Assembly (NCBI RefSeq): GCF_003994335.1
Contig: NZ_PNQZ01000070.1
Coordinates: 62,001-126,000, forward strand
From: Asaia sp. W19
Lineage (GTDB): Bacteria; Pseudomonadota; Alphaproteobacteria; Acetobacterales; Acetobacteraceae
Length of the DNA: 64,000 nucleotides
Direction: 5' to 3'
In this document: positions 1-64,000 of the stretch, in pieces
Layout of the letters: each line of letters starts with the position of its first letter
How positions within the stretch are numbered: position 1 is the first letter of the stretch
Program-made: the position numbers and the translations under genes
Notes under the pieces: generated by a model
What the model saw: only the letters and a program-made list of their open reading frames with translations
Database searches by the model: none
What the model was told of the DNA's origin: nothing

Positions 1-133
1 CCAGCTTGCCATTCAGGCTCATCGCAACGGCAGCACGCGCCAGACCGGGACCGATCGAAGCCGCGACTGCCGTGCCGGTCGTGGCACCGTCGAACGTACG
101 AACGGAACCATCGGGCAGGGTAATGGCAGGCAT
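1..133 (-). CDS. thrS: Threonyl-tRNA synthetase, N-terminal fragment (cut by window edge)
   Basis: Only the first 44 codons are present; the gene runs off the left edge. The translation begins [16 protein letters not shown] and continues into a ...[17 protein letters not shown] stretch, the N-terminal TGS (ubiquitin-like) domain that opens most bacterial threonyl-tRNA synthetases. The enzyme charges tRNA-Thr with threonine in the cytoplasm. The ATG is preceded by AGGAG at good spacing, which fixes the start. It lies 39 bp downstream of the glycosyltransferase gene on the same strand, so the two may be co-transcribed. The call rests on the N-terminal domain alone. Confidence 0.8.
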
Positions 134-172
134 GGAGATGCGCTCCTGGCGTAAGAGATAAGTTGAGCTGTT

Positions 173-1084
173 CTAATGGCCCCAGTTCAGGCAGGCCGCA
201 ACCCTGGAAACGTCGAGCGTCCGCAGATCCTCAACCGCGAGAACACGAACCTGACCCGGTCTCAACCCGTTCGGCGCGGTCAGGCGCGGGTTGCTCTCCC
301 CCGAGAACAATACGAGCGACCGGCATCCCATGGCTGCCGCGAGATGCATGGGGCCGGTATCATTCCCCACTGCCAGCGTCGCCCGCGCAAACACGCCGCC
401 CAGGGCCAGCAGATCGGTCTGACCCGCCAGATCGATCACGCCGGGCGTCTGCGCCCTTATCGTATCCACGAGAGCGCGCTCCGCCTGTGTGCCAATTACG
501 ACCACAGCCAGACCCTGCGCCTGCAAAAGCCGGGCCAGAGCCGCGTAATGCCCCTCTGGCCAGCGTTTGGCAGGGCGGTGAGGGGCGGCGCCAGGAACGA
601 TGATGGCATAGGGTGCGGGCAGATCCGGACCGCCACGACCCAGCCATTCCAGATCGGGCGCGTTGTGCTCCGCTACGCCAAGACGCGCGAGCTGGTCGCG
701 CTGTCGCGCCACGCTATGCATGGAATCGCGCCAGGGATTATCGTGAAAATGGGCCGACTTTCTGGCAATACCGCTCCAGGCCTTTTGTCCTGATAGCCGC
801 GCATAACGCGTGCTCCGCCCGGATGTCTGCAAGTCGATCACCAGATCATAGCCGCGCAGTTCCCGGCGCAGGGTCAGCAAACCGCGCCAGTCATGCCAGC
901 GCGGCCGCGTATCGATCCGGATATGATCAAACCAGGGACTGGTTTCTGCCAGGGCGCGAAAAGGCGCGGTGGTGAGCAGGGTGATCTCGGCCTCGGGCCA
1001 ATGGGCCCTGATGGCGGCAAAAGGAGAGAGCGCCTGAACAACATCGCCCAGAGCCCCGAGCTTGATCACGAGAATGCGAAACAT
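173..1084 (-). CDS. Glycosyltransferase family 9 protein (heptosyltransferase-like)
   Basis: 303 aa. The N-terminus MFRILVIKLGALGDVV is the classic opening of ADP-heptose:LPS heptosyltransferases (GT9, WaaC/WaaF/WaaQ type). The second Rossmann half carries IVPGAAPHRPAKRWP (residues about 162-176) and NDTGPMHLAAAMG (241-253), both family signatures for nucleotide-sugar binding. Such enzymes add a heptose or another sugar to lipopolysaccharide core at the inner face of the cytoplasmic membrane. It is encoded just upstream of thrS and divergently from the ribokinase-like gene at 1214. The donor sugar and the exact member (WaaC, WaaF or another) cannot be told from sequence alone. Length is slightly short for the family but complete. 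Confidence 0.85.
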   Translation of the reverse strand: MFRILVIKLGALGDVVQALSPFAAIRAHWPEAEITLLTTAPFRALAETSPWFDHIRIDTRPRWHDWRGLLTLRRELRGYDLVIDLQTSGRSTRYARLSGQKAWSGIARKSAHFHDNPWRDSMHSVARQRDQLARLGVAEHNAPDLEWLGRGGPDLPAPYAIIVPGAAPHRPAKRWPEGHYAALARLLQAQGLAVVVIGTQAERALVDTIRAQTPGVIDLAGQTDLLALGGVFARATLAVGNDTGPMHLAAAMGCRSLVLFSGESNPRLTAPNGLRPGQVRVLAVEDLRTLDVSRVAACLNWGH

Positions 1085-1213
1085 GCCGCGATCCTAGCCG
1101 AGGCTGCGACGCGATGATACGCCATGCGTTCACGCGTCCGTCTTCTGGCATCGCCCGCGAAGACACAGCCTCGTGGCACCATTTCCGCCCGCAGGGCGAT
1201 CAGGGAAAAGCTC

Positions 1214-2179
1214 ATGTCCGACCGCCCCTCTTCCATCCTTTCCTTCGGCAGCGTCAATATCGACATCACGGCGCGCGCTGAGCGCATCCCTCATCCCGGT
1301 GAAACGGTCCATGCGGAAAGCTATGCTACCGGGCTGGGGGGCAAGGGGGCCAATCAGGCGGCCGCAACCTCCCGTCTTGGTCAAGGCTGCGGCCTGAAGG
1401 TGTTCATGGCGGGCCGCACCGGCACGGACAGTTTCGGCACGCTTGCCCGCTCCCTCCTGACACCGTTCGGGGTCAATCTCTCAGCCCTGCGTGAGGATCC
1501 CGACCATCCAACCGGGGTGGCGCTGATCACGGTGGACAGCAAGGCGGAAAACATCATCACCGTTGCAGGCGGCGCGAACATGGCGCTGGACGGCAGCGAT
1601 GTCCGGGCCCATCGCGCGCTCATTCATGAGGCTTCGGCCGTACTGTTGCAGCTGGAAATCCCGCTGGCCCTGACCATCGAGATTGCCGAGGAAGCGAAAC
1701 GAGCCAGCACACTGGTCATTCTCGACCCAGCCCCTGCCCCCGCTGACGGCCTGCCCGCAGCGCTCTGGGCAGCCCTGGATGTCGTCACCCCCAATGAGAC
1801 CGAAACACGGCTTTTGACCGGAATCTATCCCGAAACGCAGGAAGACGCGGCCAGAGCCGCACGCAGGCTGCAGGAACTGGGCGCCACCCATGCCCTGGTC
1901 AAGATGGGCGCGCGCGGTGTTTATTATCGCTCTGGAGAGTCGGAAGGCTTCGTACCGCCCTATCGCGTGAATGCCATCGATACAGTAGCGGCGGGTGATT
2001 GCTTCAATGGCGGTCTGGCCACCGCCCTCACACTGGGCAAGAGTTTCGGCGAGGCCGTGCATTTCGCGGCAGCTTGCGGCGCTTTGGCCACCACGCGCCT
2101 CGGCGCTGCCGAGTCCGCGCCTCATTGGGACGAGGTCGTTGCCCTTGTCGAAACCGGTAAACCCCCCGGCGCGGCGTAA
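1214..2179 (+). CDS. rbsK: PfkB-family carbohydrate kinase, ribokinase-like
   Basis: 321 aa from the ATG at 1214, chosen because AGGGA lies just upstream and the preceding in-frame residues look non-coding. It has the two PfkB signatures: GLGGKGANQAAA near residues 41-51 for sugar binding, and DTVAAGDCFNGG at 256-267 with the presumed catalytic Asp262. The AAGD form (rather than GAGD) is normal in ribokinases. The predicted reaction is ATP-dependent phosphorylation of ribose or a related sugar at the 5-position, feeding the pentose phosphate pathway. No ribose transporter lies next to it, so the substrate is inferred from family only. Confidence 0.82.
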   Translation: MSDRPSSILSFGSVNIDITARAERIPHPGETVHAESYATGLGGKGANQAAATSRLGQGCGLKVFMAGRTGTDSFGTLARSLLTPFGVNLSALREDPDHPTGVALITVDSKAENIITVAGGANMALDGSDVRAHRALIHEASAVLLQLEIPLALTIEIAEEAKRASTLVILDPAPAPADGLPAALWAALDVVTPNETETRLLTGIYPETQEDAARAARRLQELGATHALVKMGARGVYYRSGESEGFVPPYRVNAIDTVAAGDCFNGGLATALTLGKSFGEAVHFAAACGALATTRLGAAESAPHWDEVVALVETGKPPGAA

Positions 2180-2233
2180 CCGGGGAATTCCGGCGGCGGC
2201 AGGACGGAATGCCGAACAGCGCCGGGAAACTGC

Positions 2234-3064
2234 TCAGTCCTGATCGGGATCTGAATCCAGAACAGCCTCGTCCTGACGAGCCAGATAGGCTTCATGTCCG
2301 TCCGGGGCGAGTGCGATGACCCGATCCCAGTCACTGCGGGCCTGTGCGTAGCGGGTCAGGCGGACATTGAGGATGCCGCGCTCTAGCAGGGCTTCGATAT
2401 CGTCGGGCTGAAGCGTCAGGGCCCGGGTGACATCCACCAGCCCATCGGCATTGCGCCCAAGCTGGCGATAGGCCCCGGCGCGCAGCACGAGCGCCCGCAC
2501 CAGAACGGGATCGGTATTCTTGCCGTTGTCGGGCAGGACCCCCAGCGCCTGTATGGCAGCCGCATAATGGCCCTGCATGGACAGGCTGCGCGCCAGCAGC
2601 AAGGTTAGATCGGACCGCACCTTGCCCGGCGATGACGATGAAACGAGCAACGCCTGACGCGCAGCACGTTCTGCCGCAGCGCCATCGCCCGCCAGCAACC
2701 ACGCTTCCGCCGCCCGGGCAGCATAGCCTGCCTCGCGCTCCCCCTCGCTCCCTGCCTCAGGCTGGCCGGCTCTCCGGCCTTGAGGCGACAGCGATTTGCG
2801 AGGCCCACCCTGCATGGCGAGCGTCTCGTATTGCTGCGCCGCCTCGCGATAGTCTCCGAGCGCCAGATCGGCCTGCGCGAGACAGTCCCGTGCCTCGCCG
2901 CCGCCGCCGCGGCGCAGCCAGTTCTGTGCTGCCTCCTGCACCAGATCGGGCGTGTCAGGAAGCGAAGCCACGCATTGGGCAAGGTTCTGCGGGGCCGGGC
3001 TGGCAGCCGCCATCCCCATTCCCAGAACGCTTCCTATCGCCAAGGCTCCAAAACCATGTTTCAT
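2234..3064 (-). CDS. Exported TPR-repeat protein
   Basis: 276 aa starting MKHGFGALAIGSVLGMGMAAASP, a good Sec signal peptide with probable cleavage after residues 20-22, so it is likely periplasmic. The C-terminal half holds tetratricopeptide-like helices: ALVLRAGAYRQLGRNADGLVD, then ALTLQPDDIEALLERGILN, then a stretch ending with AYLARQDEAVL. TPR proteins act as docking scaffolds; no enzyme motif is visible. The start at 3064 is preferred over the upstream start at 3130 because it begins the signal peptide directly. It is divergent from the gene at 3119 and convergent with the ribokinase gene. Specific function unknown. Confidence 0.75.
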   Translation of the reverse strand: MKHGFGALAIGSVLGMGMAAASPAPQNLAQCVASLPDTPDLVQEAAQNWLRRGGGGEARDCLAQADLALGDYREAAQQYETLAMQGGPRKSLSPQGRRAGQPEAGSEGEREAGYAARAAEAWLLAGDGAAAERAARQALLVSSSSPGKVRSDLTLLLARSLSMQGHYAAAIQALGVLPDNGKNTDPVLVRALVLRAGAYRQLGRNADGLVDVTRALTLQPDDIEALLERGILNVRLTRYAQARSDWDRVIALAPDGHEAYLARQDEAVLDSDPDQD

Positions 3065-3118
3065 ACAGTGTGATTGGCGCGCCACCGCGTCAGCGGTCAA
3101 GCGCGAATGGGAGCTTTC

Positions 3119-3970
3119 ATGCCACCTCACCTTGTTATCCTGGGTCAGGGCTATTCAGCATCCGCCGTCGTGCCGCTTGCCAGAGCCCAAGCCTGGCGCG
3201 TGACCGGCACAAGGCGCGTGCCTGAAGAGGGATCGGGACTGATCGCTTTCGATGAGGCTGGTTCTGCACTTGGTGAGGCAACCCATCTTCTGATCAGCGC
3301 GCCGCCATCGGAGTCGGGCGATCCCGCCTTTATCCGATACGCCCCCCTTCTGTCGGAAAGCCCGACCCTGCGATGGATTGGCTATTACTCAACTACCGGC
3401 GTTTACGGAGACCGTCAGGGCGCACATGTGGATGAAACGACGCCAGTCTCACCCGGCCAGACACGCAGCCGCGCGCGCGTCGAGGCCGAGCGGGCATGGC
3501 AGGAACTGGCCCGTCGCAGATCCATCGCCTGTGATATCATGCGACTGGGCGGGATCTATGGGCCCGGCCGCTCGGCGTTCGATACCCTGCGCTCCGGCAA
3601 GGCCCGACTGATCGACGCGCCAGACCATCTGTTCAGCCGCATCCATCGAGACGATATCGCCGAGGGCACCATGGCTGCCATTTCCACCGCCTCAGGATGC
3701 CGCATTCTGAACTTCGTCGATGACGCGCCAAGCCCGCAGGCCGCGGTATTCGAAGAGGCCGCTCGTCTGGCGAACGCTCCTTTGCCTCAACGCTTGTCGC
3801 TGGATGAGGCCTGGGAAAGCCTGAGCCCCATGGCACGCAGCTTCTGGTCCGAGCGCCGCGTGGTCGACAGCCGCCTGACCCAACGGAGCCTCGACCGTCG
3901 ATGGCGCTTCCCGAGCTACCGTGAAGGTCTGGCCGCTATTCTGGCCACAGAGCAGGCGCCCAAGCCCTGA
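3119..3970 (+). CDS. NAD(P)-binding epimerase/reductase-like protein (YeeZ-type)
   Basis: 283 aa. The N-terminus MPPHLVILGQGYSASAVVPL is a Rossmann nucleotide-binding turn (GxGxxA type). Further on come a YYSTTGVYGDRQGAHVDE segment and IMRLGGIYGPGRS, both typical of atypical extended SDRs of the YeeZ/nucleoside-diphosphate-sugar epimerase group. GGGAG just upstream supports the ATG at 3119 rather than the earlier in-frame start at 3074. Substrate is unknown; family members are annotated as NAD-dependent epimerase/dehydratases without firm biochemistry. It is divergent from the TPR protein and followed by a lipoprotein gene on the same strand after about 140 bp. Confidence 0.75.
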   Translation: MPPHLVILGQGYSASAVVPLARAQAWRVTGTRRVPEEGSGLIAFDEAGSALGEATHLLISAPPSESGDPAFIRYAPLLSESPTLRWIGYYSTTGVYGDRQGAHVDETTPVSPGQTRSRARVEAERAWQELARRRSIACDIMRLGGIYGPGRSAFDTLRSGKARLIDAPDHLFSRIHRDDIAEGTMAAISTASGCRILNFVDDAPSPQAAVFEEAARLANAPLPQRLSLDEAWESLSPMARSFWSERRVVDSRLTQRSLDRRWRFPSYREGLAAILATEQAPKP

Positions 3971-4110
3971 AGGGGAAGAAATACTGTGTGCCAGCCCTGC
4001 GATCCGGTCAGCTCCGTGCTTCAGCTTTCCCCTCCCCCGGCCCGTGGAACGCAAAACGTTCATTACGGGCTGGCAACCCTCTCCAAGGATACGCTAAGCC
4101 AGAGACACCC

Positions 4111-5256
4111 ATGATCATGCTCCGTTTTCCCTGCCCTCGCCCGGGGGTGTTCCGCGCGCTGCTGCCCAGCCTCCTGCCCCTGATGTTGTCGGGTTGCATC
4201 ACGATCGGCCCTTCGCGCCTGTCGCATGATCAGCTCGATTACTCGCGCGCGCTGGGCGAGGCGGAAAAACATGCGATGCTGCTCAACATCATTCGTATCC
4301 GCTATGCCGATCCACCGACCTTTCTCGATACAACTCAGGTCATCGCGGGCTATCAGCTCAATCGCTCGGTCAATGGCGGATTCAATGCGTTCCCTTCAGG
4401 TGTCGGAAGCTATCTCTTCGGCAGCAGCACAGCCACGCTGCAGGAGAGCCCAACCTTCACCTATCAGCCCGAGACCGGGCAGCAATATGCCGAAAACGTC
4501 ATCCGGCCCATCTCACCCGTAGTCATCATGCCACTCAGCCTCGGTGGTCTGCCTATCGACACACTCCTGCGCCTGACGGCGCAGTCGATCGACGGATTGT
4601 CCAATGTCCGCGCCCTTGGTGCCGGACCCACTGGCGGCGGTTCGGTCCGTTTCTACCTGCTGCTGCATGATCTGCGCCAGTTGCAGGTACAGGGCGCCAT
4701 GACCATACGCATCTCCACCGATGCCCCCAAAGCAACGGCGGACCAGCCACCTTCCGGCTCGGCGAACAAGCCATCGGGAACGCAGCCCGAACACGCCTAT
4801 CTTGTGCTCACCGCCACCTCTGACCCCGCCCTGACCACCATCCAGGCAGAGGTGCGTCGTCTGCTCCATCTCGACCCTCACGCCGAAGAGGCCGAGATCG
4901 TTTACGGCCCCTACCCGAAAGTGCCGGGGCAGATTGCCATTCTCACGCGCTCCATGTTCGCCATGCTCTCCCAGATCGCCTATGAGATGGAGGTCCCGGA
5001 AGAGGATGTCAGAGCCACGCGGACATTGCCCACCATCAGCCCGGTCGGCATTGAGACACGCCCTGATGTGGTGATCCATTCCGGCAAATCCGCGCCCGAG
5101 CATAATTATGACGAGGTACGCTACAGGGGCCGATGGTACTGGATCAGCGATGATGATTTCCGGAGCAAGCTGAGCTTTACCATGATGCAGATTCTCGCCG
5201 CCCTCGCCGCAACCAGCCACTCACCCGGCGCGGTTATCACTATCCCCGCGGGCTGA
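4111..5256 (+). CDS. Conserved outer-envelope lipoprotein of unknown function
   Basis: 381 aa from the ATG at 4111 (4117 is an equally possible start). A hydrophobic leader ends in LMLSGC at about residues 26-31, a lipobox with Cys as the lipidated residue. The mature part begins with ITIGPSRLSHDQLDYSRALG and then AEKHAMLLNIIRIRYADPP, a signature I recognise from conserved proteobacterial proteins of unknown function. No catalytic motif is evident. A Pro/Ser-rich low-complexity patch (ATADQPPSGSANKPSGTQPE) occurs mid-protein. It is convergent with the efflux operon and has no obvious partners. Confidence 0.7.
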   Translation: MIMLRFPCPRPGVFRALLPSLLPLMLSGCITIGPSRLSHDQLDYSRALGEAEKHAMLLNIIRIRYADPPTFLDTTQVIAGYQLNRSVNGGFNAFPSGVGSYLFGSSTATLQESPTFTYQPETGQQYAENVIRPISPVVIMPLSLGGLPIDTLLRLTAQSIDGLSNVRALGAGPTGGGSVRFYLLLHDLRQLQVQGAMTIRISTDAPKATADQPPSGSANKPSGTQPEHAYLVLTATSDPALTTIQAEVRRLLHLDPHAEEAEIVYGPYPKVPGQIAILTRSMFAMLSQIAYEMEVPEEDVRATRTLPTISPVGIETRPDVVIHSGKSAPEHNYDEVRYRGRWYWISDDDFRSKLSFTMMQILAALAATSHSPGAVITIPAG

Positions 5257-5299
5257 GCAAAAGGGACGGCAGCCCCCGGGAGCGTCGCCCCTGGTCTGG

Positions 5300-6799
5300 C
5301 TATATTCGGGCCCAACCGCCCCCCAGAGCCCGATAAAGCCGTGCCATCGATACCGAGACTTCCGCCCGCGCGTCCGAGAGCGCGCTACGGCTCTCGAGCA
5401 GCCCGTTCTGTGTGGTCAGAACATTGAGAAAATCTCCCGCCCCTTGGGCATATTGGAGCTGCGCCACCCTGACGGCTGTCTCACTCTCAGCAACCGCCTC
5501 GGCCAGGCGGTCGTGACGCTCCTGGGCCGTGCCCAGATCGGCCATGGCATCATCGACTTCCTCCCAGGCGTGGAGAACCGTTTTCTGAAGCGCAATGGCC
5601 GCTTCCCTCTGCTGCAGACGGCGCAAGGCAAGTTGCCCCGCAAGCTTCCCGCCCTCGAACAACGGAATGGTCATGGTCGGACCAAAACCATACTGACGCG
5701 ATGCCCAGGAGCCGAGACCGCTGAACTGGAGAGCCTGAACATCCAGGCTGCCAGACAGCGTGATCCGTGGGAAGAAATCCGCCATGGCTACCCCGATTGT
5801 TGCTGTTGCCGCATGCAGACGCTCCTGAGCCGCCCGGATATCCGGGCGTCTTTCGGCAAGCTGCGACGGTAATCCAACCGGGATGGATACCGGGAGTGGT
5901 GGAATGCTGCCCTTCTCCGCAAGACGCTGTGACAGGGCACCCGGTTCGCGCGCCATCAGAAAGGCAAGGGCATTAAGAAGGTGCACCTCTTCGCGGTGCA
6001 GTTGGGGCAGGCGGGCTTCAAAACCATGCAACTGCCCGCGCGCATAGGCGAGATCGAGTTTCGTCGCCGTACCCTGGGTCACACGCAAAACGGTCAGTTC
6101 GACACTGTGACGGGCGATATCGAGGCTCTGTCGGGTAATCTCGGTCTGGGCCTGCACGTTACGCAGGGCAATGTAATCCTGCGCGGTCTCTGCCATGAGC
6201 GAAACCAGCGTATCGCGCTGCATTTCCCGCATGGCCCGCATGGAGGCCGTCGCTGCCTCGACCTGGCGGCGCACATGCCCCCACAGATCGACCTCCCATG
6301 ACGCGCCGAGGCCGTATTGGGGCAGGTTGAAAGCAGGATTACCCTTCGGTCCGGCAGCAGCAGCGGGCCCGAACCCCTGTGTTCCGTCCGCAATCTGTGC
6401 CGGATCTTGATCCGCTTCAGTACCGAGCAGGCTCAGGATGCCGTTCGTGCTCGCGCGCTCGCGGGCATAAGAGGCGGCGCCTTGCACCTGAGGCAAGCGC
6501 GCCGCGGCTGCGATCCTGCGCTCGGCACGGCTCTGTTCGAAATGGAGCGCCGCCTCCCTGAGATCGAGATTGGCCCTCAGCACATCCTGCTCAAGCGCTG
6601 TCAGAACCGGATCCTGGTAGAGCGTCCACCACTGCGCCTCGACGGGCGCACGCTCATCCGGGTGGCTTTTCTGAGGTGTCACGCTTTCATGCCAATGAGA
6701 CGCCGCCACCGGATCGTGTTTCTGGAACTCCGGTCCAACCGAGCATCCCCCCAGGATCAGGAAAAGACTCAGCCCTGCCGTGCGGGACAAATGTCTCAT
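5300..6799 (-). CDS. NodT-family outer-membrane efflux lipoprotein (TolC-like)
   Basis: 499 aa. It starts MRHLSRTAGLSLFLILGGCSVGPEF, with lipobox LGGC and lipidated Cys19, then the SVGPEF opening typical of NodT/OprM/CusC channels. The body holds two outer-membrane-efflux repeats with long helices, including the second-repeat ERRPDIRAAQERLHAATA motif. It would form the outer-membrane tunnel for the inner-membrane pump and adaptor encoded just upstream in the same operon. The ATG at 6799 follows GGGAGTAAGGGG and lies 5 bp after the stop of the HlyD-type gene. A GTG at 6814 is in frame but inside the preceding gene. Confidence 0.9.
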   Translation of the reverse strand: MRHLSRTAGLSLFLILGGCSVGPEFQKHDPVAASHWHESVTPQKSHPDERAPVEAQWWTLYQDPVLTALEQDVLRANLDLREAALHFEQSRAERRIAAAARLPQVQGAASYARERASTNGILSLLGTEADQDPAQIADGTQGFGPAAAAGPKGNPAFNLPQYGLGASWEVDLWGHVRRQVEAATASMRAMREMQRDTLVSLMAETAQDYIALRNVQAQTEITRQSLDIARHSVELTVLRVTQGTATKLDLAYARGQLHGFEARLPQLHREEVHLLNALAFLMAREPGALSQRLAEKGSIPPLPVSIPVGLPSQLAERRPDIRAAQERLHAATATIGVAMADFFPRITLSGSLDVQALQFSGLGSWASRQYGFGPTMTIPLFEGGKLAGQLALRRLQQREAAIALQKTVLHAWEEVDDAMADLGTAQERHDRLAEAVAESETAVRVAQLQYAQGAGDFLNVLTTQNGLLESRSALSDARAEVSVSMARLYRALGGGWARI

Positions 6800-6804
6800 G
6801 CCCC

Positions 6805-7881
6805 TTACTCCCACACAAAGCGCGCATCGGCGGCGTGAGCGCCGTTACGAGGCGCGCCGGTATCGATCATGGCCTCGACGGACATGCCGACACGAACGCG
6901 TCGCGCCAGAGGCTGCCCGTCATCAAAAACCAGTTTCACCGGGACACGCTGCACCACCTTGGTGAAATTCCCTGTCGCATTATCAGGCTGGATCAGGGCA
7001 AAGGCGACATTCGTGGCCGGTGCTACGCTGTCGACATGGGCATGGAGCACCGCGTCGGGAAAGCTGTCGACCCGTATGTCGGCTTCCTGACCGGTCTGTA
7101 CACGAGCCATCTGCGTCTCCTGAAAATTGGCAATTACATAGGCCTGACGCACCGGCACCACCGCCAGAAGTCCAGTGCCGGGGCGGACATACATCCCGAC
7201 GCGCACGTCACGTGACCCGACAACGCCATCAACAGGGGCGGTAATGGTGCAATAGGACAGATCGAGCTCGGCCTGACGCACAAGGCCTTGCGTCTGGATC
7301 AGCACGCCTTGCGCGCGCTCGCTCTCTGCAGCGAGCACAGCAAGCCCGGCGCGATCGGCATTCACGGCTGCCTTGTCGCGAGAGAGCCGCGCGACGGCCT
7401 CGCGCTGGCGATCCTCGGCACCTTGCTGCTGCTCGATCGTGCTGGCACCTCCCGCCGAGAGCGCCCGATAACGCGCCGCGTTCTGTCGGGCGAAAAGCAG
7501 GGCAGCCTCATCGGCCTCGATCGTGGCGAGAGCCGCGTCGATCAGAGCTGACTGTCGCTGCTGCGCGGCGGCGAGATTGGCGATATCAGCCTGCGCTGCA
7601 CGGAGCTTGCCCCGAGCGGTATCCAGCGCCGTGCGGTAATCGTTGTCCTCGATATGAGCCAGAACATCGCCCGCCTGTACTTTCTGGTTGTCCGCAACAG
7701 GCACGCTGTCGATGCGCCCGGCGACCTTGGGCGCCACGCGGGTGAAATCGGCGGTGATATAGGCATCATTGGTAGATTGATGACGCCCATCCCCGACAAA
7801 GAAGCGATCTGCGCTCCAGGCGAGACCGGTCAGGACAAGCGCGGTGCATCCCGCAAACAGGAGCGGTTTTTTGTAAGCCAT
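6805..7881 (-). CDS. HlyD/EmrA-type periplasmic adaptor of an efflux pump
   Basis: 358 aa. One N-terminal membrane anchor (about residues 6-25) is followed by STNDAYITADFTRVAPKVAG, the lipoyl-like start common to EmrA adaptors. A long alpha-helical hairpin rich in Ala/Gln/Arg spans residues about 80-190, followed by LSYCTITAPVDGVVGSRDVRVG and a beta-barrel domain. The adaptor bridges the MFS pump and the outer-membrane channel. The gene sits between the MFS and NodT genes, 13 bp after the first and 5 bp before the second. The start at 7881 has only a weak ribosome-binding site but begins the membrane anchor properly. Confidence 0.9.
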   Translation of the reverse strand: MAYKKPLLFAGCTALVLTGLAWSADRFFVGDGRHQSTNDAYITADFTRVAPKVAGRIDSVPVADNQKVQAGDVLAHIEDNDYRTALDTARGKLRAAQADIANLAAAQQRQSALIDAALATIEADEAALLFARQNAARYRALSAGGASTIEQQQGAEDRQREAVARLSRDKAAVNADRAGLAVLAAESERAQGVLIQTQGLVRQAELDLSYCTITAPVDGVVGSRDVRVGMYVRPGTGLLAVVPVRQAYVIANFQETQMARVQTGQEADIRVDSFPDAVLHAHVDSVAPATNVAFALIQPDNATGNFTKVVQRVPVKLVFDDGQPLARRVRVGMSVEAMIDTGAPRNGAHAADARFVWE

Positions 7882-7894
7882 GGGGAGATTTCCG

Positions 7895-9499
7895 TTACTG
7901 TGTTGCGAGAGGTGAAGTCGCGGGCTGCCGCACCGGGGCAACGAGTGGCCCGGGAGGGCAATCGCTCGGCGCCTTCCCCGGGGGGTAGACGCGACCGGGA
8001 AGAATGGCGGTCAACACCACGAAAACAGCGCAGATCACGACCACCACGAACAGGATATCGACCAGGGAGAGCACCAGAGCCTGAGCAGACAGCATCTCAT
8101 GCACCCTGCGCAGCGCATCCGCCCCGCTGCCCCCCTGCGCCAGGCCGGGATGATCCAGCAACATGGTCGAGTGATATTGCTCACGACGGCGCAGCAGGAT
8201 CGAGAACAGGGCGAAGGCGAGTGCATTGGCCATACCCTTGAGCATATTGACCATGCCCGAGATGAAGGGGCCGTCGCTCGGCCCGAGCGCCAGAGTGGCC
8301 AGCATCAGGACCGGGATGACCACCATGGGCTGACCGAAGATCTGAAGGGCCTGAATGAGATAGAAATTGTCGCGCACCCATTCGGATGTCAGGCCCAGCC
8401 CAAGCCACGCAGAAAGCCCGAGCAGCGCCATGCCGATCCCGAGCACCCATCGGCAATCGACCCGACGCATGTTGCACAGCGCCGCAACCATCGGCAGCAC
8501 GACGAGCTGGGGCAGAGCCACGGTCAGGGCGACGGGAGCCGCCTGAACGGGACGGTAGCCCTTGATCTCCTCCAGGAATGTCGTAGTGACTTCGTTCATC
8601 AAGGCGCAGACGATCAGAACCGCCACGAGCGACAGAAGGGACATCGTGATATTGCGGCTCTTCCAGTATTGCAGACGGAAAAACGGGCTGTGATGATGCC
8701 ATTCGTGGATCAGGAACCCGAGAAAGAGCGCCCCACCCCAGAATGTCAGATGCGTGACGAGAGGGGAACGAAACCAGTCGAGCCGGTCCCCCTGATAAAG
8801 AACGGTCACGACACAGAGGATGGACGGCGCGCCGATCAGAAATCCCCGCCAGTTGAAGCTGCGAAAACGCGAGAGCTGGACCGGGTCCTGAGGCAGTCCC
8901 CAGGCAATCATGACAAGCGCGACCGCACCCAGCGGCATCACCTCCCAATAGAGCCAGTGCCAGCCGAAACGTTCGAAAAGCAGGGACTCGAAAGGCATGC
9001 CGAGATTGGGGCCGAAGGTCGCACTCATGGCGTAACCGCCTATGCCGAAAACCTTGAGCGGCGGCGGCAGATATTTGAGCATGACCGTCATGAGGATAGG
9101 CGGCAGACATCCCGCACTCAGCCCCTGCATGGCGCGCAGGATACCGATGGAAACCATATCGGTCATGAAGGGCAACGGCACGGCGAGTAGGGCCAGCGTC
9201 GCCGTCATGAACAAGGCAAAGCGATAGATCGAAAACGTCATGTAGAACCACGGCGTGAAGGCCATCGCCGCAATATTGAAGGCCTCGTAGAGCGAGATGA
9301 ACCAGCTTCCCTCATCGTGACCCAGATGCATGGCCCCACGCAGATCGGACAGACCAAGTTCCGTGACATGTTCATTGAAGCCAGCGACATGGACGGCAAG
9401 CAACATGCCCAGACACCCGATGATCGTTCTGAGCCCGAAGGGGGGTAAGGGAGCAGAAGATGGCAGGACCTTTGCGTCCTGCCTCGTAGGTACGATCAT
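7895..9499 (-). CDS. MFS multidrug efflux transporter, DHA2/EmrB-like
   Basis: 534 aa with about 14 hydrophobic segments, the number expected for DHA2-family drug:H+ antiporters. The first segments are RTIIGCLGMLLAVHVAGFN and WFISLYEAFNIAAMAFTPW; RAMQGLSAGCLPPI matches the helix-5 region of the family. It is the first gene of a three-gene operon (pump, adaptor, outer-membrane channel) and is divergent from a LysR-type regulator at 9641, which probably controls it. The pump would expel drugs, organic acids or other toxic compounds across both membranes. Substrate cannot be predicted from sequence. Confidence 0.88.
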   Translation of the reverse strand: MIVPTRQDAKVLPSSAPLPPFGLRTIIGCLGMLLAVHVAGFNEHVTELGLSDLRGAMHLGHDEGSWFISLYEAFNIAAMAFTPWFYMTFSIYRFALFMTATLALLAVPLPFMTDMVSIGILRAMQGLSAGCLPPILMTVMLKYLPPPLKVFGIGGYAMSATFGPNLGMPFESLLFERFGWHWLYWEVMPLGAVALVMIAWGLPQDPVQLSRFRSFNWRGFLIGAPSILCVVTVLYQGDRLDWFRSPLVTHLTFWGGALFLGFLIHEWHHHSPFFRLQYWKSRNITMSLLSLVAVLIVCALMNEVTTTFLEEIKGYRPVQAAPVALTVALPQLVVLPMVAALCNMRRVDCRWVLGIGMALLGLSAWLGLGLTSEWVRDNFYLIQALQIFGQPMVVIPVLMLATLALGPSDGPFISGMVNMLKGMANALAFALFSILLRRREQYHSTMLLDHPGLAQGGSGADALRRVHEMLSAQALVLSLVDILFVVVVICAVFVVLTAILPGRVYPPGKAPSDCPPGPLVAPVRQPATSPLATQ

Positions 9500-9640
9500 G
9501 GGGCGACATCCTTTCCGCCCGGTCTCTAGCGGTGCCTCCCCGCCTCAATAACCCGCAATCCGGGTAAAAAATCCTTCCAGTTGGCGTAAGGGTCCGGCAC
9601 ATCACTTTCATTCTGCGCAACACCCCAAGAGCCGGGCCTT

Positions 9641-10597
9641 ATGACCAGAAATCTGCCTGCCAAGCGTGGCTATTCGCTCGATCATCTCCGTTGGCTTCAG
9701 GTGCTCCTCGAGGAAGAGAGCGTCACACGCGCGGCAAAGCGGCTCAGGGTGAGCGAGGCTGCCACAAGCCGTCACCTGGCCTCATTGCGCACATTGTTCG
9801 GGGACCCTCTGCTGGTGCTCTCCGGCAGACATCTGGTCGCGACCCCCTATGCCAAAGACCTGCTGGGAAGGGTGCAGACAGTGCTGGCCGAGGCAGAGGC
9901 ACTGGTCAGCGCGCGCGCGCGACTGGACCTGTCTCAGATCGCCCCCCATTTCACGATCCGGGCGCGGGACCTTTTCATCGGAGCCTTCGGCAGCGCCATC
10001 GCCGAGAGGCTCAGAGAATCCTGCCCGCGCTGCCAGATCGTTTTCTCGCCGGAAACGGAGGATTCAATCGGTGATGCGCTCAGGCGTGGCACGATCGATC
10101 TCTATATCGGCGCCACCGAAGACCTCCTGCCCGAAATCAAGAAGCAAACCCTGTTCCAGACCCATTTCGAGGCCGTGGTGCGCGCCGGGCATCCGATCCT
10201 GGAGCAGGAGATCACGCCCCAGACACTGGTTGCCTATGATCACATCAGCACGTCCCGCAAGGGGCGTGCCCACGGGCCTATCGATGCGATCCTAGCCAAG
10301 CAATACGGTCTGGAGAGACGTATCGCGCTGGTCGTACCCAGCGATTATGCCATGATCGAAACCATGCGCGAGACGAACATGATCCTGCCCCTGCCGGAGA
10401 TCATCATCCGCCGTCTACCGCTTGAGGCCATTGGGGCACGTGCCTTCGCGTTCCCCTTCCCGTTGCCTGATCTCGTCAGCTTTCAGGCCTGGCATCCGCG
10501 ACTCGATAATGATCCGGTCCATCGATGGCTCAGGGAGACCATTCTCTCGACCGTGCAATCCGTGGTCAGAGCCCTGCGCGACCGGAAGGAAAGCTGA
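9641..10597 (+). CDS. LysR-family transcriptional regulator
   Basis: 318 aa. The N-terminal winged helix reads YSLDHLRWLQVLLEEESV, TRAAKRLRVSEAATSRHLASLR and FGDPLLVLSGRHLVATPYA, the usual LTTR DNA-binding domain. The remainder is a periplasmic-binding-protein-like effector domain with a DLYIGATEDLLPEI stretch. It is divergent from the efflux operon across 141 bp, the usual arrangement for a LysR regulator and its target. It also lies 187 bp upstream of sldB in the same orientation, so control of sldBA is a second possibility. Effector unknown. Confidence 0.88.
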   Translation: MTRNLPAKRGYSLDHLRWLQVLLEEESVTRAAKRLRVSEAATSRHLASLRTLFGDPLLVLSGRHLVATPYAKDLLGRVQTVLAEAEALVSARARLDLSQIAPHFTIRARDLFIGAFGSAIAERLRESCPRCQIVFSPETEDSIGDALRRGTIDLYIGATEDLLPEIKKQTLFQTHFEAVVRAGHPILEQEITPQTLVAYDHISTSRKGRAHGPIDAILAKQYGLERRIALVVPSDYAMIETMRETNMILPLPEIIIRRLPLEAIGARAFAFPFPLPDLVSFQAWHPRLDNDPVHRWLRETILSTVQSVVRALRDRKES

Positions 10598-10703
10598 GAC
10601 AACCCGCCACATCGACCGTTTTCCCCTGCCCGCGCTGAAAACACCTTGCAGAGATCTATAAGACGCTATCCTGTGATCGGAAAACCGTGCGTCCCACCAA
10701 ACG

Positions 10704-10723
10704 TATCAGAGTTTTCACTGATA
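10704..10723. promoter_or_regulatory. Inverted repeat upstream of sldBA (candidate operator)
   Basis: TATCAG and CTGATA form perfect 6-bp arms around an 8-bp spacer, about 62 bp before the sldB start codon. The size and interrupted dyad fit a regulator binding site. No specific regulator can be assigned; the upstream LysR protein is one candidate. Confidence 0.4.
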
Positions 10724-10784
10724 TGTGTTGCTCTGTTCTGTTCGCGTTCAGGATAGGTTGCGCACCTTGTCTCAAGGAGGATTC

Positions 10785-11168
10785 ATGACGTCTCGTTCCA
10801 GACCCAGACGCATCGGCGACTGGGCAGCACTGGGTCTCGCCATCCTGATCGTGGTTTTCGGTCTCATCTTCGTTGCTGGTGGCGGCTACCTTCTAAGCCT
10901 TGGTGGCTCTGCCTATTATCTGATCTGCGGCATCGTTCTGCTGGCATCGGGTGGGCTCATGGCCATGGGTCGTCTTCTGGGGGGCTACCTCTTCCTTCTC
11001 GCCTGGGCCGGTACACTGATCTGGACCATTGCCGAGTGCGGCTTTGACTGGTGGGGCTGGCTCCCGCGCCTGTTCGGCCCGACGCTGATCGCCATTCTTG
11101 TCGTGCTCAGCCTGCCTGTCCTGCGTCGCCAGGATACGGTTCGTCCAGTTTCCCGCGGAGCCGTCTGA
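10785..11168 (+). CDS. sldB: PQQ-dependent polyol (glycerol/sorbitol) dehydrogenase, small membrane subunit
   Basis: 127 aa with four hydrophobic segments, beginning with WAALGLAILIVVFGLIFVAG. The ending VLRRQDTVRPVSRGAV resembles the Gluconobacter SldB tail I recall (VLRRMETRRTLRGAV). SldB is the hydrophobic subunit needed for SldA activity and for membrane attachment near ubiquinone. A near-perfect AAGGAGG precedes the ATG at 10785. The stop codon overlaps the sldA start (TGATG), implying coupled translation. Confidence 0.9.
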   Translation: MTSRSRPRRIGDWAALGLAILIVVFGLIFVAGGGYLLSLGGSAYYLICGIVLLASGGLMAMGRLLGGYLFLLAWAGTLIWTIAECGFDWWGWLPRLFGPTLIAILVVLSLPVLRRQDTVRPVSRGAV

Positions 11169-13369
11169 TGCGTAGACCAGCCCTTTTGACCGCCACCATG
11201 CTCGGTGGCCTTCTGTCTGCCTCGGTCGCGCTGGCGCAGATTCCCCCCTCTAACTCGACCCCGGGTGAAGACAATACGTCAACCGCCGATGCCCATAGCC
11301 AGGGTCCCGGTCGTTTTGGTGGCCCCTCCCCCTCCGCTCCGCAGGCTCCAGGCGTGAATGCCGCCAATCTGCCGGACATCTCCGAGATCGGTATCGCTGA
11401 CGTTCCGGCCGCCGTGCCGCAGATCGACAGCACCCCGGCCCGCGAAGACTGGCCCGCATATGGCCGCGATTCCAACCAGACGCGCTATTCGCCTCTGGAG
11501 CAGCTGACCCCCGACAACGTGGGCAAGCTCAAGCGCGCCTTCGTGTATCACACGGGCAGCAAGCCAGGTCCGGGTCAGGCCAATAAATGGGCTGCCGAAA
11601 CCACCCCGATCAAGGTGGGCAACTCGCTCTACATGTGTTCAGCCATGAACGACATGATGCGCATCGATGCCGCCACCGGCAAGGAGATCTGGCGTCACGA
11701 TGCCGGGGTGAAATACCAGTCCATCCCGTACACCGCCGCGTGCAAGGGTGTGACCTATTACACCTCCTCCACCATCCCCGAAGGCCAGTCCTGCCATAAC
11801 CGCGTCATGGAAGCCACGCTCGACATGCGCCTGATTCAGGTCGATGCCGAGACGGGCAAGCTGTGCGAGGGCTTCGGCTTTGGCGGTCAGGTCAATCTGA
11901 TGCAGGGCATGGGCGAGTCGGTACCGGGCTTCGTTTCCATGACGACCCCGCCCCCGGTCATCAATGGCATCGTCGTGGTCAATCACGAGGTGCTCGACGG
12001 TCAGCGCCGCTGGGCTCCTTCAGGCGTGATTCGTGGCTATGACGCTGAAAGCGGCAAGTTCGTCTGGGCCTGGGATGTGAATAATCCTGACAACCACCAC
12101 CAGCCTGCCCCCGGCGAGCATTACAGCCGTGGAACGCCCAATTCCTGGGCTGCCATGACGGGTGATAACGAGCTTGGCCTCGTCTATGTCCCGACAGGCA
12201 ATTCCGCCGCCGATTATTACAGCGCCATGCGCACCGACAAGGAGAACGCTGTCTCGTCCTCCATCGTCGCGCTGGATGTCAAGACAGGTGAACCCCGCTG
12301 GGTATTCCAGACCGCCCACAAGGATGTCTGGGATTATGATATTGGCTCACAGGCCACCAAATTCGACTATCATCATGCCGACGGTACCGTAACGCCTGCT
12401 CTGCTGGTGCCCACCAAGCGTGGCCAGACCTTCGTGCTCGACCGTGCGACGGGCAAGCCCCTGCCGGAATTCCCGGTTGTCGAAAAGCCCGCCCCTGCCA
12501 GCACCATGGCAGATGATCCGCGCAGTCCGACCCAGCCCTGGTCCGATGCTTTCCCCCGTCTCGCCTTCCCTGATCTGAAGGAAAGCGACATGTGGGGCAT
12601 GTCGCCTATCGACCAGCTCTATTGCCGCATCATGTTCCGCAAGGCGCGCTATGTCGGCGAGTTCACCCCGCCCGCGCTCGACAAGCCGAATATCGAATAT
12701 CCCGGCTATAATGGCGGCAGCGACTGGGGCAGCATGGCCTATGACCCGGAATCGGGCATTGTCATCGCCAACTGGAACTCCACGCCGATGTACGATCAGC
12801 TCATCACCCGTAAAAAGGCCGATGCGCTGGGCCTGAAGCCCATCGACAACCCCAGCTACAACCCCAATGGCGGGGGTGCAGAAGGCAATGGCGCACAGGC
12901 CGATACACCTTATGGCATCGTGGTGACTCCGTTCTGGAACCACTACACGGGCATGATGTGCAACAAGCCCCCCTATGGCATGATTGAGGCGATCGACATC
13001 AAGACCAAGAAGGTCCTGTGGTCGCGTCCTCTCGGTACCGCACGCGCCAATGGCCCGTGGAACATGCCGACAGGCCTGCCGCTCAATATTGGTACGCCGA
13101 ATAACGGTGGCTCGGTCATCACCAAGGGCGGTCTTGTCTTTGTTGCGGCTGCAACCGACAACCAGATTCGCGCAATCGACATCAAGACGGGCAAGGATGT
13201 CTGGTCCGATGTTCTGCCGGGTGGCGGCCAGGCCAATCCGATGACCTATGAGGTCAACGGCAAGCAGTATGTCGCCATCATGGCCGGTGGCCATCACTTC
13301 ATGATGACGCCTGTGACCGACCAGCTCGTCGTCTACGCCCTCCCGGACGGGGCCGACACCAAGCACTAA
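11168..13369 (+). CDS. sldA: PQQ-dependent membrane-bound polyol dehydrogenase (glycerol/sorbitol/arabitol), large subunit
   Basis: 733 aa. A signal peptide, MRRPALLTATMLGGLLSASVALAQ, exports it to the periplasm. The rest is an eight-bladed quinoprotein propeller with recurring Trp-docking stretches (DVKTGEPRWVFQTA, DIKTGKDVWSDVLPGGGQA). Segments such as PQAPGVNAANLPDI, SVPGFVSMTTPPPVINGI and AIMAGGHHFMMTPV closely match Gluconobacter SldA as I remember it. The enzyme oxidises secondary hydroxyls of polyols (glycerol to dihydroxyacetone, sorbitol to sorbose) and passes electrons to ubiquinone. The start overlaps the sldB stop by one base. A strong terminator follows the gene. Confidence 0.92.
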   Translation: MRRPALLTATMLGGLLSASVALAQIPPSNSTPGEDNTSTADAHSQGPGRFGGPSPSAPQAPGVNAANLPDISEIGIADVPAAVPQIDSTPAREDWPAYGRDSNQTRYSPLEQLTPDNVGKLKRAFVYHTGSKPGPGQANKWAAETTPIKVGNSLYMCSAMNDMMRIDAATGKEIWRHDAGVKYQSIPYTAACKGVTYYTSSTIPEGQSCHNRVMEATLDMRLIQVDAETGKLCEGFGFGGQVNLMQGMGESVPGFVSMTTPPPVINGIVVVNHEVLDGQRRWAPSGVIRGYDAESGKFVWAWDVNNPDNHHQPAPGEHYSRGTPNSWAAMTGDNELGLVYVPTGNSAADYYSAMRTDKENAVSSSIVALDVKTGEPRWVFQTAHKDVWDYDIGSQATKFDYHHADGTVTPALLVPTKRGQTFVLDRATGKPLPEFPVVEKPAPASTMADDPRSPTQPWSDAFPRLAFPDLKESDMWGMSPIDQLYCRIMFRKARYVGEFTPPALDKPNIEYPGYNGGSDWGSMAYDPESGIVIANWNSTPMYDQLITRKKADALGLKPIDNPSYNPNGGGAEGNGAQADTPYGIVVTPFWNHYTGMMCNKPPYGMIEAIDIKTKKVLWSRPLGTARANGPWNMPTGLPLNIGTPNNGGSVITKGGLVFVAAATDNQIRAIDIKTGKDVWSDVLPGGGQANPMTYEVNGKQYVAIMAGGHHFMMTPVTDQLVVYALPDGADTKH

Positions 13370-13408
13370 GAGCGCTTCCCGGTCGCAACGCGACAGGAGA
13401 GAGCGTCA

Positions 13409-13438
13409 GGGCCGGGGGATCTTCCTCCGGCCCTTTTT
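13409..13438 (+). terminator. Rho-independent terminator of sldBA
   Basis: GGGCCGG and CCGGCCC arms enclose GGGATCTTCCT and are followed directly by TTTTT. It lies 40 bp after the sldA stop codon, where a terminator is expected. Confidence 0.85.
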
Positions 13439-13736
13439 CGTACCCGCACGTCGAAGAGACTCTTCGATCCCCTGACACGCCATGCACCTAGCCAGAGATC
13501 GGGACCGACGACCCGCATCACGTTGGGGCGCGCGCCAGCCCTTTCAGTCTGGCGCAGACCATGAACGCGAAAGGCGGTGCTTTCACGACTGCCTTTTGGC
13601 GATCCTTTCTGACGTTATCCCGACGCAGCAGCGTTCCGCGATAGGCTATGGGCATTTGGGGCACGGGACGGGGGTTTTTCATGACGCCGGATTCTTTCCT
13701 CTCCCTGAGGCGGCCGCTTCATGCTACCCGCAACCC
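13439..13736. other. Intergenic region between sldA terminator and glycosyltransferase
   Basis: About 300 bp with no supported gene. It contains one 7-bp inverted repeat, GCGCCAG at 13532-13538 and CTGGCGC at 13549-13555. The reading frame of the glycosyltransferase is open back to 13482, so an upstream start is possible, but the intervening translation does not look like protein from this family. Confidence 0.4.
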
Positions 13737-14918
13737 ATGTCACGCCACTGCCCTCATATACTTCAGGTTCTCCCGGCCCTTGGCACGGGGGGGATCGAGC
13801 ATGGCACAGTGGAGATGGCCGAGGCGATCGTGAGAGCCGGTGGGCGCGCATTCGTTGCAGGGGCTTCGGGCCCGCTGCTGCCGCGCCTGCTTTCTGTCGG
13901 GGCACGTCATATCGACCTGCCTCTCGGGCAGAAATCGCCGCTCGCCATTCTGCGCAACAGCCGCGCCCTCGCCCAGATCATCCGCGAGGAACGCATCGAT
14001 CTCGTCCATGCCCGCTCGCGGGCGCCCGCCTGGGCGGCGTGGCATGCGACAAGACGCACAGGCACACCTTTCGTGACCACCTGGCATGGCGTGCACAAGG
14101 CCAGTTTTCCCGGCAAGAAGCGCTATAACTCCGTACTCGCACGGGGAGCACGCGTGATTGCCATCAGCAGCTATATCGCTACCCGCCTGCGTGAGGATTA
14201 TCGTGTGGGCCAGGACAGGCTGCGGCTGATCCCGCGCGGAGCCGACATGGCCCGTTTCGACCCCGCCCTGATCAATGGGGCGCGGATGCAGGCGCTGGCA
14301 GAGAAATGGCAGGTGCCCCCCGGCACGCCCGTGATCATGCTGCCAGGCCGCCTGACACGCTGGAAAGGGCAATTGCTTCTGCTGCGCGCAATGGCGATCC
14401 TTCAGGCCGAGATGCCGGGGCCGTGGCTTGCCGTACTGGTCGGACCGGCTGATCCCAGGGACAGTTACGTGCAGGAGATCGAGGCCACGGCCCTGCGCCT
14501 GGGTCTGCGCGAGCGTCTGCGCTTTGCCGGACTGTGTCAGGATATGCCGGCAGCCTATGCCCTGGCCGATGTAGTGGCCGTTCCGTCTCTTCGCCCGGAG
14601 CCCTTTGGCCGTGTGGTGATCGAGGCGCAGGCCATGGGCCGCCCCGTTGTGGTGTCGGCCCAGGGAGGCGCCATGGAAACGGTGCTTCCCCATCGCACGG
14701 GGCTTCTGGTCCCGCCGGATGACGCCCCAGCGCTGGCAGAAGCCCTCTGCCAGATTCTGACTCTCTCCGAAGGCGCGCGGGATCTTCTGGCTGAAACTGC
14801 GCGTCATCACATTGCAGAAAACTACACGACCCGGCAGATGCAATCGGCCACGCTCGCTGTCTATGATGAGCTGCTCGGTACCGGTTTGTCGGACCAGTTT
14901 CGGGACCTTGATCAATGA
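13737..14918 (+). CDS. Glycosyltransferase family 4 (GT-B fold)
   Basis: 393 aa from MSRHCPHILQVLPALGTGGIEHG. The GGIE/G turn after the first strand, the TTWHGVHK segment and the C-terminal nucleotide-sugar motif EPFGRVVIEAQAMGRPVV (with the E-x7-E pair) are hallmarks of GT4 enzymes. It likely adds a sugar to a lipopolysaccharide, capsule or exopolysaccharide precursor in the cytoplasm. No strong ribosome-binding site precedes 13737; the frame is open to 13482, but the family opening motif fits 13737 best. It overlaps the next gene by 4 bp (ATGA), so the two are translationally coupled. Confidence 0.85.
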   Translation: MSRHCPHILQVLPALGTGGIEHGTVEMAEAIVRAGGRAFVAGASGPLLPRLLSVGARHIDLPLGQKSPLAILRNSRALAQIIREERIDLVHARSRAPAWAAWHATRRTGTPFVTTWHGVHKASFPGKKRYNSVLARGARVIAISSYIATRLREDYRVGQDRLRLIPRGADMARFDPALINGARMQALAEKWQVPPGTPVIMLPGRLTRWKGQLLLLRAMAILQAEMPGPWLAVLVGPADPRDSYVQEIEATALRLGLRERLRFAGLCQDMPAAYALADVVAVPSLRPEPFGRVVIEAQAMGRPVVVSAQGGAMETVLPHRTGLLVPPDDAPALAEALCQILTLSEGARDLLAETARHHIAENYTTRQMQSATLAVYDELLGTGLSDQFRDLDQ

Positions 14919-15109
14919 CTACACCACCGCGCGCCACCCCGACCCTGACCGAGAAGGCTCAGGCCGATCTCGACAAGCGTCTGGCGCGTGAGGCCGCAGC
15001 CCTGCGCGCCAATCTGCTGCGTCGCAAGGCGCAGGTGCGCAACCGTGCGGTCAAGGCTCCCGAAGACCAGGAAACGCCGCCCGCGCGCGACGATTCCGCC
15101 TCATCCTGA
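14915..15109 (+). CDS. Small charged protein of unknown function
   Basis: 64 aa, rich in Ala, Arg and Lys, with a predicted helical core (LDKRLAREAAALRANLLRRK) and an acidic Ser-rich tail. No domain is recognised. The start overlaps the end of the glycosyltransferase gene by 4 bp, and the next gene starts 12 bp downstream, so it sits inside an operon-like run and is probably real. No signal peptide or membrane segment is seen. Confidence 0.6.
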   Translation: MTTPPRATPTLTEKAQADLDKRLAREAAALRANLLRRKAQVRNRAVKAPEDQETPPARDDSASS

Positions 15110-15121
15110 AAGGATTACCCC

Positions 15122-15415
15122 ATGTCCAAGGTTCTTTATGCGACCATGCGCGCCCTGCCCGGCAAGCGTGAGGAAATCGCCCAACTGCTCACCGCACTGG
15201 CCGATGACGTGCGCGGCGAACCCGGCAATGAACGCTTTGTGGTCTACACCCTTGAGGAAGATCCGGACTTCTTCCATGTCGAGGAGACCTACAGGGACGA
15301 AGACGCTTTCAAGGCCCATATGGGCATGGAACATGGCAAGGTCTTCAACAATGCCATCAAGACCCTGGTCGAAGGCGGCGGCTCCAAGGTCGTGTTCCTC
15401 ACCCATATCGCCTGA
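15122..15415 (+). CDS. ABM-domain protein (antibiotic biosynthesis monooxygenase-like)
   Basis: 97 aa. The sequence MSKVLYATMRALPGKREEIAQ, then FVVYTLEEDPDFFHVEETYRD and DAFKAHMGMEHGKVF, follows the dimeric alpha/beta-barrel pattern of ABM (YgiN-like) proteins, where a short strand is followed by the conserved E-x-Y/W and H-x-x-x-x-H region. Members include quinol monooxygenases and many proteins of unknown role. AAGGATTACCCC upstream gives a plausible ribosome-binding site. It follows the small charged protein by 12 bp, probably in one operon. Substrate cannot be named. Confidence 0.8.
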   Translation: MSKVLYATMRALPGKREEIAQLLTALADDVRGEPGNERFVVYTLEEDPDFFHVEETYRDEDAFKAHMGMEHGKVFNNAIKTLVEGGGSKVVFLTHIA

Positions 15416-15498
15416 GCAGCACCGTTCGGTTTGCAGAGACACGCCCGCAAGGCTAGACCTGCAAACCCTTCTCTCCCTTACGAACCGGAAGTAATGCC

Positions 15499-16050
15499 AT
15501 GCCCATCATGCCAGATAGCTGGATCCGTCAGATGGCCCAGGAAAAGGGCATGATCGAGCCCTTCGTCGAGGCGCAGAAACGCGAGGGCGTAATCTCCTAC
15601 GGGCTGTCTTCCTATGGCTATGACGCACGCGTAGGCGAGGATTTCAAGATCTTCACCGATGTCGATAATGCCGTGGTGGACCCCAAGCAGTTTGCTGCAA
15701 ACAGCTTCGTGACGCGCACAGGCGACATCACCATTCCACCCAACAGCTTCGCCCTCGCCCATACGGTCGAATATTTCCGCATCCCGCGCGACGTGCTCGT
15801 GGTCTGCCTCGGCAAGTCCACCTATGCGCGTTGCGGAATCATCGTGAACGTGACCCCGCTGGAACCCGAATGGGAGGGGCAGGTCACCATCGAAATCAGC
15901 AACACAACCAAGCTGCCCGCACGTATCTACGCCAATGAGGGCATCTGCCAGTTCCTGTTCTTCCAGGGCGCCTCTCCCTGCGAGACCAGCTATGCCGATC
16001 GCGCCGGCAAATACATGAAGCAGCTCGGCGTCACGACACCCCGCCTCTGA
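15499..16050 (+). CDS. dcd: dCTP deaminase
   Basis: 183 aa, close to the usual length of about 185-190. Typical stretches are [13 protein letters not shown] near residues 33-45, [18 protein letters not shown], and [28 protein letters not shown], which carries the catalytic Glu and the Ser/Arg pair of the family. The enzyme deaminates dCTP to dUTP, the main source of dUMP for thymidylate synthesis in Gram-negative bacteria. The gene is convergent with hrpB, leaving only 30 bp between them. A single-gene unit is likely. Confidence 0.93.
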
Positions 16051-16080
16051 GCGCCGCTCGACGTCGAAGGGGCGCGCAGC

Positions 16081-18600
16081 TCAACGTCGACGGGGCGGGG
16101 GCGGGCTGGCCGTTGAGGGATCTTCCGGCCAGTCATGTCTGGGGTAACGCCCGCGCATGTCGCGCCGCATATCGGCCCAGCCTGTTTTCCAGAAGGCCGC
16201 AATATCAGCCGTGATCGCCTGAGGACGCCCCGCAGGAGATAGAAGCGCGAATTGCAGCTTCACCTGTCCATTGGCCAGACGCGGTGTTTCCTTGAGCCCG
16301 TAAAAAGCCTGGGCCCGCGCCGAAATGGTGGGCGTTGGATCGCAGTAATCGATGGCAGGCTGCGCCCCTGGCAGACTCAGGCTGGTTGGCAGGTCCTGAT
16401 CGAGCCGCCTGAGTTGTGCATAATCCAGCCTCTGGCGCAGCAGCGTCAGCAGATCCAGCGCCTGAACCTGAGAGAGTTTCGTCATGCCCTCCATATAGGG
16501 CAGCAGCCACTCATCGAGCGTTGCCACAAGCGTGTCGTCGTCCGCCGCAGGCAAGGTCTCGTCCAGATGGGCACGCGCCAGGGCAAGGCGGGCGCGGAAC
16601 TGATGACAGGCATCGGTCCAGCCCAGACTGCCCGCAGGATCGGCCCTGATACGCCCCAGAAGAAGGTCCTGTATCTCCTCGGGGGCCGCAGGCGCCGAGC
16701 GATCGCGCAGCACGAGCGTGCCAAGACGCAGACGCCTGCGCGCAATCACATTCCCCGTTGCAGTATCGAGGGCCGTTTCGACCTGTTCTTCCGTCCGGGC
16801 CAGCAGGGTTCGGGGCAGATCGTTCAGATCAAGCGGGGCCGCCAGACAGATTTCGGTGGCTGTGCGCATATGCAGGGAAGGCGCCACAAGCAGCGTTTCA
16901 CGCGCCATCGGGTCGATGGCGCTCAAACGCGCCGAGCCCCCCCCGGACAGGCGGTACCGCCCTTTTTCACCAGCCGCCATGGCCACGCGATCAGGGAAAC
17001 CCGCCGCGAGAAGCGCCGGCGCACAGGAAGGATCGAGCGGAAGACGCTGATTCAGGGCAAGCCGCTTCTGGTAACGCTGCGCGGATTGGCGAATGCGCGC
17101 CAGACTGGCCCGATCCGCCTGCGGATGGAAATCGGCTTCATCAATGAGTGCAAGGCGCGTCTGGATATCCGCTAGCGTGGCAGGGTTGCGTTGCCCCGGT
17201 ACGACCCGCGGGCGCAACGGGTCACGCTCCTCAAGCAGAGCGGCCAGGGCGGCGGCGGTGGCTTTTTCGGGCGGAGTGCGGGCCGCGCACATCATCGCCG
17301 CCAGACGGGGCTGGGCCCCCAGACGCGCCATCGCGCTGCCGAGCTTCGTGATATGTCCCGCCGGATCGAGTGCGCCAAGAGCCTGCAGCAATGCGATTGC
17401 GGCCTGGCGTGCGCCCTCGGGCGGGGCATCCAGCAGGGCAAGAGCCTCGGGTGGCGTCCCCATCACCTCCCGCCAGGCTGCGACGTCGAGGCAATGGCCG
17501 CTCAGATCGCTGGCCAGGATTTCGGGCAGATCATGAGCAATCAGGGCGCGTCCTGTGGCTTCCGTCCACAGGCGCACGGCAATACCTGGCGCCTCGCGAC
17601 CTGCACGGCCCGCGCGCTGCGTTGCCGTGGCACGCGAGACGCGGAGCGTTTCGAGGCGCGAAAGGCCCGAACCAACATCGAGTCTCGGCTCGCGACGGAA
17701 CCCGCCATCGACCACAAGCCGGACACCCGGCACAGTCAGAGAGGTTTCGGCAATCGAGGTGGCCAGTACCACCTTGCGGCGCGTGTCGGGCTTCAGCGCC
17801 AGATCCTGCTCGCGTGTATCGAGCTCGCCATAAAGCGGCAGAACCAGGGCTTCCACGCCCTCAAGCGCAGAGGCACACCGACGAATCTCCCCCACACCGG
17901 GCAGGAAGGCGAGGATATCCCCCTCTTCCTCGGCCAGAAGCCCGCGGATGGTCCGGGCCATGACGTCAGGCAACTCGCGCACAGCGGCCAGATCGCGTCT
18001 GGCGTGACGGATCTCAAGCGGGTAGGCCCGCCCCTCGCTTTCCACCAGCACACCATCGAGAAGGGTGGTGAAGGCGCGCCCGTCCGTTGTGGCAGACATG
18101 GCAACCAGACGCAGTTCGGGCCGCATAGTGCGCTGCAGATCGAGCGCAAATGCCAGCGCCGTATCGAGATCGAGCGAGCGCTCATGCACTTCGTCGAACA
18201 GGATGCAGGCCGTATCCTCTAGCAACGGGTCGGTCAGCAGCCGTCGCAGCAGAAGCCCCTCTGTCACCACCTCGATCCTTGTGGCTGCGCTGACCGCAGA
18301 ATCGGTGCGGGTGCGATAGCCCACCCTTCGCCCGACCGGCTCATCCAGCAGAGATGCCATGCGATGCGCGGCGCTACGCACGGCCACGCGCCGTGGCTCG
18401 ACCACCAGAATGCGCCCCTCCTGACGCCAGGGGGCTTGTAAAAGATGAAGTGGCACCAAAGTCGTCTTGCCTGCCCCCGGCGGGGCGACCAGCACGGCGT
18501 TGCGCGCCGAGTCCAGTGCAGCCTGCAAGGCGGGCAATGCTGCGGAAACAGGAAGAACGGGGAGCGAAATGAGATTGGCGGGCGATATCGGACCGGTCAT
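16081..18600 (-). CDS. hrpB: ATP-dependent helicase HrpB (DEAH-type)
   Basis: 839 aa. Helicase motifs occur in order: APPGAGKTT (Walker A, near residue 40), DEVHERSLD (motif II, DEVH), MSATTD (motif III), TSIAETSLTVPGV and QRAGRAGR (motif VI). The C-terminal part ends with the HrpB-specific segment SPAGRPQAITADIAAFW. HrpB is a DExH helicase of poorly defined cellular role. The ATG at 18600 was chosen over an upstream in-frame ATG because it starts the conserved protein; it is divergent from the DsbD-like gene with only 64 bp between starts. Confidence 0.92.
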   Translation of the reverse strand: MTGPISPANLISLPVLPVSAALPALQAALDSARNAVLVAPPGAGKTTLVPLHLLQAPWRQEGRILVVEPRRVAVRSAAHRMASLLDEPVGRRVGYRTRTDSAVSAATRIEVVTEGLLLRRLLTDPLLEDTACILFDEVHERSLDLDTALAFALDLQRTMRPELRLVAMSATTDGRAFTTLLDGVLVESEGRAYPLEIRHARRDLAAVRELPDVMARTIRGLLAEEEGDILAFLPGVGEIRRCASALEGVEALVLPLYGELDTREQDLALKPDTRRKVVLATSIAETSLTVPGVRLVVDGGFRREPRLDVGSGLSRLETLRVSRATATQRAGRAGREAPGIAVRLWTEATGRALIAHDLPEILASDLSGHCLDVAAWREVMGTPPEALALLDAPPEGARQAAIALLQALGALDPAGHITKLGSAMARLGAQPRLAAMMCAARTPPEKATAAALAALLEERDPLRPRVVPGQRNPATLADIQTRLALIDEADFHPQADRASLARIRQSAQRYQKRLALNQRLPLDPSCAPALLAAGFPDRVAMAAGEKGRYRLSGGGSARLSAIDPMARETLLVAPSLHMRTATEICLAAPLDLNDLPRTLLARTEEQVETALDTATGNVIARRRLRLGTLVLRDRSAPAAPEEIQDLLLGRIRADPAGSLGWTDACHQFRARLALARAHLDETLPAADDDTLVATLDEWLLPYMEGMTKLSQVQALDLLTLLRQRLDYAQLRRLDQDLPTSLSLPGAQPAIDYCDPTPTISARAQAFYGLKETPRLANGQVKLQFALLSPAGRPQAITADIAAFWKTGWADMRRDMRGRYPRHDWPEDPSTASPPPPRRR

Positions 18601-18664
18601 AATGACCTCTATGGCGCGTCCACAGGGCGCTCGGCAATTCTCTTCCCTCACTGCGATCGGTCTC

Positions 18665-20818
18665 ATGCTGCGTAAGCTGTCTCCCCTTGCCTCTCTCCTG
18701 ACCGCCTTCGGGGCTCTTTCCCTTGCTCCCGCCCTGACCCCTGCCGTTGCCGCAGAGAGCGCGCCGGTCCCTTCCGCCCATGATATCGCAACTCTTGTGA
18801 CGGATCGCGATGCTGTCAGGCCGGGTGAAACCCTTCATGTGGGCTTGCGTCTCCAGCTCAAGCCCGGATGGCATACCTATTGGCTCAATGCGGGCGATGC
18901 CGGTGAGGCCCCGACGCTGAAAACCACCGCCACTGGTGCCCTGAGCGGCCAGAGCGAGACGATTGCCTTCCCGACGCCCGTGCGCATCAGCGAGGGCGGG
19001 CTGATGTCCTATGCCTATACGGGCGACGTGCTGTTGCCCCAAACCCTGAAACTCACGGGGAGTGCTGGAACTGGAACGGCAACGCTCAAGGCCCATGCAG
19101 AATGGCTGGTCTGCGCCTCGACCTGCGTACCCGAAAGCGGTGATTTCTCGCTCAACCTGCCGGCCTCCCCCGATGCACAGGGCAAGACGACACCCAATAG
19201 TTCGGCAGAGGGCCCGCTTTTCATCCATGCTGCCCAATCAAGCCCAGTACCCTCGCCCTTCGCGGCCTCGGTATCGTCCGAGGGCCTGCTGAGTTTGAGT
19301 GGGCAGGGCCTTTCGGCGGAGAGCGTGAAACGTGCCTGGTTCATGCCCTCCGTGACCGGGGTGATCGATCAGGTCGCGCCGCAGACGCTCGACGTGAAAA
19401 CGGGCAAGGTCACGCTCAAGCTGAGCTGGATCGATCCGTCCCATCGCCCCCCAACGCTTGAGGGCATTGTGGTCTTGCAGGACGCGGCTGGACAACAGAC
19501 CCCGCTCTGGATCACGACAGGTTCTGCGATGCCCGGCGCCGGAGCCTCGTCCCCGTCCATCGTAGCACAAACGCCCGTTATACCGCCCAACGCTGAAGGC
19601 GCCTTGTGGAAGATGCTGGTCTTTGCCTTTCTGGGCGGACTCATCCTCAATCTGATGCCTTGCGTCTTCCCCGTCCTGGCCATGAAAGCCTTTTCATTGG
19701 CCCGGCTGGGGGGCTCGCATCGTCATGAGCAGATCCAGAGCGCCTTGGCCTATACGACTGGCGTGATGGGCAGCTTTGCCGCCCTGGGTGTCGCCATGAT
19801 CGTGCTGCGCAGCGTCGGTTCGGCGGCTGGGTGGGGATTCCAGTTCCAGTCACCTGTCTTCGTGGTTGGCGTGGCGTGGCTGCTGGTCATGATGGCCCTG
19901 AACCTTCTGGGCGTCTTCGAGGTCACATTGGGCCGTATCGGTCAGGATGTGACCCCGCGTCATGGCGTCTGGGGCGATATGCTCACCGGTCTTCTGGCCG
20001 TGATCGTGGCCACACCCTGTACAGCCCCCTTCATGGGGGCGGCCATCGCCGCAGCCCTGAGCGGTCCGGCCTGGGCCGGTCTGGCCCTGTTTCTTGCCAT
20101 GGGTTTCGGCTTGGCCTCGCCCTATGTCGCCATTGCCACTATTCCGTTTCTTGCGCGTCATATGCCCAGACCTGGGGCCTGGATGGCCGTGCTCAAACAG
20201 GCGTTGGCTTTCCCTCTCCTGGGAACATCGGTCTGGCTTTTCTGGGTAGCCTGCGTTCAGCGTGGTGCCATGATCCTGCCGGTCGGACTCGGCGGTGCCG
20301 TAGCCCTCGGCATGGCAGCATGGCTGTTCGGTACGACCCAGCGCCAGGCCATGATCCGGGGGGCGACACGGTCCGTCGTCATCGGACGCGCCATCGCTCT
20401 GCTGGCGCTCCTCCTGGCTGCTGCCAGCCTCACCCGCCTTGACGACGCCGCTGCCGATAGCCGCCCGATTACCACACCGGGTGAAATCGGGATCGTCGCC
20501 TTTGCGCCCGAAAAATTGGCCAGCCTGCGCGATGAGGGCAAGCCGGTCTTCATCGACATGACGGCGGCCTGGTGCATCACCTGCATGGTCAATGAGCGTG
20601 TAGCCCTGCAATCGGCTCAGGTGAAAAAAGCCTTCGAGGAAAAAGGCATCACCTACATGAAGGGTGACTGGACCAATCGCGATGAGACGATCAGCGCGTT
20701 CCTGCGTGAGCACGGGCGCGATGGCGTTCCGCTTTATGTCTATTACGCCCCGCACAAGGACGGCACGATCCTGCCCCAGATCCTGACGGCCTCGACTGTC
20801 CTCGACGCCATCAAGTGA
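18665..20818 (+). CDS. DsbD/ScsB-like thiol:disulfide reductase, three-domain membrane protein
   Basis: 717 aa. An N-terminal signal peptide (MLRKLSPLASLL...) precedes a periplasmic domain of DsbC/DsbD type containing the CASTCVPESGDF pair. A membrane domain of about eight helices follows, with NLMPCVFPVLAMKAFSL and ATPCTAPFMGAA carrying the paired redox cysteines. The C-terminal thioredoxin domain has a WCITC motif at 636-640. The protein moves electrons from cytoplasmic thioredoxin to periplasmic thiols. Starts at 18602 or 18611 are also in frame; 18665 was chosen because it opens the signal peptide. It shares a divergent promoter region with hrpB. Confidence 0.88.
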   Translation: MLRKLSPLASLLTAFGALSLAPALTPAVAAESAPVPSAHDIATLVTDRDAVRPGETLHVGLRLQLKPGWHTYWLNAGDAGEAPTLKTTATGALSGQSETIAFPTPVRISEGGLMSYAYTGDVLLPQTLKLTGSAGTGTATLKAHAEWLVCASTCVPESGDFSLNLPASPDAQGKTTPNSSAEGPLFIHAAQSSPVPSPFAASVSSEGLLSLSGQGLSAESVKRAWFMPSVTGVIDQVAPQTLDVKTGKVTLKLSWIDPSHRPPTLEGIVVLQDAAGQQTPLWITTGSAMPGAGASSPSIVAQTPVIPPNAEGALWKMLVFAFLGGLILNLMPCVFPVLAMKAFSLARLGGSHRHEQIQSALAYTTGVMGSFAALGVAMIVLRSVGSAAGWGFQFQSPVFVVGVAWLLVMMALNLLGVFEVTLGRIGQDVTPRHGVWGDMLTGLLAVIVATPCTAPFMGAAIAAALSGPAWAGLALFLAMGFGLASPYVAIATIPFLARHMPRPGAWMAVLKQALAFPLLGTSVWLFWVACVQRGAMILPVGLGGAVALGMAAWLFGTTQRQAMIRGATRSVVIGRAIALLALLLAAASLTRLDDAAADSRPITTPGEIGIVAFAPEKLASLRDEGKPVFIDMTAAWCITCMVNERVALQSAQVKKAFEEKGITYMKGDWTNRDETISAFLREHGRDGVPLYVYYAPHKDGTILPQILTASTVLDAIK

Positions 20819-20901
20819 CTCCTCTCAGCCGCACGCGTCTCCAGTCAGATCGCGTTCGGCACTGCGGAAAAACCAGGGAAAGTCTGTATCCCTGCGGGAC
20901 A

Positions 20902-21108
20902 TCAGACGTGGTTCCCCCCAAAGCCTGACCCCATATAGAGGTGACCATGGTTCTTCCGCCCCGAGGCCGGGGGCGACTGAGTCGCATTTGTCTGGCTGCT
21001 CCCGGAGACAGGACGAAGCAGGTCAGCGCGGCTGTCTTCCTGAACAGGGCGCGGATGAGCGCAGCCCGTGAGCAGGACAAGCACTCCGCAACAGGTCAAA
21101 CGGCGCAT
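20902..21108 (-). CDS. Small lipoprotein
   Basis: 68 aa starting MRRLTCCGVLVLLTGCAHPRP, with lipobox LTGC and lipidated Cys16 or so. AGGAG at ideal spacing supports the ATG at 21108. The mature peptide is about 50 residues, polar, Ser/Gly/Asn rich, ending GSGFGGNHV. No domain is recognised. It lies alone, convergent with the DsbD-like gene. The lipobox plus the strong ribosome-binding site make it a credible gene despite its size. Confidence 0.65.
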   Translation of the reverse strand: MRRLTCCGVLVLLTGCAHPRPVQEDSRADLLRPVSGSSQTNATQSPPASGRKNHGHLYMGSGFGGNHV

Positions 21109-21226
21109 TGATCTCCTCCCCTGAGAGGGAGCAACTCTGCGCCCTGACGGCTTGCAGGCCAAGTCGCGAGAGAGTGAGGGTTTGTAACATTCATCGTGGT
21201 GTCCCGGAGGGGCTGCGCCGCAACAA

Positions 21227-22162
21227 TCAGATCCATACGTCCTCGTTCATCTCCCGATAGCGGGCAACGCCGATCTCGCGGATGCGGGCAACATCCTGAT
21301 GGGGAGGCAGCCCGTAGATCAGCTTGTAATCCCGGGTGAAATGCGAAGGGCTCTCGTAGCCAACCGCAAAACCTGCATCGGCTGCGAGCCGATCCTCATG
21401 CAGCATCAATCGTCGGGCTTCCTGCAAACGCAGTCTCTTGCGGTACTGCACCGGCGAGAGCCCTGTGATCTGCTGAAACTTGCGATAAAAGGTCGATTGT
21501 CCCATTCCCGCGAGTTCAGGCAGCCTCAGGGGCGAAGTATCCTCCGTGAAATGGGCCCGCATATGGGCAAGGGCGCGATTGATGCGCGATGCGTCGCTTT
21601 TCTGGTCGGCGATCTCGTGCAGTACATGACCCTGATCGCCCAGAAGCACGCGGTAGAGCAGTTCCTGCTTGATGAGCGGTGCCATGAAACCATGTTCCCC
21701 CTCATCAAGCGCGCGCAGCAGGCGATGAATCAGGGTGAGCAGATCCGGTGTCACCCGACTGAGCCCCAGACTGGCCGCGAGCGGTGCGTTCAAATCGGGC
21801 TGGATGCCGGATCGGACGATGATCTCGCTTATTTCCTCAGGGTCGAAGGCAATACAGGCCGCCAGATAAGGCGCCTCCGGCGTGGCACGGGTAATATGCC
21901 CTGAGAGCGGCAGGTCCACGGTGGCGACCAGATAGTGGTTCTCATCGTAGTGGAAACTGCGCTTGTGAATCGTGACGGTCTTCGCACCTTGCAGGATCAG
22001 ATAGATGCGCGGCTCGTAAACGACGAGCAGCGGATCCGTCGTGTTGTCGCAGCGATACAGCGTCAGATCCGCGATTGGCGTCTGTGTGCTCTTGCGCGGG
22101 CAATGCCGCCGGATGAGCGCCTGAACCGATGCGAGGGTGTCGGATGTGCCTTCGGATTTCAT
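21227..22162 (-). CDS. AraC-family transcriptional regulator
   Basis: 311 aa. The N-terminal half contains EPRIYLILQGAKTVTIHKRSFHYDENHYLVATVDLPLSGHI, the AraC-type cupin sensor found in proteins of the AraC_N (PF06719) group. The C-terminal half is the double HTH domain, with PLRLPELAGMGQSTFYRKFQ and the second helix-turn-helix ending at VGYESPSHFTRDYKLIYG. It is divergent from an SDR gene at 22391, which it probably controls. AAGGGTGG supports the start at 22162. Inducer unknown. Confidence 0.88.
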   Translation of the reverse strand: MKSEGTSDTLASVQALIRRHCPRKSTQTPIADLTLYRCDNTTDPLLVVYEPRIYLILQGAKTVTIHKRSFHYDENHYLVATVDLPLSGHITRATPEAPYLAACIAFDPEEISEIIVRSGIQPDLNAPLAASLGLSRVTPDLLTLIHRLLRALDEGEHGFMAPLIKQELLYRVLLGDQGHVLHEIADQKSDASRINRALAHMRAHFTEDTSPLRLPELAGMGQSTFYRKFQQITGLSPVQYRKRLRLQEARRLMLHEDRLAADAGFAVGYESPSHFTRDYKLIYGLPPHQDVARIREIGVARYREMNEDVWI

Positions 22163-22249
22163 AACGCCACCCTTGCAAGATGAGCGAAAAAGGCAAGTTT
22201 TTCGCAATGGCGCGATAACGCTGCCCGCCGACCCCCCCGCATAAAGAAC

Positions 22250-22281
22250 CCGTTCCTCACGACTGGAACGGCGCTTTTTTT
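22250..22281 (+). terminator. Terminator-like hairpin in the leader of the SDR gene
   Basis: CCGTTCC and GGAACGG arms with an 8-nt loop are followed by CGC and seven T residues, then nine G residues. It is oriented toward the SDR gene and lies about 110 bp before it, with no plus-strand gene immediately upstream. It could end read-through, or act as an attenuator in the SDR leader. Confidence 0.55.
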
Positions 22282-22390
22282 GGGGGGGGGAAGACCGACA
22301 CCATGCTTGAGCTTCTGATCCTCTCGGACGCCCTCAGAACATACGGGCTCAGCGCCCTCTATCGTTTTCTCCATATAAGGAAGATCGATC

Positions 22391-23122
22391 ATGACCAGTA
22401 AAGTCGCTCTCGTCACCGGTGCCAGCCGCGGCATTGGCGCCGGCATTGCCCGCCAACTGGCCGGTGAAGGCTATGACATCGCCTTTTCCTACCCCCATGA
22501 CGCTGCAGGAGCACAGGACACGATCCGTCAAGTCGAGGCTTTGGGTCGACGGGCCCTGGCCGTCCAGGCCGATGGCAGCACGACAGCAGGGAATGAAAAA
22601 ATCGTGGCCGAGACTATCCGAGTTTTCGGGCGTCTCGACGTACTCGTCTGCAATGCAGGCATGTACCCCAAGGGTACGATCGATGAAATCACGGTTGACA
22701 GCATCGAGGCCGTGCTCAACCTCAATGTGCGTGGTCCGATGATCGAGACCATGTGCGCTATCCGCCATATGAAAGCAGGAGGGCGTATCGTCCTGATGGG
22801 ATCGTCCTTCGGCGGTCGGGCGCCATTACCGGGCCTCTCCCTCTATTCGGGCACCAAGGCAGCCCTGCGAGGCTTTGCCCAGGGTGTAGCGCGCGATCTG
22901 GGAAGCCGCGGCATTACAATCAACGTGGTTGAACCAGGACCGGTCAATACGGCCATGAACCCCTCCAACACCCCTGCCGCCGCCATGCTGGCCAGCCATG
23001 TCGCTACGGGAGCCTATGGCGAGATCGACGACATCACGAATGTCGTGTCTTTCCTCGTCAATGAGCGATCGAGCTACATCACCGGCTCGGCACTGGCGGT
23101 CGATGGCGGGTTGCTTGCCTGA
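22391..23122 (+). CDS. SDR-family oxidoreductase
   Basis: 243 aa. It carries the classical SDR signatures TGASRGIGAG (cofactor binding, residues about 9-18), NAG in VCNAGMYPKG, a Ser in LMGSSFGG and the catalytic YSGTK. Ending segments (EPGPVNTAM, ITGSALAVDGG) are standard. It uses NAD(P) to oxidise or reduce a hydroxyl/keto substrate that cannot be named. It is divergent from an AraC-type regulator and convergent with the bicupin gene, and the regulator-enzyme pair looks like a small inducible stress or carbonyl-detoxification unit. Confidence 0.86.
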   Translation: MTSKVALVTGASRGIGAGIARQLAGEGYDIAFSYPHDAAGAQDTIRQVEALGRRALAVQADGSTTAGNEKIVAETIRVFGRLDVLVCNAGMYPKGTIDEITVDSIEAVLNLNVRGPMIETMCAIRHMKAGGRIVLMGSSFGGRAPLPGLSLYSGTKAALRGFAQGVARDLGSRGITINVVEPGPVNTAMNPSNTPAAAMLASHVATGAYGEIDDITNVVSFLVNERSSYITGSALAVDGGLLA

Positions 23123-23166
23123 AACACGCGTTTGGCACCCCGGTTTTAGCCCCTCGGGACGAGGTG

Positions 23167-23189
23167 CCGGGACCGGGACCGGGACCGGG
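23167..23189. repeat. Short tandem repeat of CCGGGA
   Basis: Three perfect 6-bp units plus CCGGG lie between the convergent SDR and bicupin genes. Copy number could vary between strains; no function is evident. Confidence 0.7.
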
Positions 23190-23199
23190 CCTGCCCGCG

Positions 23200-24147
23200 T
23201 CAGCCTCCGAAGCGGATATCAAGCGTGCGCAGATATGTCTGCAGACCGGCATCCTGAATCGGAATCAGGCGAGCCTCCTGATCTGACTCGTTGAAATGGG
23301 CATGCCAATGTCCAGGCGGCGTGACAAAAGCGCATCCGGCCTCCCAGTCTACTCGGACAGGATTGGCGATCTGACCGGCCTCGTTCAGCGTCTCACCCAC
23401 GAGCGAATAACATCCCGGCGCGCAGGAAACGATATAGTCCAGCGCGATGGACTGATGGCGATGCGGTTTCTGAGCGCTCCGCGCGCCGATACTGCCATAC
23501 ATCGCCCAGAGCACATGGGTGATTGTCCGGGTGAGCGGAAATTCCTTGGCGGCCAGGAGAACGCTGACACGATTACGCTCTGCCGCTGCGGGATGCGCCA
23601 TCACCTCGGCGAGCGCCGCCTGCGCCTGCTCGGCAGGAAACAGGACCGGATCGAAGCGACGTTGGTCTGCAGTCACGCCAAGATAGGTCAGTAGCGGCGC
23701 ATCACTCACATGATAGAGCGTCGCTGTCTGCTCGGCCTCAAGCGCAATGCCGTCAGGCCCTGGCACAGCAAAGAAATCACCCTCTTTCCACACGAACTCG
23801 GTCGTTCCGGACACGGCGCTGCCTCTGCCACTGATTACATAGAACGCCATTGAGGTCGCATTGGGCGAGAGCGCGATTTCCTCGCCCGGCAGGATACGCA
23901 CAAAGCTTGCCAGCAAGCCGGGCCCGGTGGCCGGAGCCGCGCATTTGAGCGCCGCGCTGAGATCCAGGGGCACAGTGCGGGTCTCTCCCGCGTTGTAGAG
24001 AGAGGGCGGGAAGAAATGATAGGGCACGGGTGGGGTCAAGCTCGGCCGAACCGGATTAGCAGCCTTGCTGTATTCATGGATCTCACCAGCGGAAACCGGG
24101 GTCGCACGCCGTAACAGAGGCAATCCTGAACGGGTATGGGTCGTCAT
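23200..24147 (-). CDS. Bicupin protein, gentisate 1,2-dioxygenase-like
   Basis: 315 aa with two cupin domains. The C-terminal cupin has HRH at 229-231 plus H280, H282 and H284 in PPGHWHAHFN, a plausible metal site. The N-terminal cupin has LSPNATSMAFYVISGRGS where the family normally has an H-x-H pair, so it seems to have lost its metal ligands. In gentisate dioxygenase the catalytic iron sits in the N-terminal cupin, so this protein is probably not a standard gentisate dioxygenase. It is divergent from a LysR regulator, which likely controls it. Substrate unknown. Confidence 0.65.
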   Translation of the reverse strand: MTTHTRSGLPLLRRATPVSAGEIHEYSKAANPVRPSLTPPVPYHFFPPSLYNAGETRTVPLDLSAALKCAAPATGPGLLASFVRILPGEEIALSPNATSMAFYVISGRGSAVSGTTEFVWKEGDFFAVPGPDGIALEAEQTATLYHVSDAPLLTYLGVTADQRRFDPVLFPAEQAQAALAEVMAHPAAAERNRVSVLLAAKEFPLTRTITHVLWAMYGSIGARSAQKPHRHQSIALDYIVSCAPGCYSLVGETLNEAGQIANPVRVDWEAGCAFVTPPGHWHAHFNESDQEARLIPIQDAGLQTYLRTLDIRFGG

Positions 24148-24297
24148 GAACCTTCTCCTGCCTAGACGATGTCAGGTGAGGGCCTGGCTTACGCCTTCAT
24201 TAGGAGGAGCATCCACAGGTGTCCTGGCAAATGAGTATTGCGAGATGCGCAAGATCTTCCTACGGCATTATTCGTTGTAACTTCCTGGGAGGGGATC

Positions 24298-25197
24298 GTG
24301 GACTACCTGCAAGCCATGCGCTATTTCGTGACGGTTGCAGAATCCGGCAGCTTCTCCCGAGCTGCGGCGCACCATCATGTCGAGGTCTCCACGATCTCAC
24401 GGCATATCGTCGCGCTCGAGCGGGATCTGCGCGCGGCACTCTTCAACCGATCGACGCGCATGATCCATCTGACGGAGGCCGGGCATCTGTTCCATGAACG
24501 CGCCCAGCATCTCCTGGAGGAAATGAGCGAGACGATTACTGTCGTGCGCGAGCATAACGCCCGCCCGCAGGGCGTTCTCAGGATAGGTGTCTCTCCGCTT
24601 CTCGGTCGTCGCTCGCTCCTGACAGCCCTGACCCCGTTTCTGCATCGTCATAAGAAGATCACGCTCGATCTCACACTCACGGAGGAGACAGCAGACCCGA
24701 TTGGCGGAGGCTATGACGCGACGCTCCATGTAGGTGGACTGCCAGAGTCGAGCCTCATCCTGCGTCAACTCGGCCCGCTGGCTTATCGTCTGGTCTGCGC
24801 CCCCTCTATTCTGACCAATGAAAAGCACCTGCTCGGTGTAAATGATCTTGCCCGGAGCGCCTGCCTCGCGACAACGGAGAACCCCGACTGGCGTGCCATC
24901 CCTCGTGAGGGACGCGTGCCCCCTTCCCTGCCGCCTCTCAGGCCGCGCCTGTGCAGCCGCGATGTGGATACCCTCTATGAGGCGGCCCTGGCCGGGGCGG
25001 GCACTGCCCTCCTGCCTGAAATCATCGTCCGTGAAGCACTGGCGAGCGGCATGCTCGTTCCTGTGCTCGAACAATATCACTGGTGCCCCGGCGAAACCGA
25101 TCCTTCCATTGCCCTGCTTTATGCCCCGAAGAAAGTCGTCTCGGCGAAGCTGAGAGCTTTCATCGAGACCATGCAGGCCTGGTCGGCACAGATCTGA
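24298..25197 (+). CDS. LysR-family transcriptional regulator
   Basis: 299 aa from a GTG start at 24298 that follows GGGAGGGG at good spacing. An ATG at 24316 is the alternative. The N-terminal HTH reads MRYFVTVAESGSFSRAAA with VEVSTISRHIVALERDLRAALF, and the rest is the LTTR effector domain, with AGAGTALLPEIIVREAL near the end. The gene is divergent from the bicupin gene across 150 bp. Single-gene regulators in this position usually control the facing gene; the ligand may be the bicupin substrate. Confidence 0.87.
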   Translation: MDYLQAMRYFVTVAESGSFSRAAAHHHVEVSTISRHIVALERDLRAALFNRSTRMIHLTEAGHLFHERAQHLLEEMSETITVVREHNARPQGVLRIGVSPLLGRRSLLTALTPFLHRHKKITLDLTLTEETADPIGGGYDATLHVGGLPESSLILRQLGPLAYRLVCAPSILTNEKHLLGVNDLARSACLATTENPDWRAIPREGRVPPSLPPLRPRLCSRDVDTLYEAALAGAGTALLPEIIVREALASGMLVPVLEQYHWCPGETDPSIALLYAPKKVVSAKLRAFIETMQAWSAQI

Positions 25198-25354
25198 GAA
25201 ATTTCACTTGCGATGCAGGAAGTGAGATGGCGCAACCTCAACACGCAAATCCTTGAATCCGAAGCGTGGTTGGTGCTCTAGCAGCGTTGAGGAGATCTGT
25301 TTTCAGACGCCACGCATCATGCGAGTATGAAAAACAGAAAAGGAAAAAAAGAAA

Positions 25355-25747
25355 ATGACCTCCCTCCTTTATTCTCTCAAATGCGCGTTTCAGTTCTCAG
25401 GCCGCAGCTCACGTAGTGATTATCTCATATTCACCATCGCCGGCTGGTTCTTTGCGGGAATATTTACCCATTTTTCGCAGCTCGGTGCGCTGGATCCCGA
25501 GAATTACGGGCCACAAGGCAAGATCATCCTGCTTGTGCTTGTCATCCTCATGGTCCTCGCCCTGATTTATGTCGCTATCGCACAGTTGAGCCTGAGCGTT
25601 CGCCGCTGTCATGATTGCGGCTGGTCAGGCTGGGCGGTTCTGATCACATTGATCCCGTTCGTAGGTGTCATCGTCCTGATGGTCGTGCGTGGAGAAGACG
25701 GCGAGAACCGATATGGCAAATCAGCTGGCGTTCCGTGGGTGCAATAA
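25355..25747 (+). CDS. DUF805 family membrane protein
   Basis: 130 aa. It begins MTSLLYSLKCAFQFSGRSSRSDY and has transmembrane segments near residues 25-40, 57-77 and 93-110. The sequence SVRRCHDCGWSGW after the second helix is the conserved DUF805 signature (RR-C/L-H-D), and the protein ends in the GEDGENRYG stretch typical of the family. Function is unknown. A GAAAAGGAAAAAAAG stretch gives a weak ribosome-binding site. It stands alone, convergent with tRNA-Phe. Confidence 0.82.
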   Translation: MTSLLYSLKCAFQFSGRSSRSDYLIFTIAGWFFAGIFTHFSQLGALDPENYGPQGKIILLVLVILMVLALIYVAIAQLSLSVRRCHDCGWSGWAVLITLIPFVGVIVLMVVRGEDGENRYGKSAGVPWVQ

Positions 25748-25775
25748 TCCCCTCAAGGAGGCGTCGTTCAGCCTC

Positions 25776-25793
25776 GCCCTCCCTCGGGAGGGC
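25776..25793. terminator. Perfect hairpin between DUF805 gene and tRNA-Phe
   Basis: GCCCTCCC and GGGAGGGC are exact inverted repeats with a 2-bp spacer. It sits between two convergent genes and could end transcription from both sides, although no T tract follows on either strand. Confidence 0.5.
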
Positions 25794-25869
25794 ATTCAGC
25801 CCCTTGAAAACACGGCGTATCGTAACCGCATTTCATGAAGACTGGATCTGTCGAATTTTTCGGAAGAAG

Positions 25870-25945
25870 TGGTGCCCAAGACCGGAATCGAACCAGTGAC
25901 ACTGCGATTTTCAGTCGCATGCTCTACCAACTGAGCTACTTGGGC
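25870..25945 (-). tRNA. tRNA-Phe (GAA)
   Basis: 76 nt. Read on the minus strand it opens GCCCAAG and closes CTTGGGC-A-CCA, a 7-bp acceptor stem with encoded CCA. The D arm is GCTCAGTTGGTAGAGC, the anticodon loop CTGAAAA gives anticodon GAA (Phe), and the T arm contains TTCGATT. It lies 28 bp downstream of the yacG end on the same strand, so it may be read with that operon. Confidence 0.95.
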
Positions 25946-25973
25946 ACCGGCACCGCTCGGTGTGAGAGGGGGT

Positions 25974-26159
25974 TTACTCCAGAGTGTTCCGGGGATCAAG
26001 CGGGGGAGGAACGATTTTTTCGTCATCCTCATCCGGCAGGGCCGGAATGCTGTAGCTCTCGCTGAACCAGCGCCCCAGGTCGATATCGGCGCAACGCTTG
26101 CTGCAAAATGGCCGGAAGGCCTCCACACCGGGTCGTTTGCAGATCGGACAGGAACTCAT
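25974..26159 (-). CDS. yacG: DNA gyrase inhibitor YacG
   Basis: 61 aa. Cysteines at 4, 7, 19 and 23 (CPIC ... CSKRC) form the zinc-binding site of YacG, followed by the characteristic [13 protein letters not shown] motif. YacG binds the GyrB subunit and blocks DNA binding in the cytoplasm. Start at 26159 overlaps the stop of the upstream RNase-like gene by 4 bp (ATGA). The C-terminal acidic/Pro-rich tail is usual for alphaproteobacterial versions. It is the last protein gene in an infA-maf-RNase-yacG run. Confidence 0.92.
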
Positions 26160-27232
26160 GGGGTGAAACTCCAAACGCGATCCGGATAATCCGGGTCCAT
26201 GACCAATGTCAGTGACGCGCCCCAGTCCAGGGCAAACCCCGCCATGGCGTCACGATCCGCCTCCAGTGCGCGCACCACGCCTACAGACGCGCGCAGTTGC
26301 GGCTTGCCGGCTCTCCCCCGCCCTTCTTTCTCGCGCAGGATCGTACGAAGCGCCGCAAGCGCATGACCACCGGGGCTGTTCGTCAGTTCATGCAAGGCGG
26401 GACGACCGCGTGTGCGCACGACTTCCAGCAGCCCGAGCGCGGTTGCGCCCAGAGCCTTTGCCTGCTGCGGATCATCTGTCAGAGCCTCGGCCAGAAACGG
26501 CACGAGCGCCGGACGTTTGCGCAGGGCCACCCCTGCCGGATCGATCAGGATCGCTCCACTCAGATTGCGCATCCGAATTTCTGCAGCCAGGGCTGAGAAG
26601 GCCTGACGATTGGCTGTAAATCCGTCTATCTGGCGTCTCTGATCAGGGTTCGGATCATCCAGATCGATCGCGGTCAGGGCCGGTGTGGGGGTAATGGTGG
26701 CGCAGAGCCCATGGGGCAGCGGCGTCTGGGCGGCCATCAGATCGTCACAACGCGCGTCAAGAACGCTGTCGAAAGCCTGGCCCACACGCTCGAGGCGCGA
26801 CCTGAGCGCAACCGGTAGAAGCGCCATCAGCGCCGGTGCATCGCACAGAATGGGTGCATCAGGATAACGGGCAGCGAGTGTTTCCAGCGGCGTCGGGCCA
26901 CGACCCAGAACTTGGGGCGCCTCACACGCTTGTGGGAGCACTCCGTGTGGCTTGAGACGTAGTCCCTTGCCATTCTGGGCGCTACGGGTCACGCGCGCCG
27001 CAACCAGCGCCCCTTCCTGATGGGTCCCCGTCAGGAAGCCGGTCCCGCCTCCGGCAAGGGTGACAAAGGCGCCTCCGAGCGCCGCGGCGGCTTTCTGCAC
27101 GCGCACGGCATGGACGTCGCCATAGCCATCGGACATGCCGGGGCGCCAGAGCGCGAAATCGATGAGAGTCTCATCATCGCAGACAGCAATGCGCGCTTCG
27201 CCGGGCGACCAGGCGAGGCGACATTCCCTCAT
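26156..27232 (-). CDS. Short ribonuclease E/G-like protein
   Basis: 358 aa, shorter than RNase G (about 490). It keeps segments typical of the catalytic half: [12 protein letters not shown] near residue 220 and [19 protein letters not shown] near 255-275, which match the E. coli GLLEMSRQRLRPS region. No S1 RNA-binding domain is evident at the N-terminus and the CPxCxG zinc link is absent. It may be a degenerate or specialised RNase. It overlaps maf upstream (ATGA) and yacG downstream (ATGA), a tightly coupled operon. Confidence 0.72.
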
Positions 27233-27837
27233 GCGATGAACCGGTAGGGCTGTCCGCGCAACATCTGGGCAGTTTCGAACAGGGGAAGGCCGATCACCGC
27301 CGAAGGGCTGCCTCCGACATAGCGGATGAGCGAGGCCGCAGCACCCTGAAGGGCGTAGCCCCCGGCTTTGCCCTGCCAGTCTCCCTGATCGAGCAGGGCG
27401 GCAATCTGGGCTTCGGTCAGGCGCGAAAAGGTCACATCTGTCTCGACCAGACGTTCCACCACCCGCCCCTCATTCCAGAGAGCGCTCGGCATGACGCAAA
27501 CGGCTGTGAGTACGGTATGGCGCCTGCCTGACAAAAGGCGCAGGCAGCGCTCGGCAGTGGCGCGATCCTCTGCCTTTGGCAGGATACGACGCCCCACGGC
27601 GACGAGCGTATCCGCTGCGAGCACGAGGGCGCGACCCTCGCAGCGCGCAGCCACGGTCTCGGCTTTCATACGGGCAAGCCGCGCTACACACAGGCGTGGC
27701 GTCTCGTTCTGTCGGGGCGATTCGTCCAGTTCGGCCGCGTCGATACGATCGGGAATAAGCCCGATCTGGCGCAGGAGGTCGACCCGTCTTGGCGACGCCG
27801 AGGCGAGGACCAGCTCCGGCCTTGTGCCGTCGGTCAC
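27229..27837 (-). CDS. maf: Maf-family nucleotide pyrophosphatase
   Basis: 202 aa. It opens with LVLASASPRRVDLLRQIGL, the Maf signature SxSPRR, and contains VLAADTLVAVGRRILPKAED and the conserved GGSPSAVIGLPL end. Maf proteins hydrolyse non-canonical nucleoside triphosphates or dTTP/UTP and can act in septum formation. Its GTG start at 27837 lies 11 bp after the infA stop codon and is preferred to an upstream ATG at 27888 inside infA. A 4-bp overlap joins it to the downstream RNase-like gene. Confidence 0.88.
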   Translation of the reverse strand: MTDGTRPELVLASASPRRVDLLRQIGLIPDRIDAAELDESPRQNETPRLCVARLARMKAETVAARCEGRALVLAADTLVAVGRRILPKAEDRATAERCLRLLSGRRHTVLTAVCVMPSALWNEGRVVERLVETDVTFSRLTEAQIAALLDQGDWQGKAGGYALQGAAASLIRYVGGSPSAVIGLPLFETAQMLRGQPYRFIA

Positions 27838-27847
27838 GAAAACGCTC

Positions 27848-28066
27848 TTACTTGAAGCGGAAGGTGATGCGGCCCTTGGACAGGTCATACGGCGTCATTT
27901 CGACATTCACGCGGTCACCGGCGAGAACACGAATACGGTTCTTGCGCATCTTGCCGCTCGTATGGGCGAGAATGGTGTGTTCGTTGTCGAGCGTGACGCG
28001 AAACATGGCATTGGGCAGCAGCTCGGTAACCGTGCCGCTGAATTCGATCATGTCTTCTTTTGACAT
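27848..28066 (-). CDS. infA: Translation initiation factor IF-1
   Basis: 72 aa, the standard length. [26 protein letters not shown] and the ending [16 protein letters not shown] are invariant IF-1 features (S1/OB fold). IF-1 binds the ribosomal A site region during initiation. It is the first gene of a run containing maf, an RNase E/G-like gene and yacG, an arrangement common in alphaproteobacteria. Highly conserved sequence makes the call secure. Confidence 0.97.
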
Positions 28067-28226
28067 CTGAGTCCTTTAGACTGTGCGCTGGTAAGGGCCG
28101 GAACAGACCCGGCAGGAAGAATTCTGCCGCGTATGTGCTGACTCAGCGCCGTTCCGTCAAGTTTCTTGCTCATTTTGCGGGCGAAAAGGAGGGTATCTCC
28201 CCTTCCTTCACACCGCCGATTGCGTC

Positions 28227-29522
28227 TCAGCCAAGTGCGTCGAGTCGGGCCGACAAGCTGAGCGCATGGGCGTGAAGGCCTTCCGCCCGTGCCAGTCTGG
28301 CTCCGGCGGGGCCGACCGAACGCAGCCCGTTGGCATCGGCTGCGATCGTGGTGGTCCGCTTGAGAAAATCGAATACTGAAAGCCCCGAAGCGAAACGCGC
28401 CGTGCGGCTGGTGGGCAGAACGTGGTTCGGGCCGCCCACGTAATCACCCACCGCCTCGGGGCAGTTGCGGCCAAGGAACATCGCCCCGGCATGACGGATC
28501 ATCGCTGCAAAGGACTCGGGCTCCTCAAGCATGACCTCGAGATGTTCGGAAGCGAAGCGGTTGGCGATAGCAGCGGCTTCCTCCCAGTTGTCCACGATCA
28601 CCACAGCGCCATGATCGGCCCATGATCTGCCTGCAATGGCCGCACGCGGCAGGGTTTTCAACTCTGTCTCGACAGCCTCTACCACGCGCCTGGCAAATTC
28701 AGCATCATCGGTAATCAGCACTGCCTGAGCCAGTTCGTCATGCTCGGCCTGGGCCAACAGGTCCAGCGCGACAAAGCGCGGCTCGTTGCGGTTGTCGGCC
28801 ACAATCACGACCTCGGACGGCCCGGCAATGGAGTCGATACCGACATGGCCGAATACCTGACGCTTCGCCTCAGCCACATAGGCATTGCCCGGACCGACAA
28901 TGCGATCCACCGGCTGGACGGTCTGGGTTCCATAGGCAAGAGCCGCTACCGCCTGGGCCCCGCCGACACGATAGATCTCGCTCACACCGCAGACCCGCGC
29001 AGCCGCCAGAACCAGAGGATTCAGCACGCCATCGGGACAGGGCACGCACATGGCAATACGCTCGACCCCTGCCACGCGGGCCGGAAGCGCGTTCATCAGC
29101 ACCGAGGACGGATAGGCCGCCTTGCCGCCGGGCACGTAAAGCCCGACGGCATCGAGCGGGATCCAGCGCATCCCGAGTGTCAGTCCTGCCTCATCCGTAT
29201 AGGACAGGTTCGCTGGCATCTGGGCACGATGGAAGGACTCGATGCGCGACGCAGCGAGCGTCAGCGCTTCCATGAGTTCTGCATCGACCTTATCTGCCTC
29301 ATGGGCAATCTCGTCAGCCGAGATGCGCAAGGTGCCGGGGGTCAGCGTGAGCCGATCGAAGCGCGTCGTGTAGTCGCACAAGGCGGTATCGCCCTGCACG
29401 CGCACTGCGGCGATGATATCGCGCACAGGCGCCGCCACGCTGGTCTCGACGGCGCTGCGATCAGTCAGAAGGACCGAAAGACGGGACTCGAAATCGGCTT
29501 CGTTGGTCTGGAGCCATTTCAT
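28227..29522 (-). CDS. hisD: Histidinol dehydrogenase
   Basis: 431 aa, typical length. Signature stretches include VGLYVPGGKAAYPSSVLMNALPA, then YRVGGAQAVAALAYGTQTV and VGPGNAYVAEAKRQVFG followed by the IAGPSEVVIVAD motif. The enzyme performs the last two NAD-dependent steps of histidine synthesis (histidinol to histidine) and needs zinc. Start overlaps the hisG stop by 4 bp (ATGA), so the two are co-translated. Confidence 0.96.
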   Translation of the reverse strand: MKWLQTNEADFESRLSVLLTDRSAVETSVAAPVRDIIAAVRVQGDTALCDYTTRFDRLTLTPGTLRISADEIAHEADKVDAELMEALTLAASRIESFHRAQMPANLSYTDEAGLTLGMRWIPLDAVGLYVPGGKAAYPSSVLMNALPARVAGVERIAMCVPCPDGVLNPLVLAAARVCGVSEIYRVGGAQAVAALAYGTQTVQPVDRIVGPGNAYVAEAKRQVFGHVGIDSIAGPSEVVIVADNRNEPRFVALDLLAQAEHDELAQAVLITDDAEFARRVVEAVETELKTLPRAAIAGRSWADHGAVVIVDNWEEAAAIANRFASEHLEVMLEEPESFAAMIRHAGAMFLGRNCPEAVGDYVGGPNHVLPTSRTARFASGLSVFDFLKRTTTIAADANGLRSVGPAGARLARAEGLHAHALSLSARLDALG

Positions 29523-30226
29523 GCGACATTCTCCTGAAGCGCGTCGCGAAAGCGTTCGATCAGGGCACGAATGGCGTCGGGCCGGGTCTTGAGAGCAACG
29601 CGATTGACGATAAGGCGGCTCGTGACATGCGCGATGACATCGGTTTCGTGCAGACCATTGGCCTTGAGGGTCGAGCCCGTATCCACCAGATCGACGATGA
29701 CGCTGGCCATGTCGAGCGTGGGGGCAAGCTCCATGGCACCGTGCAGATGCACGATCTCGGCATTCACACCCTTTGCGGCGAAATGGCGCCGCGTGATGGT
29801 GGGATATTTCGTGGCAACCCGCAGATGCGAACTCGCAGCCTGATTGTCATGCGCGCCCGTGCCTACGGGACGCGCGATGGAAATGCGACACCCCCCGATA
29901 CCGAGGTCGAGGGGCGCATAGATGTCGGGATAATCGAACTCCATCAGCACATCGGCGCCGCAAACACCGATCTGTGCGCCGCCATGCGCCACGAATGTCG
30001 CGACATCGAAGGACCGTACGCGCACGACATCGACCTGCGGATCGAGCGTCGGAAAGCGCAGGCTGCGTGTTCCCTCGCCGATCGCGCTGCCATCACGGAA
30101 CAGCCCCGTCCGCTCCAGCACAGGGCCGAGCGCCTTGAGAATGCGTCCCTTGGGCAGCGCCAATATGAGGGGCGCGTCCTGATCAGGGGCTGAGGAGATG
30201 GGGGCGGGATCGATTGCGGCGTTCAT
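29519..30226 (-). CDS. hisG: ATP phosphoribosyltransferase, short form (catalytic subunit)
   Basis: 235 aa, the short HisG type lacking the C-terminal regulatory domain. It contains LALPKGRILKALGPVLERTG, the VCGADVLMEF region and VDLVDTGSTLKANGL, the PRPP-binding loop motif. It condenses ATP and PRPP in the first histidine step. Short HisG requires the partner HisZ; hisZ is not in this window and must be elsewhere. The hisD gene follows with a 4-bp overlap. Confidence 0.94.
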   Translation of the reverse strand: MNAAIDPAPISSAPDQDAPLILALPKGRILKALGPVLERTGLFRDGSAIGEGTRSLRFPTLDPQVDVVRVRSFDVATFVAHGGAQIGVCGADVLMEFDYPDIYAPLDLGIGGCRISIARPVGTGAHDNQAASSHLRVATKYPTITRRHFAAKGVNAEIVHLHGAMELAPTLDMASVIVDLVDTGSTLKANGLHETDVIAHVTSRLIVNRVALKTRPDAIRALIERFRDALQENVA

Positions 30227-30449
30227 GACGTGCCCTCCCTATCACAGTCTGGCGCGCGCAAGAACCGGGAGCGCTGGGTGTTTTTGCGCTGCTTCATGGC
30301 CCTGCCTGCATCGCGTACCGGTTGCCCCGCCTTCCTGGGCAGCGCGCTCACGCAGTGATGACCGCCAATCCGGCCGCGCCTGCAACCCTCGGCCATCCGA
30401 TCCGCTAGACAGGGAAAGAATGACCCTATGGGAAAGACAGGAGCCCCTC

Positions 30450-31322
30450 ATGTCTCACAGCGACTTTACCCCCAATCTCGCTACGGCAACCCCGCGTGTC
30501 GATGAAGAGCAGAACCATCTGAATCTCAATGACGGGACGCGTATCCCGCAATTCGGGCTTGGCGTTTACAAGACACCCGCCGACGAAACCGCCGAGATCG
30601 TCCGCTACGCCGCCAAGGCCGGATACAAGATGGTCGATACGGCGGCCTTCTATGGGAATGAGGAAGGGGTAGGAGATGCCCTGCAGGACTTCCCCGATCT
30701 CTATACCTCGACAAAGCTCTGGGCATCGGATCTGGGCTATGACGCAGCCCTGCGCGCCTTTGACATCAGCGCCCGCAAGCTACGACGCGATGTGGTCGAC
30801 CTTTATCTGATTCATTGGCCGATGCCGAAAACGGATCTTTTCGTCGAAAGCTGGAAAGCGATGATTCACCTAAAAAACGAGGGTCGCATCCGCTCTATCG
30901 GCGTCTGCAATTTCCAGCCCGAGCATCTGACCCGTCTGATCGAGGAAACAGGCGTCAAGCCCGTGCTCAACCAGATCGAACTGCATCCGGCCTTCCAGCA
31001 GAAGGAATTGCGCGCCTTCAACGAATCGCTGGACATTCGGACCGAAGCCTGGAGCCCACTCGGGCGTGGAACGGGGCTTGATGGCGAAATCATCACCAGC
31101 ATCGCCCATAAACATGGCAAGACACCGGGTCAGGTCACGATCCGCTGGCATCTGGATCAGGGAAATGTCGTCATCCCGAAATCAGCGCACCAGAAGCGTA
31201 TCGACGAGAATTTCGATGTGTTCGACTTCACACTCGATGCAGAGGATATGGCGCGTATCGCCACTCTGGACCGGGCGGATGGACGTACAGGCCCTAACCC
31301 TTACACAGCCGATTTTTCCTGA
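30450..31322 (+). CDS. Aldo/keto reductase
   Basis: 290 aa. The family tetrad is visible: Asp and Tyr in MVDTAAFYGNEEGVGDAL, Lys in YTSTKLW, and His in YLIHWPMP. NADPH-binding residues lie in VVIPKSAHQKRIDEN. It reduces aldehydes or ketones (for example 2,5-diketogluconate-type substrates) with NADPH in the cytoplasm. AGGAG sits just upstream of the ATG at 30450. It is divergent from hisG and followed by a small exported protein. In acetic acid bacteria such reductases often act on keto-sugars, but this is an inference. Confidence 0.9.
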   Translation: MSHSDFTPNLATATPRVDEEQNHLNLNDGTRIPQFGLGVYKTPADETAEIVRYAAKAGYKMVDTAAFYGNEEGVGDALQDFPDLYTSTKLWASDLGYDAALRAFDISARKLRRDVVDLYLIHWPMPKTDLFVESWKAMIHLKNEGRIRSIGVCNFQPEHLTRLIEETGVKPVLNQIELHPAFQQKELRAFNESLDIRTEAWSPLGRGTGLDGEIITSIAHKHGKTPGQVTIRWHLDQGNVVIPKSAHQKRIDENFDVFDFTLDAEDMARIATLDRADGRTGPNPYTADFS

Positions 31323-31383
31323 TGTAACAAAACGCCTCCAAATGTGACAGCGCCTCGGGTGCGGGATCTGCCACTCTCGCCCG

Positions 31384-31878
31384 ATGACTATTCAGCCCCC
31401 CTCTCCAAGCGGGACCACCCGTCACTATCGCGTCGGCACTTCGGGTGGTGTCCTGTTATGTGCCTTGTCGCTAGGTGGGTATTGGGGGGCCAATGCGCGG
31501 GCGGCGGAGGGCCAGACCGCGTATTTCATGCCGCCACCGCAGGGTCTCACCCATTCGGTGTCAACCCGCCCCGCCCCGCTCAAGGGTCTCGCGGCTGGCA
31601 GCCCGAGTTTTACGCTTCAGGCCAGTGTACCCAGCAAGGTATTTCCTGAACCGGATCTCGCCACGCTTTTACGCCGTCATACGCCGATCACGATCGAACA
31701 CCGCACCGAATCACCGATTGCGTTCGAGAAGGGCGTGACGACGATATTCGCCCTACCGGTTTCCGGGGTGAAGGGGCTCGACCTGACGGCCAGCTTCTTT
31801 GCGGGACATCGCGACACCCGGCTCGGCGCGCCGCCGGGCTCAGCCGCCATCACGGGAGGCCTGCGTTTTCGCTGGTGA
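31384..31878 (+). CDS. Small exported protein of unknown function
   Basis: 164 aa. A hydrophobic segment around residues 20-40 (GGVLLCALSLGGYWGANARAA) ends in an A-x-A-type site and could be a signal peptide with a long n-region. The mature region is rich in Pro, Ala and Thr, and the last residues GGLRFRW end in an aromatic residue, as in some outer-membrane proteins, but the protein is too short for a standard barrel. No domain recognised. It is between the aldo/keto reductase and the convergent murA gene. Confidence 0.5.
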   Translation: MTIQPPSPSGTTRHYRVGTSGGVLLCALSLGGYWGANARAAEGQTAYFMPPPQGLTHSVSTRPAPLKGLAAGSPSFTLQASVPSKVFPEPDLATLLRRHTPITIEHRTESPIAFEKGVTTIFALPVSGVKGLDLTASFFAGHRDTRLGAPPGSAAITGGLRFRW

Positions 31879-31915
31879 CTCTGCCCAGGCTTCCGTGAGA
31901 GGCAGTCCCTGTTTC

Positions 31916-33178
31916 TTACTCGCGAATACGCTCGATATCCGCTCCAACGGCGGAAAGCTTGCGATCGACTGCCTCATAGCCGCGATCCAGATGGTAGATG
32001 CGGCTCAGCGAGGTTTCCCCCTGCGCACCGAGTCCGGCAAGAATCAGTGAGAACGAGGCACGCAGATCGGTCGCCATGACGGGAGCACCGGAAAGATGAT
32101 TCACGCCGCGAATGATGGCGGATGACCCGTGCACGTTGATCCGTGCGCCCATACGGTTGAGTTCGGGCACATGCATGAAACGATTCTCGAAAATCGTCTC
32201 CGTCACCATCGACGCGCCTTCGGCCACGGCGAGCATGGCCATGAACTGGGCCTGCATGTCCGTGGGGAAGCCAGGGTAAGGCTCGGTCATGATATCCACG
32301 CCCTTGAGAGCGCCCGTACGGCGCACACGAATGGCGTTTTCCTCTTCCAGCACCTCGACACCGGCTTCCTCGAGAGTACGCACCACGGCACCCAGATCAC
32401 GCACGCGGCCACCGATCAGGCGCAAATCGCCTCCCGTGATACCCGCAGCGCAGGCATAGGTGCCGCATTCGATGCGATCGGCCATGATGGCATGCTGGGC
32501 GCCGGTCAGTGCCTCGACACCATCAATGACCAGCGTCCCGGTCCCTGCCCCGGCGATGCGTGCGCCCATGCGGTTCAGACACTCGACCAGATCGCTGATC
32601 TCGGGCTCACGCGCCGCATTGACGATTTCGGTACGTCCCTTGGCCAGAGTGGCCGCCATGAGCAGGTTCTCGGTCGCACCAACCGAGGCGAAAGGCAGGA
32701 CGATACGATCGCCCACCAGACCGCCCGGCGCGCTGGCGTTGATGTACCCATTTTCGAGGCGAATGGTCGCCCCCAGGGTCTCGAGTCCCTTCAGATGCAG
32801 ATCGACCGGGCGCGTCCCAATGGCGCAGCCGCCGGGCAGGGAAACACGCGCCTCATGGGCGCGGGCCAGGAGCGGACCGAGCACGAGAATCGAGGCGCGC
32901 ATCTTGGAAACAATGTCATAAGGCGCTTCGACCGAGGTGATCGGGCCACCAATCGACAGGGTACGCCCCTCCGCATCGACCGGGTCGACCGCAATGCCAT
33001 GCTGACGCAGCAGGGTCTGCATGGTCTCGATATCGGCGATCTTGGGGACATTCGACAGGATGAGACGCTCGGACGTCAGAAGCCCCGCGACCATGAGCTT
33101 GAGACCGGCATTCTTGGCGCCACCGATCACGATCTCGCCTTCAAGACGCCTGCCGCCACGTATGATGAAACGGTCCAT
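31916..33178 (-). CDS. murA: UDP-N-acetylglucosamine 1-carboxyvinyltransferase
   Basis: 420 aa, standard length. [14 protein letters not shown] near residues 18-31 and the catalytic loop [15 protein letters not shown] (Cys118) identify MurA, which transfers enolpyruvate from PEP to UDP-GlcNAc as the first committed peptidoglycan step and is the fosfomycin target. Presence of Cys rather than Asp at this position predicts fosfomycin sensitivity of the enzyme. It stands between an exported protein and the fnr-like gene. Confidence 0.96.
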
Positions 33179-33298
33179 GATCTCTAGCTCCTGAAGGATG
33201 AGGCTCTCGCGGGAAAGTGTCCTCTCTCCCCCGTCATCATGGCTGCGTCAAGGCATCAATTGGGCATGGTCGGGCCGCATCTTCCGCCCGGCAAGCCC

Positions 33299-34027
33299 TT
33301 ACCCGCCACGAGCCAGAGTTTCGAGCGCAGGCAGGCTTAAAAGCGTGATCTGCGTCACCTGGGTGATGGCGATCAGTTTCTCGCGCTGCAGCGCATTGAG
33401 CGTACGGCTGACCGTTTCGATCGTAAGACCGAGATAGTCCGCAATCCCGGTGCGGCTCATCGGTAGATGAATAACGATCTCCTTTGTGGAGGAGCGATGA
33501 TGCTGCTCAAGCAGGAAGCTTGCCAGACGCTCGCGCGCCGTCTTGCGCCCCAGGAGAAGCATGCGCTTTTGCGCCTGAACCAGTTCGCGCGAGGCTTCCT
33601 CCATCAATCGATGCTCGATATCAGGGAATTCGCGCTTGAGGATATTGAGCCCCGTACGGGAAAAGCGGCAAAGGGAAACCGGGCCGAGCGCCTCTGCACT
33701 GAACCCGTAAGTGGACCCACTGGCCAGCCCGAGAAAATCGCCGCTCTGTGCGAAGCCCGTGATCTGGCGACGCCCATCGGGCATCAGCGCAAAGATCTTG
33801 ACGTGACCGGAAGTGACGATGAAGAAATCACTGGCGGGCTCCCCCTCCTGAATGAACGTCTTGCCCGCCATCACGGCCAGACGATGGGAGTATTGAGCGA
33901 GTCGAGTCATATCGTCCGGATCGATCACGGAACAAATGCTGCGCGGTCGTGCTTCGCAGTGGAGGCATTGCCCGCAGTTGCCACAAGATCCGAGCATGCT
34001 GATACTGTCCCTGGTCTGAACATCCAT
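33299..34027 (-). CDS. fnr: FNR-type oxygen-sensing transcriptional regulator
   Basis: 242 aa. Five N-terminal cysteines at 15, 18, 21, 24 and 32 (CGNCGQCLHC...C) are a plausible [4Fe-4S] ligand set as in FNR. A cyclic-nucleotide-binding-like domain follows, then a Crp-type HTH with ADYLGLTIETVSR, whose E204-x-x-S207-R208 is the recognition-helix signature for TTGAT half-sites. It would switch genes under low oxygen. A matching FNR box lies in the 175-bp gap upstream, in front of the divergent ompW gene. Confidence 0.88.
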   Translation of the reverse strand: MDVQTRDSISMLGSCGNCGQCLHCEARPRSICSVIDPDDMTRLAQYSHRLAVMAGKTFIQEGEPASDFFIVTSGHVKIFALMPDGRRQITGFAQSGDFLGLASGSTYGFSAEALGPVSLCRFSRTGLNILKREFPDIEHRLMEEASRELVQAQKRMLLLGRKTARERLASFLLEQHHRSSTKEIVIHLPMSRTGIADYLGLTIETVSRTLNALQREKLIAITQVTQITLLSLPALETLARGG

Positions 34028-34129
34028 GACGAACTCGGTCCTCTTTTTTTATTCTTATTCTTGTTTCGTTAACATTAAGTCATATACTGTGGCCAAATCC
34101 CCACGGTCGAACACTTGAGTGTCACCGCT

Positions 34130-34143
34130 TTGACATGGATCAA
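34130..34143. promoter_or_regulatory. FNR box between fnr and ompW
   Basis: TTGAC-ATGG-ATCAA matches the FNR consensus TTGAT-N4-ATCAA at 9 of 10 positions. It lies between the divergent fnr and ompW genes, about 60-70 bp before ompW. FNR control of ompW is known in enterobacteria, which supports the reading. Confidence 0.75.
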
Positions 34144-34201
34144 GGCAGCGCATCATAGCGCATGGTGAGAGAACGTCACTGTTTAATAACGGATGACGTC
34201 G

Positions 34202-35008
34202 ATGAAGACCTCTTTCAAAATCTCGAGCGCGCTGCTCACCGGCTTTGTTGCAGCCGCCGTCGCGGCCCCTGCCGCCCAGGCACAGAACGCCCCGGTCGTG
34301 AACGCTCCCGTTTCCACCAACATGGTTCTGGCCCCTCAGGCACAGGCCATGGCGGCACCCCGCGCCTCCTCAAGCGATGAGTGCGGCCTGTTCAAGACCT
34401 GCTCGAGCACCAAGATCGGTCTTGGCAAGGGCGATTTCATCGTGCGTCTGTCGGCTCTCGGCGTCATTCCGGAAGATCGCGACAGCAAGCTCTGGCTGAA
34501 TGGCTCGGCTATACCGGGTCATGTGAAGACCACCAACCAGGTCATGCCGGAACTGACGTTCGAATATTTCTTCACCGATAATATTTCGATCGACCTGATT
34601 GCAGCCAGCACCCGCCATGAAGTGGCTGCCAAGGGCACGCCGCTTGGGAATATCGATGTCGGTAGCGCCTGGGCTCTGCCCCCCACCATCACGCTGGCCT
34701 GGCACTTCCGCCCGCACAAGCGCTTCAACCCCTATGTGGGCGTGGGTGCAACGCTGGCATGGTTCCATAACGTGTCCCCCGCCGGTGGCCTCGTGCAGAA
34801 GCTCAATGTCGGCGTGACGGGCGGCCCGTCGGTCAATGTCGGCTTCGATTATCAGCTGGTCGGCAACTGGTTCTTCAACATGGATGCCAAGCAGATGTTT
34901 CTGCGCATGCATGCCTGGGCCAATGACCGTGGGTCGGGCGCCTTCATCAAGGCCCATGACTCGCTCGACCCGACTGTGGTCGGTGCCGGTATCGAATACC
35001 GCTTCTGA
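34202..35008 (+). CDS. ompW: OmpW-family outer-membrane protein
   Basis: 268 aa starting MKTSFKISSALLTGFVAAAVAAPAAQA, a clear signal peptide; an ATG at 34193 is the other option. The mature protein has the eight-stranded barrel pattern: GDFIVRLSALGVIP, then MPELTFEYFFTDNISIDLIA, PPTITLAWHFRPHKRFNPYVGVG and the C-terminal GAGIEYRF ending in Phe. OmpW forms a narrow hydrophobic channel in the outer membrane. The Ala/Pro-rich segment after the signal peptide is not part of the usual barrel. A strong terminator follows and an FNR box precedes it. Confidence 0.88.
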   Translation: MKTSFKISSALLTGFVAAAVAAPAAQAQNAPVVNAPVSTNMVLAPQAQAMAAPRASSSDECGLFKTCSSTKIGLGKGDFIVRLSALGVIPEDRDSKLWLNGSAIPGHVKTTNQVMPELTFEYFFTDNISIDLIAASTRHEVAAKGTPLGNIDVGSAWALPPTITLAWHFRPHKRFNPYVGVGATLAWFHNVSPAGGLVQKLNVGVTGGPSVNVGFDYQLVGNWFFNMDAKQMFLRMHAWANDRGSGAFIKAHDSLDPTVVGAGIEYRF

Positions 35009-35038
35009 TTTCCCCTCCCCGGGACAATCAGTAAACGA

Positions 35039-35067
35039 GGCCGCCCGGATACCGGGCGGCCTTTTTT
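35039..35067 (+). terminator. Rho-independent terminator of ompW
   Basis: GGCCGCCCGG and CCGGGCGGCC form a perfect 10-bp stem with a 3-nt loop, followed by TTTTTT. It is 30 bp after the ompW stop codon. Confidence 0.93.
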
Positions 35068-35185
35068 ATTACCGGCCACAGGATATGACCTGCTCTCGAC
35101 TTCGCTTCGGAAAGTTGCACTCCCGGGAGCGTCTCCAGCCTGCCTGTTTGGCCTGAGCCTCATGACCGCCCCGTGGCCGGGGCAC

Positions 35186-36259
35186 TCACAGAAGCCCTAG
35201 CAGCCCCACCAGGCCGAAGCTCATGAGGCCCAGCGCCAGCAAGGAGAGCGTCACCGCTCCGATGACACGCCGGCCAGCCTTTGCGACGGACGCGACCTCA
35301 ACGCCAAGACCCAGTGCCGCCATGGACATGACGGTCATGAGCATGGCTAGGTGGTGAAGCAACGGCAGAAGGACCAGTGGAACGAGACCGGCAGAACGCA
35401 GGGCGGCCAGCGCGAAAAAGCCGATGATGAACCATGGGACGAGGCGGAAAACGGTTTTCCCCCAACCTGTTTTCGCCCCATTGATGAGGGGCTGCCCGCC
35501 TTCAGCCCTGAAAAACAGAGATAACACGATGCAGACGGGTCCAAGCATCATCACACGCACCAGCTTGACCAATGTGCCGGTCTGAACCGCAACAAGCCCG
35601 AGCGGTGCGGCGGCGGCAACCACCTGAGGCACGGCATAGGTAACGAGCCCGGCAAAAGTGCCGAATGCCGTTGCACTCATGCCCAAAGCCAGCCCCAGGA
35701 CGGGCAGAGCAAGCACGGCCATGACCCCGAAAACAGCGGTAAAGGCGATAGAAGCCGTGACATCGCGTCCTTCGGCCCGGATGACAGGTGCGACTGCCGC
35801 GATAGCGGAATTGCCGCAGATCGCATTGCCACAGGCAATCAGAAGCGCCATGCGCGGCGCGAGCCCAAGCGCCCTTCCTATCCCGTAGGAGACCAGAATA
35901 GACGTTGCTACGAGCCCCATGATCCCGAGCAGGAGCAAGGGACCGGCTGCGACCACTGCGCCCAGACTGACCGAAGCCCCCAGAAGCACCACGGCCCCCT
36001 CAAGCAGATATTTGGCGCTGAACCCGATACCGCGTTGAAGGGGCTGGCCGGGCACCCAGACACTGCGCAGAGCGACGCCGAAAACAATGGCGAAAACGAG
36101 AGCCTCCAGGCTTCTGCCCTCGAGGACGCGGTGCGAGACATTCTCGGCGAGCATCGCGCTGCCTGTCACAGTGGCGCAAAGCGCGAGGCCTGGCAGAAGA
36201 CTCGCGACCCTGCCCCACGACGCACCACCGAGAACAGGAGAAGACTGCAAACTGGCCAT
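35186..36259 (-). CDS. YeiH/UPF0324 family membrane transporter
   Basis: 357 aa with about ten hydrophobic helices. The signatures LRSVWVPGQPLQRGIGFSAK, EGAVVLLGASVSLG and IACGNAICGNSAIAA are those of the UPF0324 (YeiH) family, annotated as putative sulfate or sulfonate exporters. An upstream AAAGGATC supports the ATG at 36259 (three codons further upstream are also possible). Family members are often next to a LysR regulator; none is adjacent here. It is divergent from the TonB receptor across 462 bp. Substrate not firmly established. Confidence 0.82.
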   Translation of the reverse strand: MASLQSSPVLGGASWGRVASLLPGLALCATVTGSAMLAENVSHRVLEGRSLEALVFAIVFGVALRSVWVPGQPLQRGIGFSAKYLLEGAVVLLGASVSLGAVVAAGPLLLLGIMGLVATSILVSYGIGRALGLAPRMALLIACGNAICGNSAIAAVAPVIRAEGRDVTASIAFTAVFGVMAVLALPVLGLALGMSATAFGTFAGLVTYAVPQVVAAAAPLGLVAVQTGTLVKLVRVMMLGPVCIVLSLFFRAEGGQPLINGAKTGWGKTVFRLVPWFIIGFFALAALRSAGLVPLVLLPLLHHLAMLMTVMSMAALGLGVEVASVAKAGRRVIGAVTLSLLALGLMSFGLVGLLGLL

Positions 36260-36721
36260 GGAAGATCCTTTCGACCTCATGGCTAAGCGTCGGAGAAATA
36301 GAATTCCAATGCATTGTTTTGGACATTACAATCGATTTTTTCGATGGTTCTCAAGGAAGGGTCTCCTCGACCGTCCCAGTGCGACGAGGCAGTTTTCCTC
36401 ACCCACCGGACGTGATCGCGCGGACGACGGAACGCGGTGCACGTGAAGCCCCCGCTGCGTGACCGCTTTCACAAGACGTCACGCACATGGGCATGGGAGA
36501 GAGGAGCGAAGCCGCTGCCCCGCGAGAGGCGAGAGAAGCGGTTCCTCTCTTTCGAGTAACGAGCGCGGAGCGTCTTTGCGTCATATCGCCCGGGATGCTT
36601 CAGGTCAGGCTCGCTATTTCATCAATCCTTCACAACTCGATCATGGAAGGTTCACACACTGTAACGAACTCTCCGAATAGGGTGCGCCGCGTTCCAGCCC
36701 GTCTTAAAGGAAAGTTTACTG
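36260..36721. other. Long intergenic region upstream of TonB receptor and YeiH gene
   Basis: About 460 bp without a supported gene between divergent genes. It contains a 5-bp-arm palindrome, ATCGATTTTTTCGAT, at about 36331-36345 and an AAAGGAAA ribosome-binding site just before 36722. No Fur box or riboswitch was recognised. Confidence 0.4.
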
Positions 36722-39139
36722 ATGAAGCTTCGCAAGCAGCGCCGCGCTCTCACGCTGTCTCTCTTCTGCTCCCCCCTCGCCCTGATGAGCGCCACCGCCC
36801 AGGCCGCAGAAGCGAAGCTTCCCGTCCATCAGAATGCAGCGCCCGCCTCGCAGGTTCAGGCGCACGGCTCGTCACGCAAAGCAAAGGCTCTCGTCTCCAC
36901 CGCCCCGGCGGAAGAGGTCATCGCAACCGCGCGACGCACCCGCTCCGAGCAGAGCGTCGGCCACACGCAACTTCAGCGTATCCTGCCTGGCGTGAGCCCG
37001 CTCAAGGCGTTGCAGATCCTGCCGGGCGTCGTATTCAACAATGCCGATCCCTGGGGCAATAACGAGCAGAACTCCTCGCTTTTCATCCATGGCTTCAATC
37101 AGAACCAGCTGGGCTATACGCTGGACGGCATTCCGCTGGGCGATCAGGCCTATGGCAATTACAACGGCCTCTCACCCCAGCGCGCCGTGATCAGCGAGAA
37201 CGTGGGCAATGCCACTGTCGCGACCGGCTCCGGGGCACTCGGCACGGCCTCGACCTCCAATCTGGGCGGAACGCTGCTGTTTTCATCCCTCGACCCCAAG
37301 CAGAAAATGGGTGGTCAGCTGGACCAGACTTTCGGCAGCTTCTCGACCTTCCGTACCTTTGCCCGCTTCGATACCGGCAATTTCGGCAACGGCAATTCGG
37401 CCTATATCTCATGGGCTCGTCAGGATGCCCGCGCCTGGGACTTCGCCGGTCATCAGGGCGGCAATCAGGTCAATGCGAAATTTGTGCACAAGGGCAGCAA
37501 GGACAAGATCACCTATTTCTTTGACTGGTCCGACAAGGTCGAACCCAATGAAGACGGCATCGTGCTACCCAATGGCTACGGCACCTATGTGCGTCCCTTT
37601 ACCTATCCCGATTTCAGCTATGCCAAATCCTATCTGAACTCTGCCGCCTACAAGAATGCCGGGCTGAATTACCGCAATTACTACTCCGCAGCGCAGCGTG
37701 AGGATTTCCTGACCTATCTGGGCTGGCAGCATGATTTCAATGCCAACCTGCATTGGGACAACAAGCTCTATTATCATCACAATCTGGGCGAAGGCGTGGT
37801 CGCCGGGCCGATCACGGCCGCCGGTCTGCCCACGCTGTTCGGCGCGTATTTCCCGAACCAGAGCGCCAGCCAGCTCAGCAATGTGTTCGGCGGCTCGGGC
37901 TATGCCACACGCACGACCGAATACTGGGATAATCGCGGCGGCCTGCTCACGACGCTGCGCTACAAGCTCGGCCATCACGACCTCGAGGTCGGGGGCTGGT
38001 ACGAGCGCAACAACAACACCCAGGCCCGTCGCTGGTATCCGCTGGATGCGAACAACCCGACCACGCCCTATGACCGCCAGCAGGACGCACTGATCAAGCA
38101 GTACACGAACTATTTCTATACCAACACCTTCACCACCCATCTGCAGGATAGCTGGCGGGTGACGAAGAACTTCACCCTTTCGGCAGGTTTCAAGTCCGAG
38201 TTGGTCTATACCAATGGCACGCTGCCTGTGGCCGGCAAGCCGGGCTCGCTCTCACCGGCCACCGCCGTGACCGTGCCGGGCGGCACCATTGCGGCCGTCA
38301 AGCCGTTCCTGCCCTCTTTCGGCGCTCTGTGGAACATCACGCCCAATGAGCAGTGGTTCGCCAATATCCAGGAAAACATGCGTTCCTATCAGGATGCGGG
38401 CTATGGCAATGCCACGCCCTGGGGCGCGACCAGCCAGGCCGCCTTCGAGGATTTCAAGAAGCACGGCAAGGTCGAGACCTCATGGACCTATGAAACCGGC
38501 CTGCGCACCCATCACCATGTCAATCTCGGGCCGCTGACCGATATCTCGGCTCAGGCCGAATATTACCACGTGCATTTCTCGAACCGTCTGGTTGCCATCG
38601 CTACCACTCAGTCGCTGTCTTCCATCATCGGTTCGGCCACGACGCTCGCCAATGTGGGCTCGGTCACGACAGACGGTATGGATTTCTCCTTCACCGCGCA
38701 GTTCGGCCCGCATTTCTCGCTCTATAACGGGCTGAGCTATAACAAGTCGGTCTATAACGACGATTACAACTCCGGCACGTCCACCATCCGCATTGCAGGC
38801 CGCAATGTGGCCGGTCAGCCTGACTGGACCGAGAAGTTCGTTGCCACCACGAACTGGGGCAATTTCTACGGCCAGTTCATCGGTGATGTGATGGGCAAGC
38901 GCTACACGACCTACACCAACGACCTTTGGGCCTCGCCCACCGCACAGTTCAGCATGAATGCGGGCTATACCATTCACGGCATTCCCCATATTCCGGCCTT
39001 GCGCGTTCAGGGCAATATCACCAACCTGACCAACACCAAGGGCTGGTCCACGGTCAATGTGAACCAGGTCTCCAACCAGTTCACCGCCTTCCCCATCGCG
39101 CCGCGCATGTATTTCCTGACCCTGAGCGCCACCTGGTAA
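36722..39139 (+). CDS. TonB-dependent outer-membrane receptor
   Basis: 805 aa. Signal peptide MKLRKQRRALTLSLFCSPLALMSATAQA, then a TonB-box-like EEVIATARR at about 64-72, a plug domain with GVVFNNADPWGNNEQNSSLF and DGIPLGDQAYGNYN, and a large barrel ending in LSATW, with Phe/Trp at the C-terminus as expected. It imports a bulky nutrient through the outer membrane with TonB energy. The phosphodiesterase and phosphatase genes downstream suggest a phosphorylated or glycerophosphodiester substrate, but this is only context. AAAGGAAA before the ATG is a good ribosome-binding site. Confidence 0.9.
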   Translation: MKLRKQRRALTLSLFCSPLALMSATAQAAEAKLPVHQNAAPASQVQAHGSSRKAKALVSTAPAEEVIATARRTRSEQSVGHTQLQRILPGVSPLKALQILPGVVFNNADPWGNNEQNSSLFIHGFNQNQLGYTLDGIPLGDQAYGNYNGLSPQRAVISENVGNATVATGSGALGTASTSNLGGTLLFSSLDPKQKMGGQLDQTFGSFSTFRTFARFDTGNFGNGNSAYISWARQDARAWDFAGHQGGNQVNAKFVHKGSKDKITYFFDWSDKVEPNEDGIVLPNGYGTYVRPFTYPDFSYAKSYLNSAAYKNAGLNYRNYYSAAQREDFLTYLGWQHDFNANLHWDNKLYYHHNLGEGVVAGPITAAGLPTLFGAYFPNQSASQLSNVFGGSGYATRTTEYWDNRGGLLTTLRYKLGHHDLEVGGWYERNNNTQARRWYPLDANNPTTPYDRQQDALIKQYTNYFYTNTFTTHLQDSWRVTKNFTLSAGFKSELVYTNGTLPVAGKPGSLSPATAVTVPGGTIAAVKPFLPSFGALWNITPNEQWFANIQENMRSYQDAGYGNATPWGATSQAAFEDFKKHGKVETSWTYETGLRTHHHVNLGPLTDISAQAEYYHVHFSNRLVAIATTQSLSSIIGSATTLANVGSVTTDGMDFSFTAQFGPHFSLYNGLSYNKSVYNDDYNSGTSTIRIAGRNVAGQPDWTEKFVATTNWGNFYGQFIGDVMGKRYTTYTNDLWASPTAQFSMNAGYTIHGIPHIPALRVQGNITNLTNTKGWSTVNVNQVSNQFTAFPIAPRMYFLTLSATW

Positions 39140-39180
39140 TCCGGTTCGGTCCGAAGGCGGCATAAAGCCGCAACCAGAAA

Positions 39181-39224
39181 ACAGGAGCGCCATCTGCCAC
39201 CCGGTCGGGCAGCATCGCTCCTGT
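39181..39224. repeat. Long imperfect hairpin between TonB receptor and phosphodiesterase
   Basis: Outer arms ACAGGAGCG and CGCTCCTGT (9 bp) and inner arms around CTGCC/GGCAG form a long stem-loop. There is no T tract, so it may stabilise or partly terminate the receptor transcript instead of ending it fully. Confidence 0.55.
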
Positions 39225-39282
39225 CGTCACACCGCCTCTTCCCGGCCGGGTCATGACGGGGACAGGCTTCAGGAGAGCTGAT

Positions 39283-40395
39283 TTGCTGTCACGTCGTCAC
39301 ACCCTCTTTCTCGGCCTCGCCGGGATCTGCGCCCCTGCTCTGACACCGCGCGCTTTCGCTGCCCCCTCTCTGGCGCCCAAGCCGCTCGTTTTCGCGCATC
39401 GCGGCGCCTCCGCCCTGCGCCCCGAACACACCCTGGCCTCCTATGCCAAGGCCATGGAAGACGGTGCCGATTACATCGAGCCTGATCTGGTCATGACAAA
39501 GGACGGCGTGCTGATCGTGCGTCATGAGAGCAATATCGCCGATACTACTGATGTCGCTTCCCGTCCGGAATTTGCCGCCCGCAAGCGCAGCCTGACCATA
39601 GATGGCCAGAAAGAGACGGGCTGGTTCACCACCGATTTCACCCTGGCAGAACTCAAGACTCTGAGGGCAAAAGAGCGCCTGCCCCAGCTTCGCCCTCATA
39701 ACACGCGCTATGACGGGCATTTCGATGTGCCGACCTTTGAGGAAGTCATCGATTTTGTGGCCGGTGAGTCTGCCGCGCGCGGCAAGGCGTTCGGGCTTAT
39801 TCCCGAAATCAAGAATTCCACCCATTTCCACAGCCTCGGTCTGGACCCGGAAACCGCGTTCCTGCGCACCATCGCGGCGCATGAATACACCCGTCAGGCC
39901 CCTCTGGAGCTCCAGTCTTTCGAAACAACCAATCTGAAGGCGATCGGCGACAAGACGCGCGCGATCAACCCGCAGGCACGGGTCATGTTCCTGATGGGCG
40001 AGCCCGGCCAGACACCGCCCGATCTGCTTGGCAAGAGTGACGCCCAAACCTTCGGCGACTTCATGAAGCCCGAAGGCCTGCGCGCCATACGCCGGTTTGC
40101 CGACGTGATCGGCCCTTCCAATACGGATCTGATTCCACGCAAGCCCGATGGCTCATGGGGCACACCCACGACACTGATCACCGACGCGCATGGGGCAGGG
40201 CTGCTGGTGCATTCCTATACGGCACGTCCGGAAAACTACTGTCTGCCGAAGGAGCTGCGTGATGGCGGGGCACTCAACGCCCGCAACCCGCAGGGCATGA
40301 TCGCCGAGGTCAAACGCTATCTCGATATGGGTCTGGATGGATTTTTCACCGATGATCCGGCTTTGGGTCGTCTGGCAGTCGATACGGCGGGGTGA
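39283..40395 (+). CDS. glpQ: Glycerophosphodiester phosphodiesterase, exported
   Basis: 370 aa from a TTG start at 39283 that follows AGGAGAG at 5-6 bp spacing. An in-frame ATG at 39253 lacks such a site. The N-terminus MLSRRHTLFLGLAGICAPAL has the twin-arginine pattern SRRHTLFL, suggesting Tat export. AHRGASALRPEHT is the GDPD motif (HRG...RPE-x-T), followed by GADYIEPDLVMTKDGVLIVRHE, and EIKNSTHF carries a metal ligand. It cleaves glycerophosphodiesters into glycerol 3-phosphate and an alcohol in the periplasm. It follows the TonB receptor and precedes a HAD phosphatase. Confidence 0.88.
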   Translation: MLSRRHTLFLGLAGICAPALTPRAFAAPSLAPKPLVFAHRGASALRPEHTLASYAKAMEDGADYIEPDLVMTKDGVLIVRHESNIADTTDVASRPEFAARKRSLTIDGQKETGWFTTDFTLAELKTLRAKERLPQLRPHNTRYDGHFDVPTFEEVIDFVAGESAARGKAFGLIPEIKNSTHFHSLGLDPETAFLRTIAAHEYTRQAPLELQSFETTNLKAIGDKTRAINPQARVMFLMGEPGQTPPDLLGKSDAQTFGDFMKPEGLRAIRRFADVIGPSNTDLIPRKPDGSWGTPTTLITDAHGAGLLVHSYTARPENYCLPKELRDGGALNARNPQGMIAEVKRYLDMGLDGFFTDDPALGRLAVDTAG

Positions 40396-40489
40396 TCGGA
40401 TAATTTGATCCGGCACAAACTTGCCTGCGTTGGACAGGTCATGCAGGGTCTGCGCCCTGTGTGACCTGTTCTCATAACGGAGATTTCTC

Positions 40490-41167
40490 TTGGCCGAGCA
40501 TGATTTGTTTCCCGGTAAAGCCTTCGATGCCTTCCTGTTCGATATGGATGGTACGATCCTCACCTCCATTATCGCGGCAGAGCGCGTCTGGACCCTCTGG
40601 GCGCAAAAGCATGGCCTCGATGTCGAGAAATTCCTCCCCACCATCCATGGCGTCCAGACCATCGAAACCATACGCCGTCAGAAATTGCCGGGCGTCGATC
40701 CGGTGGCTGAAGCGCATTGGATCACCAGCCGTGAGCTGGAGGATACGCATGGCATCGACCCTATCCCCGGTGCCACGGCCTTTCTGAACAGCCTGCCCGC
40801 CGATCGCTGGGCTATCGTCACCTCGGCCTCACGCGAGCTTGCGCTCAAGCGCATCGAGATTGCCGGGCTGCCTATGCCTGCAATCCTGATCACGGCGGAA
40901 GATGCGCCGAATGGCAAACCTGCGCCCGATTGCTTCCTGCTGGGCGCAGAGCGTCTGGGCTTCAAGGCGGAGAATTGCGCGGTGTTCGAGGACGCCCCTG
41001 CCGGGATCAAGGCGGGAGAGGCCGCAGGTGCCAGCGTGGTGGTGATCACGGCCACCCATACCCACGAAGTCGATGTGCCCCATCCCACCGTGCCGGGTTA
41101 CGAGGCGCTCAAGGCGCATCGCCTGCCGGATGGCCGTCTGTCGATTCTGGGCGACGATGCCCGCTGA
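40490..41167 (+). CDS. HAD-family phosphatase, GPP/DOG-like
   Basis: 225 aa from a TTG start at 40490 with GGAG upstream. It carries FLFDMDGTIL (Asp18, Asp20: nucleophile and acid/base), a WAIVTSASRELALKRIE motif II and VFEDAPAGIKAGEAAGASVV motif IV. The overall pattern resembles yeast glycerol-3-phosphatase and deoxyglucose-6-phosphatase (GPP/DOG) and the E. coli sugar phosphatases. It would dephosphorylate a small sugar- or polyol-phosphate; glycerol 3-phosphate is an attractive substrate because a phosphodiesterase gene lies just upstream. Cytoplasmic, no signal peptide. Confidence 0.82.
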   Translation: MAEHDLFPGKAFDAFLFDMDGTILTSIIAAERVWTLWAQKHGLDVEKFLPTIHGVQTIETIRRQKLPGVDPVAEAHWITSRELEDTHGIDPIPGATAFLNSLPADRWAIVTSASRELALKRIEIAGLPMPAILITAEDAPNGKPAPDCFLLGAERLGFKAENCAVFEDAPAGIKAGEAAGASVVVITATHTHEVDVPHPTVPGYEALKAHRLPDGRLSILGDDAR

Positions 41168-41185
41168 GACAGTCTGAAACCTGCC

Positions 41186-41584
41186 ATGTCTGTCATCACC
41201 ATTGCTGCCGCCCTGTTCCATGACGGGGCGGGCAGGCTCCTGCTTGTACGCAAACGTGACACGCGAGCCTTCATGCAGCCCGGCGGCAAGATCGAGCCGG
41301 GCGAGACCCCGCAGGCCGCGCTGTTGCGCGAAATCGGCGAAGAACTCGGCATTCAGCCGGACGAAACTTCATGCCGTTTCCTCGGAAAGATCGAGGCCCC
41401 CGCTGCCAATGAACCCGGCCATATCGTGCGCGCCGATCTCTTCACCCTGCTCTGGCCCGGCCCCGTCTCTATTGCCGCCGAAATCGAAGAAGCGCTCTGG
41501 GTGACGCCCGAAGAGGCACAGGCCCTGCCTCTTGCCCCGCTCACCCGTGATTGCGTTCTGCCTCTGTATCCCCTGATTTCCTGA
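41186..41584 (+). CDS. Nudix hydrolase
   Basis: 132 aa. The Nudix box G-x5-E-x7-REIGEELGI runs from about Gly34 to Ile56 (GKIEPGE ... REIGEELGI), with the metal-binding Glu residues intact. Nudix enzymes hydrolyse nucleoside diphosphates linked to another moiety; this small single-domain form resembles MutT-like housekeeping members. It starts 18 bp after the HAD gene stop and may be co-transcribed. Substrate cannot be told. Confidence 0.88.
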   Translation: MSVITIAAALFHDGAGRLLLVRKRDTRAFMQPGGKIEPGETPQAALLREIGEELGIQPDETSCRFLGKIEAPAANEPGHIVRADLFTLLWPGPVSIAAEIEEALWVTPEEAQALPLAPLTRDCVLPLYPLIS

Positions 41585-41677
41585 AACCGCGCCTCTCTTG
41601 AAAATTCAGGGCCGGATTTCTACTTTCCCATGCAAATCAGTGCTCTTGTGGCACCAACATAGTCTTGAGGGATCTCC

Positions 41678-43546
41678 ATGACCGAAAATACCGAAAAAGA
41701 TCAGGTCCAGGGCGCCGAGAAGCATGAATTCAGCGCAGAAGTCGGGCGCCTGCTCGACCTTGTGGTTCATGCCCTCTATTCCGAGCGCGAGATCTTTTTG
41801 CGTGAGCTGGTGGCGAATGCAGCCGATGCTTCCGACAAGCGCCGTTTCGAGGCTCTGACCGACGCTGCCAAGGCACTGCCCGCAGATGCCGCCATTCGCA
41901 TCAATCCAGACAAGGATGCCCGCCTGCTGACCATCAGCGATAACGGCGCGGGGATGAGCCGTGAGGATCTGGCGAGCAATCTGGGCACGATCGCGCGCTC
42001 CGGCACGCGCGCTTTTGGCGAGAAGCTGAACAGCGCCAAGCCTGAAGACCGCCCCAGCCTGATCGGCCAGTTCGGCGTCGGCTTTTATGCAGCCTTCATG
42101 GTGGCCGACAAGGTGGACGTGATTTCGCGCCAGCCCGGTTCCGATCAGGCCTGGCAGTGGTCGTCTGACGGCAAGGGCGCCTACACCATTGCGCCTGCCA
42201 CGCGCGAGCAGCCCGGTACAGACATCATCCTGCATGTCAAAACCGATGCCGATGAATTTCTCGACGCCTGGCGTCTGCGCTCGATCATCCGCAAATGGGC
42301 CGATCATATTTCCTGGCCGATCACGCTGCGTGAAGGTGAGGAAGACAAATCGGCCAATGAGGGCACGGCGCTGTGGCGCAAGTCGAAATCCGACATCACG
42401 CCCGAGCAGTACACCGAGTTCTACCGCCACGTTGCCCATCAGTTCGACGAGCCCTATGCGACCCTGCATTGGAGCGCAGAAGGCACGACCGAATTCACGG
42501 CACTTCTGTTCATTCCCGGGGCCCGTCCGTTCGACTTCATGGAGCAGTCGCGTGAGAGCAAGGTGCATCTCCATGTGCGCCGCATGTTCATCACCGACGA
42601 GGCCGAGCTCCTGCCGGCCTGGCTGCGCTTCGTAAAGGGCGTTGTCGACACCGAAGACCTGCCGCTGAACGTCTCGCGCGAAATGCTGCAATCGACCCCC
42701 GTGTTGCAGCGCATCCGCAAGGCCGTGACCAAGCGCGTGATGACCGAAATCAAGAACCGCGCCAAGGATACGGAAAATGCCGAGTCCTTCGGCACTTTCT
42801 GGGAAAACTTTGGCCCGATCATCAAGGAAGGCATCTGGGAGGACTCAGAGCACCGCCAGGAGCTCGCCGCCCTGTCCCGCTTCCGTTCCACGGCGTCTGA
42901 CGATCCGACCACGCTCGATGCCTATCTGACGCGCATGAAGCCGGGTCAGGAATCGATCTATTACCTGACGGGGGAAAACGCCGAGGCACTGGCCGCCTCG
43001 CCGCAGCTCGAAGGCTTCCGTGCCCGTGGCATCGAGGTGCTGCTGCTTTCCGATCAGGTGGACGGTTTCTGGCCCGATCGTCTGTCTTCCTATGAAGACA
43101 AGACCCTGAAATCCATCAACCAGGCCCATGGCGATCTGGAGAAATTCGAAGCCCCGACGCCGGAAGGCGAGGCTGCGGATCTCGAGAAGCTGATCCCGGC
43201 GCTCAAGGAAGCCCTTGGCGACGACGTGAAGGACGTGCGCGGCACGGTCCGTCTGGTCGGCAGCGCTGTGGTCATCACGAGCGAAGGCGGTCCCGATCTG
43301 ATGATGCAGCGTCTGATGCGCCGCTCGGGTCAGGGCATGCCCCCGGCAGCCCCGATCATGGAAATCAACCCGCATCATCCGCTCATCCGTGATCTCGCGG
43401 CGCGGGTGGAGAAAGGGGAGAGCGTGGCGGATTTCGCCCGCGTTCTGCTGGATGTGGCCCGCATTCAGGATGGCGAGACCCTGCCCGACGCCGCAGGCTT
43501 CGCCCAGCGCCTGACTGCCATGCTGACGAGCGCAGCCACTGCGTGA
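41678..43546 (+). CDS. htpG: Molecular chaperone HtpG (bacterial Hsp90)
   Basis: 622 aa, normal length. ATP-binding GHKL motifs are evident: [33 protein letters not shown] and [17 protein letters not shown]. The middle domain has [18 protein letters not shown], and the C-terminal dimerisation domain ends near [14 protein letters not shown]. HtpG is a cytoplasmic ATP-dependent chaperone used under heat and other stress. GAGGGATC before the ATG serves as ribosome-binding site. A long hairpin about 117 bp downstream probably ends transcription. Confidence 0.97.
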
Positions 43547-43662
43547 ACGGTTAGTGCCGTTCGGTAAGCGTTGCACGCGATAAGGGTGCCCAGGGCAGCG
43601 TTCAGCGTGCGCGTTTGGCACCAGACGTGGCATCATGGTCGGGTGAGACGAAAACCAGCTTA

Positions 43663-43698
43663 GAAGAAGGCCCGTACCTCGCAGTACGGGCCTTCTTC
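43663..43698 (+). terminator. Long perfect hairpin downstream of htpG
   Basis: GAAGAAGGCCCGTAC and GTACGGGCCTTCTTC form a 15-bp perfect stem with a 6-nt loop. There is no poly-T run after it, only CTTCTTC in the arm, so it is a terminator-like structure of the bidirectional type. Confidence 0.75.
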
Positions 43699-43793
43699 AT
43701 GCCTGCCCCTCCCGGACGCGCCTCCCTGCCTGACCGAGAGGGAGATCAGGCGGAGCCGCGCTTTTCCCCGATTTCAGGCCTTGCCTCTGCCTG

Positions 43794-43814
43794 AGTCTGA
43801 AGTCTGAAGTCTGA
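43794..43814. repeat. Short tandem repeat, AGTCTGA x3
   Basis: Three perfect 7-bp copies in a row within the 370-bp gap between htpG and the next small gene. No gene overlaps it. The gap 43547-43918 holds nothing else recognisable apart from the hairpin. Confidence 0.75.
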
Positions 43815-43918
43815 GCCATCGTCGATACGCGAAATCTCTGCAACTTCGCCTCAACCGAATGAGTTCTCTACCTCCTCCAGGGAGGCCCGTAGGCCGCCAT
43901 GCAAAAGGAAGTCGGATC

Positions 43919-44242
43919 ATGACGCAGAGCAGCTTTCATCCCACCAAGGAAATGGCCTCGGCGGCACGCCACGGTCTGAAATTGCGCGAGAAATTCAATC
44001 GGGGTGGCACAGATTCAGGCGTCAAACGCGCCGAACAACTGGCTGAGCAGAGGGATCTGGATGAGAGCGATCTCAAATCCATGCACAGCTTTTTCGCTCG
44101 CCACAAATCCGACCAGCATACCAAGACGCATGAATGGGGATCGGACAGCGACCCTTCGGCAGGCTATATCGCCTGGCTTCTATGGGGCGGAAACCCGGCA
44201 CGGGACTGGGTCGAGCGCAAACTCGAGTCAATCAAGGCATAA
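43919..44242 (+). CDS. Conserved small protein (phage-type family, unknown function)
   Basis: 107 aa from the ATG at 43919, with AAAGGAAG upstream. Sequence features are FHPTKEMASAARHGLKLREKFNRGG, KSMHSFFARH, and SAGYIAWLLWGGNPARDWVERK. I recognise this pattern from small proteins that recur in tailed phages and in bacterial genomes. It is predicted to be soluble and charged, with no catalytic motif. No other phage gene is nearby, so it may be a domesticated or stray copy. It lies in front of the convergent Hint-domain gene. Confidence 0.68.
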   Translation: MTQSSFHPTKEMASAARHGLKLREKFNRGGTDSGVKRAEQLAEQRDLDESDLKSMHSFFARHKSDQHTKTHEWGSDSDPSAGYIAWLLWGGNPARDWVERKLESIKA

Positions 44243-44350
44243 CCGGGCCAGCGCCGGGCCCGTCTCCAGATTGGCATCATGCGCGCGAGCCCATGTCAAA
44301 TGATCCATAGCGGAGATCGGTGAGATATCTCCGCCACGGAACCGGCACGC

Positions 44351-46240
44351 TCAGGCGGCCTCTGCTACCGTTTCCTGCGATACGGCAATTCTGGGCTCAA
44401 GGGTTGCTGCTACCTCTACGACCAGAACGGAAGGACCAGATCCGGCGCCATAGGGGAGATCGATCAGCGCATTCGCCTTGGTCCAGCGACGTTCACCCCC
44501 TTCTAGTCCGTGCCATCCGGAAAGCTCATCCGTTCTCAGATGCGCGTCCAGCCTGTATTCATGCCTCCCCCCGAAAAGGACGACCTCGCCGATCTGGACA
44601 CCCAGATAACGACGATCATCGTAAAATGGCCCGATGACATCGCAAGGACGGGCCACCGATGTGCTGAGCCTCACGCTTCGTGTTCCCTCCGGAATCGTGA
44701 AGGCGTAATGGGCTCCTGCGCAGGATCTCGGTTCGATAATCGTCCCATCGGCAGCGATCAGCGTAAGGGACGCGTTGGAAGATACGCCGAGCGCGACGGG
44801 CGCTGCAACACGCTCGCGCCGTTTGATCCCCAGGCTTTCCGCCCTACGGCTCAGTCGGTCATGGAGAGGCTCGAGAAATGCGGCGCGTGTCTCTAGAGGC
44901 GCAACAAGTTCAGGAGTCCGCAGGATCGCCGATCTACCGGATGTATCCTTTTTCACCACAACATCTGCGTAGCTTTCGGTGCGCACGCCGTTGGCCAGGA
45001 TGATCTCGTGGCGCTCCATCTCTACATGGTAATAGGCATAATGCTCGAGATCGGTCTCGTAACGGATCGATGCCCCATTGACCATGGTCCTGATCGCCAC
45101 GAGCTTTCCATCCAGCAGGAACCGATGCTCGGAAGTCACGAGGAGATCCTGGAATGGCTGTCCGTCTCCAAACGCGTTCTTGCAGATACGAACGCTGCAG
45201 CCGGCCTCGTCCAGACCGAGATTGGAGGCCTTCAGCACGGATACCGTTCCCCGCTTGACGGCTTTGATACGCTGAAAACTGGTCTTGCCGTCACGAATGC
45301 AACGCAGCCTTTGCCCTGCGCGCAGGGTTTCCACCGCAACCAGCCCGGTCTCTGCCTCGATAAGGGTTCCGGCCAGAAAGCAGGGCGCTGTGGCGAGATA
45401 GGTAACCCCCTTCATGCCCGGATAAGCGGTATTGGTAGACGCAAACAGGTCAGGATCGTATCCGAGACCAATATTGACGGTGAAGGAGTAAGCCCCGCTG
45501 GTCACAACGAGGTCTCCTGTCGCAGGATCATAATGCCAGGTGTCATCGCCATTCAGATAGGCGATATCAATGATATCTCCCTGACCGAACCCTGTGATGC
45601 TGACATTGCGTGCCGTGATTGTCGGTCTCAAAGCGAGGTAATTCCCGCCACCATTCATGTTGATCGTGACATCCGTCAGCGAGGTATAGACCGACAAATC
45701 TGACCCGGTCATGTTGATCGTCTGACCGCCACCGATCTTGCCAACCGTGCAGGCATTGAAATTGCCATTGTCTCCCGACAATCGCACACCCGTCATGTTG
45801 AAAGTTCCGGTCCCGGTGATCGTACTATTGGCATCTCCGGTATACATCGTAATATTTGACACATTGAGCGTGCCGTTATTTGTAGTTGTATTGTAAAAAT
45901 TTACGAAATTATTTCCATTATAGCTTCCATAACCGTTGATGTCCACCTGACCGCCCGCGTTGATGCAAGGCGTGGTATAATTTCCAACGGTTCCCGACCC
46001 ATATCCGAAATAGACTGTGGAAACTGCATAGGCCATATCGATGATGAGGTGCCCGTCCACGGTCATCACGCCATTCGCGGTCTTGGGATAATCCTGATTG
46101 CAAATAGCGCCCCCGGTTGACCCTGCGGTGCTCCCATTCGCGCCAAAATACTGGACGATGATTGTTTTGGTATCGCCCTCACCGACGCTACCATCTGCCC
46201 AAGGTTTGGCACCGCTGACCTGGGTTTCATAATCGGCCAT
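44351..46240 (-). CDS. Hint-domain protein with beta-rich passenger (copy 1)
   Basis: 629 aa, ATG at 46240 after GGAAG. Residues 1-280 are rich in Gly/Asn/Thr with repetitive beta strands (NGTLNVSNITMYTGDANS, TINMTGSDLSVYTS) resembling a beta-solenoid adhesin passenger. Residues 287-425 form a Hint domain of the Hint_2 type: CFLAGTLIEAETG opens with the catalytic Cys287, TSEHRFLL supplies the TxxH block (His372), and YYHVEMERHEIILANGV ends the core. The intein-type C-terminal His-Asn is absent. Residues about 505-597 form a further domain shared with the second copy. No Sec signal peptide is visible. Function and export route unknown; surface display is inferred. Confidence 0.75.
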   Translation of the reverse strand: MADYETQVSGAKPWADGSVGEGDTKTIIVQYFGANGSTAGSTGGAICNQDYPKTANGVMTVDGHLIIDMAYAVSTVYFGYGSGTVGNYTTPCINAGGQVDINGYGSYNGNNFVNFYNTTTNNGTLNVSNITMYTGDANSTITGTGTFNMTGVRLSGDNGNFNACTVGKIGGGQTINMTGSDLSVYTSLTDVTINMNGGGNYLALRPTITARNVSITGFGQGDIIDIAYLNGDDTWHYDPATGDLVVTSGAYSFTVNIGLGYDPDLFASTNTAYPGMKGVTYLATAPCFLAGTLIEAETGLVAVETLRAGQRLRCIRDGKTSFQRIKAVKRGTVSVLKASNLGLDEAGCSVRICKNAFGDGQPFQDLLVTSEHRFLLDGKLVAIRTMVNGASIRYETDLEHYAYYHVEMERHEIILANGVRTESYADVVVKKDTSGRSAILRTPELVAPLETRAAFLEPLHDRLSRRAESLGIKRRERVAAPVALGVSSNASLTLIAADGTIIEPRSCAGAHYAFTIPEGTRSVRLSTSVARPCDVIGPFYDDRRYLGVQIGEVVLFGGRHEYRLDAHLRTDELSGWHGLEGGERRWTKANALIDLPYGAGSGPSVLVVEVAATLEPRIAVSQETVAEAA

Positions 46241-47191
46241 GTCGCATTCTTCCAAATCGGTTTCAGAAATCTTGTTTTCCCTAGGACAACAGAAGAATTC
46301 GATCCGCAACCAAAAAAAGGCTTATCGAATACGAAGCGCAGAGGATCACACCTCGGATCCGCTCAATAACCCTTTGCAAACAGTGGTTTAAGTCATAATT
46401 TCAGATATTAATATATGGTTTCATAATCACTTCGAAACTTATCTAATCGAACATGATTCGTCATTTTATCCGAGAAAAATCCTGTAATAATCCATGAAGT
46501 ACTATCATTTTTTCGATATCGTAACAGTTGATATTTTTCCTGTTCGATATCGCCTTGTAGAAGAGCATGTGTAGAATCGGGTCCTATGCGTATCGACCAG
46601 ATCAATAAGCATATCCGGAAACATGCCATCAGGCGTCGGACATTGCCTCCCCAGGCTGTCAACTCGAATAGAGCGTTGCAAGAGGTCCGAAGTCGGATAT
46701 CAACACGCTTCCAAGAACAGAAGCCTTGGAATCTGCCGGTGGGGACGCGCTCTGCCACCTCCGCGCCGCGCCATCCCCAATCCCACAGAGCACTGAGAGC
46801 GGACACCCCCGACAGAGCGCTGTCATGTCTTGCGGCCATCGACAGCCATCAGGCCGTATCACGGCCCGCCACTCTTGTGCTGAAGCAGATTTGGGCAAAG
46901 CGCTTTCCTAACCCCAAATGACATGAAAGGACTTACACAATTGCTGACCGTCTCGACGTCCCATGATGTCACAAGCCGCTATCGAAGCGCACATGAGCTC
47001 ACGCCGCGTATCGTTTCGAACCATGCACCTCATTCGGGAGCGGATCGGCGCAGCGCAGGATCACGCTCGTAACGTGACCGTCATTCCGATGAAATAGGCG
47101 TGATCTCGCTTTCGAGACTCATACTTGCCGCAAATTCGGGTCAGAACTTGCCCTGACCGTTTCGGCAAGAACAAGAAGAGTCTCCAGTACA
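46241..47191. other. Gene-poor, AT-richer region upstream of Hint copy 1
   Basis: About 950 bp without a credible gene. The part at 46380-46570 is notably AT-rich, in contrast to its surroundings, as expected for a promoter or acquired DNA. Two 10-bp palindromic copies of TTCGATATCG lie at 46512 and 46543. Short open frames on both strands have no recognisable features. Confidence 0.5.
46512..46552. promoter_or_regulatory. Two palindromic TTCGATATCG copies, 31 bp apart
   Basis: Copies at 46512-46521 and 46543-46552 contain the perfect palindrome CGATATCG. The 31-bp spacing equals about three helical turns, so a regulator could bind both on one face. They lie about 270 bp upstream of the Hint copy 1 start. 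Confidence 0.4.
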
Positions 47192-48505
47192 ATGCAGATC
47201 AGTTTTTCTCCTCTCCTTTTGGCGGCGCTTTTATGCACAACCATGTCGCCAAGCAGGGCCGAAACCGCCAACCAGGACTGTCGGCGCCTCGGCCTGTCCG
47301 TCTGCCCGACACCTGTCGACACGGCTCTGCCCGATGCCCGTACAATGCTGAGCTGGGGACAAGCGGAGCGGGTGATCGGCTTCCGCAATGACTGGCGCAT
47401 GTATGACGGCGATGTCTTCAAGGCAAAAAACCCCTCCGCCTTGCCTCTCGGATTGAAGGATCTCTCCAGCGTAGACTATGAAATCGACGGGAAGCACTAT
47501 CCGCTTGCTGCCTATCTGAGCCGCAACAATGTGACCGGCCTCATGGTCATCAAGGACGGCAAGGTCGTTTATCGCTATTATGGCAACGGCAATACGCCTG
47601 ATACACTCTGGACTTCACGTTCCGTGGGGAAATCGGTCGTTTCCACGCTGGTTGGAATCGCACTCAAACAGGGCACGATCCATTCCCTCGATGATACCGC
47701 TGTCACATACGATCCGTCTCTCAAAGGCACGACGTGGGCTGGAATCACGATCCGTCAACTGCTTCAGCATGTCTCTGGCGTCGCGTGGAACGAGGATTAC
47801 ACAAATCCTGCCTCCGATTTCGCGCGTCTGACACGCTGCGAGGCAGGCACGGACCCGTATGCATGTGTCACAGCGCTTGTGGCCTCGCCCGAGCGCCCTT
47901 CTGTCGCCACACCCGGAACCACATGGTCCTACTCATCAGGGGGAGCCTGGGTTCTTGGAGACGTGCTCGAGAAAGCGACCGGCAAAACCATCGCGCAAAA
48001 CCTGCAGGAGATGATCTGGCAGCCTTATGGCATGACCCATGACGGTGTCTGGCACAGCTATCGGCAGAACCGGCATGACGTGGGCGCCCATGGCTTCAAT
48101 GCCACGATGGAAGACTGGGGCAAGTTCGGCCTCTTCGTCATGAATGACGGGGTCCTCCCCGATGGTCGCAAGATCCTGCCCGATTCATGGCTGAAGGCGT
48201 GCAGCCAATGGACCAAAGCACGTCATTCGGTCAGTCCCGCTCATCCCGACGGGACGTATGGCTTTGAATGGTGGCACAACTCTGTGCCTGCTGCGGCTGA
48301 TACTGTTGCCCCGAAGACCGGACTAAGCCCGAGTGAGTCGCTCTGGGCCATGGGTATCTTCGGGCAGTTGCTCGTTGTCGATCCGCAAGAAAAGCTGGTG
48401 ATCGTCCAGTGGGCGACCTGGCCCGAGGCCGAACCTTCCTTCAGCCGACAACCTCTCGAGGCGTCCCTCATGTTCAACGCCATCGCAAACAGGCTGAGAA
48501 ACTGA
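47192..48505 (+). CDS. Exported serine hydrolase, class C beta-lactamase fold
   Basis: 437 aa. Signal peptide MQISFSPLLLAALLCTTMSPSRAE, then the S-x-x-K motif SVGK at 144-147 in TSRSVGKSVV, and a Tyr motif YSSGG in TWSYSSGGAWVLG that takes the place of Y-x-N. LLQHVSGVAWNEDY and GFEWWHNSVP also fit esterase/penicillin-binding members (EstB-like) of the family. It would act in the periplasm on an ester or amide substrate; whether it degrades beta-lactams cannot be told. It is convergent with the PepSY operon; the Hint copy 1 gene is on the other side. Confidence 0.85.
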   Translation: MQISFSPLLLAALLCTTMSPSRAETANQDCRRLGLSVCPTPVDTALPDARTMLSWGQAERVIGFRNDWRMYDGDVFKAKNPSALPLGLKDLSSVDYEIDGKHYPLAAYLSRNNVTGLMVIKDGKVVYRYYGNGNTPDTLWTSRSVGKSVVSTLVGIALKQGTIHSLDDTAVTYDPSLKGTTWAGITIRQLLQHVSGVAWNEDYTNPASDFARLTRCEAGTDPYACVTALVASPERPSVATPGTTWSYSSGGAWVLGDVLEKATGKTIAQNLQEMIWQPYGMTHDGVWHSYRQNRHDVGAHGFNATMEDWGKFGLFVMNDGVLPDGRKILPDSWLKACSQWTKARHSVSPAHPDGTYGFEWWHNSVPAAADTVAPKTGLSPSESLWAMGIFGQLLVVDPQEKLVIVQWATWPEAEPSFSRQPLEASLMFNAIANRLRN

Positions 48506-48539
48506 AATCCTTCCTCCCCGGCCGAAGCCAGGGCATCGG

Positions 48540-50354
48540 TCAGGCTGCGCGCGGCCGCTCGACTCGGAAAGAATGACGGCACAAAACCCCACCCAGGATC
48601 AGGGAGATGACGGCAACTGCCCAGCCGGTCGTAATCTCCCGACCACTCTGCACACAAACAAGCCCGGCAAGCAGAAGATAGAAGGCACCGCTGAGAGCCA
48701 GAAGGGGGCGCTCCCCTATACGTGGAATGAAGGCGCCTGAAACGAAGAGCCAGAACACACCCTGATAGACCAGCATGGCGCTGGATTCCGAAACCCAAGC
48801 TGGGCAAGCAAGCCCTGCATCAAGCAGCACCGCAATGCCGGCCATGCATCCTGCGCAGCATCCGGTCGTCAGTCTTGCCAGGAACCATGTTCCACGGGTG
48901 TCCAGCTCAAGACCGGAGGCCTTCTCCCTGCGCCGGCGCACGGCAATCCAGAGACGATTACCGGTATAGAACAGAAACGCTCCGGCAAAGCCCAGAACGA
49001 GATAAGCCCAGCGTATGGGGACGCCCCCGTAACTGCCGAAATGCAGCGCAAAGAAACTCGTCAGCGCAGCAAATCCGGCGGATTGCTGACCGGGCAGATA
49101 GTCCCGCCACAAAAGCGCACCCGTTGTCGGATCGAGCGTTGCAAAGCCACTGCTCGGGCCGCGCATAACATGCGCGGCATCATAGCCTGACACACGCAAT
49201 GTCAGAGACCCCCCTGAAGCAGAGGGTGCTGCACCGCTACGTTCGCGAGGCTTGCGCTGCGTATAATCCAATGTATCCGGAACAAAGCCGGGCGCGCTCT
49301 GCGCAAGGCGTGAGAGAATGCGATCAGGCGGCAGCGGGAGGGGAACCGCGCGCCCCGGAGCTCCGCCGTGCAAAACGGGGCCACCCGTGCCAGATCTGTC
49401 ATCCCCCGCTGCCTGGCGTGACAGAGCCGGCGGAATGTCTTGCGTGCCGCTCCGGGCCGCCATGACGTGACCTTCATCTGCGACCGGCATCCGGGGCCCT
49501 TGCCCGGCAGGGCCAAATGCTGACTGATCCCCGACGGCTCTGCCCGGACCGCCCGGCCCCGAGAGTGCGCCTTGCCCAGCTTCTCGACCGAAGCGTGCAT
49601 GCCCCTGCCCCGTAGTTCCCTGAAGGGCACCGTGCTCGGCGCCTCGACGCTCCCCGCCCAGAAATCCCGCTTGCACGGAGAAGATCACGTCGTGAAACGC
49701 GAAAACCACAGAAGTCAGGGCCATGACGATGTGAAAAGGGAGGGAGCAGAAGCCAAGCAGATTATGCAGATCGAGCCATTTGCGTCGCACGCTGCCCACC
49801 AACCTGACGGCAAAAAGGCCACGCGCCAGAGCGGGCAGGAAAACGAGCGTGCCGGAAACCAGTGCCAGCGCATAACCCAGCGCAATGAACCCCATGACGA
49901 TCATGGCCGTCTCATGAGGCAAAGGCAGTCCCATGCGCTGATGAATCACATCGATGACCTGCGCGACGGGAGAAGGTCGGCGCGTCACGGTCACAAGCTG
50001 ACCCTGCGCATCAAGCGCCGCCATCATGACCGCCGCCGAACCGTGCCCATGCCGCCCCTCGCTCAAAGGCCAAACAAGTCTGGCGGGATGCGCGGCATCA
50101 GGCGCCACCACGATCGAGTATTGGCGGCGTGCCTGGGGAAACGCCGTGAAAGCCTTCTCGAGAAGCTCCGGTGTCCGTTCCAGAGAAACGGGCTGAGGCA
50201 GCGCAGGGCGTGGTGTCATCCAAGATTCAAGTGCAGGCTCGAACATGGTGATGGCCCCGGCATAAAAGGCAATGAACAGAAAGAGCCCGGCCACCACGCC
50301 TACCCAGCTATGAACCTCGCGATAGACCGCAACAATATCGGCGCGCAGCTTCAT
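48540..50354 (-). CDS. PepSY-associated membrane protein of the iron operon
   Basis: 604 aa, last gene of the four-gene iron-type operon. TM helices occur at about 17-37, 150-175 and 205-225, then several more in the C-terminal part (WAYLVLGFAGAFLFYTGN and AGIAVLLDAGLACPAW). The opening REVHSWVGVVAGLFLF and FATLDPTTGALLWRDYLPG match the PepSY-TM family, thought to help with ferric-siderophore reduction. Residues about 232-338 form a Gly/Arg/Pro-rich low-complexity insert, free of stop codons in this frame. Start at 50354 overlaps the previous gene stop by 4 bp. Confidence 0.78.
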   Translation of the reverse strand: MKLRADIVAVYREVHSWVGVVAGLFLFIAFYAGAITMFEPALESWMTPRPALPQPVSLERTPELLEKAFTAFPQARRQYSIVVAPDAAHPARLVWPLSEGRHGHGSAAVMMAALDAQGQLVTVTRRPSPVAQVIDVIHQRMGLPLPHETAMIVMGFIALGYALALVSGTLVFLPALARGLFAVRLVGSVRRKWLDLHNLLGFCSLPFHIVMALTSVVFAFHDVIFSVQAGFLGGERRGAEHGALQGTTGQGHARFGREAGQGALSGPGGPGRAVGDQSAFGPAGQGPRMPVADEGHVMAARSGTQDIPPALSRQAAGDDRSGTGGPVLHGGAPGRAVPLPLPPDRILSRLAQSAPGFVPDTLDYTQRKPRERSGAAPSASGGSLTLRVSGYDAAHVMRGPSSGFATLDPTTGALLWRDYLPGQQSAGFAALTSFFALHFGSYGGVPIRWAYLVLGFAGAFLFYTGNRLWIAVRRRREKASGLELDTRGTWFLARLTTGCCAGCMAGIAVLLDAGLACPAWVSESSAMLVYQGVFWLFVSGAFIPRIGERPLLALSGAFYLLLAGLVCVQSGREITTGWAVAVISLILGGVLCRHSFRVERPRAA

Positions 50355-50659
50355 GGACTGCCTCCCGCAGAGAAACCGGCCATCAGCGTATTGGCAAGCC
50401 AGACGAGGCAGGCGAGCCAGCCAAAGCCGAACCAGGCCCCAAGCCCGGAGCGAAACAGGAAACACAGGCTGAGGCAGAGCACCCAGATTAGCGCTGCCCC
50501 CCACATCAGGAACTGTGCGGACAGGGTCATCGGATTGCCCGTACTACCGCAGAGATGCCCGATCAGCACCATGACCCCCAGAGCGAGCGCGGCACCCGGA
50601 ATCAGGGCCGCAAGCGTCTTTGACAGCCAGTGTCGTGTGGTGAGCGGCGCGGCTTTCAT
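50351..50659 (-). CDS. Small membrane protein, DUF3649-like
   Basis: 102 aa with three hydrophobic helices (AALIPGAALALGVMVLIGHL, LMWGAALIWVLCLSLCFLF, WFGFGWLACLVWLANTLM). Position between a DUF3325-like gene and a PepSY gene matches the DUF3649 member of siderophore-receptor operons. It probably helps the PepSY protein in iron release at the inner membrane, but biochemical function is unknown. Its stop overlaps the PepSY start (ATGA). Confidence 0.65.
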   Translation of the reverse strand: MKAAPLTTRHWLSKTLAALIPGAALALGVMVLIGHLCGSTGNPMTLSAQFLMWGAALIWVLCLSLCFLFRSGLGAWFGFGWLACLVWLANTLMAGFSAGGSP

Positions 50660-50669
50660 GATTGTTCGC

Positions 50670-50954
50670 TCATGACCCGCTTCGCTCCCGCCGAAAGACC
50701 GCCACGGTCACGGGCAACAGGCTGAGTACGACCATCAACCCGATCGCGCTCGCAAAAACCCCCACAAGCGGGCTCGTAGCCGTCGCAAGGCCGATCATGG
50801 ACAGAACCAGGAGAAGCATCCCGGCGAGAACTGCGGGGCGCAGGGGCAGCCGACGCGCCAGAAGCTGCTGCTGATGGGCAGCCAGATAGAAAGCCATACC
50901 CGCCATCACGACCAGTATACCCCCGGCGAGGGCGAAAAGCGGATGCGCACTCAC
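50670..50954 (-). CDS. Small membrane protein, DUF3325-like
   Basis: 94 aa from a GTG at 50954 that overlaps the receptor stop (GTGA). Three hydrophobic segments occur: LFALAGGILVVMAGMAFYLA, LAGMLLLVLSMIGLATAT and VGVFASAIGLMVVLSLLPV. AHQQQLLARRLP after the first helix recalls the DUF3325 family, found with siderophore receptors. It is likely part of the same iron-uptake unit; the specific role is unknown. Confidence 0.65.
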   Translation of the reverse strand: MSAHPLFALAGGILVVMAGMAFYLAAHQQQLLARRLPLRPAVLAGMLLLVLSMIGLATATSPLVGVFASAIGLMVVLSLLPVTVAVFRRERSGS

Positions 50955-53233
50955 CAGCGATATTCCAGGCGCATGGTCAGGCTGCGACCCTGCCCATAAT
51001 AGCAGGCAGAAACGGCCGTACAGGTCGCCACGAAGCGCTTGTTCGCGATGTTGCGCATGTTGAGCGAGAAGGAGAGACCGTCATAGCGCGGCCGCGCCAC
51101 GCCAAAATCATAGCGCAGGAACATGTCATAAAGCGTATAGCCGGGGATAGAGAGTGTATTGGCCGTGTCGCCATAGGAGTGGCCTGTATAGCGCACGCCA
51201 CCACCGAAACCCGCACCACGCATGGGGCCATGCAGCAGGCGCTGATCGACAAAGAGCGAAGCCATCCATTTCGGGGCCTGCGGCATAATGTTACCGATCT
51301 GCGAAGCCGTATTGGATTCCGTGATTTTTGCCGCGCTGCGCGTCCCGGTGAAAATGACCGCCATATCCCAGGGCAGCGTCGCCCGGCCTTCAAGCTCGAG
51401 ACCGCGCACACGCATCTCGCCCGTCTGCACAAGGCAGGTAGCGGTGCCACAAAGCTGGCCGTTCGGTGCCGGTGTCGTCACATTCTGCTGGGTGATCTGA
51501 TACCCGCCAAAGGTCACATAGATGCTCTTGCCGTACTGATAGCGCAGCCCTGCTTCGTACTGGTCACCCGTGGTCGGCTTGAAGGGCTTGTTATCGAGTG
51601 CGGTGGAAGGATCGGACACCTGAGGCTGAAATGACGTGGCATAGCTGAAATAGGGTGCCAGGCCGATCCTGGTGCGATAGACGGCACCGGCACGCCAGGT
51701 GAAACGGTCATTATCGTTCAGGTAGCGTTTCTTGGTCAGGATATTGAGCGTGTTGTCACGCGCCCAGTCCTGACGCCCCCCGACCGTGATGTAGAGATTC
51801 TCGATCTTCATCTGGTCCTGGAAATAAAGACCATTCTGCTGTGATTCCGTAGCGCCATAAACCTGTGGCGCCAGACCGGCCGAATAGCCGGTCGTGCCAC
51901 GGGCCACCGGATCGAAGATATTCAGCAAGGGCAGCACAAGCGCCGAATTGACCAGATCGCGCGAGCTTTCCCAATTGGTGTAGAAATAATCCGTACCGAA
52001 CAGCAGGGTATGGCGCACCATGCCTGTTCTGGCCCTGACCTCAAGCTGGGTATCCGTCGCGACACCTTGGGAACGCCCGCGCCCTTCGACTGCACGACGA
52101 TTGACGGTCTGATAGGGCACGCACCCCTTGATGCTGGCCGTGCATTTTGTGAGTGTATCCCCCGAAAGCACGGTCGAGCGATAGAGATTATCGAGATAGG
52201 TATAACGCGTGTTGTTGCGCAGCGTGACGATATTATTGAACTTGTGCTCGAGGAACGAGCCCGTCAGCACCTGTGTCCGATCGAAAGTGTTCCAGTCCGG
52301 CTCGCCGATATTTTCATCATTGCGGATATAGCGTCCCTTGGACGGCACAAGTGTGCCAGTCATCGGCAGGAACTGGAAAGTCGACCCACCCGTATCGCGC
52401 TGATATTGCGCCAGCAGCGTCCAGCTCGACCCTTTGGCATAATTCCATGTCAGACTGGGCGACACGTAATAGCGCCCGCTATTCACATCATTGACCTGCG
52501 TTCCGCCATAACGCGCCACAGCAACGATACGCCCCTGGACCGTTCCTGATTTATTGAGTTTGCCGGAAACATCTCCCGAAGCCTGGCCCTGCCAGTTGCC
52601 GAGCTTGGTATAGCCGATGGTCTGGAGAAAGAATTCACCATGCGACTTTTCGGTTGGCCGCTTGGTGGTGAGATTGACGATACCGCCCGGTGCCGTCTGG
52701 CCATAAAGCGCGCCTGAGGGCCCCTTCAGAACCTCGATCTGCTGCAATGCAAAAGGATCGAAGGAGGTACGCGTCCACTGGCCGCCCGACGGCAGACGCA
52801 GCCCATCGACGAAATTATTATTCGACGAGAACCCCCCAGCGCCGAACCCGCGTACCGAAACCTCATCCACGCGATTATCGACACCGGATGGCTCTGCCTG
52901 CACGCCCGCCATATAGGAGAGCGCATCTGCAATGGTCGGTGACGCGCGCAATTCGATCTCTTCACGCGTCACGATCGAGATCGTCTGCGGGGAATCGATG
53001 ATCGGTGTCCGCGTTTTGGTCGTGGCCCCTGCCTGGGAAAGACCCGTGGCCGACACAACGATCACCTCATCTGCCTTGTCGCGGTTCGTGGCCTTTTTCC
53101 TGGCCGCATCATGTCGGGCTGCGACCGGTTTTTTTCGCAAGATCGACTCGGGCTGTCTGTCCTCTGCCAGAGCCATGGGGAGAGAAGCCGCACTTGCCGC
53201 AGCAAGGGCGAGAAGACCGATTGTCCTGCGCAT
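50951..53233 (-). CDS. TonB-dependent siderophore receptor
   Basis: 760 aa. Signal peptide MRRTIGLLALAAASAASLPMALAED, TonB box DEVIVVSATG at 55-64, then the plug with TRTPIIDSPQTISIVTREEIE and LSYMAGVQAEPSGVDNRVDEVSVRGFG, typical of FpvA/FhuA/FecA-like siderophore receptors. The barrel ends RSLTMRLEYRW with the terminal aromatic residue. It would import a ferric-siderophore complex. It begins a four-gene operon; a palindromic site at 53281-53305 sits in front. The divergent MarR-GNAT gene may regulate it. Confidence 0.92.
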   Translation of the reverse strand: MRRTIGLLALAAASAASLPMALAEDRQPESILRKKPVAARHDAARKKATNRDKADEVIVVSATGLSQAGATTKTRTPIIDSPQTISIVTREEIELRASPTIADALSYMAGVQAEPSGVDNRVDEVSVRGFGAGGFSSNNNFVDGLRLPSGGQWTRTSFDPFALQQIEVLKGPSGALYGQTAPGGIVNLTTKRPTEKSHGEFFLQTIGYTKLGNWQGQASGDVSGKLNKSGTVQGRIVAVARYGGTQVNDVNSGRYYVSPSLTWNYAKGSSWTLLAQYQRDTGGSTFQFLPMTGTLVPSKGRYIRNDENIGEPDWNTFDRTQVLTGSFLEHKFNNIVTLRNNTRYTYLDNLYRSTVLSGDTLTKCTASIKGCVPYQTVNRRAVEGRGRSQGVATDTQLEVRARTGMVRHTLLFGTDYFYTNWESSRDLVNSALVLPLLNIFDPVARGTTGYSAGLAPQVYGATESQQNGLYFQDQMKIENLYITVGGRQDWARDNTLNILTKKRYLNDNDRFTWRAGAVYRTRIGLAPYFSYATSFQPQVSDPSTALDNKPFKPTTGDQYEAGLRYQYGKSIYVTFGGYQITQQNVTTPAPNGQLCGTATCLVQTGEMRVRGLELEGRATLPWDMAVIFTGTRSAAKITESNTASQIGNIMPQAPKWMASLFVDQRLLHGPMRGAGFGGGVRYTGHSYGDTANTLSIPGYTLYDMFLRYDFGVARPRYDGLSFSLNMRNIANKRFVATCTAVSACYYGQGRSLTMRLEYRW

Positions 53234-53280
53234 TGTCTTGAATTCACATCATCTTAGAACGAAACCCGCTCGGAGATCTT

Positions 53281-53305
53281 GCAATTGCGAGTTATTGTCA
53301 ATTGC
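53281..53305. promoter_or_regulatory. Palindromic operator candidate upstream of siderophore receptor
   Basis: GCAATTG (53281-53287) and CAATTGC (53299-53305) are inverted arms with an 11-bp spacer, 48 bp before the receptor start and about 190 bp before the divergent MarR-GNAT gene. The sequence is AT-rich and positioned like an iron regulator box (Fur or Irr type), although it is not an exact known consensus. Confidence 0.45.
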
Positions 53306-53497
53306 ATAATGACTCCTGAGTCAGGTTTATCGCCCGCTCTGAAGCCTCAAAGACACAGTTTGGAGAACTGATCTGTTACGTCACGGGCGCGAGGCACAGA
53401 TTTGCAGAAGGTCATGACCCGAGAGTTGCCTCATTCGCAGCGCAGAGGGCAGATGCGACCCATCGCCCCACGCCAGTGAAGGACGGACTGCAGTATT

Positions 53498-54418
53498 ATG
53501 GATGACATGATCGAGGCCATCAGGCGGTTCAATCGGTTCTATGTGAGCCATATCGGGGCCATCGACACCCATTTCCTGGGTGAGGATATCAGCATGGCCG
53601 AGGCGCGCGTGCTGTTCGAAATCGCCCGTAACGCGCCGGTACGCGCCGCCAGCTTGCAGGAGATCCTACAGATCGACCGAGGTTATCTGAGCCGCCTTAT
53701 CACACGTCTCAGCCGACGGGCACTCGTTGCGCGAGACGCCACGACACAGGACAGACGCACGCGTCCGGTCAGCCTGACCGATTCTGGCGCCCGTCTTGTC
53801 GCCCAACTCGATCAACGCATGCGGAGTGCCGTCGAAAAGGCGCTCACGGTTCTGGACCCGATGGAGCAGCACGACCTGGTTTCATCCCTGTCGCTCGCCC
53901 ATCGCCTGCTGGCCCCTTCAGCCCCGGCAACGCTCACCCTGCGTGCGCCGCGATCCGGAGAGGTGAGCCTGATCGCGGCCCGCCAATCGGCGCTTTATGC
54001 CGAGAGCCATGGCTGGGGGCATAAGCTGGAATGTCTGATTGCCGAAACCGCCGCACAATTTCTGCGCGAATTCGTACCGGATCGCGAGGCGTGCTGGATT
54101 GCCGATCTGGATGGCGTCATGGCAGGGGCCGTTTTTCTGACCGATGAAGCCGCTCGCGGAAAACCGGGTACGGCGCGGCTGCGCCTGCTCCATGTCGAAC
54201 CCTTCGCCAGAAGGCGCGGCATCGGCGATGCCCTCGTGCAGCAATGTCTGAATTTCGCGCGTGAGAAACAGTATGAACGCGTGGTGCTATGGACCCATAC
54301 CGTGCTGGACACGGCGCGTCGCCTTTATGCCCGCAATGGTTTTGCCTGTGTCGCGACCGCACCTCACGATCTGTTTGGCGTCCCACTGCAAGGAGAGGAC
54401 TGGGAGAGGCATCTCTAA
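53498..54418 (+). CDS. MarR-type regulator fused to GNAT acetyltransferase
   Basis: 306 aa. Residues about 1-140 form a winged-helix MarR domain (ISMAEARVLFEIARNAPVRA, LQEILQIDRGYLSRLITRLSR, wing with RDATTQDRRTRPVSLTDSG). Residues about 150-300 form a GNAT domain with the acetyl-CoA motif RRRGIGDALVQQCL and WTHTVLDTARRLYARNGF. Such fusions occur in many proteobacteria; the acetyltransferase substrate is unknown. It is divergent from the siderophore operon and could sense or modify a related metabolite. Confidence 0.87.
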   Translation: MDDMIEAIRRFNRFYVSHIGAIDTHFLGEDISMAEARVLFEIARNAPVRAASLQEILQIDRGYLSRLITRLSRRALVARDATTQDRRTRPVSLTDSGARLVAQLDQRMRSAVEKALTVLDPMEQHDLVSSLSLAHRLLAPSAPATLTLRAPRSGEVSLIAARQSALYAESHGWGHKLECLIAETAAQFLREFVPDREACWIADLDGVMAGAVFLTDEAARGKPGTARLRLLHVEPFARRRGIGDALVQQCLNFAREKQYERVVLWTHTVLDTARRLYARNGFACVATAPHDLFGVPLQGEDWERHL

Positions 54419-54455
54419 GCCCCTCCCATGAACCGTCTGATCGAGCCCTCTTGAT

Positions 54456-56537
54456 TCAGCCTACCAGACGCGCCGCGTCCCCGTCTTCGGCCAGCAGATG
54501 GACCGAAGGACCTTCATCGAGAATCTCGATGGAGAGCAGAGAGGGGCCGACATCGTCCAGACCACCTTGCAAGGACGCGGCCGGGGCCAGATCCGGCAGA
54601 TAAGCGAGGTCGGTCGTCCAGCGTGATGCAGCCTCGCCCAGCCCATGCCAGCCCGTAAGCTCGTGGCACGTCAGGTGGCTCGTGATCGCGCGCTGCCCCC
54701 TTGTATGGAACACGTTCATCTCACCGATCGAGACGCCAAGCAGACGCCGGTCATCAATGAATGGACCAAAAACCTGCGAGGGAAGCGCCGCGCGCACCCG
54801 CAGATAAGCGCTGGACAGACCCGAAGGCAGGCTGAAAATCACCCGGTTACCCGCCCTGCGCAGCGGATGAATCAGGGTCCCTGCACCCGTCACGAGACAC
54901 GGCGACTGGGCTCGAGTACCGCTGATTTCCGGCAGAGGGGCGCAACCGACGCCCATGATGCCCGCCCGTGCGCGCAAGGCGCGATGGAGCGGTTCCACGA
55001 AGTGGCGCGTCGTATCGACAGGGCGCCCCGCTGGCATCGTTTCGACCCGGGATACGGTCGTGGCGTCGAGATAGGTTTCCGTCATCGTACCGTTAGCCTG
55101 GATCAGGTGATGTCCGGCGCAGACGACGTGATAATAGTCATAGCTTGGCATCTCGGTCTCATAACGGATCGTTCCGCCATTGATGAGCATACGAACCGGC
55201 ACCAAAGCATGATCGAAAACGAAACAATGCTCACCGGTCACCAGCAGATCTTGGAATGGTACGCCCGGTGCAAAGGCATCTGCAAGAATGCGGACAGGAA
55301 AACCGGCGAGATCAGCCGCGTTTTTGTGTCCATGCGCGTGATGTGTATGGCGCGATACCGACAAGATCGGCGCAAGTTGCCGCTCACCGCTATCATAGAT
55401 GGCGATCAGATCGCCTGCACGCAGCGTCTCCACTGCACCATAGCCGTTCACGGTTTCGATCAGGGCACCCGGGAGGAAGCAGGACGGGTCCATACCCCCC
55501 TGAACCGTCACACTGCTTCGTCCGCCTGCGACAGTCGGGTTGATGAGATTTCCGCCCGAAGCAATATAAAGCGAGCCCGCTTCGGTTTGCGTTCCGATAT
55601 GCGCGTCCTGCGCCGTTCCGTCGATCCGGTTAAATATTCCGTTGAGCGAGACGAAATAATCCTCCTGCGACAGGCTGCCAGCCGCGCCAGAAATCGTACC
55701 GCGATAGACGTTGGAGGTCGAAACGCCACCATCACGGATAACCGTGTCAACACCGCTCTCCGTAGTGGAATTACGCATCGACGCCCCGTTACTCACAAAG
55801 ACCTGTCCACTTTGCACAAGGACATGATCAACCGTTGCACCCGACTGGACGTAAAGCGCTCCACCGGTCAGGCACACCCCCCCGGTGGGCTGCAGGAAGG
55901 AGTTGGTGCCACTCTGGTAATAGGTTTGCCCGCCATTCAGGACTGCCGACCAGGTACCCGAAATCATGCGCGTGTATGATGGCGGCGGCGGGGCCGATAG
56001 CGGGACAGATCCATAGCTTGCCCCCAAATCCACAAAAGCTACTGTGGATTCAATCGTCAGGCCCGTCACCTGGGCGCCATCGGAAATGGCGACATAGGAC
56101 CCGCTTCCCATCGTGGCATCCTGCAGGATGGCACCAGAGCCAACATCAAATGAGTCCACCTCGTTCGCATTGATCGTACCGACGCGATTGAACGTGTCGC
56201 TGTAAGAGGCCCCGCCCGCGCTGATATACGCCTCGTAGCGCGTGGTGACATCCGCCCCGCCATTATAGCTGTTGGAAATGCTTTTCCCGCCAGACGCGAT
56301 GGTCACGCCACCGCTGCTCATGATCGAGCCCTGCAGGATGCCGCCCGAGGCAATCGAGATCTGCGTCGACACGGCAGAGATGGCGCTCACAACCGCACCG
56401 CTCGTGACCGTCAGGGTGGCGCCTTTAAACACGACCGCACCCGAATACGAGACGGTCTGGCCATTAACGGTGCTTGTGTAGATGGTCCCCTGACCGCTCA
56501 GAACAGCATACCATGTTCCGCTGAGTGTATAAGCCAT
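54456..56537 (-). CDS. Hint-domain protein with AIDA-like repeat passenger (copy 2)
   Basis: 693 aa, ATG at 56537 after AGGA. Residues 1-345 carry strand-loop-strand repeats like those of autotransporter passengers (SGGVTIASGGKSISNSY, SGAILQDATMGSGSYVAI) and an internal duplication split by SAPPPPSYT at about 181-189. Cys353 in CFLPGALIETVNGYGAVETL starts the Hint_2 domain, VTGEHCFVF supplies the TxxH block (His437), and YYHVVCAGHHLIQANG ends it. The C-terminal domain (about 560-650) carries GPFIDDRRLLGVSIGE, ELTGWHGLGEAASRWT and LAYLPDL, as in copy 1. No signal peptide, no beta-barrel translocator. Function unknown. Confidence 0.75.
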   Translation of the reverse strand: MAYTLSGTWYAVLSGQGTIYTSTVNGQTVSYSGAVVFKGATLTVTSGAVVSAISAVSTQISIASGGILQGSIMSSGGVTIASGGKSISNSYNGGADVTTRYEAYISAGGASYSDTFNRVGTINANEVDSFDVGSGAILQDATMGSGSYVAISDGAQVTGLTIESTVAFVDLGASYGSVPLSAPPPPSYTRMISGTWSAVLNGGQTYYQSGTNSFLQPTGGVCLTGGALYVQSGATVDHVLVQSGQVFVSNGASMRNSTTESGVDTVIRDGGVSTSNVYRGTISGAAGSLSQEDYFVSLNGIFNRIDGTAQDAHIGTQTEAGSLYIASGGNLINPTVAGGRSSVTVQGGMDPSCFLPGALIETVNGYGAVETLRAGDLIAIYDSGERQLAPILSVSRHTHHAHGHKNAADLAGFPVRILADAFAPGVPFQDLLVTGEHCFVFDHALVPVRMLINGGTIRYETEMPSYDYYHVVCAGHHLIQANGTMTETYLDATTVSRVETMPAGRPVDTTRHFVEPLHRALRARAGIMGVGCAPLPEISGTRAQSPCLVTGAGTLIHPLRRAGNRVIFSLPSGLSSAYLRVRAALPSQVFGPFIDDRRLLGVSIGEMNVFHTRGQRAITSHLTCHELTGWHGLGEAASRWTTDLAYLPDLAPAASLQGGLDDVGPSLLSIEILDEGPSVHLLAEDGDAARLVG

Positions 56538-57274
56538 GCAACATCCTGATTATTGTTTTTTATTGATGATATGTTCCATCTTGCAAATACAGTATTTTTT
56601 CGTCAATAAACTTCGCAATCAGTATCATTATAAAATGTTTCCGCCGCCCCCTGGTCTTCGAACGCATTCAGTAAAAAATAAGGGCAGCGCGTTTTTTTGG
56701 GGCGACATGCTTCGCAGAACGCGTTCAGGACAGTGCAGGGAAATAACCGCCGAAATTCGGGCGACAAATGCGGTGACTATTTTCGCAACGAGAAGGCGGC
56801 ACGAGAACGTTTCTGAGTCGTCCCATTGGTAGCAAGTAACAATCCTTGCCAATAACCGAGTACGCCATCAGTACGCCCTACACATGACCTGAGCGCCGTT
56901 CAGCTTATACGCGAACCCGAAGAGTTCGAGATACGGATCATCGTGCGGCTTAGGCCATGACACTCCGCATCATGGCGTTCAGGGCCGGGACAACGGGCCG
57001 CTATTTGCCCATGGGTCAGATCTCGCAAGCCCGGCCTGTTTCGCGATGCACAGGTCAGCCGATACCTCTGTCGAGGGGACGCCTGAACCGAGAATCCTCT
57101 CACACGAGAGCCTCATTTCCGGCTCAGGCAGCTCTCCACGGGGACGACGCACGCCTGGCGGGGAGCCTGAAGAGAGCCAGGCTCTGCAGTAAGCGCCGGA
57201 CGCTCATCCGGTGATGATATCGTTCGAGGCTTATCGGTACGGCCAGTCGCTCCCGTTTCCAAGCGGCAGCGACT
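56538..57274. other. Gene-poor region between Hint copy 2 and DUF1460 gene
   Basis: About 740 bp with no supported gene. The first 120 bp next to the Hint start are AT-rich and probably carry its promoter. Short open frames on both strands (for example 56957-57214) have composition and content unlike proteins and no clear ribosome-binding site. Confidence 0.45.
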
Positions 57275-58138
57275 TCACTCGCCCTCGATCATGCGCAGCA
57301 CCAGAATACCTGGTTTGCCCTGGATATAGCTACCGAGTTCGGTGTCGACCACTTTCCTGTTGGCCTTAAGCGAGGATGCGTTGCGAAAATAGAGCGTGTG
57401 ATCCTTCCAGATGGCAAGCCCGGTATGGGTGACATCCAGCCCATCCAGGGCAGTGTAGATACCAATTACATCGCCCGTATGGATCTTCGCAGCCACTTCA
57501 GGCGTGAGAGCCTCTGGCGGCAGGTAGGCGATATCGCGTGCATGGGGAGACAGCCCCCTTATATACACACCGCCATCCTTGCGCTGATTGAGGATCTTAT
57601 GTGTGACGCGCACCCCGGAAGACAGGTCGGATGTGATATCGCGCGCGTTATTCGGGGCATAGGCGACCCAATCCGTCAGGAAGTGACGCCGATCCAGATA
57701 GGCGACATGCCCACCCCGATAGCGTGTTCCCACGAGTGCCTCGAGAAATCCCCGTCGATCATGGCCAAGAGCCAGAGCACGCACCTGATCGATGAAGGTG
57801 TAGCAATCGACGCCCTCGAAGCGGACCACGAGTTTCTCCGGTGTGTCTGCGCTACCGATCAGCGTATCAGCCTGATAGGGGGTCCCCAGAAACCGGGCCG
57901 ATATCTGGTCAAGCCGTTTGGTGAAGTCGTGAACCGGCGCCATCTCCTGCTCGATCCGATCAACACGCGCCTGATCGGCAGGAGAGAAAACGCGCTCTGC
58001 TGGCAGAGTAAAACCGATGCTGGCAGCTGACACCTGGCCGGGCGCTGCCATGACGGGAGCAGCGCCTGCCCCCAACCCTGCGAGCAGCAGCGCGCCGATT
58101 CCGAGAGTGCCCCAAGGGGCGACGCGACGCTTTTCCAT
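57275..58138 (-). CDS. DUF1460 family exported protein (NlpC/P60-like)
   Basis: 287 aa. Signal-like N-terminus GTLGIGALLLAGLGAGAAPVMAAP. The motif ISARFLGTPYQADTLIG, then FEGVDCYTFIDQVRAL with Cys112, and HTGLAIWKDHTLYFRNASS, are the DUF1460 pattern of predicted cysteine peptidases/amidases that may act on peptidoglycan. Catalytic His would be the one in HTGLAI. It is the last gene before the sugar cluster on the same strand, 70 bp from the MFS gene stop, and could be transcribed after it. Substrate unproven. Confidence 0.8.
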   Translation of the reverse strand: MEKRRVAPWGTLGIGALLLAGLGAGAAPVMAAPGQVSAASIGFTLPAERVFSPADQARVDRIEQEMAPVHDFTKRLDQISARFLGTPYQADTLIGSADTPEKLVVRFEGVDCYTFIDQVRALALGHDRRGFLEALVGTRYRGGHVAYLDRRHFLTDWVAYAPNNARDITSDLSSGVRVTHKILNQRKDGGVYIRGLSPHARDIAYLPPEALTPEVAAKIHTGDVIGIYTALDGLDVTHTGLAIWKDHTLYFRNASSLKANRKVVDTELGSYIQGKPGILVLRMIEGE

Positions 58139-58208
58139 CTTTCTCTCCCATTCACATCAATCGGGAGAGAGTAGAATTTCTGCGCCGCGAGGAAAACCGG
58201 CCTGGCAC

Positions 58209-59732
58209 TCAACTCTGCAGCGCGGTTTCCCGATCCTGGTGCGTGCGGGTCTGACGCGCGCTCATCTTGCGTATGGCGCGCGGCGTGAAGCTGCCAGCCC
58301 GGAGATTCCCTTCGATATCCTCAAGCGACAATCCTGCCGTTTCAGGCACGTAGCGATACACAAATAGAAAGGAGAGGAGATTGATTCCCGCATAGATCCA
58401 CATGGTCGGCCCGATCCCCGCTGCCTGAACCAGGGTAAGCGCGGTGCCCGTTACCAGCAGATTGCTTCCCCAGAGCATAGCTGCGTGCAGCGCCGTGGCC
58501 ATGCCACGCATACCCAGAGGGAAAAGCTCAGCGCCCAGCAGCCAGCCACAGATCTGGATACCGCCTGAATTGAACATCATGAACAGCAGCAGGAAAGCGA
58601 CCGTCGCAAGCGCGCCTACCCCCTGATGGCTACCGGACATGAAGCTCAGCCCGAGCCCGATCAGGCTGAGAACGGAGCCGGGGATCATGATCAGCATCAG
58701 GCGTCGGCGACCGATACGATCCACCAGAAAACACCCGGCCAGCGTGACGACCGCATATACCAGCGCTACCCCCACACTGGCCAGAAGGGCGGCATTCTTG
58801 CCAAAGCCCGCATCGGACAGGAAGGTAGGAGAGTAGTAGATCATCATTTCCAGGCCGCCGCACTGGGTGAAAAAGGCTACGCCAAGCGCCGCCACCAGAG
58901 CCGGACGTGCCCAGGGCTGCCGGATGCCCGCCCAGCCGGAATCCGCCTTGTCTGTCGATTGCCTGATCCGGTCGATCTGGGTCAGTTCCTGGTGAATATC
59001 GAGCCGCGTGCGCCGCACACGCTCAAGAATGCGGGCTGCCGCCACAAGACCGCGTTTCTCGGCCACCCAACGCGGGCTCGCAGGCATGAACAGCATGATG
59101 ACGAAAACAAGACCGGCAGGCACCGCTGCCACGCTGACCATGCGCCGCCACGACCAGACATCGTGATAATAATACCCGACGATATTGGCCAGGACGATAC
59201 CAATACCGATCGCCACGTTGAACGTCGTCACCAGCGTGCCGCGATAACGACTGGGCGAGAGTTCCGAGATATACATCGGCACGACCTGGGTCGATCCGCC
59301 CACAGCGATACCAAGTAGGAAACGCGCGGCAATCAGGCTGCCCACGCTTGGCGCAACCGAACAGAGAATGGCTCCAGTCGCGAACAGGAACAAGACGATC
59401 AGCACGGTCTTCTTGCGCCCGAACCGCTCGGAAGCCCAGCTGGTCATCAACGCCCCGGCAACCGCACCGGCCAGAATGGAGGCGGTCACGATTTCCTGCT
59501 GGGTATGGGACAAACCGAATTCGCGCGTCATGAGCAAAAGGGCGCCGGAAATCACCCCCGTATCATAGCCGTATAACCCGCCGCAAACCGCCGCCGCGAA
59601 GGACGCCATGGCGAGTATCAGCCACGAATGCCGCATGGGGGAAGCTTCGGCCACAATCGTCTCGATGGACTCCTGTGCTCCCCTCGGTGCCCCTCCGTTC
59701 TGACGGATGGCGGAGTGCTCACGTTCATTCAT
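58209..59732 (-). CDS. Sugar-porter family MFS transporter
   Basis: 507 aa with 12 helices. Sugar-porter signatures are GYDTGVISGALL (helix 1), ERFGRKKT after helix 2, RFLLGIAVGG, the PASPRWVAEKRG loop 6 motif and YVPETAGLSLEDIE at the end. It probably imports a sugar or polyol by proton symport. It is the last gene of the polyol cluster, after an SDR dehydrogenase but separated from it by 325 bp that holds a hairpin. Substrate inferred from context as galactitol, tagatose or sorbitol. Confidence 0.88.
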   Translation of the reverse strand: MNEREHSAIRQNGGAPRGAQESIETIVAEASPMRHSWLILAMASFAAAVCGGLYGYDTGVISGALLLMTREFGLSHTQQEIVTASILAGAVAGALMTSWASERFGRKKTVLIVLFLFATGAILCSVAPSVGSLIAARFLLGIAVGGSTQVVPMYISELSPSRYRGTLVTTFNVAIGIGIVLANIVGYYYHDVWSWRRMVSVAAVPAGLVFVIMLFMPASPRWVAEKRGLVAAARILERVRRTRLDIHQELTQIDRIRQSTDKADSGWAGIRQPWARPALVAALGVAFFTQCGGLEMMIYYSPTFLSDAGFGKNAALLASVGVALVYAVVTLAGCFLVDRIGRRRLMLIMIPGSVLSLIGLGLSFMSGSHQGVGALATVAFLLLFMMFNSGGIQICGWLLGAELFPLGMRGMATALHAAMLWGSNLLVTGTALTLVQAAGIGPTMWIYAGINLLSFLFVYRYVPETAGLSLEDIEGNLRAGSFTPRAIRKMSARQTRTHQDRETALQS

Positions 59733-60057
59733 GTTTTTCCCCTTCTTCAGGCAAGGCGGGATCGGCGACGCCCCGGTGGGAACCCGGTGGCGAAGGCGCA
59801 GGACGGCCCTCTCCGCCCTGTGATGCGGCGGAAAAGACGGCGTTTCGATTTATGAGGCGCGAGGGCGGGCAGTCAGCATCTCCCCGCCCCTGTCAGGGCG
59901 ATCCCGTCAACGAAGCCGGAACGAGATCCTGAACGCCCGCGCATGGCGGCGCTGTCACGGAGGCCTCTTCATTCAGGCGCTCCGATGAGGGAAGTTCGAA
60001 AGCGCCTCCGATCGAACAGGCGCTTTCTTGACCCCCTGATGCGCTGGGCCCTGAGGC
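59733..60057. other. Intergenic region between MFS transporter and SDR gene
   Basis: 325 bp without a supported gene. It includes the 10-bp-arm hairpin at 59998-60027. The MFS gene may have its own promoter here, or read-through may pass the hairpin. Confidence 0.45.
59998..60027 (-). terminator. Hairpin downstream of SDR gene
   Basis: GAAAGCGCCT and AGGCGCTTTC form a perfect 10-bp stem with a 10-nt loop, 30 bp after the SDR stop (read on the minus strand). No long T tract follows, so it may be partial: full for the upper operon, weaker for the MFS gene. Confidence 0.5.
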
Positions 60058-60840
60058 TCAGCTCATCCAGTTACCGCCATCGATGTTGTAGGTTTGCGAG
60101 ACGATGTAATCCGCATCCTTCGAGGCGAGGAAGACGGCCAGACCGCCGATTTCATCAGGGCGGGCCATGCGCCCGAAGGGCACGGAGGCACCGACGATAC
60201 GCTTCTTTTCACCCAGAGGCAGATTCTCGTACTGCGCGAAGCGACGATCCACATCGTCCCAATGCTCATTATCGACCACGCCGGGCGCGATGGCATTGAC
60301 GTTGATGCCGTGTTTGATCAGATCGAGACCGGTGCTCTGGGTGAGAGAAATTACCGCAGCCTTGGAGGCGCAATAGATACCAACCAATGGCTCGCCACGG
60401 CGTCCTGCCTGCGAGGCGAAATTGATGATCTTGCCACCTTGGCCTTGGGCAATCATCTGACGCGCCACGGCCTGAAGAGTGAACAGCAGCCCCTCGACAT
60501 TGACGGCAAACACGCGGTGATAGCTCTCACGCGTGATCTCGACCGTAGGGGCCAGATCGAACAGCCCGGCATTATTGACCAGAATATCGATCTGCCCATA
60601 GCGCGTGATGATTGCAGCCAGGGCCGCGTCGATGGAGGCCTGCTGCGTCACATCGAGCTTTACGCCCATATGCGCCTCACCGAGGGAAGCTGCCGCGCTG
60701 GTGGCGCCAGCCTCGTTCAGATCGCCGATCACGACCTTGGCGCCTTCCTGCGCATAGCGCTCGGCAATGGCGCGCCCGATACCGCGCGCGGCACCGGTGA
60801 TCAGGGCAACACGGTTCTGCAGAGGTTTATTGGTGCTCAT
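60058..60840 (-). CDS. smoS: SmoS-like polyol dehydrogenase (SDR; sorbitol/galactitol 2-dehydrogenase)
   Basis: 260 aa. SDR motifs TGAARGIGRA, NNAGLFDLAPTVEITRESY, and the catalytic YCASK are present. Stretches such as AGRRGEPLVGIYCASKAAVISLTQ, then KHGINVNAIAPGVVDNEHWD, and the C-terminal YNIDGGNWMS match SmoS of Rhodobacter as I recall it. That enzyme oxidises sorbitol to fructose and galactitol to tagatose with NAD. Here the neighbours (tagatose-type kinase and PF08013 protein) favour galactitol to tagatose. ATG at 60840. It is 28 bp after the PF08013 gene. Confidence 0.88.
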   Translation of the reverse strand: MSTNKPLQNRVALITGAARGIGRAIAERYAQEGAKVVIGDLNEAGATSAAASLGEAHMGVKLDVTQQASIDAALAAIITRYGQIDILVNNAGLFDLAPTVEITRESYHRVFAVNVEGLLFTLQAVARQMIAQGQGGKIINFASQAGRRGEPLVGIYCASKAAVISLTQSTGLDLIKHGINVNAIAPGVVDNEHWDDVDRRFAQYENLPLGEKKRIVGASVPFGRMARPDEIGGLAVFLASKDADYIVSQTYNIDGGNWMS

Positions 60841-60867
60841 CTGTTATGTATCCCGTTGCCGTGAGGG

Positions 60868-62118
60868 TCACAGCGTTTCATAGCGATCCAGGACATCCCG
60901 GACCGACTGCAGCAGAAGGGTTTTCGGATCGGCGGCCAGCGCGCCTGATTTGACCCGCTCGAACAGGCGCGGGAGGTACTGGCTGATCATCGTCTCGGGC
61001 AAGGCAACCCCGTCCAGAGACTGCATGAGCGCCGTGACGGCCTTTTCGGCCTCAGCCACGGGCCAGTAATAGCGAATGCGATCGCTATAGCTGAAATGGC
61101 GCAGGATACGCTGCGTACGCAGGTCGCCCGGATAATGACTCTGCCAGTTCCCGGGCGATTGCAGCATGACCTGTTCCATCACCGCGACCAGAGAGACAGA
61201 TTCGGGTTCAAGAAAACAGCGTATCGCATCGAGCCCATACAGAGCCTCGCGCAGAGCAAAACTCAGTTCAGGCCCGACCTTGAGGATACGAAACCCATCC
61301 CGGCGCAACTGGGCAAGGGCCTCTCCCGGCTGGTAGTCGGTCGAATGCGCCTCAAAGACCAGTCCCGGCAGGTCGCCCAGCGTCGCAACCAGCGCACGTG
61401 CAGCCTGAGGCGCATAGACCGCCACATCCTCGTGGCCAAACTCGACACCGGGCTGGACCACAATCCCGATGACCCGTGACCAGGCATCGGGCAACGCAGC
61501 CCTGAACGCCTTTTCATGCACATGATAGGTGGCGCGCACGGCATCGGGTGTGGTGGGCAGGACATGATCCAGTGCCTCGGTTGCGCCACCGGGTGTCGGG
61601 ATCTCGGTACCGATCACATAAACGGCCTGACCCGGCGCCACGCTTTCGGCCCTTCGCGCCAAGGTCACTGCACGCTCGGCCACGATGGGATCAGAAAGAT
61701 GAGCAGGCTCGCCCTTGCACCCCATGCTGGCGTCCAGATGCAACTTCACGAAGCCTGCTTCGGCGAAGGCCGCGATCATGTCCGAGGCTTTCTGCATGGC
61801 CTCATCGGCCGGGAACGATTTCCAGGGATTGGGGCCGAGATGATCGCCCCCCAGAATGATCCGTGCGCGATCGAATCCGACACGGTCGGCAATGGCGAAC
61901 ACGTAGTCGCGGAAATCGGCCGGGGTCATACCCGTATAGCCACCCTCCTGATTGACCTGATTGCAGGTCGCCTCGATCAGAACGGGTTGCTGGCGCGCAG
62001 CCCCGTGGAGCAAGGCCGCCTCGATCACCAGAGGGTGAGCCGAACAGACCGAAATCAGAGCTTCCGTTCCGCCCTTGTCATGGCGCACGCGCAGGGATGT
62101 GAGAAATTCGGATGTCAT
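60868..62118 (-). CDS. PF08013 protein: probable D-tagatose 6-phosphate 4-epimerase (GatZ/KbaZ-like)
   Basis: 416 aa, starting at the ATG that overlaps the kinase stop by 4 bp. Sequence hallmarks are ISVCSAHPLVIEAALLH, QPVLIEATCNQVNQEGGYTGM, LGGDHLGPNPW and HLDASMGCKGEPAHL, then FEAHSTDYQ and KVGPELSFALREALYGL, all typical of the GatZ/KbaZ family. GatZ/KbaZ are non-catalytic aldolase partners, but stand-alone members in Agrobacterium were shown to epimerise tagatose 6-phosphate to fructose 6-phosphate. No GatY/KbaY aldolase is in this window, favouring the epimerase role. Flanked by kinase and dehydrogenase genes. Confidence 0.82.
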   Translation of the reverse strand: MTSEFLTSLRVRHDKGGTEALISVCSAHPLVIEAALLHGAARQQPVLIEATCNQVNQEGGYTGMTPADFRDYVFAIADRVGFDRARIILGGDHLGPNPWKSFPADEAMQKASDMIAAFAEAGFVKLHLDASMGCKGEPAHLSDPIVAERAVTLARRAESVAPGQAVYVIGTEIPTPGGATEALDHVLPTTPDAVRATYHVHEKAFRAALPDAWSRVIGIVVQPGVEFGHEDVAVYAPQAARALVATLGDLPGLVFEAHSTDYQPGEALAQLRRDGFRILKVGPELSFALREALYGLDAIRCFLEPESVSLVAVMEQVMLQSPGNWQSHYPGDLRTQRILRHFSYSDRIRYYWPVAEAEKAVTALMQSLDGVALPETMISQYLPRLFERVKSGALAADPKTLLLQSVRDVLDRYETL

Positions 62119-63107
62119 GCAAGGATTCCTGTTTTCTGCGCCGCGATCAGGGCATCGAGCTCGGCAAAGCTCGATGTCCCTTCCATCGGACCGAATACCG
62201 AAACGGCGCGCGCGCCAGAGGCACAGGCGTAAAGCAATGAGTCCTCGCGTGTCTTGCCCGAGAGCCTGCAGGTCACATAGGTCGCACCAAAACAATCTCC
62301 TGCACCGGTGGGATCGCACTCCTCGACGGCAAAGGCGTCGTGATGCACCGTCTTGTCGGCGCAAAAGCAGCTCGCGCCCTCATGGCCTTTCTTGAGCACA
62401 ATCTCGGACACGCCCATGTCAAGAATCTCGCGGATGGCTTCTTCCTGACTGGTGCCACTGCTGAACAAAAGCAGCTCCGGCCCGCTGGGGAGAAAGATAT
62501 CGCATTCCTGAAGCATCAGCTCGAGCGCTGCGCGCATATCGGGAATATCGAGCATTTCCTTGCGGATATTCGGATCGAAGGAAATCGTGCCGCCCTGTGC
62601 CTTGACCTGATGCACTGCGGTCGTCACCGCATCAATGATCGGGAAGGAAAAGAGTGACGAACCCATGATATGCAGATGGGTGGCGCGCTTGAGCAGGGCG
62701 CGCGACGTTTCATGCAGCCCCACCTGCGAACAGGCAGATTGGCGGATATTATAGACAAAATCCCGGCTGCCATCGGGGCGATAGCGCACGAAGGCCGAGC
62801 CCGTCGAATAGGAATCGACGCTGAGAATGGCAGATACATCCACCTTGTCGCGCTTCAGACGCTCAATATTCAGCGTGCCGAAATCATCGCGACCGACTGC
62901 GGAGATGATCCCGCAATCGACACCGAGACGAGCGACCTGATCGATGAAAATGGCTGGCGCACCGGAGGGATACGGTCCCTTGAGCGCCATGGGTTCGAGG
63001 AAACCCACCCCCTGCGTCTGGGCCATGATCTCGACCACGATCTCACCGATCGTAACGATGCAGCGGGGTGAATCGGCGGTCTGATCCATGAGAAAACTGG
63101 ATGCCAT
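62115..63107 (-). CDS. PfkB-family sugar kinase, probable D-tagatose kinase
   Basis: 330 aa. Sugar-binding end GPYPSGAPAIFIDQVARLG, and catalytic DPTGAGDCFGATYV near 265-278 with Asp271. An ISFDPNIRKEM segment supports the PfkB fold. Family position with PF08013 and SmoS genes suggests it phosphorylates D-tagatose to tagatose 6-phosphate using ATP; fructokinase activity is another possibility. It overlaps the downstream PF08013 gene by 4 bp (ATGA) and starts 83 bp after the DeoR regulator stop. Confidence 0.85.
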   Translation of the reverse strand: MASSFLMDQTADSPRCIVTIGEIVVEIMAQTQGVGFLEPMALKGPYPSGAPAIFIDQVARLGVDCGIISAVGRDDFGTLNIERLKRDKVDVSAILSVDSYSTGSAFVRYRPDGSRDFVYNIRQSACSQVGLHETSRALLKRATHLHIMGSSLFSFPIIDAVTTAVHQVKAQGGTISFDPNIRKEMLDIPDMRAALELMLQECDIFLPSGPELLLFSSGTSQEEAIREILDMGVSEIVLKKGHEGASCFCADKTVHHDAFAVEECDPTGAGDCFGATYVTCRLSGKTREDSLLYACASGARAVSVFGPMEGTSSFAELDALIAAQKTGILA

Positions 63108-63190
63108 GATCGGTAATCCATCAGGTAAGAATCAAGGAAAGAAAGGCCGGGTTAAGGCGCGATCGAGAACTGGACGGGGTATCGTCCCTC

Positions 63191-63961
63191 TCATTCCGGT
63201 GGCGCAGGCGGCTCGGCAAAAACGGTCCAGTCCTGACACAGGACAGCGCCATCGGGCGGCATGCCGCCATGCAGGACCGACATGGTGTTGCGCCACTCCA
63301 TCACACGCCCATCCTCGTCGACACGGTCCAGACGGTCGGTCAGCAGATAGACCTGCTTTGCACGATACAGGGCGGTCTCAAGGCAGTTTCCCGTCTGGTC
63401 GAGACAGGTGAAGCCCGTCTTGCCGATCTGACAGGCAGAAATGACAGCCAGATCGATATCGTAGAATGACAGGGCATGATCAGCGGCCGGGCTGAGCATG
63501 GGGTAACCGAGCCGGTCATACTCCCCCCCAAGAAGCGACACGGCAGCATCGCTCGTCCGGCACGCCAGGTGATAGGTCTCGAAACTATTGACGACGAAGC
63601 GCAGGTTCTCGGCTGTCGCATGAACCGGCACAAAGGAAGCTGCCTGACTATTATCCAGAAACACGCATTGCCCCGGTTTGAGCCTGAAGGCCACGGCTCG
63701 GGCCAGGGCCCGCGCCTCGAACAGGGTCGGACTTTCATCGAGCGGCGCATTGACTGCGTAATCATGCGCGGGCTGCGCGCCGCCATTGGTGCGGATGACG
63801 AGATTCTGACTTTGCAAATAAGCGAGGTCGGATCTTATGGTGACCATGGAGACATCAAACTGCTCCGCCAGCGCCTCCGTACGCAGGAACCCTGCCCGCC
63901 TGACGGCATCGATGATGCCCAGACGCCGTTTCAGGGTCGCACTGTTGACACCCATGGACAT
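63191..63961 (-). CDS. DeoR-family transcriptional regulator of the polyol cluster
   Basis: 256 aa. The N-terminal HTH LKRRLGIIDAVRRAGFLRTEALAEQFDVSMVTIRSDLAYL is the DeoR/GlpR type, followed by a sensor domain with VFLDNSQAASFVPV and LAVISACQIGKTGFTCLDQTGNCLE. Regulators of this type usually repress sugar genes and release DNA when bound to a sugar phosphate. First gene of the cluster; operator-like repeats lie directly upstream at the window edge. A second ATG at 63955 is possible. Confidence 0.87.
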   Translation of the reverse strand: MSMGVNSATLKRRLGIIDAVRRAGFLRTEALAEQFDVSMVTIRSDLAYLQSQNLVIRTNGGAQPAHDYAVNAPLDESPTLFEARALARAVAFRLKPGQCVFLDNSQAASFVPVHATAENLRFVVNSFETYHLACRTSDAAVSLLGGEYDRLGYPMLSPAADHALSFYDIDLAVISACQIGKTGFTCLDQTGNCLETALYRAKQVYLLTDRLDRVDEDGRVMEWRNTMSVLHGGMPPDGAVLCQDWTVFAEPPAPPE

Positions 63962-63972
63962 CGAGAGAGAAC

Positions 63973-64000
63973 TTTCGAAACGAAAATATGTCTTTCGTTT
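63973..64000. promoter_or_regulatory. DeoR-type operator candidate
   Basis: TTTCG and CGAAA elements repeat here: TTTCGAAACGAAA followed by TTTCGTTT at the window edge. TTTCG-rich repeats are typical of DeoR/AgaR/GlpR operators. It begins 12 bp before the regulator start codon, fitting autoregulation. The window end cuts it. Confidence 0.55.

Follow-up and report, generated by a model that had tools for sequence, protein, structure and literature searches.

Two genes for proteins with a Hint domain, each preceded by a different kind of N-terminal passenger, lie on the same strand within 64,000 nucleotides of Asaia sp. W19 (hereafter the window; NCBI RefSeq GCF_003994335.1, contig NZ_PNQZ01000070.1, positions 62,001 to 126,000). 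The locus raises the question of what a presumably self-cutting domain does behind adhesin-like sequences in an acetic acid bacterium, and whether the passengers in front of it are interchangeable.

Architecture of the two window proteins

The features of the locus, in window positions, are as follows.

44230 to 48831: variable segment downstream of htpG, with the Hint 1 and serine hydrolase genes (synteny; 322 bp in relative G311)
44351 to 46309, minus strand: Hint protein 1 open reading frame, 652 aa, with the TTG at 46309 as its 5' limit
44351 to 46240, minus strand: Hint protein 1 from its likely start, 629 aa from the ATG at 46240 (MADYET...)
45383 to 46240, minus strand: passenger 1, all-beta, like the fungal Awp1/Hyr1 A-domain (PF11765 and Foldseek match)
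44963 to 45382, minus strand: Hint_2 domain 1, residues 309-449 (E 1.2e-28)
44393 to 44905, minus strand: C-terminal domain 1, with a helix, a loop and a conserved, predicted beta-sandwich (DDRR-LGV, GW, RWT; alignment A1)
47192 to 48505: serine hydrolase gene, beta-lactamase family (PF00144)
48832 to 53328, minus strand: PepSY_TM and TonB-dependent receptor genes, conserved Asaia backbone (Pfam and synteny)
54419 to 57288: stretch with the Hint 2 gene (68 bp in G311)
54456 to 56537, minus strand: Hint protein 2, 693 aa open reading frame (Hint_2 E 5.1e-29)
55482 to 56537, minus strand: passenger 2, GTW..VL..Y.SG / SGG strand-loop-strand type (AIDA-like cluster p0, 34 members)
55065 to 55481, minus strand: Hint_2 domain 2, residues 353-491 (Cys1 codon 55479-55481; TGEH motif)
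54504 to 55028, minus strand: C-terminal domain 2, same family as C-terminal domain 1 (alignment A1)

The preliminary description had placed both open reading frames here on the same strand and had given them one order of domains with unlike passengers, and all of this holds. The reading frames, Pfam and the alignment agree on the order passenger, Hint_2, helix/linker and conserved C-terminal beta-domain in both proteins. The Hint_2 profile (PF13403) scored 100.7 and 102 bits against a curated cut-off of 28.4, and the C-terminal domain of about 170 aa follows Hint_2 in each; the Pfam content of the two proteins is Hint_2, plus PF11765 in protein 1. Hint_2 domain 1 carries Cys1 (codon 45380-45382), a TSEH motif and the block-F His, with ES at the place of the intein C-terminal His-Asn. 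Because GGAAG stands just upstream of the ATG at 46240, this codon is the likely start of protein 1.

Genomic setting in Asaia relatives

It had been proposed that the two Hint genes flank an accessory segment of iron and serine hydrolase genes; however, synteny with other Asaia genomes refuted this. The PepSY/TonB block was aligned in 7 of the 7 relatives whose contig reaches that far and is thus conserved backbone, whereas the Hint genes and the serine hydrolase gene are variable. In relative G310, region 47085-49198, including the hydrolase, is present without Hint 1, and the flanks of the Hint 2 stretch match in G311 at 73.1% (left) and 94.6% (right). Hint genes appear to be gained and lost as whole genes, at chromosomal sites and on plasmids. 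A phage origin was rejected, as protein 1 had no tblastn match in 50,697 phage records and neither window protein had a PHROGs match at E 1. When the flanks of the Hint genes in this genome were compared by plus-strand blastn-short at E 0.01, nothing matched that would mark a common promoter or insertion sequence.

A family with an invariant Hint domain

The window genes are 2 of 24 distinct Hint paralogues in this draft genome, whose 27 Hint_2 matches are the highest count among 120 family genomes surveyed, 96 of which hold at least one match. In the search for relatives, protein 1 alone as query returned none, and the alignment query gave 552/556. The family is large in acetic acid bacteria and apparently undescribed, as no description of passenger-Hint-tail proteins was found in the open-licence PMC literature; a cellulose-production study lists a mutated Hint protein without an assigned function (PMC11999647).

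Conservation was measured in 104 proteins, namely the 24 from this genome and 80 named relatives. The idea of a swappable module, put forward in the preliminary description, depends on a conserved Hint cysteine, and Cys1 is present in 104 of 104, as are the T and the H of TxEH and the block-F His. At the aligned place of the intein C-terminal His-Asn, which we take from the block pattern and not from a structure alignment, Glu stands in all 104 proteins, followed by Ser in 90 and Thr in 14. Since Glu-Ser/Thr replaces His-Asn in every member examined, splicing is not expected, and an intein reading was rejected with the placement just given; likewise, by the same placement, none of the 104 has the C-terminal Asn that could cyclise in a BIL domain. 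In a fold search the Hint model of protein 1 matched the BIL/intein structures 6y75, 2lwy (E 5.6e-04, TMt 0.71) and 1mi8, and the Hedgehog Hint structure 1at0 was not among the 50 matches listed.

Passengers and their exchange

Passenger 1 matched PF11765 (Hyphal_reg_CWP) at E 5.4e-08 and 32.5 bits (cut-off 28), and its model matched the Awp1 A-domain 7o9q_A, a beta-helix plus alpha-crystallin fold, in Foldseek (E 8.4e-06, prob 1.00, TMt 0.55, TMq 0.30, rmsd 9.4). A four-row profile of passengers of this type did not find the Awp1 chain in the PDB by sequence. Passenger 2 had no NCBIfam match of its own at E 0.001 and belongs to a single-linkage cluster of 34 AIDA-like passengers. Among 99 passengers, NCBIfam matches (TIGR04415, NF033176, NF033177) at E 0.001, a threshold used in place of the curated cut-offs, comprised AIDA-I in 22, O_hepto_targRPT in 22 and Ag43 in 13, and Pfam at E 0.01 gave the AIDA family PF16168 in 13 and Hyphal_reg_CWP in 6. 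The passengers resemble adhesins or stalks: their likenesses are to the stalks of AIDA/Ag43, to repeats for O-heptosylation and to the Awp1 adhesin domains of fungi.

The C-terminal half is nearly constant in length across the 104 proteins (quartiles 345-349 aa), whereas the passengers range from 27 to 1161 aa. These halves are joined to many passenger types, as had been expected of a module: single-linkage clustering placed 97 passengers in 12 multi-member clusters and 16 singletons, and the tail tree, in which 44 of 101 branches are weak and left open and seven are long, requires 18 changes for six passenger groups, for which the minimum is five. Among 110 pairs with C-halves 60-80% identical, passenger similarity was absent in 66, strong in 43 and weak in 1, with median passenger identities of 52.5% in the strong class and 32.0% in the class without similarity, the background median from 80 sampled pairs being 29.8%. 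In 60 pairs with undetectably related passengers, identity fell from 1.00 at Cys1 to 0.27, 0.03, 0.13 and 0.00 at positions -1 to -4, and stayed at or below 0.25 out to -40. At the site next to htpG, the Hint gene of relative G314 has another passenger, and G085 carries a tail remnant.

It could be supposed that the passengers were never exchanged and only diverge so fast that their kinship fades, as repetitive beta-solenoids drift quickly. However, the similarities of the 60-80% pairs are bimodal, which rules against this explanation in favor of exchange, and different passengers stand beside htpG among relatives of one genus; fast divergence is therefore very improbable. Rather, the alignments indicate that passengers have been exchanged repeatedly, with the boundary at Cys1, the presumed cleavage point. 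The joining of many adhesin-like domains at one point to the same presumably self-cutting tail suggests a plug-in system for the processing and display of surface proteins.

Export signals and linked genes

The initial observation that no Sec signal is visible was borne out by simple hydropathy averaging, used here rather than a dedicated signal-peptide predictor: of the 97 proteins whose 5' end is intact, 1 reached a mean of 2.0 over 14 residues. The companion observation, that no partner transporter is visible, extends to the 102 Hint loci: five gene clusters recur in at least five of these loci, and no transporter is among them. Because neither a clear Sec-like start nor a recurrent transporter gene was found, the proteins might be cytoplasmic.

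The recurrent neighbors are AMP-binding enzymes, TibC-type and other glycosyltransferases, a helix-turn-helix regulator and short-chain dehydrogenases. An AMP-binding enzyme gene lies directly 3' of the Hint gene, on the same strand, at 9 of the 102 loci, in several genera. TibC-type genes (TIGR04414) over the cut-off occur on four contigs of this genome and have a Hint gene within 2 kb on three of them, the closest pair being 17 bp apart on the same strand; only 4 of the 24 Hint genes, and neither window gene, have such a neighbor within 2 kb. The second Hint passenger of L063, which adjoins a TibC-type gene, had no NCBIfam heptosylation-repeat match. Some passengers are probably O-heptosylated inside the cell by the linked TibC-type enzymes.

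The C-terminal domain

The C-terminal domain was modeled as a beta-sandwich (pLDDT 83.4, pTM 0.73). C-terminal domain 1 has no Pfam family, and the weak Pfam hits of 24 such domains include no barrel family. Profile A1 of the domain matched in 3 of 190 genomes of the class and the wider profile A5 in 3 of 240, this genome being one of the three each time. When other contexts were sought with both profiles, the matches were confined to the same family plus one in L112, a weak relative of the domain that lacks a Hint domain. A Microvirga Hint protein aligned over 85% of the Hint-plus-domain query, and its gene stands among mannose-nucleotide and glycosyltransferase genes. The predicted beta-sandwich may bind an acceptor; since the domain matched no solved structure in the PDB at E 0.001, its position and a weak context are what point to this role.

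Discussion

These data are best explained by a Hedgehog-like system in which variable passengers are recombined, at or near Cys1, onto a constant tail of Hint_2 and beta-sandwich domains, and we consider this reading probable. Rearrangement by the Hint domain would make a thioester of the peptide bond that precedes Cys1. Hydrolysis would then release the passenger, or a nucleophile supplied by, or lying close to, the beta-sandwich domain would take it over; this domain would occupy the place of a sterol or adduct recognition region. The cargo would be adhesin- or stalk-like and in some cases O-heptosylated by linked TibC-type enzymes, and recombination would add new passengers to the tail. Of the swappable display module first proposed, the swappable part therefore stands, display or adhesion fits the adhesin passengers and the TibC-type linkage, and the accessory segment falls away.

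What becomes of the passenger is a matter of lesser probabilities. Hydrolysis alone may set it free in the medium, the tail being a signal for export (by type I secretion, for instance) or for retention that is then cut off; this is a real possibility, somewhat short of an even chance. It agrees with the lack of a visible conserved acceptor and with the cleaved products said to predominate from BIL domains (PMC7664689). In addition, 12 of 14 genomes searched, including this one, have a type I HlyD gene that scores above its family cut-off; however, such a gene was also found in 2 of 4 searched genomes without Hint_2 (G077 and G043), so that its co-occurrence with Hint genes carries little information, and type I secretion as the route was rejected because HlyD presence does not discriminate. 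Moreover, the 10 families listed for the 99 passengers at E 0.01 include none of RTX repeats, and simple release leaves the need for a well-conserved beta-sandwich after Hint unexplained. That domain would have a task if the thioester handed interchangeable, sometimes heptosylated passengers to a surface acceptor of its choosing (a polysaccharide, lipid or hopanoid). The acceptor might be a product of the linked AMP-binding and glycosyltransferase genes, and the outcome would be a changeable protein coat that Gram-negative acetic acid bacteria assemble without sortase. This covalent display gains weight from the AMP-binding genes directly behind Hint genes, and we offer it tentatively, as a rather doubtful proposal.

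It is unlikely that Hint is a non-cutting structural joint and that the uncut protein is displayed through an envelope-binding beta-sandwich domain. No signal peptide or known anchor was seen, and the C-terminal domain could bind a surface glycan, as the neighbors of the Microvirga gene might suggest, but invariant catalytic residues and an exchange boundary at Cys1 would be needless in a mere joint. Polymorphic toxin cassettes with Hint domains (Maf, CDI) are known modular systems, and the Asaia family shares modular exchange and remnants with them. Published work on Maf and CDI toxins mentions intein-like domains, and the cassette exchange and decayed tail fragments found here are reminiscent of them. 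Nevertheless, a Hint domain that frees a toxin is scarcely credible here: the polarity is opposite, with the variable part before Hint and the constant part after it, and the recurrent neighbors are not small immunity-like genes, which together led to the rejection of this reading, and the recognizable passengers are adhesin types.

On the preferred Hedgehog-like reading, the family lets Hedgehog-type autoprocessing be put to the test in bacteria, and it points to autotransporter-like passengers that lack an autotransporter barrel. The family may explain surface variation of acetic acid bacteria, and, if cleavage proves true, the tail would be usable as a natural C-terminal ligation tag.

As in Hedgehog/Hog and Hedgehog-related proteins, an N-terminal cargo abuts the Hint Cys, Hint lies in the C-terminal half and a conserved domain follows; as in Hedgehog/Hog, many paralogues differ in their N-termini, the N-terminal residues of the domain are kept and the intein C-terminal His-Asn is missing. 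Unlike Hedgehog/Hog, the Asaia family is bacterial, has adhesin-like cargo with no signal peptide seen, and ends in a predicted beta-sandwich whose kinship to the sterol region was not detected. The Hog domain is described as performing the first N-S shift only (PMC7664689), and Hedgehog-related proteins as having an adduct recognition region after Hint (PMC2362128). BIL domains share the fold (2lwy, and 6y75 from Tetrahymena) and lack a +1 nucleophile after the C-terminal Asn, whereas the Asaia proteins have a constant C-terminal beta-domain, Glu-Ser/Thr at the His-Asn place and many paralogues per genome. AIDA-I/Ag43 autotransporters with Aah/TibC are matched by the strand-loop-strand passengers of part of the set (TIGR04415, NF033176, NF033177) and by the TIGR04414 heptosyltransferase genes linked to some Hint genes; however, the Asaia family has a Hint tail in place of a visible Sec signal or beta-barrel. 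Passenger 1 likewise resembles the fungal wall adhesins Awp1/Hyr1/Hpf1 (PF11765) in profile and model, but it is joined to a Hint tail and no GPI anchor or Ser/Thr stalk was seen. The bacterial share of the Awp1 similarity network in PMC8746771 is reported as 93.0%.

The two Hint genes and their family

Two open reading frames of the window encode a passenger (the part before Cys1, the presumed cleavage point), a Hint_2 domain and, after it, a C-terminal domain common to both proteins, and both lie where the preliminary description had placed them:

44351-46309, minus strand: Hint protein 1, likely start at 46240
54456-56537, minus strand: Hint protein 2

The start at 46240 is considered likely because GGAAG precedes that ATG. 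Pfam searches matched Hint_2 (PF13403) at E 1.2e-28 in Hint protein 1 and E 5.1e-29 in Hint protein 2, and placed passenger 1 also above the cut-off of PF11765 (Hyphal_reg_CWP); passenger 2, scanned singly, had no NCBIfam match. The full model of Hint protein 1 has a mean pLDDT of 82.3, and its Hint part matches BIL and intein structures. The best structural match of the model is 7o9q, the A-domain of Awp1 (E 8.4e-06), although the rmsd is 9.4; searching by sequence alone with a profile built from four passengers of this type retrieved no Awp1 chain. Positions 45404-46240 encode a bacterial domain resembling a fungal Awp1/Hyr1 wall adhesin, and Asaia shares flowers and insects with yeasts.

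The Asaia sp. W19 assembly is a draft of 3.94 Mb in 228 contigs, and a few of its low-GC contigs could be foreign because contamination stands at 8.08%. Its 27 Hint_2 matches comprise 25 whole domains, one of which (contig C215) is a near repeat of that on C155, plus a remnant (C205) matched in two pieces; 24 distinct Hint proteins are encoded, one truncated by a contig end. Hint-tail fragments or stop-bearing copies, possibly decayed cassettes, were observed at C189:3502-3678, C205:10874-11439, C15:10904-11302 and C179:2034-2519. In the family survey, Hint_2 was present in 96 of 120 genomes, with the most matches in Asaia sp. W19. When named genomes were searched with a profile of the C-half (Hint_2 plus the C-terminal domain, here also the tail), 552 of 556 candidate stretches were confirmed, and the titles of the best 80 of these 552, ranked by similarity to Hint protein 1, all name acetic acid bacteria or Acetobacteraceae. 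Among 13 more distant family proteins, taken by a simple motif from 30 loci and read by eye, the C-terminal domain is present in diverged form in eight, four have a short tail and one has another tail; on Microvirga and Rhizobium plasmids, alignments of Hint with the C-terminal domain covered 85% and 87% of a query. The family is real and large, and apparently undescribed so far. A Hint-free protein at 1366-2478 of locus L112, from a genome without Hint_2, weakly matches the C-terminal domain (E 2.7e-9) before continuing into another stretch.

A constant tail with exchanged passengers

Tail conservation was counted in 104 proteins, the 24 of Asaia sp. W19 and the 80 named relatives. Several residues are invariant (104/104): Cys1, the Thr and His of the TxEH motif, the second His of block F, the ESY Glu and, in the last domain, DRR, GW and WT. 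The first His of block F occurs in 103/104. The pattern used to search the named genomes itself requires the residues around P-x-R-x-L-V-N, whose conservation is therefore no independent finding; it left the other sites free, although the 80 relatives were ranked by similarity to Hint protein 1. The residue after the Glu of the ESY-type motif is Ser in 90 proteins and Thr in 14, at what we take, by the block pattern, to be the place of the intein terminal Asn. The length of the C-half is nearly constant, with quartiles of 345 and 349 aa and extremes of 322 and 377 aa, and the passengers range from 27 to 1161 aa. Modelled alone, the last domain forms a helix and a beta-sandwich (pLDDT 83.4, pTM 0.73); Pfam gave just two isolated weak matches to it among 24 members, and there was no PDB match at E 0.001.

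Single-linkage clustering by blastp placed 97 passengers in 12 clusters of two or more members and left 16 as singletons. The six larger passenger groups (69 rows, with 35 ungrouped rows left out) require 18 changes on the tail tree, with a minimum of 5 and a mean of 32.4 for shuffled labels, the exact number being soft since 44 of 101 inner branches are open and seven end branches are long. The starred branches alone require at least two changes each for p0 (the AIDA-like cluster, 34 members), p2, p4 and p5, and no more than a single change each for p1 and p3. Needing no tree, a comparison of the 110 pairs with 60-80% identical tails found passengers clearly related in 43, weakly related in one and without detectable kinship in 66; median passenger identity was 52.5% in the first and 32.0% in the last of these classes, over a background of 29.8%. 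In 60 ungapped pairs with undetectably related passengers, identity was 1.00 at Cys1, then 0.27, 0.03, 0.13 and 0.00 at -1 to -4, with a maximum beyond -4 of 0.25 at -7. Furthermore, between loci L160 and L193 (tails 78.6% identical), DNA similarity starts 22 bp after the start of the Cys1 codon and extends beyond the stop codon. These alignments indicate that passengers are exchanged, with the boundary at Cys1. The swappable module proposed in the preliminary description is borne out by C-halves joined to this many passenger types, and the Hint cysteine, on whose conservation the proposal depended, is invariant.

According to PMC7664689, cholesterol modification by Hog domains involves the first N-S shift alone, and BILs lead predominantly to cleavage; PMC2362128 names the part after Hint in Hedgehog-related proteins the adduct recognition region. 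The acetic acid bacterial Hint family has the same order of parts as these proteins, retains the N-terminal residues and does not have the C-terminal ones of inteins. Because of this order and of the retained and missing residues, we infer that the tail would cleave at Cys1, with water or an acceptor as the second reactant, and the beta-sandwich domain would be a candidate acceptor or envelope binder. Among Hint autoprocessing proteins, the family makes up a new variant.

Properties of the passengers

At E 0.001 and with curated cut-offs not applied, 99 passengers gave matches to AIDA-I (22), the TIGR04415 O-heptosylation strand-loop-strand repeat (22) and Ag43 (13), and at E 0.01 to PF16168 AIDA (13), PF11765 (6) and G8 (4). 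TIGR04415 exceeded its cut-off in three of seven passengers of Asaia sp. W19 scanned singly. Cysteine is rare in the passengers, being absent from 75/104, and their median pI of 4.3 is acidic. As initially described, neither a Sec signal nor a partner transporter is apparent: only 1 of 97 intact N-termini reached the mark on a plain hydropathy measure, and no transporter is among the gene clusters that recur in at least five of 102 Hint loci. Type I HlyD genes occur too widely to indicate an export route. At 10898-13656 of locus L311 (relative G314), a frame that resembles a passenger overlaps, out of phase, with a Hint frame.

The Hint genes are accessory

Two similarities point to the genus Asaia: the eight other genomes of the genus group encode HtpG with 95-100% identity (split into two pieces in one genome), and A. 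krungthepensis shares 87.4% identity over 9.2 kb with one Asaia sp. W19 contig. The PepSY/TonB block between the Hint genes aligns in the relatives G308-G313 and G085, as do the MarR-GNAT and AmiA-like genes; these make up 7/7 contigs reaching them (the G314 contig ends early and is not among the seven), and both Hint genes are missing from their places in these genomes. G311 has 68 bp in place of Hint 2 and 322 bp in place of Hint 1 and the serine hydrolase. It is the Hint genes that are accessory. An accessory segment flanked by Hint genes had been proposed; synteny with relatives reverses that map, while the module idea stands on passenger exchange. The PepSY_TM protein at 48540-50504 has an odd Gly/Ala/Arg-rich middle stretch, shorter in some relatives.

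In G314, a Hint gene adjoins htpG and runs to the contig end, its 149-aa passenger unlike that of protein 1 and nearest to C167 of Asaia sp. W19 (46.7%), and G085 retains a Hint tail remnant on the variable htpG side. At the Hint 1 place downstream of htpG, G313 carries about 10 kb (L245 2752-11724) that include genes for an epimerase and a pair of ABC-2 exporter proteins and ORFs weakly similar to heptosyltransferases, which suggests that this place is a hotspot for surface genes. In G310 and a syntenic Asaia siamensis stretch (L170), another Hint gene lies where the window has a sugar transporter, and a 3,851-bp Acetobacter plasmid (L317, NC_021979.1) has just two annotated genes, one for an IS6-family transposase and one for a Hint protein.

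Recurrent neighbours of Hint genes

ORFs of the 102 Hint loci were clustered, and five clusters recurred in at least five loci, the remainder in no more than four; since related species contribute many of the loci, these counts do not represent independent events. Pfam confirmed members of the AMP-binding enzyme (9/102), TibC-type heptosyltransferase (7/102), helix-turn-helix regulator (6/102) and glycosyltransferase (6/102) clusters; the short-chain dehydrogenase cluster (7/102, no Pfam confirmation) belongs to a very common superfamily and probably recurs by chance. Neither Hint gene of the window adjoins any of the four confirmed kinds. The AMP-binding gene follows immediately in 9/9 loci, separated from the Hint gene by 55-117 bp or overlapping its ORF by about 80 bp:

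L063, L157, L176, L180, L199, L207, L219, L222, L229, same strand as Hint: AMP-binding gene directly behind the Hint gene

Eight of these loci are p0-type by label, and the passengers of the ninth, on contig C203 of Asaia sp. W19, are p0 too. A helix-turn-helix gene of about 186-211 aa, a possible regulator, was observed near Hint genes in L160, L162, L163, L166, L178 and L220, in several directly behind. The Microvirga member is located among mannose-nucleotide and glycosyltransferase genes; these neighbours, like the AMP-binding and glycosyltransferase genes linked to Hint, are consistent with an acyl or glycan context but prove nothing.

TibC-type genes (TIGR04414) exceeded the cut-off in 17 of 26 genomes, related to each other and chosen by hand, and were present in 14/16 Hint-positive versus 0/7 Hint-negative genomes (G308, G312 and G313 left out), a co-occurrence that is only suggestive. 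In Asaia sp. W19, they exceed the cut-off on four contigs, three of which have a Hint gene within 2 kb, at 17 bp (L067), 1.3 kb (L071) and 1.7 kb (L063); by hand estimate, the chance of this is about 1 in 2,000. Only 4/24 of its Hint genes have a TibC-type neighbour. Contig C197 has two TibC-type genes at its very end and no Hint gene within the 9.6 kb examined, and the layout in relatives suggests that C197 adjoins C203. The gap is 12 bp at L302, from another genus, and no Hint gene lies near the TibC-type genes at L299, L301, L303-L306, L309, L312, L314 and L315, within the loci examined.

TibC-type genes, often paired, were also observed near AMP-binding (acyl-ligase-like) genes in several acetic acid bacteria (L301, L303-L306) and in the Asaia group and a relative (L300, L307, L310, L313, L063), with Pfam confirmation of the AMP-binding genes in L300, L304 and L305; the enzymes directly behind Hint genes are a second kind. 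A sugar-lipid pathway could be involved at these loci. L304 has a confirmed large polyketide synthase, and similar large ORFs were seen by eye in L301, L303, L305 and L306.
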